Source: Rhizobiaceae bacterium
GTDB lineage: Bacteria; Pseudomonadota; Alphaproteobacteria; Rhizobiales; Rhizobiaceae
Assembly (NCBI GenBank): GCA_029233925.1
Contig: JARGOX010000034.1
Span: 1-35,568 of the forward strand
Direction: 5' to 3'
DNA: 35,568 nt
The stretch's first letter is position 1, and each line of letters begins with the position of its first letter. Below are positions 1 to 35,568 of the stretch, piece by piece. The notes under the pieces were generated by a model, which did no database searches, was not told where the DNA came from, and saw only the letters and a program-made list of their open reading frames with translations. The position numbers and the translations under genes are program-made.

Positions 1-449
1 ATCACCGACCCAGACTTATCCTGGATGCGCAAGGTGGTGCAAATCGAGTGGTTACTTTCATCTCGGTAGGCAACGACCTTCTTTAGAAAAAGCGGAAGCT
101 TGCCATCCGGGACAAATACGGTGGCCAAAGTTCGGTCTGTTGTCTTTACGGCGCAAAGTTCAATTCCGCTTCTTGTAACATCAAGACTTTCAAACTTGAG
201 CTCAAATTGGGGCTCGCTTTCGAATGTCAAATAAATGCCACGCCCGTCATCAACTCCGAAAGCAAGTTGCTCCTCGGCTCTTTCCGACGATAAATTTGCG
301 AGTTGTTCAAGTTTAGCAACCAATTGTTCAGCATGGGCATGCCGGTTTCGTGGGGGTAAACTTAATCCTTCGCTAATAAATGTAGAAGGGCTTGTGAAGC
401 GTTCTGCTGGTGGCGCATCTGGAGCCATTAAATGAGGATGATGTGCCAT
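1..449 (-). CDS. Subtilisin-like serine protease, N-terminal part (IetS-like), truncated by window edge
   Basis: This ORF starts with ATG at 449, reads about 149 codons and runs off the left edge with no stop. It begins MAHHPHLMAPDAPPAERFTS and includes the stretches PPRNRHAHAEQLVAKLEQL, GRGIYLTFESEP and ATVFVPDGKLPLFLKK. That pattern I associate with the N-terminal domain of S8 (subtilase) proteins encoded next to a AAA ATPase, known as IetS of the IetAS anti-phage system. The catalytic Asp/His/Ser domain would lie outside the window, so protease activity cannot be confirmed here. It sits 22 bases downstream of the AAA ATPase gene on the same strand, so the two are almost certainly one operon. 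A weak AGG-type ribosome site lies about 10 bases before the start. Family assignment comes from remembered sequence pattern plus gene order, not from a search. Confidence 0.7.
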   Translation of the reverse strand, partial: MAHHPHLMAPDAPPAERFTSPSTFISEGLSLPPRNRHAHAEQLVAKLEQLANLSSERAEEQLAFGVDDGRGIYLTFESEPQFELKFESLDVTRSGIELCAVKTTDRTLATVFVPDGKLPLFLKKVVAYRDESNHSICTTLRIQDKSGSV

Positions 450-471
450 GCGCTTCGCCTAGATAATTTTC

Positions 472-1458
472 TTATGTTTTTATGTGAGAAAGCGCCAGTT
501 TACGATCCTCAATTGCACGCACCAAATCTGATTGTTTGATGTGCAATTGGTCATGAATTAGAGCGTATTTAATAGCCTCTTCACATGCACGCGCAATATC
601 CGCGTAGCTCAAACCCTCGGCAATTGAAGCTAGATTTGGCCAGGATATTCTTGATGCTTTCAGCCCTTTAAGTTTCGAGCGAAACGCCTCTACGACGCGT
701 TCACTATCTGGCAGTTCATACTGAATTATATCATCAAATCGACGGAACAAGGCCTGATCCAGACTGCCGGCGTGATTTGTGGCCGCTACTATTAAACTAT
801 CGGAATCATCCTGCTCAACCAATTGCAAAAAGCTATTTACTACTCTTCTAATCTCTCCGACATCGTTTCCGGTATCTCGCGCTGAACCAATACTATCAAA
901 CTCATCAAACAAGTAGACGCCTCGAGTTTGTACCAAGGTCTCAAATATTACGCGCAATTTTGCAGCCGTCTCTCCCATAAATTTCGTTATAAGTCCGTCG
1001 AGGCGAACCACAAATAAAGGCAATCCTAGCTCACCGGCCAAAGCGGAGGCAGTTAAAGTCTTTCCTGTTCCTGGTAGACCTGAGAGCAAGATTTTTCGTC
1101 TAGGGTTGAGTCCCTGCGCGCGGATTTTCTGCACAGCCAATTGCTCGCTCAAAATACGATCCAATTTCTCGCGAACAAATTTGGATAAGACCATGTCATT
1201 AAGACGCACGTTGGGATAGGAGACACTCAATAGTTCGGATGCCTCGCCTCGAGGGCGAGCCATCGGAATTGCGCCACGTGCCGTAATCCCGCGCTTGGAT
1301 TTCGCTTTATCAATCAGGGCGCGAATTTCTTCAGCAACCTTACCATGACCAAGCCGAGCCTCATGCGCGGCAATCTGCATCGCAATCGAATAAAAATGAG
1401 TATCATCCCCCTCAGAAAGGGACGATATTAAGGCCTTTACTTGATCTGCGCTTGGCAT
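472..1458 (-). CDS. AAA+ ATPase (IetA-like, partner of subtilase)
   Basis: This is a 328-residue single-domain AAA+ ATPase. Visible motifs are Walker A GLPGTGKT (127-134), Walker B YLFDEFD with D185/E186, sensor-1 N228 in AATN, an arginine-finger pair R239/R240 in LFRRFDD, and a sensor-2-type GLSYADIARAC helix near 263-273. The N-terminal ~80 residues are helical and not a domain I can name. Such short ATPases followed directly by a subtilase form the IetAS system, reported to defend against phage. The inferred role is ATP-dependent sensing or control of the downstream protease. A GAGGGA ribosome site precedes the ATG, a TACAAT -10-like box lies about 25 bases upstream and a 17-base palindrome lies just beyond it. 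All catalytic residues look intact. Other AAA functions, such as a general chaperone, cannot be excluded. Confidence 0.8.
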   Translation of the reverse strand: MPSADQVKALISSLSEGDDTHFYSIAMQIAAHEARLGHGKVAEEIRALIDKAKSKRGITARGAIPMARPRGEASELLSVSYPNVRLNDMVLSKFVREKLDRILSEQLAVQKIRAQGLNPRRKILLSGLPGTGKTLTASALAGELGLPLFVVRLDGLITKFMGETAAKLRVIFETLVQTRGVYLFDEFDSIGSARDTGNDVGEIRRVVNSFLQLVEQDDSDSLIVAATNHAGSLDQALFRRFDDIIQYELPDSERVVEAFRSKLKGLKASRISWPNLASIAEGLSYADIARACEEAIKYALIHDQLHIKQSDLVRAIEDRKLALSHIKT

Positions 1459-1831
1459 GCTCCCTCGTCTTTCTTTTCAGTATTGTACACCAAAACTAAC
1501 TAATAGTTAGTGAATTTTGATATAATTTCTTATGAGCCGCACTCAGTTTTACCGCGTGAGTTTTAGACTTGTGGTTATCTATTGATATGGCGACAGCAGC
1601 AAGATTGCGGCCCCTCTAAAGCCGCCCCCCCCACATGAGGCGACGATTTCTGGCAAATCCTTAACAGTAAGAGGCTTTAAGAGCCAGTGCGCCTTTATCC
1701 CAAAAAAAGTGCCATTTCAGCTCGATCGCTCGGGGGATGCAACGGGGGTGCGCAGCGGCCCCCTTGCCAAGTTTGCGGGTACTACCCCGCACATCTTGCA
1801 ATCTGCGTAAACTTCATGCTTGCTGGTTGGT
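1459..1831. other. Intergenic region between divergent island genes
   Basis: These 373 bases separate the minus-strand ATPase operon from the plus-strand unknown gene. Apart from the promoter/palindrome at its left end and a run of eight C residues (1625-1632), I see no gene, RNA or convincing promoter for the rightward gene. The right half is GC-rich and contains several C and G runs. Confidence 0.5.
1482..1511 (-). promoter_or_regulatory. Putative promoter and palindromic operator of the AAA ATPase/subtilase operon
   Basis: Reading the minus strand, a TACAAT box (1487-1482) lies 24 bases before the ATPase start codon. Immediately upstream is a perfect inverted repeat, ACTAACT-AAT-AGTTAGT (1495-1511 on the plus strand), placed where it would overlap the spacer and -35 region. 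No good -35 match is visible at standard spacing. This is compatible with a regulator-bound promoter, but regulation is inference. Confidence 0.4.
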
Positions 1832-2755
1832 ATGACATTTGTTCCATTTGATAATGCAGATAAGATTGTTGATGAATTCATTGCGATGCTAAAAAGTCGT
1901 GGCATTGACCCACTGATCCGCGGCCAAATCGAAGAAGAGTTCTTGACGCTAACAGAGCTCCTCCATATTTGGAAAAATCCAAGCAGTCTCAATGGTAGAG
2001 AGAAAGAGGTTCTCTGCACTGCTGCCGGGGTTCACGACTTCGCTGCTAAGGTTTTAGCAGCTGGTCAGTTGCCTGAGTTCGATAGTTTCCGTGATCATCT
2101 GGAATTAATTTCGAAAGGCACTCTTCAAACCAACATGTCCCAGATGTCAGCTGGCGCGCCGGATGATGCCGCCCGCAAGCTCGTTGAGCTATATGTTGCT
2201 TGCCTTGCGATACATTGCGGAGAGAATATAGCTCTGGATCACCCAGTAAACTCGAAGGGTGATAACCCAGATGTTTTGCTGGATTACGGCTCGAAACGTT
2301 GGGCGATTGCCATTAAGACCATTTCTACTACACAGGGACAGACAATCTTTGAGAACATCAAGAAGGCGGCGGACCAGATTGAACGGAGCAGTGCTAACCG
2401 AGGGCTGGTTCTGCTGAACGTGAAAAACAGCATCAACCACGAAAGACTGTGGCAGGAAAATTTCTCTTGCGTGAAAGAAGCAACTGACGCCTTACGAGTT
2501 GAAATCGAGGCGCTCATTAACGCTGCCGACCATAATCGACCGGATTCCGACTGGGAAGAGATTTTCTCTGGCGAGAAGACAGCATTGCCGGTTCTAATGA
2601 TGGGCCAAAGCGTTGTGTCTCTCCCCACACCAGCGTCTGAGAAAACGCCGACGCCCATAAAAATGATGGTGGCTTGCAGCTTTGATCGCGTAGCGGATAG
2701 CGACGGTTTGCAACTCGCAAACTGCCTATGTCACTCGATGCAGGTAATCTTATAA
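1832..2755 (+). CDS. Unknown island protein with PD-(D/E)XK nuclease-like pattern
   Basis: I do not recognise this 307-residue protein by name. The N-terminal ~110 residues are helical. The centre (about 115-215) has the order expected of a PD-(D/E)XK nuclease fold: a helix (DDAARKLVELYVACLAI), then GDNPDVLLDYG, a strand RWAIAIKT, a helix GQTIFENIKKAADQIE and a strand RGLVLLNVKN. The usual second acid (E-x-K) appears as A-I-K, so catalysis through the standard triad is doubtful. The C-terminal part has a DWEEIF stretch and a cysteine pair near the end. An upstream TTG at 1820 is in frame; I chose ATG 1832, though neither has a strong ribosome site. It is divergent from the IetAS-like pair, so membership in that system is only a possibility. 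No signal peptide or membrane segment is seen. Confidence 0.6.
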   Translation: MTFVPFDNADKIVDEFIAMLKSRGIDPLIRGQIEEEFLTLTELLHIWKNPSSLNGREKEVLCTAAGVHDFAAKVLAAGQLPEFDSFRDHLELISKGTLQTNMSQMSAGAPDDAARKLVELYVACLAIHCGENIALDHPVNSKGDNPDVLLDYGSKRWAIAIKTISTTQGQTIFENIKKAADQIERSSANRGLVLLNVKNSINHERLWQENFSCVKEATDALRVEIEALINAADHNRPDSDWEEIFSGEKTALPVLMMGQSVVSLPTPASEKTPTPIKMMVACSFDRVADSDGLQLANCLCHSMQVIL

Positions 2756-3186
2756 GGCGGGTAAAGCGAGCCTAGTCGTCCGCAAGCTGGGGGCGTTAAA
2801 TTAGTTTCAATCGAAACTTACGATTTGACCAATCCAAGAAAATATCATTAACTTTATATCAGGGCCTCATTGCCCTTGATTGAGCCGGGAAATTTTATCT
2901 CCCGAGCCAAGACGCTGGGGGAAGGCTACGCTTTCTACTCAGCCCGCGCTCGACACGTCGGAGAAATGACGGGGTCGACCTCCCCGAATAGAATATGGCC
3001 AAGCTGCCAGCCTGTAAGGTTGTGCGAAATTCAAGCCATATCTATCGGCCGCCTCTACCAAATCCTTGGAATAGGCGGGAGTGGATGAACAAAGTATAGG
3101 ACTTTATTCCTTGTTTGTTCTCTATTTGTTCTGTACTGTATTACTCAAGTAAATGCAGTCAGAACCAGAGAGGAAAGGACGCGGCG
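2756..3186. other. Non-coding stretch upstream of recombinase operon
   Basis: No credible gene is seen in these 431 bases. They contain two small inverted repeats: AGTTTC-AATC-GAAACT (2803-2818) and CGGGA...TCCCG with a 9-base loop (about 2886-2904). Near the right end are repeated TTTGTTCT elements, listed separately. The first inverted repeat lies about 50 bases after the preceding gene and has no T-tract, so it is not a convincing terminator. Confidence 0.5.
3087..3132 (+). repeat. Iterated TTTGTTCT elements before the recombinase operon (operator candidate)
   Basis: TTTGTTCT occurs at 3114-3121 and again at 3125-3132. They are 11 bases apart, about one helical turn, so the 11-mers TTTGTTCTCTA and TTTGTTCTGTA differ at one base. 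An inverted near-copy, GAACAAA, lies at 3087-3093. A possible promoter overlaps them: TTGTTC (3115-3120), 18 bases, TATTAC (3139-3144), upstream of the small ORF at 3187. The arrangement suits a protein-binding operator controlling the recombinase; this is inference. Confidence 0.45.
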
Positions 3187-3501
3187 ATGAATAACGACGA
3201 CAACTATAAACGCTCTAACTCCATCCCGGATGGTAATGGCAACTTCCAACCAGAGCTTGACCCGGAAAAGTACCGGAATGGGCTAAGCGAGCTAAACCTT
3301 ACGGAGGAACAAGAAAACGAGATGCTGGGGATTTTGTTTTCAATCATGAATTCCTTCGTGCAACTTGGCTTTGACGTCAAAAATTGTGGGCAGATTTTTG
3401 AAAGTTTCACACAAGCTGCCCAAAACGAATCTGACGGGTTAGAATCGTCTCATTCATCAAAACAGGAGAAGCCAACGCGGGGAGATCGACGTCATGAGTG
3501 A
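3187..3501 (+). CDS. Small acidic protein coupled to serine recombinase
   Basis: A 104-residue hydrophilic, acidic protein of unknown function. Its middle (about 33-75) is predicted helical by eye: LTEEQENEMLGILFSIMN followed by SFVQLGFDVKNCGQIFESF. The ends are polar and probably disordered. I chose ATG 3187 over an upstream in-frame TTG because a strong AGGAAAGGA ribosome site lies just before it. Its last eight bases overlap the recombinase start (3494-3501), so translation is coupled and the two act together or are co-regulated. I believe similar small ORFs precede recombinase genes in other alphaproteobacterial islands. A recombination directionality factor or a recombinase cofactor is plausible but unproven. 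It has no recognisable helix-turn-helix. Confidence 0.75.
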   Translation: MNNDDNYKRSNSIPDGNGNFQPELDPEKYRNGLSELNLTEEQENEMLGILFSIMNSFVQLGFDVKNCGQIFESFTQAAQNESDGLESSHSSKQEKPTRGDRRHE

Positions 3502-5056
3502 GTCACATCAAAATGAAGCGGTTATCTATTGCCGTGTTTCCAGCACCAAACAAACCAAGGTTGGTGATGGTTTAATGTCTCAAGAGACCCGTTGCCGCGA
3601 ATTTGCGCGCATGAAGGGCTATGAAGTCTTGGACGTGTTTAAGGATGATGTTTCTGGCAGTCTGATTGCTCGGCCAGGGATGAAGGCGATGCTCGCCTTC
3701 TCCAGCGCTCGAAAATCCAAAGACACGATCATACTCATTGATGATGTGTCGCGGCTCGCTCGCGACCTGCAAGCTCACTTGGATTTGCGCGCCGCTATAA
3801 CAAGCGCCGGGGCGCGCTTGGAATCTCCTTCAATCGAGTTCGGGGAAGATTCAGATTCCATCCTCGTTGAAAATCTTCTGGCCAGCGTGTCGCAGCATCA
3901 GCGGCAGAAAAATGGGGAGCAAACCAAAAACCGAATGAAGGCTCGAGTGCAGAACGGCTATTGGGTTTTTCAAGCCCCGGTCGGCTACAGATTTGAATCT
4001 GTGCGGGGTCGCGGGCGAATGCTCAAGCGCAACGAGCCTGTTGCATCGGTTGTGCAGGAGGCTTTGGAAGGTTACGCGAACGGGCGGTTTGAAACGCAAG
4101 CAGATGTCATGCGCTTTTTGCAGGACAATCCCCTCTTTCCTAAAGACAAACGTGGAGTCGTTCGTCATCAGCGCGTTTCTGTGCTCCTCAATCAAAGCGT
4201 CTATGCGGGATATGTGGTCGCAACCAAGTGGGGCGTTGATTTGCGAGAAGGTCAACACGAGCCTCTAATCTCAGCGCAAACCTATCAACGTATTCAGGAT
4301 CGTTTAAGCGGTGGTTTCTACGCGCCGCGCAAATCAAACCTCAATGAGGACTTCCCGCTTCGCGGCCATGTCGCCTGCGCCGATTGTAGCACGCCGCTGA
4401 CAGCGTGCTGGTCCAAAGGGTCGCATAGCCGTTACCCTTATTATCTTTGCCCAAAGCGTGGCTGTGATAGCTACGGCAAGTCAATCCGCCGCGACAAGAT
4501 AGAGGGCGAATTTAAAGCGCTGCTCTCTCGCGCAACGCCAACCGAAGCTTTGTTCGAGGTTGCCAAAGCAATGTTCAAAGACCTTTGGGATCATCGCATG
4601 GCGCAAGGCGAGGCCAATAAAAAATCTTTGGCGGCGCAACTTGTGAAGATCGACAACCAAGTGTCGCAATTTTTGGAGCGCATTCTTGATGCGTCAGTTC
4701 CGAGCGTGATCGGCGCATATGAAGAACGCATCCAAAGACTAGAAATGGAAAAACGCATTATCAAAGAAAAAGCCGCAGAATCAGGAAAACCGGCGAATGC
4801 TTTCGACGATGCACTTAGAACGGCGCTCGAATTTCTCTCAAACCCTTTGAATCTATGGGGTTCTGAGCGTTTGGAAGACCGTCACGCGGTCCTTAAACTG
4901 GCCTTTTGTGACCGTTTGGAATACTCACGCGAAAAAGGATTTAGAACGGCAAATTTTACTATGCCCTTCAAGGTCTTAGGTGGCTTTATGAGTGGTGAAA
5001 CAGTAATGGTGCGCTCGGAGAGATTCGAACTCCCGACCCCTAGATTCGTAGTCTAG
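3494..5056 (+). CDS. Large serine recombinase (island integrase)
   Basis: This 520-residue site-specific recombinase would integrate and excise the island. The N-terminal resolvase domain (about 8-150) has the nucleophile Ser16 in YCRVSSTKQ and the catalytic arginines R14, R87 and R90 (DDVSRLARD). A recombinase DNA-binding domain follows (about 160-275). A zinc ribbon then has Cys295, Cys298, Cys319 and Cys324, and a coiled-coil-like helix runs through about 370-430. All these elements appear intact. The start has a GGGGAG ribosome site and overlaps the preceding small ORF by eight bases. The final 16 residues (505-520, ending FELPTPRFVV) are encoded by the antisense strand of the tRNA-Arg gene, so the C terminus depends on the attachment site. 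Serine recombinases that use tRNA genes are less common than tyrosine integrases that do. Confidence 0.93.
   Translation: MSESHQNEAVIYCRVSSTKQTKVGDGLMSQETRCREFARMKGYEVLDVFKDDVSGSLIARPGMKAMLAFSSARKSKDTIILIDDVSRLARDLQAHLDLRAAITSAGARLESPSIEFGEDSDSILVENLLASVSQHQRQKNGEQTKNRMKARVQNGYWVFQAPVGYRFESVRGRGRMLKRNEPVASVVQEALEGYANGRFETQADVMRFLQDNPLFPKDKRGVVRHQRVSVLLNQSVYAGYVVATKWGVDLREGQHEPLISAQTYQRIQDRLSGGFYAPRKSNLNEDFPLRGHVACADCSTPLTACWSKGSHSRYPYYLCPKRGCDSYGKSIRRDKIEGEFKALLSRATPTEALFEVAKAMFKDLWDHRMAQGEANKKSLAAQLVKIDNQVSQFLERILDASVPSVIGAYEERIQRLEMEKRIIKEKAAESGKPANAFDDALRTALEFLSNPLNLWGSERLEDRHAVLKLAFCDRLEYSREKGFRTANFTMPFKVLGGFMSGETVMVRSERFELPTPRFVV
5007..5056. other. Presumed attachment-site region: tRNA 3' half overlapped by recombinase 3' end
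   Basis: The recombinase reading frame enters the 3' end of the convergent tRNA-Arg gene at 5007 and stops at 5056, next to the anticodon. The 3' half of a tRNA gene is the classical place for island attachment cores. The exact crossover dinucleotide cannot be fixed without the other island end or an empty site. Confidence 0.5.
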
Positions 5057-5083
5057 TGCTCTATCCAGCTGAGCTACGAGCGC
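5007..5083 (-). tRNA. tRNA-Arg (anticodon ACG)
   Basis: The minus strand folds into a complete cloverleaf. The acceptor stem is GCGCTCG/CGAGCGC with discriminator A, and an encoded CCA (5009-5007) follows it. The D arm is GCTC/GAGC. The anticodon stem CTAGA/TCTAG has loop CTACGAA, giving anticodon ACG. The variable loop has five bases, and the T arm GGGAG-TTCGAAT-CTCTC has one G-T pair. The ACG anticodon is normally deaminated to ICG and reads CGU, CGC and CGA. The gene is intact despite the adjacent island, so insertion restored its 3' end. No obvious terminator follows its 3' end, which lies inside the recombinase gene. Confidence 0.97.
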
Positions 5084-5439
5084 ATAACGGGAGGCGAAGC
5101 CTGCCGCGTGGCGGTAACTAATCCTTTCACCGCAGGAATGCAAGCGCAGTTGCACGAAAATTGTCGCTTTTCGAACAAAGTTTGCAAGAGCCGTTAAACG
5201 AGGTCGCTGATGCTTCGCGAAACAGCGGGCGTGGCTAAAGTCTGTCTTGTTTTCATTGAACCACTGTGTTCGTGATCCAGTGAGTCGCTCCGCCAGGAAG
5301 GCAGTAAAGAACGATGCTCTCGCATCGGTCGAGACGTCAGACAAAACGGGTGACGCAGCGGGCGGCCACTGGTCGCGAACCAACTTGATCTTGACCAAAA
5401 AACAACTGGCAGAGTGGTTCAATCAAAGCAAGACATGCT
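5084..5439. other. Intergenic region between tRNA-Arg and histidine kinase gene
   Basis: These 356 bases form the chromosomal side of the island junction. I see no gene. A minus-strand open frame crossing it runs straight into the tRNA and is an artefact. The part nearest the tRNA (5084-5150) should hold the tRNA promoter, but I find only weak matches to -35/-10 boxes. Confidence 0.5.
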
Positions 5440-7005
5440 CTATGCACCCGCCTGTTTGATCAGCACCGGTCTTTTGCCCGGCAGGCATTCGGCCATGGCG
5501 GGCTGGTTGGGCAGGGTGATGCGGAAACGCGTGCCCGAGCCCGGATTTTCCACAAGGGCGATGGTGCCGCCATGGGCGTGTACGAGCTCATGGGCGATGG
5601 CCAGGCCCAGGCCGGTGCCGCCGGAGCGTGCCGAACCGTGAAAGGCGGTGAACAGATGCTCCTTTGCCCGGGCGGGCATGCCGGGGCCCGTATCGTCAAT
5701 TTCGATGATGGCCGTGCCGTTGGTGAGCGCCGCCGAGACGGTGATGCGCTTGATCACCGCCAGGTCGTCGTCTTCATCTGCCGACAGCGCCTGCACAGCG
5801 TTGCGGCACAGATTGTGCACCACCCGGAAGATCTGCTCGCTGTCGACATCCAGTTCCAGGCCCTGCGGAATATCGATGACGAAATCGATCTGTCCTTTCT
5901 GGGATAGACTGGACTGCGCAAAATTGCCTGGCCCTGCATCGCTTTCGGGCAGGAAATCGGCATCGACGATCAGGATATCGCGCACATCGGCCACCAGCGA
6001 AGCAAAATCCACCCGCCGGCGGTTCGGTTCGGCTTCCCGCGCCCGGCCATAGGCAAGAACCTCGCCGGTGTAGGACACGGCGCGATCCATGGTGCGCAGG
6101 AGTTTGGGGCCGAAACGTTTGACCACAGGGTCATCCACCATGGAAAGCCTGTCGGACAGAAGCTGGGCCGAGGCCAGAATATTGCGCATGTCGTGATTGA
6201 TCTTGGAAACCGCCAGACCGAGATTGGCGAGGCGCTGCTGCTCTTTCAGGGTTTTCTGCAACTCCTGCTGCATCGATTCCAGATGCCGCTCGGCCAGCCC
6301 CAGTTCGTCGGCGACCTGGCGTGGCCTGATAATGCGCTCTGGATTGTCGGGCTCGCGTGAAAAGGCCTGCATGTTAACCGTCATGCGGCGGATCGGGCGG
6401 ATCATCAGGGTGTTGATGGCCACAAAGACCAGCCCTGCGGTGAAGAATGAAATGATCAGCGACAGAAGGAAGACATTGCGGCCATAGATCAACATGGCTT
6501 CACGCAGCGGCGCCTCGTCCATGACGATATCGATGACCATGTCGCTGTCACTGACCGGCCCGTAGACCCGGATCATCCTGCCATGGGAAAACAGGGTGAC
6601 AAAGGCGTCACCAATGGCAGCAAGCGGCGAAACGGATGTCAGATCATATTGCTGATCGACCTTTGCCGGCATGTCGGACTGGGCAATCAGTCGCGACATG
6701 CCATCGGTCTTGAGCGCAATGGATTTGGTGCCGGTGGCCATCAGCGCATCTTCCTGGATGGGCCGGGGAAGCTCCATGTCCTCCCAACCCTCGACCACCA
6801 GACTGGCGGCTGCTGCCGTGCGCAGGCGATCCTCCAGCCAGCGTATGCGTGTATTGGCGACGGAGGGCACGAAAATCAGCACCTCTGCCAGCATGACGAA
6901 CAGAACCGTCAGCAGCAGAAGCTTGGCCGACAGGCTGCGCCACAGACTTTCTTTACTGCCCCTGCGGGCATTGTCGTGTTTGCCGTGTTTTTGCGCCGTC
7001 ACCAT
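5440..7005 (-). CDS. Sensor histidine kinase, membrane-bound, orphan
   Basis: A 521-residue inner-membrane histidine kinase. Transmembrane segments at about 27-48 and 176-197 enclose a periplasmic sensor region of about 125 residues that I cannot assign. A HAMP-like linker follows (from about IRPIRRM), then a dimerisation/phosphoacceptor helix with His271 in KINHDMRN, an N box (HNLCRNAVQA), G1 DTGPGMP and G2 GTGLGLAIAHEL. All ATP-binding motifs are intact. I chose ATG 7005, which has AGGG six bases upstream, over the in-frame TTG at 7023. No response regulator is adjacent, so its partner is elsewhere. It is the last gene of a probable operon with the flavoprotein and TVP38 gene upstream, which hints at redox or envelope sensing. 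The signal is unknown. Confidence 0.92.
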   Translation of the reverse strand: MVTAQKHGKHDNARRGSKESLWRSLSAKLLLLTVLFVMLAEVLIFVPSVANTRIRWLEDRLRTAAAASLVVEGWEDMELPRPIQEDALMATGTKSIALKTDGMSRLIAQSDMPAKVDQQYDLTSVSPLAAIGDAFVTLFSHGRMIRVYGPVSDSDMVIDIVMDEAPLREAMLIYGRNVFLLSLIISFFTAGLVFVAINTLMIRPIRRMTVNMQAFSREPDNPERIIRPRQVADELGLAERHLESMQQELQKTLKEQQRLANLGLAVSKINHDMRNILASAQLLSDRLSMVDDPVVKRFGPKLLRTMDRAVSYTGEVLAYGRAREAEPNRRRVDFASLVADVRDILIVDADFLPESDAGPGNFAQSSLSQKGQIDFVIDIPQGLELDVDSEQIFRVVHNLCRNAVQALSADEDDDLAVIKRITVSAALTNGTAIIEIDDTGPGMPARAKEHLFTAFHGSARSGGTGLGLAIAHELVHAHGGTIALVENPGSGTRFRITLPNQPAMAECLPGKRPVLIKQAGA

Positions 7006-7068
7006 AGTCTGCCCTATCCGCAATCATGCCGATTGCCGCCGCCTTCGTTGATGAAAGCTGCACCCAGC

Positions 7069-8496
7069 CTATCCAAAGCGGCGCAGAAAACCAATCAGCT
7101 TGCGCACAAACGGCTTGCGCGTCATCGGCCCATAATAGGAGATGACAGCGCGCTTTCCAATCTCGGACATGGTCGGGTATGGCGGCACATAGCCACGCAC
7201 ATCGGAAAGCTTCATGCCGTTGGTGATGGCCAGCGCCCACATATTGATCATCTCGCCGGCACCGGCGCCGACAATGGAGACACCCAGTATTTTGCCTTTG
7301 GCGCTGGTGACCAGCTTGATCAGCCCATCCGTCTTGCGTTCGGCCCGCGCCCGGTCATTTTCCGCATAGGGCCAGCGCAAGACATGAATATTGCCATGTT
7401 TCTTGCGGGCCTCCTCCTCGCTGAGCCCCACGTGGGAAAGCTCCGGGTCGGTAAAGGTGACCCAGGGGATGATGCCGGGCTTATCCTTTGCCGGCAGGCG
7501 AAACAGGATCTGCTGCACCACCAGCCCGGCGTGGTAACCGGCCACATGGGTAAATTGCAGGCCGCCCGCGACATCGCCTATGGCATAGACCCGCTTGTTC
7601 GATGTTCGCAGATTGGCCCCGACCTTGATGCCCTTGCGGTCATGGTCGATGCCCGCTTCGCTGAGCCCCAGGCCTTCAACATTGGCGGCACGGCCCGTTG
7701 CCACCAGAATATCCGAACCATCCACGATGGTTTCAATTTCGCCGGTTTTGACAAGAACACGCACGCCTGTCTTGCCGCGTTTCCTGACCTCGGTAACCGT
7801 TGCTCCCTCGAGGATCTCGACGCCTTCGGCGCGAATGCGGTCGAGCACGATGGCCGTCAGTTCAGGGTCATCCTTGCCCAGGGCCTTGAAACCCTCGATC
7901 ACGGTAACCTGCGCGCCAAGGCGGCGATGCGCCTGCGCCATTTCCATGCCGATGGGGCCGCCGCCAACGATAATCAGGTGCCGCGTTGCCCGGGTTCTGT
8001 CAAACAGCGTCTCATTGGTCAGGTAGTCCACCTGATCAAGACCTGGTATCGGCGGCACAAAGGCCGAGGAACCGGTTGCCACGACGAAGCGCCGGGCCTT
8101 GATTTCATAGTCGCCTGCGACGACGGTTTCAGCATCGACAAAGGCCGCGGAAGCCTCGATGACCTTGACGCCCATGGCGCTATAACGTTCCACTGAATCA
8201 CTGGGTGCGATGTCAGCAATGACCGCATGCACATGGGCATGGACTTTCTTGAAGTCGATCTTGATGTCACCGCTGGTGACACCGAAATGCGGTGCCTCGG
8301 TTATGGCATGGACATGTTTGCCGGCGGCAATCATCGCCTTGGAGGGAACACAGCCGTAATTGAGGCAGTCACCGCCCATCTTGCCCTTTTCAATCAACAC
8401 GACATCAACACCAAAGGCAGCGGCAGCGGCAGCGACGCTCAGGCCACCGGACCCGGCACCAATAATACAAATATCCGGACGAAGCGTTTCGGTCAT
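7069..8496 (-). CDS. Mercuric-reductase-like FAD/NAD(P) disulfide oxidoreductase
   Basis: A 475-residue class I pyridine nucleotide-disulfide oxidoreductase. The FAD-binding GAGSGG is at 13-18. The redox-active cysteines C44 and C49 lie in GGDCLNYGCVPSKA. An NAD(P)-binding GGGPIG follows, then a second FAD motif YAIGDVAG, and a dimerisation domain ending in PPYPTMSEIGKRA. The catalytic His of lipoamide dehydrogenases (HPT.SE) is replaced by Tyr here. The protein also lacks the N-terminal metal-binding domain and the C-terminal Cys-Cys pair of true MerA, so mercury reduction is unlikely and its substrate is unknown. An AGGAAA ribosome site precedes ATG 8496. The TVP38 gene lies 65 bases upstream and the kinase 63 bases downstream, all on one strand. 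In my recollection such flavoproteins often neighbour, or are fused to, TVP38 proteins. Confidence 0.9.
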   Translation of the reverse strand: MTETLRPDICIIGAGSGGLSVAAAAAAFGVDVVLIEKGKMGGDCLNYGCVPSKAMIAAGKHVHAITEAPHFGVTSGDIKIDFKKVHAHVHAVIADIAPSDSVERYSAMGVKVIEASAAFVDAETVVAGDYEIKARRFVVATGSSAFVPPIPGLDQVDYLTNETLFDRTRATRHLIIVGGGPIGMEMAQAHRRLGAQVTVIEGFKALGKDDPELTAIVLDRIRAEGVEILEGATVTEVRKRGKTGVRVLVKTGEIETIVDGSDILVATGRAANVEGLGLSEAGIDHDRKGIKVGANLRTSNKRVYAIGDVAGGLQFTHVAGYHAGLVVQQILFRLPAKDKPGIIPWVTFTDPELSHVGLSEEEARKKHGNIHVLRWPYAENDRARAERKTDGLIKLVTSAKGKILGVSIVGAGAGEMINMWALAITNGMKLSDVRGYVPPYPTMSEIGKRAVISYYGPMTRKPFVRKLIGFLRRFG

Positions 8497-8561
8497 GGTG
8501 TTTCCTGATGTATTTTTCTGAACAAGTCCTGGGGCCGTTTGATGCGGATCATAGGGGAAAA

Positions 8562-9341
8562 TCAGCCCTGCCGACCAGCGCTAATCTTGCGCACCACGAA
8601 GGCAAGCGCTGCAACAGCGGCCATGGCGGCAAAGGCAATGGTGAGCTCCGTGGTGACAATATCACTCAGCGACAGGTCGCGCCCGGCCTGGGCGGCCGAA
8701 AGGATGACGCTGTCGAGGCCCTGCCCCAGATAGGCATAGGCATAGGTGCCGGGCAGGATGCCGAGAAAAGTGGCGAGCACATAGGTGCGCAGCGGAACAT
8801 TGAAGAATGCCGGTGCGATATTGATGACAAAAAACGGAAAGATCGGCGCCAGACGCAAAACCAGCAAAAAGCCGAATGCATTGTCCCTGAAACTGTCAGC
8901 CAATTTGCCGACACCCGGCCCGGCGCGGCGCTTGAGAAAGTCACCCATCGCGGTGCGCGCCGCCAGAAAGATGATCGAAGCACCGATTGTCGCGGCAAAT
9001 GCGGTCAAAGTGCCTGCGACAAACCAGCCCAGCAGAAAGCCGCCGAAGATCGTCAGCAGGGAGGCTGCGGGGAAGGAAAAGGCGACAGCGATCACATAGA
9101 TCAGCGTGTAGGTCACGCAGGCGGCAAGCCAATTGTCCGCGACATAGGCCTTGAGGGCATCGCGGTGCTCGACCAGTGCCTCAAGGGTCAGATAGTGATG
9201 CAGGCCGAACAGGTAGCCGGCGACAAGACCGGCCAGAATGATCAGGATCGGCAGAAACCGGCGCAAGGCTCCGCCCCGACCTGCTGCAACAGGTGCATTG
9301 TGGGCCGTTGCATCGGCCGTCTTGTCTTTTGTCGTCGTCAT
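8562..9341 (-). CDS. TVP38/TMEM64 (VTT-domain) membrane protein
   Basis: A 259-residue integral membrane protein. A short polar N terminus (about 1-28) is followed by a first membrane helix (LPILIILAGLVAGYLFG). The VTT/SNARE-associated core has re-entrant-like FGGFLLGWFVAGTL and the conserved arginine-proline LRLAPIFPFF, and there is a final helix near the C terminus. DedA/TVP38 proteins belong to a superfamily implicated in lipid scrambling and envelope homeostasis; the substrate of this one is unknown. The AGGAGC ribosome site is strong. It is the first gene of the operon with the flavoprotein and the histidine kinase, so these functions may be linked. No promoter could be pinned with confidence upstream. 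Confidence 0.9.
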   Translation of the reverse strand: MTTTKDKTADATAHNAPVAAGRGGALRRFLPILIILAGLVAGYLFGLHHYLTLEALVEHRDALKAYVADNWLAACVTYTLIYVIAVAFSFPAASLLTIFGGFLLGWFVAGTLTAFAATIGASIIFLAARTAMGDFLKRRAGPGVGKLADSFRDNAFGFLLVLRLAPIFPFFVINIAPAFFNVPLRTYVLATFLGILPGTYAYAYLGQGLDSVILSAAQAGRDLSLSDIVTTELTIAFAAMAAVAALAFVVRKISAGRQG

Positions 9342-9948
9342 GTCGTGCTCCTGATACAGCGCATCTGTGGCCTTTGCAAAACTGCCGTATCGCAGCCCGG
9401 TCCGCTCAGACTAAGCATTTGCGCGCGCCCTTGCCCAATGAATTCGGCGCCGTGATACGGATCCTATACGTGAATGAAATCGTGTTGCTTCTCACAGTCC
9501 CGTGCGTTTTCCCGGGCACCATTTCCTCAAACAGGCGTTGATCAATTTCCCTTGTTGCGTCCCAAAGCTTCATCACCAGTCCTGCCTCTGTCAGCGGGAC
9601 CAATATGATTTTGTGCTCGGGTGGCGACACCCCTTCAAATCGTATAGAAGCGGCCACAAGACAATGGATGCATGGCCGGTCTCACCGTCATGTGACTGAA
9701 GGTGATCGGTTCTTGCCAGGCCCTTCGCTGACAGTGTGAGGCTGCAGAGCCGCGCAGACGTGCGCAAAAGCGGCATTTTGGATGCGATCAACATTTGACT
9801 TGGCGAGGCCATATGCGTATAAGCCGCGCACGTTCGGATTCAGCTGTCCGGCGCTTGTTTTTTTGCGCCCGAACACCCGACCGTCAATCGCAACGCTACT
9901 GTCTTGCGACAGTCCAAAGAAGGACCGCACACCGCGGTATTAAAATAA
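9342..9948. other. Intergenic region between the TVP38 operon and rpmH
   Basis: This 607-base divergent gap contains the rpmH promoter in its right part. In the left 450 bases I see short open frames on both strands, but none has a ribosome site plus recognisable protein, so I call none. The promoter of the leftward operon should also lie here but is not clear by eye. Confidence 0.5.
9795..9823 (+). promoter_or_regulatory. Sigma70-type promoter of rpmH-rnpA-yidC
   Basis: TTGACT (9795-9800), a 17-base spacer and TATAAG (9818-9823) form a near-consensus promoter. It lies about 125 bases before rpmH, the first gene of the cluster, and predicts a start near 9830 and a leader of about 120 bases. 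Confidence 0.75.
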
Positions 9949-10086
9949 ATGACAAAGCGTACCTATCAACCGTCCAAACTTGTGCGTAAACGCCGCCACG
10001 GCTTCCGCGCACGCCTTGCAACAACCGGTGGCCGCAAGGTCATTGCTGCGCGCCGTGCACGTGGACGCAAGCGTCTGTCGGCATAG
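9949..10086 (+). CDS. rpmH: 50S ribosomal protein L34
   Basis: A 45-residue, highly basic protein reading [20 protein letters not shown] and ending GRKRLSA. It is the classic L34 of the large ribosomal subunit, which packs against 23S rRNA. The usual rhizobial L34 begins MKRTYQPS; this one has an extra Thr after Met. It precedes rnpA by 33 bases, the near-universal bacterial gene order, and shares the promoter at 9795. Confidence 0.98.
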
Positions 10087-10119
10087 GCCGGCTCCGTTTG
10101 TAATCACGAAGAAGGGCCT

Positions 10120-10521
10120 ATGCCACCAACCGGGCCATCGCCGCAGATCGAACGGCTTAAAAACCGTTCGCAATTTCTTGCCGTTCGCAAGGGCGAGCGG
10201 CGAAAGGGTCCTTTTTTTGTGCTCGATATTCTTGATCGAGGCGCCTCGGATGAGGCGCCTCGCATCGGCTATACAGTGACCAAGCGGCAGGGAAATGCCG
10301 TGGAACGAAACAGAATGAAAAGGCGCCTGCGCGAAGTCGTTCGCCTGACTGCAGGGTTTGATATGATGCCCGGCCATGATTATGTAATCGTTGCCCGGCG
10401 CGACACCCTGACTGCGCCCTTTGCAAAATTGACGAAATCCCTTGTGAGCCGGATCGGCCAGCAGCCCAGGGACAAACAAAGCCAGCGCCGCGCCGCAGAG
10501 CCAGATAACAGGACCGAATAA
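10120..10521 (+). CDS. rnpA: Ribonuclease P protein component
   Basis: A 133-residue basic protein that binds the catalytic RNA of RNase P and helps it remove 5' leaders from tRNA precursors. The start LKNRSQFLAV resembles the family N terminus. The RNR motif (VERNRMKRRLRE, about 62-72) is the conserved basic helix. The C-terminal ~20 residues are polar and variable. A GAAGG ribosome site precedes the ATG. The stop codon shares one base with the yidC start (TAATG at 10519-10523), so the two are translationally coupled. A yidD gene, often found between rnpA and yidC, is absent. Confidence 0.96.
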   Translation: MPPTGPSPQIERLKNRSQFLAVRKGERRKGPFFVLDILDRGASDEAPRIGYTVTKRQGNAVERNRMKRRLREVVRLTAGFDMMPGHDYVIVARRDTLTAPFAKLTKSLVSRIGQQPRDKQSQRRAAEPDNRTE

Positions 10522-12356
10522 TGCAACAGAACCGCAATTACTTCATTGCCATTGCCCTATCGGTGCTGATCCTGATTGCCTGGCAATTTCTGTATCTTGG
10601 CCCGAAAGTGGAGAGCGAACGCCTCGCCCAGGAAGCCTTGCAGGCGCAACAACTTGAACAGCAAGCCCAGCAGCAGGCCGCACAGGGCACTGCTTCAACC
10701 GGCAATGGCGATCTGCCGCAGTCCGGCGCGACAGTATCCGGCCTGCCCGGCGCTGCGCCCAGTGCTATCGCCAAAGACGGCGTCAGCCGCGACGCGTCGC
10801 TTGGCCAGTCGAAACGACTTGTGATCGATACGCCTGCGCTGACCGGAACAATCAATCTGACCGGCGCGCGTTTTGATGATCTGAAGCTGAAGGAATATCA
10901 CGAGACCGTCGACCCCAAGAGCCCGATCATCGAATTGCTTTCTCCGGCCTCCATGCAGGCTGGCTATTTTGCCGAATTCGGTTTTGCCGGCAATGAAGCC
11001 AGCGGCAAGGTGCCGGGGGCAGACACCGTCTGGAACGTTTCCGGTGACCCGAAACTGACCGAGGACACACCGATCGTCCTTTCCTGGACCAACGACAAGG
11101 GCCTGACTTTCGAGCGCACGATCAGCGTTGACGACAAGTTCATGTTCACCATCTCGGACGACGTCACCAACAATACGCAGGCGCCGGTATCGATTTCCCC
11201 CTATGGCCGCGTCACCCGTTTCAACAAGCCTGCCCTGACAGGCATCTATGTGCTGCATGAAGGCCTGCTTGGCGTCATCGGCGAAGATGGACTGCAGGAG
11301 ATCGACTACAGTGATGTCGAAGAAGACCGCACCATTACGCCGGCCAAAGCCGACAATGGCTGGATGGGCATCACCGACAAATATTGGGCAACGGCGCTCA
11401 TTCCTGCACAGCAGCAGCCCTACCAGGCGCGGTTTTCCTATTTTGATGACGGCCGGCCACGCTACCAGACCGATTTCCTCAGTGATGCCGTGACGATCCA
11501 GCCAGGCCAGGTCGAGACGATGGAAAAACATCTCTTTGCCGGCGCCAAGCAGGTGCCGATCATCAATGACTACCAGGACAGCTACAATATCGACCGTTTC
11601 GACCTGATGATCGACTGGGGCTGGTTCTATTTCATCACCAAGCCGATGTTTCACGTGCTTGACTTTTTCTACAGATTCTTCGGCAATTTCGGCGTCGCAA
11701 TCCTGACGACAACCGTTCTTTTGAAGCTGATCTTCTTCCCGCTGGCCAACAAGTCCTACCGCTCCATGGCCAACATGAAGAAGGTTCAGCCGAAAATGGA
11801 GGAAATCAAAGCCAAATTCGGCGATGACCGTCAGGCCCAGCAAAAGGCGATGATGGAGCTTTACAAGAAGGAAAAGATCAATCCGGTTGCCGGCTGTTGG
11901 CCGGTGCTGTTGCAGATCCCGGTCTTCTTTGCGCTCTACAAGGTTCTCTATGTGACCATTGAAATGCGCCATGCGCCGTTCTTTGGCTGGATCCAGGACC
12001 TTTCGGCGCCTGATCCGACCACCATATTCAACCTCTTTGGCCTCATTCCCTTCGATCCGCCATCTTTCCTGATGATTGGCGTATGGCCATTGCTGATGGG
12101 CATCACCATGTTCCTGCAGATGCGCATGAACCCGACACCGCCCGATCCGACGCAGGCGATGATTTTCACCTGGATGCCGGTTATCTTCACCTTCATGCTG
12201 GCCACTTTCCCGGCCGGTCTGGTGATCTACTGGGCATGGAACAACGCGCTTTCCATCGTTCAGCAGGGCGTGATCATGAAGCGCCAGGGCGTCAAGATCG
12301 AACTGTGGGACAATCTCATGGACCTTTTCAAGAAGAAACCCAAGGCGGCGGAATAG
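10521..12356 (+). CDS. yidC: Membrane protein insertase YidC
   Basis: A 611-residue Oxa1/YidC-family insertase that places membrane proteins in the inner membrane with, or independently of, SecYEG. An N-terminal membrane anchor (about 5-25) is followed by a low-complexity Gln/Ala-rich linker. A large periplasmic beta-domain follows (about 95-360). The five-helix insertase core is in the C-terminal third. It includes the cytoplasmic hairpin with [18 protein letters not shown] and the conserved groove region beginning near [20 protein letters not shown]. Length and layout fit Gram-negative YidC. It overlaps rnpA by one base and is followed closely by engB, so the four genes are probably co-transcribed. 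Confidence 0.97.
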
Positions 12357-12387
12357 TGCGCGTGGCACACGCCGGGGCCATGAACCG

Positions 12388-13029
12388 ATGATTGAAAACA
12401 GCAAAACCCTGTTCGGCAAGTCATGGGTCTTCATCCGCAGTGTTCCATCCATGGATTTTCTGCCACCCGAAGGCCCACCCGAGATCGCCTTTGCCGGGCG
12501 GTCGAATGTCGGCAAGTCATCGCTGATCAATGCGCTGGTGCGCCACAAGGGGCTTGCCAGAACATCCAACACGCCGGGCCGAACACAGGAACTGAACTAT
12601 TTTGTGCCTGAAGGCTATTCCAACAGTGATGGCAAGTTGCCGCCCATGGCGCTGGTCGACATGCCTGGTTACGGCTATGCCAAGGCGCCAAAAGACCAGG
12701 TCGATCAATGGACACGGCTGGTCTTTGACTATTTGCGCGGACGGGCGACGCTCAAACGCGTCTATCTGCTGATTGACGCCCGCCACGGCATCAAGGCCAA
12801 TGATGAGGATGTTCTCAAACTCCTCGACAAGGCCGCGGTTTCCTACCAGGTGGTGCTGACAAAGATTGACAAGATAAAAGCTGCCGGTGTGCCCCCATTG
12901 CTGGAGCGCACACTCGAAAGCCTGAAAAAACATCCCGCAGCCTTTCCACACGTGATTGCCACGTCATCGGAAAAGGCCTCAGGCATGGACGAATTGCGTC
13001 AGGCGATCATAGACGCCGTCAGAGCCTGA
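12388..13029 (+). CDS. engB: Ribosome biogenesis GTP-binding protein EngB/YihA
   Basis: A 213-residue TrmE-Era-EngA-EngB family GTPase needed for assembly of the large ribosomal subunit. G1 is GRSNVGKSS (37-45), the G2 region includes TPGRTQ, G3 is DMPGYG and G4 is TKID. The C-terminal region ends in a [10 protein letters not shown]5-like segment. It starts 31 bases after yidC. The gene is also called yihA or ysxC. No domain is missing. Confidence 0.95.
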
Positions 13030-13169
13030 AACACGCGCAGAATTGTTGTGGCATTGCCGGTGGGTGGTGTTTAATGTCCTGATGATCATTGCGGCAAGGT
13101 ATTGCCAAGGCGCAAAACCCTGCTTCATACCATGCACGGCCGGCATGCCCGGCGGGAGAAAGACAAGCG

Positions 13170-13916
13170 ATGCGCGAGGGAGACAAGCACGAGCCACAGA
13201 TGGTGGCCATGGCATGGGCGGTGCACGCTTTTACGGCATCGGGCATCGTGCTGGGGTTTCTGGCCCTCATTGCCATTTTCGACAATGACAAGACCGCCGT
13301 CTTCATGTGGCTGGGGCTTGCCCTTTTTGTCGATGGTATCGACGGAACGCTGGCCCGCAAGATCAAGGTCAGTGAAGTCACGCCGCAACTTGACGGCACA
13401 ACACTCGACAATGTGATCGATTATTTCAATTATGTCGCGGTTCCGGCGATGATGATCTATTGGTTCGGCCTTGTGCCGCAAGGCTGGGAGACCATAGCGG
13501 CGGCCACCATCATGGCGGTTTCCTGCTACACATTCGCCAATACCAGCATAAAAACGTCGGACTATTATTTCTCCGGCTTTCCGGCCCTGTGGAATGCGGT
13601 CGTCCTGTATTTTCACATCCTGCAGACCAGCCAATGGACCAACCTGATCGTTCTGGCCGTCTTCGTGGTGCTGACCTTCATACCGCTTAAATATGTGCAT
13701 CCCTTCCGGGTAAAGGATTGGCGTGGCGTGACCGTTCCGATGACCGTCCTGTGGGCTGCAACCACGCTGCGGCTGGTGCTGGTGCCACTGGACACCTCAG
13801 CGGATCAAAAGACCTCATGGATCATTTTCTGGCTGTGGGTGCTGTCATCGGTCTATTTTGCAGCCCTGTCCATATGGCGCTCGTTCAGGCCTGAACCGCC
13901 CGGCGAACGGGGCTGA
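13170..13916 (+). CDS. pcs: Phosphatidylcholine synthase (CDP-diacylglycerol-choline O-phosphatidyltransferase)
   Basis: A 248-residue inner-membrane enzyme that joins choline to CDP-diacylglycerol to make phosphatidylcholine, a lipid typical of rhizobia, Brucella and their relatives. About seven or eight hydrophobic segments are visible. The CDP-alcohol phosphotransferase signature is complete in the wider-spaced Pcs form: D58-G59, A62-R63, twelve residues, G76, D80, D84. I chose ATG 13170, which has GGGAG upstream and gives the family's usual length of about 240, rather than an earlier in-frame start that would add 27 non-conserved residues. It stands alone between engB and the convergent msrB. 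Choline must come from uptake. Confidence 0.94.
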   Translation: MREGDKHEPQMVAMAWAVHAFTASGIVLGFLALIAIFDNDKTAVFMWLGLALFVDGIDGTLARKIKVSEVTPQLDGTTLDNVIDYFNYVAVPAMMIYWFGLVPQGWETIAAATIMAVSCYTFANTSIKTSDYYFSGFPALWNAVVLYFHILQTSQWTNLIVLAVFVVLTFIPLKYVHPFRVKDWRGVTVPMTVLWAATTLRLVLVPLDTSADQKTSWIIFWLWVLSSVYFAALSIWRSFRPEPPGERG

Positions 13917-13997
13917 GCGCTGCAAAATCGGGGCTGCAACAAGGCCGCATGGGCGTCCAGTTCCAGCCACCCTCACCCGGTGCGATCACACTTTGCT

Positions 13998-14495
13998 TCA
14001 GACCTGCTTTGCCTCAAAGGTCAGGGCGACGCCATTGATACAATGGCGCAGTCCGGTCGGCTCCGGCCCATCATTGAAAATATGCCCGAGATGGCCACCA
14101 CAGCGGCGGCAATGCACTTCCGTGCGCGGCAGGAACAGCTTGAAATCGCGGCGTGTGGCCACAGCGTCCGGCAGGGCTTCATAGAAACTCGGCCAGCCCG
14201 TGCCACTGTCAAATTTTGTCGCTGACGCATAGAGCGGCAATGCGCACCCGGCGCAATTATACGTGCCTTCGCGCTTCTCCTCGAGCAAAGGGCTGGTGTA
14301 AGCCCGCTCTGTCGCCTCGGTGCGCAGAACAGCATATTGTTCTGCACTGAGCATATCGCGCCACTGGTCGTCATTATAGGAAATTTCGAACCCGTCCTCA
14401 CTCGCAACGGCTTGCATGGATGACGGCTTGAGAAGATAAAATCCACCCATTGATGCGAGCGCTGCGCCTGATAGCAGAAAATTACGGCGTTTCAT
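13998..14495 (-). CDS. msrB: Exported peptide-methionine (R)-S-oxide reductase
   Basis: A 165-residue MsrB that repairs methionine-R-sulfoxide in proteins. The N terminus MKRRNFLLSGAALASMGG has twin arginines before a hydrophobic stretch, so Tat export or a membrane anchor is likely. Zinc-binding cysteines are C81, C84, C129 and C132. The catalytic Cys152 is in RHCIN. The position of the usual resolving cysteine (SGCGWPSF in many MsrBs) is Thr here (SGTGWPSF), so recycling would need another cysteine or an external reductant. It is divergent from argB with 156 bases between them. The MsrA partner is not in the window. Confidence 0.93.
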   Translation of the reverse strand: MKRRNFLLSGAALASMGGFYLLKPSSMQAVASEDGFEISYNDDQWRDMLSAEQYAVLRTEATERAYTSPLLEEKREGTYNCAGCALPLYASATKFDSGTGWPSFYEALPDAVATRRDFKLFLPRTEVHCRRCGGHLGHIFNDGPEPTGLRHCINGVALTFEAKQV

Positions 14496-14651
14496 GACAA
14501 ACCTCTCTTGCGTTGCTTTCTGTCAATATAGTCATTGCCGCATGAAAGCGCCCATGAACTTTTCGCGATCAGCCTGCAGGGCCCGTTCACAAATCAGCGA
14601 TTGCCCTGAAAAGCCAATGTCGCTAGAAAACCAGAAATAAGAGGGACATCC

Positions 14652-15557
14652 ATGGCCAATATCGATACCGACAATACAGAAAACAGCGAAATGCAGGCAA
14701 AATTGCTGTCGCAGGCTTTGCCCTACATGCAGCGCTACGAGAACCGCACCATCGTGGTCAAATATGGCGGTCATGCCATGGGCGATGTGGAACTGGGCCG
14801 GGCATTTGCACGCGACATCGCACTGCTGAAGCAATCGGGCGTCAACCCCATTGTCGTGCACGGCGGCGGCCCGCAGATTGGCGCCATGCTCAGCAAGATG
14901 GGCATCGAGTCGAAATTCGAAGGCGGCCTGCGGGTCACGGACGAAAAGACGGTCGAGATTGTTGAAATGGTGCTGGCCGGTTCCATCAACAAGGAAATTG
15001 TCGCCATGATCAATGCCGAAGGCGAATGGGCCATCGGTCTGTGCGGCAAGGACGGCAATATGGTGTTTGCCGAAAAGGTCAAGAAAACCATTATCGATCC
15101 CGATTCGAATATCGAGCGGGTGCTTGATCTGGGCTTTGTCGGCGAAATCGTCGAAGTGGACAGGACCTTGCTTGATCTGCTGGCCAAATCGGAAATGATC
15201 CCGGTCATCGCCCCGGTGGCGCCGGGCCGTGACGGCCATACCTATAATATCAATGCCGATGTTTTTGCCGGCGCTATCGCAGGCTCACTTTCCGCGACGC
15301 GGCTTTTGTTCCTGACCGATGTGCCGGGCGTTCTCGACAAGGCCGGCAATCTCATCAAACAGCTTTCTGTCTCGGAAGCGCACACGCTGATTGCCGATGG
15401 CACCATTTCCGGCGGCATGATTCCCAAGGTCGAAACCTGCATTCAGGCAATCGAATCAGGCGTTGAAGGCGTGGTCATCCTGAACGGCAAGACCGCTCAT
15501 GCCGTGCTACTGGAAATTTTCACCAAACATGGTGCAGGCACGCTGATCGTTCCCTGA
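14652..15557 (+). CDS. argB: Acetylglutamate kinase
   Basis: A 301-residue amino acid kinase catalysing the second step of arginine biosynthesis, phosphorylation of N-acetyl-L-glutamate. Visible motifs are the phosphate-binding KYGGHAMG (about 37-44), VHGGGPQIG in the substrate region, and [13 protein letters not shown] near the nucleotide site. A helix of about 20 residues before the kinase fold is consistent with the arginine-sensitive hexameric class. GAGGGA is a good ribosome site. It is monocistronic here: the next gene is on the opposite strand. Confidence 0.97.
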
Positions 15558-15590
15558 ACGGGACCGGCTGCACGCTCCACAGGATATTGC

Positions 15591-16496
15591 TCAGGCAAAG
15601 ACCACAAGGGCAACGACACCGGCAACGATCAGCAATGTGCCGAGGATTTCCAGCCGGTTGATGGATTCCTTGAAGATGAAGACCGAAGAGGCAAAGGTGA
15701 AGATCATCTCCACCTGCGCCAGCACTTTCACATAGGCCGCCTGTTGCAGGGTCATGGCCATGAACCATCCGAAAGACGCTGTTGCACCGGCGATGCCGAC
15801 CACCAGCGCCGGTTTCCAGGCAGCCGCAATCCGCACAAGTTCGCCGCGGTCGCGCAAGATCATCCAGATGAGCATGACGCAGGTCTGAAAGATGATGACA
15901 AAGGCCAGCGTCACGGCTGCCTGCATCATGAAATTCGGACCACCGAGCGACAGGGATGCAGCGCGATAGGCCACCGCTGAAACGCCGAACCCGGTTCCGG
16001 AAGCAAGACCGATCAAGGCCGTGCGGCTGAGAACAGACGTCACCAGACTTTTCCAACTGACCACGGAACGGGCCACGGAAATCAGCATGACGCCCATCAC
16101 CGAGATTGCTATGGCAAACAGGCTTGCAGCGCTGACCGTTTCGCCCAGAAACAACAGGCCGAAAAAGGCTGCCTGTGCCGGTTCGGTGCGCGAATAGGCC
16201 GTACCAACGGTGAAATTCCTGAAGGAAAACAGATAGACAAGCAGCAAGGTGGAGACAATCTGCGAAACGCCGCCCAGCAGCGCCCACAAGACAAAGGCTG
16301 TGTTCCATCGCGGCAGTGACATGTCAAAGCCAAGATGCAGTACGGCCACGAACAGCAGGGCAAAGGGGAAACCGAAACCAAAGCGCACGAAGGTCGCACC
16401 GGTTGTTCCCATGACCCCTTTGAGGTGTTTTTGCATGGCCGAGCGCACATTTTGAAGAAAGGCGGCGGCGACGGTAATCGGTATCCAGAATTCCAT
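15591..16496 (-). CDS. EamA/DMT-family transporter
   Basis: A 301-residue membrane protein with about ten hydrophobic helices in two similar halves, the EamA (drug/metabolite transporter) layout. The first half contains YSRTEPAQAAFFGLLFLGE and the second contains AYVKVLAQVEMIFTFASSVFIFKE, which match the repeated conserved helix with a terminal acidic residue. The substrate is unknown. It converges with argB (33 bases apart) and diverges from the HAD gene (112 bases). Confidence 0.88.
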   Translation of the reverse strand: MEFWIPITVAAAFLQNVRSAMQKHLKGVMGTTGATFVRFGFGFPFALLFVAVLHLGFDMSLPRWNTAFVLWALLGGVSQIVSTLLLVYLFSFRNFTVGTAYSRTEPAQAAFFGLLFLGETVSAASLFAIAISVMGVMLISVARSVVSWKSLVTSVLSRTALIGLASGTGFGVSAVAYRAASLSLGGPNFMMQAAVTLAFVIIFQTCVMLIWMILRDRGELVRIAAAWKPALVVGIAGATASFGWFMAMTLQQAAYVKVLAQVEMIFTFASSVFIFKESINRLEILGTLLIVAGVVALVVFA

Positions 16497-16608
16497 GGTG
16501 GCGCTCTAGAACCTTTCTTGATCAAAGGGAAGCGCTGTGTTCACGTCAAAGTTCAAACACAGATACAAATGCTGGTGCACAAAGCCGTCAAACGTGCCAT
16601 AAGGCCGC

Positions 16609-17328
16609 ATGTCAAATCACCTGCCAGAATCCGCCGATTTCGAACACATTACCGAATGGGTTTTTGATCTCGACAATACGCTCTATCCGCGCCACACGGA
16701 TCTGTTTTCACAGATCGACAAAAAAATGACCGCCTATGTGGCGGATCTTTTGAAGCTGCCGCACGATGAGGCGCGCACGATCCAGAAGAACTATTATCGC
16801 GACTATGGAACGACGATGAACGGGCTGATCAACCTGCACGGTATCGACCCCAATGAGTTCCTCGAAAAGGTCCATGATATCGATTATTCCTGGGTCAAGC
16901 CCAACCCGCAACTGGGCGCCGCCATACGCGCTTTGCCAGGGCGGAAATTCATTTTCACCAATGGTGACGTTGCCCACGCACAGCGCACTGCGACGGCCCT
17001 TGGCATTCTTGATCATTTTGACGATATTTTTGATATTCTGGCCGCTGATCTGCAGCCCAAACCGGCAAGCCAGACCTACGACCGGTTTCTGGCGCTTCAC
17101 AATATTCCCGGCGAAAAGGCCGTGATGTTTGAAGACCTGCCACGCAACCTGACCGTTCCCAAGACACTGGGCATGCGCACGGTGCTGATCGTCCCGCACA
17201 ATCTGGACATCGTCATTGAGGAAGTCTGGGAGAGCGACGGGCGCGACGGTGATCACATCGATTACATCACCGATGATCTCGCCGGTTTCCTTGAGCACTA
17301 TCTGACCGGCGGATCACCCGCGGCCTGA
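16609..17328 (+). CDS. HAD-family pyrimidine 5'-nucleotidase
   Basis: A 239-residue haloacid dehalogenase-superfamily phosphatase of the Sdt1/pyrimidine 5'-nucleotidase type. Motif I is FDLDNTLYP with nucleophile D20 and D22. Motif II is IFTNGD, motif III lies in the QPKPASQTY lysine region, and motif IV is MFEDLPRNL. All catalytic residues are present. The likely role is dephosphorylation of pyrimidine nucleotides or similar metabolites; the precise substrate is not certain. The helical cap lies between motifs I and II. It is divergent from the transporter and converges with the copper chaperone gene. Confidence 0.9.
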   Translation: MSNHLPESADFEHITEWVFDLDNTLYPRHTDLFSQIDKKMTAYVADLLKLPHDEARTIQKNYYRDYGTTMNGLINLHGIDPNEFLEKVHDIDYSWVKPNPQLGAAIRALPGRKFIFTNGDVAHAQRTATALGILDHFDDIFDILAADLQPKPASQTYDRFLALHNIPGEKAVMFEDLPRNLTVPKTLGMRTVLIVPHNLDIVIEEVWESDGRDGDHIDYITDDLAGFLEHYLTGGSPAA

Positions 17329-17383
17329 CCAGCCTGAATTCCGGCGCCGAACCCGGCACCGGTTTGTTCAGGTCGAATGGCCG

Positions 17384-17968
17384 TCAGTCCGACATTGAAT
17401 CGTGTTTCTTCTTGCCGTGTTTCTTCTTGCCGTGTTCCATCTTGCCGCCATGCTCCATCTTTTCATGGTCCATCGCCTTGGTGCCTGCCGGCATGATGGG
17501 CAGCATCAATTCGACCTCGCCTGCCTTTTCGAATGTCAGGACAACGGGCACCATGCTGCCGGCAACAAAGGGCTCGGCAACGGCCATGAACATGATGTGA
17601 TAACCACCCGGCTTCAGTTCGACGGTCTGGCCAGCGGGAACAGGCAGGCCATCAGGCAGTGCACGCATTTTCATGACATCATCGATGATCGACATCTCAT
17701 GGATTTCCGTGCGTTGGGTCAATGGTGTTTTCACGGAGATCAGTCGGTCGTCATCGCTGCCCTTGTTGGAAATGGTCACGAAGCCGCCGCCAACCTTCTG
17801 GCCAGGTAACATTGCACGGGTCCAGTAGCCGGAAAGTTCCAGGTCACCAAGAACCACCGCTTCGGCCTGATGGGCCTGTTTTTCATGGCTTTGTGCCATG
17901 GCAGGGGTAAGAATAACGGCGGCGTGGCTCAGTACAACAGCCGCAAGAATTGTGTTTAACATACGCAT
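17384..17968 (-). CDS. Periplasmic copper chaperone, PCu(A)C family, with His-rich tail
   Basis: A 194-residue exported protein. A signal peptide (about 1-25, cleavage near AMA-QS) precedes a PCu(A)C domain. The copper ligands are visible as H90-E-M92, a MKM segment near 99-101 and H124-I-M126 in GGYHIMFM. Family members deliver Cu(I) to cytochrome oxidase or copper enzymes. The C-terminal ~25 residues are an extra Met/His/Lys-rich tail with repeated MEHG and KKKHG units, which may bind more metal. The DNA of this tail shows short imperfect tandem repeats. The upstream DUF2946-like gene is on the same strand 60 bases away, so they are probably an operon. Confidence 0.92.
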   Translation of the reverse strand: MRMLNTILAAVVLSHAAVILTPAMAQSHEKQAHQAEAVVLGDLELSGYWTRAMLPGQKVGGGFVTISNKGSDDDRLISVKTPLTQRTEIHEMSIIDDVMKMRALPDGLPVPAGQTVELKPGGYHIMFMAVAEPFVAGSMVPVVLTFEKAGEVELMLPIMPAGTKAMDHEKMEHGGKMEHGKKKHGKKKHDSMSD

Positions 17969-18028
17969 TTTGATGTTCCATTTGTCAGATCAGATGAGCC
18001 GCTTGCACAGCAGCCAGGGCAATTTGGA

Positions 18029-18433
18029 TCAAATGGTCGTCGGTGGACCTCGTATGCCAATGCTGCCGCACAACAGGCCATCGCCGGTATGCGATACCCG
18101 TTCCGCCAGCTTCCAGTTGATGCGGCCGGGGACATCGGATTCCTTGACAATCGGCACCCAATGAAGCGGGAGAAAGACCTTTGACGCCGCCATGGCGTGG
18201 CAAAGAACGATACAAGGGCAGTCATCGGGCGCACCGACGGGGATGTCGTCACGGGCATCGGCAGTGACACCGAAACTGGTGCAGATGATGCTGCTGAACC
18301 CATTTTCAGCGGCATGGGCTTCGGCAAGCGGATGCAGCATCGGAATGGCAAGCACCATCACGCAAAGACAGGCAAATCGTGCCATCTCTGCGCGCAGTTC
18401 ACCCAGGAACGTGTTTTGCCGCCGCTTGTTCAT
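18029..18433 (-). CDS. DUF2946-like small exported protein
   Basis: A 134-residue protein with an N-terminal hydrophobic signal or anchor (about 17-38, CLCVMVLAIPMLHPLAEAHA). It has a SIICT segment and a cysteine-rich DDCPCIVLCH stretch followed by a proline-rich end. This matches my recollection of DUF2946-type proteins, which often lie next to copper-handling genes. The gene precedes the PCu(A)C chaperone on the same strand. I chose ATG 18433 over an in-frame TTG at 18469; neither has a strong ribosome site. The cysteines and histidine suggest a periplasmic metal-binding or redox role, but the function is unknown. Confidence 0.65.
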   Translation of the reverse strand: MNKRRQNTFLGELRAEMARFACLCVMVLAIPMLHPLAEAHAAENGFSSIICTSFGVTADARDDIPVGAPDDCPCIVLCHAMAASKVFLPLHWVPIVKESDVPGRINWKLAERVSHTGDGLLCGSIGIRGPPTTI

Positions 18434-18495
18434 GGGCGTTGTATAGCCCGGCCCGAAGCCAAGCGCCAAAGGACAAATTGCAGCAGCCGGAATAT

Positions 18496-19374
18496 TTAAC
18501 GCGTAGCGCCTTTAAGCGCATAATGATCGGCAATGATCTGCCATGCTTCGTCTGCGTTCTCGACAAAGCGGATCAGGCCCAGGTCCTCGGGTGAAATCGT
18601 GCCAAAAGCGGCCAATTCCTCAAAATTGATGATCTTGTGCCAGAATTCAGCGCCAAACAGAATCACTGGCACTGCCTCCATGCGGCCGGTTTGAATGAGC
18701 GTCAGCGTTTCAAAAAGCTCATCCATCGTGCCAAAGCCGCCGGGGAAAACCGTAATGGCTCTGGCGCGCATGAGGAAATGCATCTTGCGCACGGCGAAAT
18801 AATGAAAGTTGAAACAGAGTTCCGGCGTAACGAATTCATTCGGTGCCTGTTCATGCGGCAAAATGATATTCAAGCCAATGGATGGAGAGGCATCATCGGC
18901 CGCACCGCGATTGCCTGCTTCCATGACGCCGGGACCACCGCCAGTCACGACAACAAATTCCGTGTTGTTCGTGCCGCTCGAATGTTGCGAACATATTTGC
19001 GCGAATTTGCGTGCTTCCTCGTAATATTTTGAAGCCGCCGTCAGGTTCTTGCGCTGAGTGTCGTTCTTGGCGGCCCAGGCATCCTTGCCAGGCGCGGGAA
19101 TACGCGCACCGCCAAACATGACAACGGTTGATTTGATGCCGCGCTCTGCCAGCATGATTTCGGTTTTCAACAATTCGAGCTGAAGGCGGACCGGACGCAG
19201 TTCCTCACGGCACAGAAAATCTTCATCGGCAAAGGCAAGCCGGTAGGCCGGCGCTTCCGTCTGGGGGGTGGACAGGACTTCGGCTGCCCGCGCCCGGTCG
19301 GATTTGGAATCGGCCAGGGGATCCCAGACATCATTTCTTCGTTTGGAACTCATTTGATCACTTTCGCTGTTCAA
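18496..19374 (-). CDS. LOG-family protein (nucleotide 5'-monophosphate phosphoribohydrolase-like)
   Basis: A 292-residue Rossmann-fold protein of the LOG/TIGR00730 lysine-decarboxylase-like group. Key motifs are VVTGGGPGVMEAGNRGA and the signature FPGGFGTMDELFE. Members cleave the N-glycosidic bond of cytokinin or other nucleoside monophosphates; the lysine decarboxylase label used in old annotations is misleading. An N-terminal extension of about 75 residues is polar. It is divergent from dapD across 229 bases. Confidence 0.88.
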   Translation of the reverse strand: MNSESDQMSSKRRNDVWDPLADSKSDRARAAEVLSTPQTEAPAYRLAFADEDFLCREELRPVRLQLELLKTEIMLAERGIKSTVVMFGGARIPAPGKDAWAAKNDTQRKNLTAASKYYEEARKFAQICSQHSSGTNNTEFVVVTGGGPGVMEAGNRGAADDASPSIGLNIILPHEQAPNEFVTPELCFNFHYFAVRKMHFLMRARAITVFPGGFGTMDELFETLTLIQTGRMEAVPVILFGAEFWHKIINFEELAAFGTISPEDLGLIRFVENADEAWQIIADHYALKGATR

Positions 19375-19603
19375 TCATCCGGACGCCAGCCCCTCACAAG
19401 ATTGACGGCCCGCCGTTCCTCGCTTAGAGCATGTCGATACAAGCATCAATGACTGTACCGGACCTGCAAGACATAGCCTATAGATTGCAATACCGGCCCA
19501 GTCCCGCAAAATAACCATGCTGAAATTTCATGGGGCGGGGACAATCATGGCTCCCGCTCACAATAATGTGTGACCGTTACGGAATAACTCCAAGGAAAGA
19601 ATG

Positions 19604-20461
19604 ATGAGCAAACCCGACCTTGCCGCACTGGAATCAACAATCAACACGGCATTCGACAACCGCGACAGCATCAATACGAGCACGCGCGGTGAGATACGTG
19701 ACGCCGTGGAGGAGGCTCTGAACCTTCTGGATAACGGCAATGTCAGGGTCGCGCAAAAAGGCGAAGACGGCAACTGGCACGTCAATCAATGGCTGAAGAA
19801 GTCTGTGCTTTTGTCGTTCCGGCTGAATGCGATGGAAGTCATCAAGGGCGGGCCTGGCGATGCCCATTGGTGGGACAAGGTTCCGTCGAAATTCAACAAT
19901 TGGAGCACTCACGAATTCGAAAAAGCCGGCTTTCGCGCGGTGCCCGGATCTATCGTTCGCCGATCAGCCTATATCGCCCCGAATGTTGTTCTGATGCCCT
20001 CTTTCGTCAATCTGGGAGCCCATATCGGTGAAGGCACCATGGTCGACACATGGGCGACGGTTGGTTCCTGCGCACAGATCGGCCGCGACGTTCATCTTTC
20101 CGGCGGTGTCGGCATCGGCGGCGTGCTGGAACCCCTGCAGGCCGGCCCTGTCGTCATCGAAGACAATTGTTTCATCGGCGCACGTTCCGAAGTGGTTGAA
20201 GGCTGTATTGTCCGTGAAGGTTCAGTGCTCGGAATGGGCGTCTATATCGGCCAGTCCACACGAATCGTCGATCGCGAAACCGGCAGCGTGACCTATGGAG
20301 AAGTGCCACCCTACTCGGTCGTTGTGGCCGGCTCCATGCCTGGTAGCAAATCCATGGGCAACGGCGTTGAAACGCCACACCTCTATTGTGCTGTCATCGT
20401 CAAGCGGGTCGATGAAAAAACCCGCTCGAAAACCGGCATCAACGAATTGTTGCGCGATTGA
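19604..20461 (+). CDS. dapD: 2,3,4,5-tetrahydropyridine-2,6-dicarboxylate N-succinyltransferase
   Basis: A 285-residue trimeric acyltransferase of the succinylase route to diaminopimelate and lysine. An N-terminal helical domain (with [18 protein letters not shown]) precedes a left-handed beta-helix of hexapeptide repeats (about 100-230, for example [17 protein letters not shown]). A C-terminal segment follows. There are two successive ATGs; I chose the second because AAGGAA has better spacing to it and homologues start MSKPDL. DUF805 and dapE follow on the same strand. Confidence 0.96.
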
Positions 20462-20465
20462 CCCG

Positions 20466-20885
20466 ATGAGCCAGCGGCGGGCAAAACAAACGACCGGACC
20501 GGATATGCGCTGGTTTTTTACCAGTCTGTCCGGTCGTATCGGGCGTCAGCCCTTGATCCTCGGCTTGTTGTTTCTTGTTGCTCTTTGCGGCGTTATTGTT
20601 GGTCGGCTTTCCAACGTTTCCGAGGGTGGCGGCGAATTTCTGCTGTGGGGATTTGCCTTCCTTGCCTATTGCCTGTTCTTTATCTGGGCATGCATTGCCA
20701 TGGCGGTCAAACGGCTGCACGATCTGAACATATCGGGCGCCGTTGCCATCTGTCTGTTTATTCCCGCTGTCTCGATTGTGGCTGTCCTGGTGCTCTGCTT
20801 CTGGCCTGGTTATCAGGGACACAATGACTACGGAGCCCGTTCGAATGAACCAAAAACTGCTGGAACCAATCATGACGGTGACTGA
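20466..20885 (+). CDS. DUF805 membrane protein
   Basis: A 139-residue protein with a polar N terminus and the DUF805 start MRWFFTSLSGRIGRQP, followed by three or four membrane helices. The conserved VKRLHDLNISG loop and the end FWPGYQGHNDYG are typical of the family, whose function is unknown. It begins four bases after dapD; a later ATG at 20504 is possible. Its end overlaps the likely dapE start by 14 bases. It therefore sits inside the lysine operon and is probably coupled to dapE translation. Confidence 0.88.
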   Translation: MSQRRAKQTTGPDMRWFFTSLSGRIGRQPLILGLLFLVALCGVIVGRLSNVSEGGGEFLLWGFAFLAYCLFFIWACIAMAVKRLHDLNISGAVAICLFIPAVSIVAVLVLCFWPGYQGHNDYGARSNEPKTAGTNHDGD

Positions 20886-22056
20886 CCCCATTGCCAATTT
20901 GACAGGCTTGATCCGGTGTCCTTCCGTCACGCCCGATGATGCCGGCGCTTTGGCAGCGCTGGAGGCCATGCTGGTACCGCTGGGTTTTACTGTCGAGCAC
21001 GTCACATTCGAGGAGGACGGCACGCCTTCGATTGAAAACCTCTATGCGCGAATCGGTGATTCGGGCCCGCACCTGATGTTCGCCGGCCACACCGATGTGG
21101 TGCCGACCGGCAATGACGACAGTTGGACACATCCGCCTTTTGAAGCCGCCATTGACGATGGAAAACTCTACGGGCGCGGCGCCGTTGACATGAAAGGCGG
21201 CATCGCCTGTTTTGTCGCAGCCGTGGCCCGTCATATCGCGGCCCATGGTGCACCGGTGGGTTCCATCTCGCTGCTGATTACCGGTGATGAGGAAGGCCCC
21301 TCCATCAACGGGTCCGTCAAGCTGCTGGAATGGGCAGCAGCAAAGGGCGAAATATGGGACGGATGCATTGTCGGGGAGCCGACAAATCCGGAACAGCTCG
21401 GGGACATGATCAAGATCGGCCGACGGGGCTCGCTCAGTGGCTCCATCACCGTTCATGGGGTACAAGGTCATGTTGCCTATCCGCACCGCGCTGACAATCC
21501 TGTACGCGCCTTGCTGCCGATGCTCGAGAGCCTTATGACCCCGCCCTTTGATAGGGGAACTGAAAATTTTCCGCCGACCAATCTGGAAATCACCACGATC
21601 GATATTGGCAATCCGGCCACCAATGTCATTCCCGGCAAGGCAACGGCCGCATTCAACGTGCGTTTCTGCGATCTGTGGTCTGCCGAAAGCCTGAAGGCTG
21701 AAATATCCTTGCGCCTTGCCACGGCAGCAAAAGACGAAACGTTCCGGCCGGGGTGCGGAGCAGCGACCTATGATCTGCAATGGCCCCATCGGCCCAGCCC
21801 GGTCTTCCTGACCAGCAATGATTTGCTGATTGGCAAATTGTCTGCAGCCATTGAGGCGCGAACCGGTCGCAAACCGGTCCTGTCGACAACCGGCGGCACC
21901 TCCGATGCACGCTTCATCAAGGATTATTGCCCGGTGGTCGAATTCGGCCTGGTCGGGCAGACGATGCATATGGTCGATGAGTGTGTGGCCCTGTCCGATC
22001 TTGAAGGACTGACGGGCATTTATGAAACCTTTCTGCAGCAATGGTTTGACGCATGA
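20872..22056 (+). CDS. dapE: Succinyl-diaminopimelate desuccinylase
   Basis: A 394-residue M20-family dinuclear zinc hydrolase that removes succinate from N-succinyl-LL-diaminopimelate. Zinc and catalytic motifs are FAGHTDVVPTGN, GRGAVDMKGG and TGDEEG. The lid domain contains GVQGHVAYPHRADNP, and a C-terminal TGGTSDARF segment is present. In-frame ATGs at 20824 and 20845 each have a usable ribosome site. I chose 20872 because MTVTDPIANLTGLIRCPS fits the family N terminus and length. The start lies within the end of the DUF805 gene, and the stop overlaps the next gene by four bases. Confidence 0.95.
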   Translation: MTVTDPIANLTGLIRCPSVTPDDAGALAALEAMLVPLGFTVEHVTFEEDGTPSIENLYARIGDSGPHLMFAGHTDVVPTGNDDSWTHPPFEAAIDDGKLYGRGAVDMKGGIACFVAAVARHIAAHGAPVGSISLLITGDEEGPSINGSVKLLEWAAAKGEIWDGCIVGEPTNPEQLGDMIKIGRRGSLSGSITVHGVQGHVAYPHRADNPVRALLPMLESLMTPPFDRGTENFPPTNLEITTIDIGNPATNVIPGKATAAFNVRFCDLWSAESLKAEISLRLATAAKDETFRPGCGAATYDLQWPHRPSPVFLTSNDLLIGKLSAAIEARTGRKPVLSTTGGTSDARFIKDYCPVVEFGLVGQTMHMVDECVALSDLEGLTGIYETFLQQWFDA

Positions 22057-22628
22057 GGCCGCCCTCATCCGGCGAGGTCGGCAATTACCTCACAGGCATT
22101 ACCAGGATGGCATTCGGCGACGCTGAAGGCCTGAAATTTCTCGATCTGACAACCCGTGGTTTCTGGCGCTCATTCTGGGCCTTTGCCTATTCGCTGCCAG
22201 CCTATTGCGTCGTGTGGATTGCCGACAGGAACAGCCTTCTGACCGCACAGCCGGAAGCCCCGGCCGGGTTTGGATATTTGGTAAGATCCGCCGCCACCGA
22301 TGTGGCCGGGATTGCTCTGGCGTTGCTCGCCGTGGCGCTTTTGGCCCGCCCTCTGCGCATGTCGGACCGTTTTGCCCAATGGGTCATTGCCGGCAATTGG
22401 CTGTCGCTGCCGATCGCCTATGTGATGGCACCGATTAACTGGCTTGCCGTAGGCATACCGGGGGCTGAAGGCATTGCCGCAGCCTTGACCATTTTGGCCA
22501 TTGTCGGCGTTCTGGTCATTTCGGTCCGGGTCTATCGCGTCGCACTTGGCGGTGACGGCATGCTGGCTTTCGGCCTGCTTGTCATCAGCGAACTGATCTA
22601 CATCATGACAAAATTGTCGCTTGGATAG
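22053..22628 (+). CDS. Conserved integral membrane protein of unknown function
   Basis: A 191-residue protein with about five hydrophobic helices. A short N-terminal amphipathic part contains GLKFLDLTTRGFWRSFWAF. I do not recognise a named family. Its ATG overlaps the dapE stop (ATGA, 22053-22056), so it is coupled to dapE as the last gene of the dapD operon. In my recollection a protein of this kind lies between dapE and truA in several rhizobial genomes, but no function is established. It converges with truA 46 bases later, with no strong terminator. Confidence 0.8.
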   Translation: MRPPSSGEVGNYLTGITRMAFGDAEGLKFLDLTTRGFWRSFWAFAYSLPAYCVVWIADRNSLLTAQPEAPAGFGYLVRSAATDVAGIALALLAVALLARPLRMSDRFAQWVIAGNWLSLPIAYVMAPINWLAVGIPGAEGIAAALTILAIVGVLVISVRVYRVALGGDGMLAFGLLVISELIYIMTKLSLG

Positions 22629-22674
22629 ATAAGTTTTGCCTGAAGACAAGCTACTTTAGCGCCCTTCAGTGATG

Positions 22675-23433
22675 TCAGTCCTGGATTGTCGGATACTCGA
22701 TCTGCATGAAATACAGACCCTGAGGTCCAGCCACCGGTCCGCAGGCGGCGCGGTCTTTTGCAGCCAGGGCTTCGACCACCCGATCAGCTTTCCACCGGCC
22801 CTCACCGACCAGAATCAACGTTCCGGCGAAGGAGCGTATCTGATTGTGCAGAAAGGATTTGGCTGCGGCGCGGATTTCCACCACATCACCGCTGCGGGAA
22901 ACATCCAGTTGGTCGAGTGTGCGCACCGGATTGTTGGCCTGGCAATGGGATGAGCGGAAGGTGGTGAAATCATGTCGCCCGACAAGATGCTGTGCCGCTG
23001 CGTGCATGATCGCTTCATCCAGCGGCCGTTTGACCCAGACGGCCCGGTCTCTTTCAATCGCCAGCGGTGTCCGCCGGTTGATGATACGAAAAAGATAGTG
23101 TCGCTTCAGCGCCGAGAACCGGGCATCAAACGTGTCATCCACCGCCTCGGCCTTGATGATGACAACGCGTTCGTCGGCGCGTCCCAAATAGGCATTGATG
23201 GCATCGCACACCGTTTGCGCCGGCCATTGCTTCTCAAAGTCGACATGCGCGACCTGACCACGGGCATGGACACCGGCATCCGTACGCCCGGCGCCACGCA
23301 CGGTGATTTCATGGCCACAGAACTTCAGGCCGGCTTTTTCGATTGCGCTTTGCACGGCGTGCCCATTGTTCTGGCGTTGCCAGCCGACATAGGGCGTGCC
23401 GTCATATTCTATGGTCAGCTTGTAACGGGCCAT
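22675..23433 (-). CDS. truA: tRNA pseudouridine(38-40) synthase
   Basis: A 252-residue pseudouridine synthase modifying positions 38-40 of the tRNA anticodon stem. The catalytic Asp52 is in [15 protein letters not shown], and the RNA-binding LIFR-like region is [10 protein letters not shown]. Length is normal. The start overlaps the fmt stop by one base (TGATG), so truA is the last gene of the def-fmt-truA run. Confidence 0.96.
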
Positions 23434-24362
23434 CAGCCGATTACCATGCCCGTTGCGATCCGGTTGCCGCGCAGAAACGCCTGTGCATCCAGCACTTTGC
23501 CACCGGCCTTTTGAAGACGCTGAAGGCGAATGGCGCCGCGGCCACAGGCGATCGTCAATTGGTCATCAAGGACAGTGCCGGCCGGCCCCTCCTGGGCAAC
23601 AGGGCTGGAACTCAAAATCTTGACCCGCTCCCTACCACCACCCAACGGCATTTCACACCAGGCACCTGGAAAAGGTGAAAGGCCGCGAATGTGATTGTGC
23701 ACCTGATCTGCGGTTACGGAGAAATTGATACGGGTCTCTTTCTTGCTGATTTTCGCCGCATAGGTCATGCCTTGTGTCGGCTGCGGTGTCAGGGTCAGCG
23801 AATCACGCTCAAGCGCTGCTATGGCCCGCTGCATCAGGTCTCCGCCGATCAGCATCAGCTTGTCGTGCAGTTCACCAGCGGTCATGTCCGGACCGATGGC
23901 AATACGCTCTTCCATGGCAATCGGCCCCGTATCCAGTCCGGCGTCCATTTTCATGACCATCACCCCGGTCTCTGCGTCGCCCGCCATGATGGCACGCTGG
24001 ATTGGCGCTGCCCCACGCCATCGCGGCAAAAGAGAAGCATGACCATTGTAACATCCCAGTCGCGTCGCACTGAGGATCGCTTCGGGCAATATCTGGCCAT
24101 AGGCGACAACGACGGCAACATCGGCCTTCAACTCACGAAAACGGGCCTGCTCGGCTTCGTCTTTCAGACTGGCTGGCGTGAAGACTGGAAAACCAAGGAT
24201 CTCGGATTGTGTGTGAATGGGGGATTTGACCAGTTCCAGCCCGCGCCGACCGGCAGGGCGCGGCGGCTGTGTATAGACAGCAATGATATCGTGCCCGTAT
24301 CCCGCCAGCGCGGCGAGCGTCGGAACAGCGAAATCCGGTGTTCCCATGAAAATGATGCGCAA
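23433..24362 (-). CDS. fmt: Methionyl-tRNA formyltransferase
   Basis: A 309-residue enzyme that formylates initiator Met-tRNA using 10-formyltetrahydrofolate. The start is most likely TTG at 24362. It gives [10 protein letters not shown] directly after the initiator Met, as in the family, with GGGAG seven bases upstream; the longer frame beginning at 24428 would add 22 unrelated residues. The catalytic region [17 protein letters not shown] and the Asp of MDAGLDTGP are intact. The C-terminal domain contains PFPGAWC. It lies between def and truA, a common arrangement linking formylation and deformylation. Confidence 0.95.
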
Positions 24363-24467
24363 GGCGTTTCTCCCGTTCGCACGTTCGGTGTTGGCGCTCG
24401 ACCCGCCCGGCTTGCGCCATGACGCCATCAGAAGGAGGCCGCTGCCTTCGCCGCAGCCAGTTCCGGG

Positions 24468-24992
24468 TCAAAGCGCTGCGGTCGAACGTCCCTTTGCCAG
24501 CTTGGTGAATTTCTTGACAACCATATCCCGTTTCAACTTGGAAATATGGTCGATGAACAATATGCCGTTCAGATGGTCTATTTCGTGCTGCAGGCAGGTC
24601 GCCAGCAAGCCATCGGCCTCGATCTGCTGCTGCTTTCCCAACCGGTCGACATAGTCCACGGTGACCTGCATGGGGCGCTCGACTTCGGCGTAATAATCGG
24701 GAATGGAAAGGCATCCCTCTTCATAGGTCGAACGTTCATCCGAACTGGCAACAACCTGCGGGTTGATAAAGACCATTGGCGCCTGATCTTCGTCTTCGCG
24801 CGAGCAGTCGACAACCAGCAAACGGCGCGGAATACCAACCTGGACTGCAGCCAGACCTATGCCGGGGGCATCATACATGGTTTCAAGCATATCGTCGGCC
24901 AGCGCCAGGACGGCGTCGTCGACGCGTTCGATGGGATCGGATTGCCTGCGCAGAACCGGATCGGGAAGGAGTATAAGTGGTTTTATAGACAT
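24468..24992 (-). CDS. def: Peptide deformylase
   Basis: A 174-residue metallohydrolase that removes the N-formyl group from new proteins. All three motifs are present: [18 protein letters not shown] and QHEIDHLNG, with Cys, two His and the catalytic Glu intact. I chose ATG 24992 (MSIKPLI, the family start); an ATG three codons upstream at 25001 is possible. Neither has a strong ribosome site. It is divergent from rmuC, about 100 bases away. Confidence 0.95.
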
Positions 24993-25093
24993 GGCATGCA
25001 TCTACTCATTCAAGGTCGGGAGGTCAATTCTGAACCTGACCCATGTTCATGTTTTGATCTGGAATAAATAGGAGAATCATATAAGCTTGCAAT

Positions 25094-26341
25094 ATGAATG
25101 CAGTCCAATTCTCTTTTGATCTGCCTGTGATGCAGGTCGGTCAGACCATCATCACGCTTGGCACTCTTTTGCTGTTGGCGGCCGGACTTTTGTGCCTGCT
25201 TGTCATATTCATGCATTTTTTGTCGCGCCGGGCGGTAAAAAAGCAGGCTGCGGAAAAACTGGAATCCGAAAGACTGGCCGACCAGCGGGCGCGGGACATG
25301 GAGGCAAAATTCTCCGAAATTCTGAGCACGCAGGCCCAGATGCAAGGCCGGATGGCGACCATTGCCGATGTCTTCGGTTCCCGGCAGAACGAGATCAACA
25401 AGACCATTGGCGAACGGCTTGACGGGATGAGCCAGCGGCTTGGCACAACGATCAGCGAACAAACCAAATCGACACATGAAAACCTTGCCCGTCTGCAGGA
25501 ACGGCTGGCCGTTATCGACGTTGCCCAAAACAACATTCAGGCGCTGGCCAAGGACGTTGTCGGCCTGCAGGCAATCCTGTCCAACAAACAGACCCGTGGC
25601 GCCTTTGGTCAGGCTCGCATGGAGGCGGTCATTGCCGACGGTCTGCCGACAAATGCCTACTCCTTTCAACCGACGCTTTCCAATGGCAACCGGCCCGATT
25701 GCCTTGTCTATATGCCCAATGATGCCCCCTCTCTGGTTGTGGATGCAAAATTTCCGCTGGAGGCATGGAACAACATACGTGCTGCCGAGGGAGCGGATGC
25801 GCAAAAGCTGGCGACCCAGCAGTTCAGGCGCGATATCGAAACCCATATCAGGGATATCTCCGACAAATATCTTCTGGAGGGCGAGACCCAGGATACGGCC
25901 TTCATGTTCGTTCCATCGGAATCCGTCTTTGCCGAGATACACGAGAATTTTGAAGGCCTTGTTCAAAAGGCTCACAAAGCCCGTGTCGTCATCGTTTCAC
26001 CATCCTTGCTGATGCTGTCCCTGCAGGTGGTCCAGACCATTCTCAAGGATGCACGCATGCGCGAACAGGCCCATCTGATTCAGGGCGAAGTGATACGGTT
26101 GATGGAAGATGTCGTGCGTCTGGATGACCGGGTTCGCAAGCTGCAGGTTCATTTCGGCCAGACGCAACGCGACATCGATCTGATTTTGACATCCACGGAC
26201 AAGGTCAGCAAACGCGGCGCGCGCATTGAAGCACTGGAAATCGTTGCCGACGATGAGGTGGAAACCAAGGACGAGCCCAAGACACATGTTGTTTCCGTGC
26301 CTGAACATACAGGCAGATTGAAACTCCATGCCAATGACTGA
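25094..26341 (+). CDS. rmuC: DNA recombination protein RmuC family
   Basis: A 415-residue protein with an N-terminal membrane helix (about 16-42). A long coiled coil (about 45-150) leads into the RmuC nuclease-like domain. There PSLVVDAKFPLEAW carries the D-x-K of a PD-(D/E)XK fold, followed by FMFVPSESVFAEI. RmuC limits inversions at short inverted repeats in E. coli; its biochemistry is not well defined. It converges with irr 32 bases downstream. Confidence 0.93.
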   Translation: MNAVQFSFDLPVMQVGQTIITLGTLLLLAAGLLCLLVIFMHFLSRRAVKKQAAEKLESERLADQRARDMEAKFSEILSTQAQMQGRMATIADVFGSRQNEINKTIGERLDGMSQRLGTTISEQTKSTHENLARLQERLAVIDVAQNNIQALAKDVVGLQAILSNKQTRGAFGQARMEAVIADGLPTNAYSFQPTLSNGNRPDCLVYMPNDAPSLVVDAKFPLEAWNNIRAAEGADAQKLATQQFRRDIETHIRDISDKYLLEGETQDTAFMFVPSESVFAEIHENFEGLVQKAHKARVVIVSPSLLMLSLQVVQTILKDARMREQAHLIQGEVIRLMEDVVRLDDRVRKLQVHFGQTQRDIDLILTSTDKVSKRGARIEALEIVADDEVETKDEPKTHVVSVPEHTGRLKLHAND

Positions 26342-26373
26342 TGTGCCTGTTCAATTGACGGGCATCGCAACGG

Positions 26374-26817
26374 TCAGATCGCGTCAGGCTTCCGGCGAAG
26401 GCGGACAACCACGTCAACATGGGCGATTTCCATGCCTTCGGGGGCCTGTGGCAGACCATGAACCGACAGGTCGCCCGTCGGTATGTCCATCACCTCATTG
26501 TCACCCTCAATAAAGAAATGGTGATGGTCCGATACGTTGGTATCAAAATAGGTCTTGGCAGATTCGACAGCCAGCACCCGCAACATGCCGGCATCGGTAA
26601 ACTGATGCAGCGTATTGTATACGGTGGCCAGAGAAACCGGCTCCCCTGCCGTAACGGCCTCTTCGTGCAATTCTTCAGCAGTCAGATGCCTGTCGCCCTT
26701 GGCAAACAACAGGCCGGCCAAGGCAATGCGCTGGCGCGTTGGACGCAACCCGGCTGATCGCAATTGATCTCCGGCAAAACGCGTTGGACAGGGCGTATGT
26801 TCTGATTTGCTGTACAT
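26374..26817 (-). CDS. irr: Iron response regulator Irr (Fur superfamily)
   Basis: A 147-residue winged-helix regulator that senses iron through haem in rhizobia and controls iron and haem genes. The DNA-binding part includes LRPTRQRIALAGLLFAKG and VSLATVYNTLHQF. The metal/haem region has the triple histidine of SDHHHFF. A Cys-Pro pair near residue 10 (HTPCPTR) resembles the core of a haem regulatory motif. I chose ATG 26817 over an in-frame TTG at 26826. Position next to fabA and the HHH motif favour Irr over Fur. A good promoter lies upstream, with its -10 inside a palindrome. Confidence 0.92.
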   Translation of the reverse strand: MYSKSEHTPCPTRFAGDQLRSAGLRPTRQRIALAGLLFAKGDRHLTAEELHEEAVTAGEPVSLATVYNTLHQFTDAGMLRVLAVESAKTYFDTNVSDHHHFFIEGDNEVMDIPTGDLSVHGLPQAPEGMEIAHVDVVVRLRRKPDAI

Positions 26818-26860
26818 AGGCTTCAACTTGACTGATACCGGTTAATGGGCAATTGGGAGT

Positions 26861-26889
26861 TATATAACTTTTGATGGCCCATCTTTCAA
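26861..26889 (-). promoter_or_regulatory. irr promoter with palindromic -10
   Basis: On the minus strand TTGAAA (26889-26884), a 17-base spacer and TATATA (26866-26861) form a good sigma70-type promoter. It predicts a start near 26854, about 37 bases before irr. The -10 lies within a perfect 12-base palindrome AGTTATATAACT (26858-26869), a candidate operator. Confidence 0.65.
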
Positions 26890-26905
26890 TAGTGGAGTTT
26901 GTTTG

Positions 26906-26921
26906 TCCATTTTAAAATGGA
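26906..26921. promoter_or_regulatory. Perfect 16-base palindrome between irr and fabA
   Basis: TCCATTTTAAAATGGA is its own reverse complement. It lies just upstream of the irr -35 box and about 160 bases before fabA, so a bound protein could affect either. Which regulator binds is unknown. Confidence 0.5.
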
Positions 26922-27080
26922 GATGCATATTCCCTATTCGCAATTCCATCAAATATGTTTGAAAAACTCATTTGATCCCCATATTGGAGATCAAGAGCTT
27001 TTCGCCAGCAAACAAGCTGTGTTAGGGTTACATGGCAAAGGCGCGGGCATGCGCCTCGTTATCGGGAGTTTATTTTTTAC

Positions 27081-27596
27081 ATGAATACCAGGCAGTCCAG
27101 CTTCAACTATGAAGAGATATTGAACTGTGGCCGCGGCAAAATGTTTGGCCCCGGCAATGCGCAGCTCCCATTACCACCCATGCTGATGTTCCACCGGATA
27201 ACAGATATATCTGCAACCGGCGGAGAATACGGCAAAGGGTATATCCGCGCCGAATTCGATGTGACCCCCGATTTGTGGTTCTTTGCATGCCATTTCGAGG
27301 GCGATCCGGTAATGCCTGGTTGCCTGGGCCTTGATGCCCTTTGGCAGATGACAGGGTTTTTTCTCGGCTGGCTTGGCGAAGAAGGCAAGGGGCGAGCGAT
27401 CTCCGTTGGCGAAGTGAAGCTGACAGGAATGATTACGCCAGAGACAAAACTTGTAGAGTTCGGCGTCGATTACAAACGTGTATTAAGCGGACGGCTCGTG
27501 CTTGGCACTGGCGATGGCTGGGCCAAGGCTGATGGCGAATCAGCCTATAAGGCGAAGGACCTGCGGGTCGGCCTGTTCAAAGAAAAAGCAGAATAA
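27081..27596 (+). CDS. fabA: 3-hydroxydecanoyl-[ACP] dehydratase/isomerase
   Basis: A 171-residue enzyme that dehydrates 3-hydroxydecanoyl-ACP and isomerises trans-2 to cis-3-decenoyl-ACP. That is the branch point to unsaturated fatty acids. The catalytic His71 and Asp85 are in [21 protein letters not shown]. Length is typical. It is first in the fabA-fabB-fabI run. A GGGAG lies 12 bases before the ATG, a rather long spacing. A small hairpin (GGCGC/GCGCC, 27040-27055) lies in the leader. Confidence 0.97.
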
Positions 27597-27665
27597 ACGC
27601 GAACGCATGGGCGCCTCGCGCCGGCCAGAACTCAAAAACCGCAGTTCCTGTGGAAAGGATACCGT

Positions 27666-28889
27666 ATGAAACGTGTTGTAGTCACCGGAATGGGGATCGT
27701 ATCCTCCATTGGCAATAATGTTGAGGAAGTTACTCTTTCCCTGCGCGAAGCCAAATCCGGCATTACGTTTTCCGAGGAATTTGCCGAACACGGCTTCCGC
27801 TGTCAGGTCTGGGGTGCGCCGACACTTGATCCGACAGACTTGGTGGAACGCCGTGCAATGCGTTTCCTGAGCAAGGGCGGCGCATGGAATCATGTTGCCA
27901 TGCAACAGGCCATTGCCGATTCCGGCCTCGAAGAAAACGAAGTGTCACACGAACGCACGGGCATCGTCATGGGATCGGGCGGCCCGTCCACACGCACGAT
28001 CGTCGATGCGGCGGACATTACCCGGGAAAAGGGCAGTCCCAAGCGTATCGGGCCGTTTGCTGTTCCCAAGGCCATGTCTTCCACGGCATCGGCAACGCTT
28101 GCCACCTGGTTCAAGATCCACGGCGTCAATTATTCGATTTCGTCTGCCTGCTCCACATCGGCCCATTGCATCGGCAATGCCTATGAGCTCATTCAGATGG
28201 GCAAACAGAGCGTTGTTTTTGCCGGCGGCCACGAGGATCTCGACTGGACCATGTCCAACCTGTTTGACGCCATGGGAGCGATGTCTTCAAAATACAACGA
28301 AAGCTCACCAACCACGGCATCACGAGCCTATGACGCCGAGCGCGATGGCTTTGTCATTGCAGGCGGTGCAGGCGTTCTGGTTCTGGAAGAACTGGAACAC
28401 GCAAAGGCGCGCGGCGCGAAAATCTACGGCGAGGTTGTCGGTTATGGCGCCACATCGGATGGCTATGACATGGTGGCACCGTCCGGTGAAGGCGCGGTCC
28501 GCTGCATGCGGATGGCTCTCTCCACTGTCGAAGGCACGGTTGACTACATCAACACGCATGGAACATCGACACCCGTTGGCGACAGCCGGGAAATCGGCGC
28601 CATCCGTGAGGTGTTCGGTGACACGATACCGCATGTTGCATCGACAAAGAGCCTGACGGGCCATTCGCTGGGCGCGACCGGCGTTCAGGAATCAATCTAT
28701 TCGCTGCTGATGATGAAAGAGGGCTTCATCGCCGAGAGTGCTCATATCGGGACCCTTGATCCTGAATTTGATGGCGTTCCGATCGTGCGCAAGCGCATAG
28801 ACAATGCAAAAGTCGATACCGCTCTGTCGAATTCCTTTGGATTCGGTGGCACCAATGCAACCTTGGTATTCCAGCGTTTTGAGGGATAG
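27666..28889 (+). CDS. fabB: 3-oxoacyl-[ACP] synthase I
   Basis: A 407-residue condensing enzyme that elongates the cis-3-decenoyl-ACP made by FabA. The catalytic triad is Cys162 ([11 protein letters not shown]), His298 ([11 protein letters not shown]) and His333 ([11 protein letters not shown]). AAAGGA precedes the ATG. It follows fabA by 69 bases and precedes fabI by nine, so the three form one operon for unsaturated fatty acid synthesis. Confidence 0.97.
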
Positions 28890-28898
28890 GCAGTTACA

Positions 28899-29714
28899 AT
28901 GAGTGGATTGATGAAGGGGAAACGCGGCCTGATCATGGGGGTTGCCAACGATCACTCGATTGCCTGGGGAATCGCCAAGGCTCTGTATGATCAGGGCGCA
29001 GAACTGGCATTTACCTATCAGGGCGAAGGTTTCGGCAAGCGGGTTCGCCCCCTGGCCGAACAGCTTGGTTCCGATATTGTCCTCCCCTGTGACGTCGAAG
29101 ACATTGAAACAGTGGATGCGGCTTTTGATGTGCTGGCAGAAAAGTGGGGCACCCTCGATTTTGTGGTCCATGCCATCGGCTTTTCGGACCGCAATGAATT
29201 GCAGGGCCTTTATGCGGACACGAGCCGCGCCAATTTTTCACGTACAATGGTCATCTCCTGCTTTTCCTTTACCGAGGTTGCCAAACGTGCTGCCGCCTTG
29301 ATGACTGATGGCGGATCAATGATCACCCTGACCTATGCAGGCTCCACACGGGTCATGCCGAACTACAATGTCATGGGCATTGCCAAGGCCGCGCTGGAGG
29401 CCAGTGTGCGCTATCTGGCGGCCGACTACGGGCCACGCGACATTCGCGTCAACGCGATCTCGGCCGGACCGGTCAGGACCCTGGCGGGCGCAGGCGTCAA
29501 GGATGCCCGTGAAATGTACAATTACCAGCAGAAAAACTCCCCGCTCCGGCGCAATGTCACCATCGAAGATGTCGGCGGATCCGCACTCTATCTCCTGTCA
29601 AACCTGTCGCGTGGCGTTACAGGCGAAGTGCATTTCGTCGATTCGGGCTATCACGTCACCTCAATGCCGGTGCTGGAAGAATTGAAGCCCAACGGCAACG
29701 GATCCAAGGGATAA
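28899..29714 (+). CDS. fabI: Enoyl-[ACP] reductase [NADH]
   Basis: A 271-residue short-chain dehydrogenase-type reductase completing the fatty acid elongation cycle. The nucleotide-binding region is MGVANDHSIAWGIA. The catalytic Tyr146, Tyr156 and Lys163 lie in the stretch from TLTYAG to YNVMGIAKA. It is the last gene of the operon, with a strong terminator 50 bases after its stop. Confidence 0.96.
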   Translation: MSGLMKGKRGLIMGVANDHSIAWGIAKALYDQGAELAFTYQGEGFGKRVRPLAEQLGSDIVLPCDVEDIETVDAAFDVLAEKWGTLDFVVHAIGFSDRNELQGLYADTSRANFSRTMVISCFSFTEVAKRAAALMTDGGSMITLTYAGSTRVMPNYNVMGIAKAALEASVRYLAADYGPRDIRVNAISAGPVRTLAGAGVKDAREMYNYQQKNSPLRRNVTIEDVGGSALYLLSNLSRGVTGEVHFVDSGYHVTSMPVLEELKPNGNGSKG

Positions 29715-29765
29715 CAGAACGGCTCAGTCCGATGATGCCGTGGCAGAAATTGCTATGCTGAAAAC

Positions 29766-29798
29766 AAAAAACCCGCCGTCCTTGGACAGCGGGTTTTT
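29766..29798. terminator. Bidirectional intrinsic terminator between fabI and pnp
   Basis: ACCCGCCGTC and GACAGCGGGT pair around a short CTTG loop with one internal mismatch. An A-run lies on the left and a T-run on the right, so the hairpin has a U-tract in both directions. It would end the fabA-fabB-fabI transcript and the convergent pnp transcript. Confidence 0.9.
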
Positions 29799-29819
29799 CT
29801 TTGTTCAATGAGGCTTGTC

Positions 29820-31946
29820 TTATTCAGCGTCGTCGCGCGGAATTTCCTTGCCGGTTTCCTGATCGACGATCTTCATCGAAAGGCGAACCTTGCCGCGGTC
29901 ATCGAAGCCAAGCAGCTTGACCCAGACCTTCTGGCCTTCCTTGACGACATCGGATGTCTTGGCAACACGTTCAGCAGCGAGCTGAGAAATGTGGACCAGG
30001 CCATCACGCGGGCCGAAGAAGTTCACGAATGCGCCAAAGTCAGCGACCTTGACAACCGTACCTTCATAAATGACGCCAACTTCCGGCTCAGCCACAATCG
30101 AATGAACCCACTTCTTGGCAGCTTCGATTTCCTTGGCCGAAGCAGAGGCGAATTTGATCGTGCCATCATCATCGATATTGATTTTGGCGCCGGTTTTTTC
30201 AACGATTTCACGAATGACCTTGCCGCCCGAACCAATCACATCACGGATCTTGTCGACCGGTATGTTCATGACTTCGATACGCGGTGCAAATTCACCCAGC
30301 TCTTCACGGCTTTCATTGAGCGCAGAGCTCATTTCACCGAGAATATAGAGACGGCCACCCTTGGCCTGCTCCAGGGCAATCTGCATGATTTCTTCCGTGA
30401 TACCAGTGATCTTGATATCCATCTGAAGGGAAGTGATACCATCCTGGGTACCGGCAACCTTGAAATCCATGTCACCGAGGTGATCTTCGTCACCAAGGAT
30501 GTCAGACAGAACGGCAAAGCGCTCGCCTTCCTTGATCAGACCCATTGCAATACCTGCAACCGGCTTGGCAAGCGGCACACCGGCATCCATCAGGGCGAGT
30601 GATGTTCCGCAAACGGTTGCCATGGATGACGAACCATTTGATTCCGTGATTTCAGAAACCACACGCAGGGTGTAGGGGAACTGATCACCGGAAGGCAACA
30701 TCGGGTGAATAGCGCGCCAGGCGAGCTTTCCGTGACCGATTTCGCGACGACCGGGTGAACCGACACGCCCTGCTTCACCAACCGAGTAAGGTGGGAAGTT
30801 GTAATGCAGCATGAATTTTTCTTTGTACATGCCGGTCAGGCTGTCGACGTATTGCTCGTCTTCACCGGTGCCCAGAGTGGCGACCACGATTGCCTGTGTT
30901 TCACCACGGGTAAACAGAGCCGAACCATGGGTTCGCGGCAGGATACCGACTTCAGCCGAAATCGCACGGACCGTTGACAAGTCACGTCCGTCAATGCGGC
31001 TTTTGGTGTCGAGAATGTTCCAGCGAACGATTTTGGCCTGCAAGGATTTGAAGACAGCTCCAACCTGCTCGGCGGTGTATTGCGGCGCTTCCTCACCTTC
31101 CGGCAAGAAATGGCCGACAACCTTTGCCTTGACCACATCAACGGCTGCATAGCGCTCAGCCTTGTCGATGTTCTTGTAGGCGTCGCGTAATTCGCTTTCA
31201 ACCAGCTTGAGCATGGCGTCTTCGAGGGCAGAATGATCTTCCTGTGTGAATTCGCGCGGTTCTTTCGCAGCGACTTCCGCCAGTTTGATGATTGCTTCAA
31301 TGACCGGCTGAAAACCCTGCTGACCAAAGACCACAGCGCCAAGCATGACGTCTTCGGCCAGTTCGGCAGCTTCCGATTCAACCATGAGGACGGCGTCCTG
31401 GGTTCCCGCAACAATGAGATCCAGTGTGGACTCGTCCATTTCATCAACATGCGGGTTCAGGATGTATTCGCCATTGATATAGCCAACGCGCGCGCCACCG
31501 ATCGGCCCCATGAAAGGAACACCGGAAAGGGTCAAGGCTGCGGAGGTTGCGATCATGGCCAGAACGTCCGGATTGTTTTCCAGATCGTGCTGCATCACAG
31601 TGATGATGACTTGCGTTTCGTTGCGATAGCCGTTGGGGAACAGCGGACGGATCGGTCGGTCAATAAGCCGGCAGACCAGTGTTTCGTTTTCGCTTGGACG
31701 ACCTTCGCGCTTGAAATACCCGCCGGGTATTTTACCTGCAGCGTAGGTTTTTTCCTGGTAGTTGACTGTCAGCGGGAAGAAATCCTGTCCCGGCTTGGCT
31801 TTCTTTGCCGATACAACCGTCGCCAGAACGACACTTTCGCCGTAAGTGGCAAGAACCGCACCGTCAGCCTGACGGGCAATTTTTCCGGTTTCCAGAATGA
31901 GCGGCCTTCCGCCCCATTCGATTTCGACCTTGTGATGATTGAACAT
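29820..31946 (-). CDS. pnp: Polyribonucleotide nucleotidyltransferase
   Basis: A 708-residue 3'-5' phosphorolytic exoribonuclease of the RNA degradosome. Two RNase PH-like domains (about 1-220 and 310-540) flank a helical domain. A KH domain ([20 protein letters not shown]) and an S1 domain ([20 protein letters not shown]) end the protein. Length and domain order are standard. AAGGA precedes ATG 31946. Upstream of the start are two small hairpins that could take part in the RNase III/PNPase self-regulation known from other bacteria. Confidence 0.97.
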
Positions 31947-32009
31947 ATCTTGTCCTTATTATGGATACAGCCTGAACCAATTCCATGCTGCACCTTTCGT
32001 TACTTTACA

Positions 32010-32089
32010 GGCCTGTTTTGCAGGCCGGATGAACCAAATCGTCACGGGCAAGACACCGGGTAGCTTGAAAAAGGCGTTTCTCAAACGCC
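32010..32089 (-). promoter_or_regulatory. Hairpins in the pnp leader
   Basis: Two perfect inverted repeats lie upstream of pnp: GGCGTTT-CTC-AAACGCC (32073-32089) and GGCCTG-TTTTG-CAGGCC (32010-32026). In E. coli a leader duplex is the RNase III target for pnp autoregulation. A similar role here is inference; both stems are shorter than that duplex. Confidence 0.4.
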
Positions 32090-32155
32090 ACAAGCAACCT
32101 GCAATCCTGCCCCGTGACCGTTCCATCGGAGGTTTTTACACCCCCGGAAACGAAA

Positions 32156-32184
32156 CCGGCGGAGTGCATGAAACACCCCGCCGG
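32156..32184 (-). terminator. Terminator-like hairpin after rpsO
   Basis: CCGGCGGAGTG and CACCCCGCCGG (plus strand) pair over 11 positions with one mismatch and a seven-base loop. On the minus strand TTTCGTTT follows, a modest U-tract. It lies seven bases past the rpsO stop and may attenuate read-through into pnp. Confidence 0.6.
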
Positions 32185-32190
32185 AGAAAC

Positions 32191-32460
32191 CTAGCGGCGA
32201 ATACCAAGACTCGCGATAAGCTTTTTGTACCGCTCTTCGTCCCTCTTCTTGACATAATCAAGAAGTGAACGACGGCTTGAAACCATCTTCAAAAGACCAC
32301 GACGGGAATGGTTATCCTTTTTGTGCTCTTTGAAATGTTCCGTAAGATTGGTGATGCGCTCTGTCAGAATGGCAACCTGAACCTCTGGAGATCCGGTATC
32401 GCCTTCCTGGGTGGCGTATTGTTTCATCACTTCCGCTTTGCGTTCAGCAGTAATCGACAT
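32191..32460 (-). CDS. rpsO: 30S ribosomal protein S15
   Basis: An 89-residue four-helix protein that binds the central domain of 16S r[23 protein letters not shown] and [19 protein letters not shown] are characteristic. AAAGGAAGG is an excellent ribosome site. It precedes pnp with 244 bases between, the usual rpsO-pnp order. Confidence 0.98.
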
Positions 32461-32673
32461 CGTACCTTCCTTTCATTTTGGAGGGGTAAGTCGCCCGGGG
32501 CCGGGATGTCGTCCAGCCTGGGCCTGAATCTACGGCAATGATGTCCGTATTGCGCAGCATATAGTTTAGAAATGTGCAAATTGCCAGTGTTATTTCTGCA
32601 GCCCTGCCCCCAAGCCGCACCCGAATGACGCGAAATGGCCCGCAGGCCTTCACCCCATCATATCCGGTTGAAC

Positions 32674-33615
32674 CTATGAGGATCCACCGAATACACGCCG
32701 CGGACGAAACTCGCCCTGGGCTATTGCACCGATGGCGATAAGTCTGCCACCGGATGTCGCATAGGCCTCATCTGCCGGCAATGGCGCATCGCGACCACGC
32801 AGCAGGATGGGATTTCCCATCCTCAGGCGTTGCGCCTGCTGGTCGGAAACCGCCACATGCGGCAGCAGAGTCAAGGCTTCACCGGTATCAATGAGATAGG
32901 CATCCAGCGCGGCCAGACGTTCAGCATCGTCCTCGACGTCTTCCAGTTCAATCAGTTCAGCCAGTGTGACCATGTCCTCTTCATCAAAGGGCGCCACAAA
33001 TGTGCGTCGCAATTGGCTGATATGACCGTAGCACTGAAGATCGCGCCCCATGTCACGCGCCAGTGAGCGCACATAGGTTCCCTTGCCGCATTCAACCTCG
33101 AATACCGCTCTGTCCGCGTCCGGGCAGGCAACAAGATCAAGTCGGTGAATTTCCACTTCACGCGACGGAATATCCATGACCTCGCCGCTGCGCGCCAGAT
33201 CATAGGCGCGATTGCCGTCGATCTTGATGGCGGAAAACTGTGGCGGAACCTGTTCTATGATGCCTGTATATTTGGCCAGCAGAGATCTGATATCGTCTTC
33301 GCGAGGACGGATGTCGCTGCTTTGACTGGCTGTGCCTTCAAGATCATCTGTGGTGCGTTCTTCGCCCCATGTCACGGTAAACTGATAGACCTTGCGACCG
33401 TCCATGACATAGGGGACCGTCTTGGTGGCGTCACCCAGGGCGATCGGCAGCATGCCGGACGCGAGCGGATCCAGAGTGCCCGCATGGCCCGCCTTCTGAG
33501 CCTTGAACAACCAACGTATTTTTGACACCGCTTCCGTCGATCCAAAATCAACAGGCTTGTCCAAAATGAGCCATCCGGAAACCGGCCGCCCCTTGTTCTT
33601 GCCGCGACGCGCCAT
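32674..33615 (-). CDS. truB: tRNA pseudouridine(55) synthase
   Basis: A 313-residue enzyme making the universal pseudouridine in the T loop. The catalytic Asp49 lies in [16 protein letters not shown], and a PUA-like C-terminal domain follows. Its ATG overlaps the rbfA stop by one base (TGATG at 33617-33613), so the pair is translationally coupled. 213 bases without a gene separate it from rpsO. Confidence 0.96.
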
Positions 33616-34025
33616 CAGTCCTGCTCACCTTCAGTGTCTCGCTCAATATCCTTCACCACCTGCGGAGAACGCAGCAGGGTGTCAATTTTCTGGTAATTGT
33701 CAAAACTCGTATCATCACGAAAGCGTAATTCCGGCATGAACTTCATCTGACGCAAGGCCGGCGTTACCAGTTTGCGAATATAGCGCGCATTCTTGTTCAG
33801 CGCTGCGACAACCGTTGCGTGATCAACCTGGCCCAGCGGCGTGATATAGGCCGTTGCGATTTTCAGGTCAGAAGACATGCCGACCTCTGAAATGACGATC
33901 ACATTTTTTTCAATCAGCGGATCCATCACCTCGCCGCGCTGCAGAACAGTCGTGATGGCGGCGCGCACCTGTTCACCGACACGCAACTGGCGTTGCGAGG
34001 GACCGGAAGAGGAAAAGCGGGACAT
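33615..34025 (-). CDS. rbfA: 30S ribosome-binding factor A
   Basis: A 136-residue KH-fold protein that helps mature the 5' end region of 16S rRNA. It has an N-terminal [14 protein letters not shown] helix, a central [18 protein letters not shown] strand region and an [11 protein letters not shown] segment near the end. The position between infB and truB is canonical. AAAGG lies about nine bases before the ATG. Confidence 0.95.
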
Positions 34026-34153
34026 GGGAGATTACCTTTCAAACATGAGAGCGCCAGCGGAAAAAGCGAGGGTCTTCCTGCAACGCTCCAGTGACGGAAT
34101 CGAACCGCACCAGACGAATACACCAGAACACATCATCCATTGGTGGAATTAGC

Positions 34154-34168
34154 GATATGTTCCATATC
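34154..34168. repeat. Inverted repeat in infB-rbfA gap
   Basis: GATATG-TTC-CATATC is a perfect 6+3+6 inverted repeat about 130 bases upstream of rbfA. It could be an operator or part of a promoter, but no clear -35/-10 pair is attached to it. The rest of the 289-base gap shows only the terminator-like hairpin. Confidence 0.35.
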
Positions 34169-34262
34169 TTTGTTGTTGGCTCTGCTTATCGAAAACCGTT
34201 TCACAATTTTCCACAAGAGCACCAGCCGAACAGAATTGGATTGCCTGGACATCGGCATGAAA

Positions 34263-34290
34263 TCGGGCACCGTTGGTATACGGTGCCCGA
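34263..34290 (-). terminator. Terminator-like hairpin after infB
   Basis: TCGGGCACCG and CGGTGCCCGA are perfect 10-base arms with an eight-base loop, 25 bases past the infB stop. Only three T residues follow on the minus strand, so termination may be partial. It separates infB from rbfA-truB. Confidence 0.6.
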
Positions 34291-34314
34291 CTGATAGGAA
34301 TGCAGGTGGCGCCC

Positions 34315-35568
34315 TTACAGGCTGCGCGTCACGTGTTCCACACGGAAACACTCGATCACATCACCGGCGCGAATGTCTTCGTAGTTCTCAAAGGCCATAC
34401 CACATTCCTGGCCGGCATTGACTTCGCCAACTTCATCCTTGAAGCGCTTGAGTGTCTTCAGGCTGCCTTCATGAATGACGACGCTGTCGCGAATGAGGCG
34501 AACACCGGCGCCGCGCTCAACTTTGCCTTCTGTGACCCGGCAACCGGCAACCCTGCCGACTTTGGTGATGTTGAAGACTTCGAGAATTTCAGCGTTACCA
34601 AGGAATGTCTCGCGACGTTCCGGCGACAGCATGCCTGACATCGCCGCTTTCACATCATCAACCAGATCATAGATGATGTTGTAATAGCGGATCTCTATGC
34701 CAGCGGCTTGCGCGGCGTCACGTGCCTGATTGTTGGCGCGAACATTAAAGCCGATAATCGCCGCCTCGGATGCTTCTGCCAGGGAAATATCCGATTCGGT
34801 AATTCCGCCGGCGCCTGAATGAACGATGCGTGCACGCACTTCATCCGTTCCAAGCTTATCCAGTGCGCCGCTGATGGCTTCAATGGAGCCTTGAACATCA
34901 CCCTTGATGACAAGCGGGAATTCCTTGACACCGGAAACCTGCAACTGCGTCATCATCTGCTCAAGAGAACCACGCGTACCGGCCTGTCTTGCGACCGCCT
35001 TGTCGCGGGCCAGACGCTGACGATATTCAGCAATTTCGCGGGCGCGCGATTCATTGTCGACGACTGCCAGCCTGTCACCGGCCTGCGGTGTTCCCTGCAA
35101 GCCAAGAACCTCTACAGGCGTTGCCGGTCCAGCTTCCTTGACCTGTTCGCCATGGTCATCGACCAGTGCGCGGACGCGTCCCCATTCCTTGCCGGCCACG
35201 ATAATGTCGCCGATTTTAAGCGTTCCGGCCTCAATAAGCACGGTTGCTACAGAACCACGACCACGATCAAGTTCCGCTTCAATGACGGAACCCTCAGCCG
35301 TTCTGTCCGGATTGGCCTTCAGATCAAGGATTTCCGACTGAAGCAGAATCGCTTCGAGCAATTTGTCGAGATTGGTTCCCTTGGTGGCTGAAACCTCTAC
35401 GTCAAGGATTTCGCCACCCATGGATTCGACAAAGACATCATGCTGCAGCAGTTCCGTGCGCACTTTGTTGACGTCAGCTTCCGGTTTGTCGATCTTGTTG
35501 ATCGCAACAATGATCGGCACGCCGGCTGCCTTGGCGTGATTGATCGATTCAATCGTCTGCGGCATGAC
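34315..35568 (-). CDS. infB: Translation initiation factor IF-2, C-terminal part (start beyond window)
   Basis: The visible 417 codons run from [18 protein letters not shown], just after the G3 region of the GTPase, through G4 NKID to the stop. The beta-barrel and C-terminal fMet-tRNA-binding domains are present ([18 protein letters not shown] and [19 protein letters not shown]). IF-2 brings initiator tRNA to the 30S subunit. The gene is intact as far as seen and heads the rbfA-truB cluster. Confidence 0.96.

Follow-up and report, generated by a model that had tools for sequence, protein, structure and literature searches.

A truncated IetAS pair and a nuclease-like gene share an integrative mobilizable element in a tRNA-Arg gene of a Rhizobiaceae bacterium

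Introduction

The closest described counterparts of the gene pair studied here are ietA/ietS of plasmid pTiC58 and the AAA-ATPase/subtilisin pair of mycoplasmas, which share with it the arrangement of an AAA+ ATPase gene followed by an S8 protease gene and from which it differs in that its protease gene is broken after 131 codons. Two accounts treat IetAS as a toxin (IetS) with its antitoxin (IetA) (PMC5006074, PMC8562856), and another report counts ietAS among the anti-phage systems that are activated by phage replication proteins (PMC10732053). A pair of the IetAS type, sgiAT, likewise resides on an integrative mobilizable element, Salmonella Genomic Island 1 (SGI1) (PMC5006074). SgiT is reported to have been assayed as a working toxin, whereas the protease of our locus is truncated.

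The locus lies at the left end of a stretch of 35,568 nucleotides from a Rhizobiaceae bacterium, hereafter called the window, whose position 1 is the tip of contig C37. A first-pass annotation had read it as an IetAS pair next to a divergent gene, here ORF3, that might be either a third component of the system or a separate defence gene.

Results and discussion

An intact ietA next to an interrupted ietS

The coordinates of the features discussed below are collected in Table 1. The assignment of the ATPase to the IetAS type was borne out, as PADLOC IetA models match its product over residues 4-318 (best value 4.4e-73) and the AAA family PF00004 matches at 4.7e-28; the NCBIfam IteA model gives 208.8 bits, under its cut-off of 510 bits. 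The motifs GLPGTGKT and LFDEFDS are presumably Walker A and Walker B.

Table 1. Features at the left end of the window.
Feature	Position	Strand	Basis
Insertion sequence end; terminal inverted repeat reads GTAACCACTCGATTTGCACCACC... into the element	1..55	-	identical to C30:220793-220847
Truncated ietS: 131 codons from the 5' end, covering the N-terminal domain but no subtilase catalytic domain	56..449	-	homology to plasmid IetS
ietA, complete AAA+ ATPase, 328 aa	472..1458	-	PADLOC, Pfam, NCBIfam matches
17-bp perfect palindrome ACTAACTA-A-TAGTTAGT, operator-like, upstream of ietA	1495..1511	.	shuffle comparison
ORF3, 307 aa (311 aa from alternative start 1820)	1832..2755	+	relatives, profile and structure model
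ORF3 architecture: helical N terminus, then a PD-(D/E)XK-like core (~112-196), C-terminal alpha/beta part (predicted)	within 1832..2755	+	model
128-residue ORF overlapping recombinase start; no family match	3115..3501	+	Pfam, PADLOC, NCBIfam, PHROGs searches
Large serine recombinase, taken as the element's integrase	3494..5056	+	PF00239 5.9e-25; phrog_95 integrase 5e-60
10-bp shared core AATGGTGCGC, right element junction, tRNA-Arg 3' end	5005..5014	.	comparison with G002
tRNA-Arg (anticodon acg), integration site	5007..5083	-	overlaps the right junction

The minus-strand frame at 3-449 begins 22 bp beyond ietA. Stretches within its residues 5-135 resemble the N termini of proteins from 264 plasmid records. 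Of the 40 plasmid matches listed, 35 are annotated as S8 peptidase or subtilisin-like, and in all four plasmid records examined an ATP-binding protein immediately precedes the S8 gene. The stub is 36-40% identical to four plasmid IetS proteins (from the alignment summary), and the homology, which pairs C37:54-443 with residues 8-138 of 834, ends at the start of a 55-bp repeat. Thus, of the subtilase N terminus read at 1-449, the part at 56-449 stands as ietS while the first 55 bases belong to something else; and the left-hand gene, expected to continue into a subtilase catalytic domain, stays open into an insertion sequence up to the contig end. Directly after ietA we found a stub of 131 codons only, with no S8 catalytic triad, and nothing of the catalytic domain is left on contig C37. 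A search of the assembly with full-length IetS recovered the stub alone. Across the genome PF00082 is matched once, by a 1290-aa frame on C18; this frame was considered as the missing half of IetS and rejected, being unmatched by the IetS search.

Bases 1-55 overlap the end of C30 by the assembler's overlap length, 23 pairs of contig ends sharing exactly 55 bp. They are assigned to an insertion sequence because the copy at C30/C3 has both an inverted partner and a target duplication: the contig end C3e is an imperfect inverted repeat of the 55-bp end (20 of the first 25 bases, the next-best of 79 contig tips compared scoring 13), and an 8-bp direct repeat, CATTTTTC, stands directly outside the inverted repeats on both C30 and C3. 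The insertion sequence may belong to the IS66 family, which is marked by GTAA ends and an 8-bp duplication; a literature search returned no confirmation. Neither a blastn search of the 55 bp against plasmids nor an exact scan of viral contigs with 31 bp put a name to it, and the 55-bp pattern, allowing up to 3 mismatches, matched only its own genome among 101. From the shared end on C30, the inverted partner on C3 and the target duplication taken together, ietS is interrupted after codon 131.

It could be argued that the cell has an undamaged ietS and that the break is an artefact of assembly, given that position 1 of the window is a contig tip and that the smallest of the 43 contigs measures 5.3 kb. 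We consider this very unlikely, as the similarity to IetS ends where the repeat starts and the repeat is mobile-element rather than IetS sequence, on account of the inverted partner and target duplication that it has at another site. The remainder of ietS may lie just past the insertion on a missing short contig, because the far side of the insertion was not found and no contig is shorter than 5.3 kb.

All three genes ride on an element in tRNA-Arg

An integrative mobilizable element that sits in the tRNA-Arg gene bears all three, the ietA gene, the ietS stub and ORF3. From 5002 to 10978 the window is 95.2% identical to G002, a relative without the element at this site. The left flank of the element is on contig C12, where a second copy of the 10-bp core was found near C12:1725 and where a relaxase (PF03432) marks the opposite end of the element. 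Integrase, relaxase and ends absent from the relative are thus all present; the middle of the element falls in an assembly gap. Excision and mobilization are predicted for it. SGI1, its integrase and its integration site differ from those of the window element.

ORF3 is not linked to IetAS

ORF3 is a real gene laid out as the first-pass annotation had claimed, diverging from ietA with a shared intergenic region of 373 bp, and its relatives are 29-47% identical across the aligned lengths. That adjacency, seen in one genome, is what favours ORF3 as a third component of IetAS, for instance a nuclease set free or switched on through cleavage of a regulator by IetS. The linkage counts speak against it. 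Among 394 genomes of the family the IetA model (threshold 1e-40) matches 64, a number that may include other AAA ATPases because the model also matches 6 of 14 control genomes, four archaeal; ORF3 is present in two, and the overlap is one genome (Fisher p = 0.30). In plasmid records, for which the IetA threshold was 1e-30, ORF3 occurs in none of the 566 that are IetA-like, since the sole plasmid bearing it lacks IetA. It was found within ~1.5 kb of IetA at none of 30 IetA loci examined, and when the homologues of ORF3 are tabulated in turn, the fetched loci of all four other relatives are free of IetA and IetS; in the window itself ietS is broken.

No recurrent neighbourhood of ORF3 with IetAS, such as would define a three-gene variant, was found in these samples. 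Both outcomes that the first-pass annotation had named as counting against its idea were obtained, the other being a left-hand gene that runs into an insertion sequence. The three-gene system was therefore rejected on linkage counts, and we regard a part for ORF3 in IetAS as hardly credible, so that a tempting reading of the locus is removed as unsupported. Nor are ietA, the ietS stub and ORF3 probably one machine, since elsewhere ORF3 adjoins quite different phage-defence systems.

A small family among differing defence systems

The family comprises the five members found, one of them with an in-frame stop. Searches of overlapping genome samples returned its own genome and G016 both from 201 relatives and from the 394 of the family, its own and G843 from 385 of the class, and its own only from 398 of the phylum; a scan of genome contigs gave at least two loci. 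There was no match in phages and one among plasmids, while viral contigs yielded none with the first alignment and one with later alignments. No family in PADLOC, Pfam, NCBIfam or PHROGs matches ORF3 at E 0.001 or better, the sub-threshold matches being BT_3535-like in Pfam (0.21) and phrog_17870 (0.038).

The copy on R. leguminosarum pRLN1 is neighboured by HamB (1.5e-51), a type II MTase (1.3e-241) and a DpdF fragment (1.8e-101), that of X. oryzae by Drt2 (7.6e-134), a CBASS cyclase (1e-194) and a 2TM effector (7.6e-106), and that of G843 by BilA-D (3.5e-54 to 1.5e-168); the fourth relative belongs to a prophage, with capsid and tail genes around it. PADLOC matches at 1e-20 or better were obtained for 13 of 48 ORFs neighbouring ORF3 versus 1 of 30 control genes, where the controls were hand-picked from one genome and the 48 neighbours are not independent of each other; with five family members only, these statistics are thin. 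The suggestion that ORF3 is a separate defence gene thus gains from genomic context, in that the three other non-phage copies sit among defence genes, and from context and predicted fold together we infer a putative role in defence.

ORF3 might instead serve mobile elements in excision, transfer or maintenance, as a junction-resolving or DNA-processing nuclease with no part in phage defence. It lies ~0.7 kb from the recombinase gene of a mobilizable element, with the 128-residue ORF alone between them, other copies are on the R. leguminosarum plasmid and in a prophage, and Holliday junction resolvases appear among its weak fold matches. Nevertheless, at the other loci no single transfer or recombination gene recurs beside it (from ORF lists and a Pfam search of part of them), the kinds of neighbour that do recur are defence genes, and ORF3 is rare in the sampled genomes. 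We thus hold such a service role to be unlikely.

Predicted fold and active site of ORF3

Two structure models of ORF3 were obtained from shallow alignments of 3 and 4 rows, the first with a pLDDT of 57 and the second with a pLDDT of 74.2 and a pTM of 0.80. The predicted core runs alpha-beta-beta-beta-alpha-beta (H112-127, E131-135, E148-152, E155-163, H169-184, E190-196). A 3-row profile matched no PDB sequence, and no PDB fold match of the models reached E 0.001, the top-ranked being a weak one to PspGI (E 0.02); 40 of the 50 PDB matches listed are proteins that, judging by name, we take to have the PD-(D/E)XK fold. The sole fold match better than E 0.001 is a predicted viral protein annotated as restriction endonuclease (1.7e-4, with the poorer model).

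The PD-(D/E)XK-like order ascribed to ORF3 holds in part: E119, P146-D147, K162 and an acid (E or D) at 174 are kept in all five members, down to 25% pairwise identity, whereas all five have Ala in place of the canonical acid of (D/E)xK (A160-x-K162). In each of them the acid at 174 falls inside the following predicted helix (169-184). The loss of the canonical acid would fit a catalytically dead binder of DNA or protein with this fold, e.g. a sensor or an inhibitor; yet the four invariant positions match what has been described for enzymes whose acid is relocated (PMC551604, PMC6344858), of which PspGI is a documented case (PMC551604), making a dead protein rather improbable to our minds. The models and the conserved residues point to a nuclease whose acidic residue is relocated and for which metal-dependent cleavage is predicted.

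According to the same two reports, the CCGG-family enzymes PspGI, NgoMIV, Cfr10I and Ecl18kI share with ORF3 the order PD...K...D/E as well as an additional Glu in the helix before (PMC551604, PMC6344858), and one of them places an R-(D/E)R recognition motif, with named variants, at the start of a conserved helix (PMC6344858). By eye, no R-(D/E)R was seen in ORF3 residues 163-184, and among the five ORFs searched in window 3-5056 none matched a methyltransferase. The distance from K to E/D is 12 residues in ORF3, unlike NgoMIV, where it is 14.

Two probably unrelated cargo items on one element

On balance we favour the reading that the element carries two unrelated cargo items, a broken IetAS and a stand-alone nuclease-like gene of defence islands. 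An insertion sequence would have entered ietS after codon 131, leaving IetA intact and cutting the protease before its catalytic domain; loss of the toxin with retention of the antitoxin would be the harmless route of decay for such a pair, and the locus may serve as an example of how a defence pair of toxin-antitoxin type decays in this way on a mobile element. ORF3 would be a separate, rare gene of alphaproteobacterial defence islands and of a prophage, most likely acting alone as a DNA nuclease, to judge from its predicted fold. In its PD-(D/E)XK-type core the helix that follows would have taken over the acid of (D/E)xK (E119 ... P146-D147 ... A160-x-K162 ... E/D174); a helical N-terminal region and a C-terminal part that may recognize the target or DNA would flank this core.

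More tentatively, and with more doubt than confidence, the family could represent uncatalogued single-gene anti-phage nucleases with the active-site acid relocated (E...PD...AxK...E/D), freely swapped as an add-on among the unrelated IetAS, Hachiman-type, DRT2/CBASS and Bil systems and prophages, and serving as a common second layer next to whatever primary system is there. None of the four curated libraries has a match for this small family of proteins, and the few copies lie among differing defence systems; for this reason a one-gene phage-plating test is worthwhile.

A palindrome upstream of ietA

The palindrome was also considered as a common ietA operator and rejected, its 13-bp core being restricted to window-derived loci among the 76 loci examined. 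In the region upstream of ietA it is the one match found, versus a mean of 0.01 in shuffles.

The IetAS pair and the element that carries it

The genome consists of 43 contigs (6.1 Mb), the window being the left end of contig C37. The layout reported in the first-pass annotation, an AAA ATPase directly followed by a subtilase N terminus, proved to be real: the ATPase is matched by the PADLOC IetA model, the adjoining frame resembles S8-type proteins, and an ATPase immediately preceded the peptidase gene in 4/4 plasmid records inspected. Plasmid relatives of IetA displayed 53-61% identity (25 relatives listed); stretches of residues 5 to 135 of the second frame match proteins on 264 plasmid records, with an S8 or subtilisin-like annotation in 35 of the 40 matches listed. 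Between ietA and the gene for the 307-residue protein, ORF3, lies a 17-bp perfect palindrome (1495-1511; mean 0.01 in shuffles), the core of which, among 76 loci compared, was seen only in those derived from the window.

Features of the element and relatives of ORF3 with their neighbours
Feature	Position	Strand	Observation
ietA	472-1458	-	PADLOC IetA 4.4e-73; AAA 4.7e-28
ietS N-terminal ORF	3-449	-	begins 22 bp past ietA; similarity to S8/subtilisin-like proteins
Other element end	C12:1-1724		relaxase PF03432 3e-13 and small gene
ORF3 relative, pRLN1			43% identity
Neighbours, pRLN1			HamB 1.5e-51; type II methyltransferase 1.3e-241; DpdF fragment 1.8e-101
ORF3 relative, G843			45% identity
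Neighbours, G843			BilA, B, C, D 3.5e-54 to 1.5e-168; UvrD-nuclease fusion
ORF3 relative, L057 (prophage contig)	9405-10403		47% identity over 242 positions; in-frame stop codon following residue 256
ORF3 relative, Xaviernesmea oryzae (X. oryzae)			29% identity
Neighbours, X. oryzae			Drt2 7.6e-134; CBASS cyclase 1e-194 and its 2TM effector 7.6e-106

From 5002 to 10978 the window shares 95.2% identity with a close relative, G002, which lacks the element at this site; the break between both genomes falls at a tRNA-Arg adjoining a large serine recombinase, and the left flank of the site was found on contig C12, together with the relaxase end of the element, where the small gene gave no Pfam match. 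Thus ietA, the ietS stub and ORF3 are all carried as cargo by an integrative mobilizable element, the middle of which is an assembly gap. At 5005-5056 the recombinase frame runs past the 10-bp core shared by both junctions and terminates inside the tRNA-Arg; excision would be expected to alter the C-terminal residues of the recombinase. A query holding a repeated intergenic sequence (5236-5440) matched 61 times in its own genome and 62 times in G002, versus 6 to 9 in the six other congeners, counts that include matches to the tRNA part of the query.

Interruption of ietS

The left-hand gene had been read as a subtilase N terminus; its IetS similarity stops at the end of a mobile element. Full-length IetS (834 aa) has a sole match in the whole genome, C37:54-443 (residues 8-138), ending at the start of a 55-bp sequence that also terminates contig C30. 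Exactly 55 bp are common to 23 pairs of contig tips (84/86 tips compared together, the remaining two read separately), which was taken as the assembler's overlap length. One end of contig C3 matched 20 of the first 25 bases of the sequence in inverted arrangement (next best among 79 tips compared, 13), and an identical 8 bp, CATTTTTC, lies immediately outside the repeat on both C30 and C3. The 55-bp sequence is the terminus of a mobile element, presumably of the IS66 family; C30 and C3 together hold a full copy flanked by its target duplication, and a second copy sits within ietS, after codon 131. No contig tip was found to carry the far side of this insertion; the smallest contig being 5,313 bp, a short contig carrying the remaining ietS could be missing, and ietS is interrupted in either case.

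IetAS pairs are described in PMC8562856 as toxin-antitoxin modules (pTiC58, mycoplasmas), and PMC10732053 lists IetAS among anti-phage systems. In a mycoplasma, deletion of the ATPase by itself was lethal, while deletion of the protease or of both genes was not (PMC8562856), from which decay by protease loss would be expected. Another pair, sgiAT, helps to maintain the mobilizable island SGI1 (PMC5006074); the pair in the window is likewise on an integrative mobilizable element. This leaves an unremarkable mobile element whose IetAS pair has decayed.

Contig C12 terminates in a different repeat, 51-54 bp of which are common to 13 other tips, apparently a multicopy insertion sequence. In this group (C12:1-55 included) the repeat has the end TGTAGAAGTTGACACTTGATCTGACA; tips of another group carry TGTAGAAGACTCGACTTGATCTGACA. 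These look like the two ends of one insertion sequence, which seems to lie behind many assembly breaks. One copy adjoins the relaxase of the element. On C30, two genes with GDFTNSGNI-type repeats and closely alike C-terminal parts (locus positions 2307-5867 and 10252-12636) are presumably autotransporter-like. A ~1290-aa frame on C18 (23191-27072), where the IetS search gave no match, combines an S8 peptidase domain with a C-terminal region that contains HETSHALLDG and on visual inspection resembles a metalloprotease.

Linkage of ORF3 to IetAS

ORF3 had been proposed as either a possible third component of IetAS or a separate defence gene; our results do not support the three-gene module. The IetA model matched 64/394 family genomes at 1e-40, which may include other AAA ATPases since it also matches 6/14 control genomes; ORF3 is present in 2/394 (the same genomes as far as listed), and both coincide only in the genome of the window (p = 0.30). 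At 1e-30, IetA-like matches occur in 566 of 72,556 plasmid records; ORF3 occurs in one of the 72,556, the R. leguminosarum plasmid pRLN1, which lacks IetA. At 30 IetA loci (flanks ~1.5 kb) IetS-like similarity was found in 14 and ORF3 in none. Genome G843 has IetA and the ORF3 relative on separate contigs (its C11 and C26), and the retrieved loci of the four relatives of ORF3, that of G843 included, contain neither IetA nor IetS.

Neighbourhoods of the ORF3 relatives

Five members were found, including that of the window. At the three non-phage loci, 13 of the 48 other ORFs from a greedy ORF pick (L057 and the window's IetA left out) had PADLOC matches at 1e-20 or better, versus one (SoFic) of 30 control genes that we picked, all in one genome, from the element flanks and near the C30 end (Fisher p = 0.006, genes within a locus not being independent). 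This enrichment supports a defence neighbourhood but is not proof of it. In the prophage contig the ORF3 copy sits amid capsid and tail genes, oriented opposite to them; this contig also carries a transposase gene, which we take to be IS1380-like. ORF3 is a rare and uncatalogued gene with nuclease-like features. Its modest interest lies in the very different defence systems that accompany its few copies.

At locus positions 1574-7880 of G843, the fusion, a 1119-aa peptidase M78 - UvrD helicase - PD-(D/E)XK protein, immediately precedes a complete BilABCD on its upstream side. In pRLN1 the gene adjoining HamB in the HamA position (14858-15772 of the locus) matched neither PADLOC nor Pfam at 0.001; it may be a HamA that has diverged or suffered a frameshift.

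Predicted fold and active site of ORF3

The better ORF3 model (pLDDT 74.2, pTM 0.80, 4-row alignment) has a helix (112-127), strands (131-135, 148-152, 155-163), a helix (169-184) and a strand (190-196), which we take to be the PD-(D/E)XK core order. A PDB fold search gave no significant match (best E 0.02), PspGI ranking first; 40 of the 50 matches listed are, judged by name, proteins that we assume to have the PD-(D/E)XK fold. An earlier, poorer model best matched predicted viral proteins (1.7e-4), annotated as restriction endonuclease.

The PD-(D/E)XK-like order first attributed to ORF3 was borne out in part: E119, P146-D147 and K162 are invariant in the five members, but position 160 is Ala in all of them, with an acid instead at 174 (E, E, E, E, D). 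Such a pattern fits the relocated site described in PMC551604 and PMC6344858 for PspGI, NgoMIV and Cfr10I, in which the acid has moved off the (D/E)xK strand (PD...K...E). ORF3 is predicted to cut DNA; lacking the R-(D/E)R recognition motif of that restriction family, it was not filed in it.
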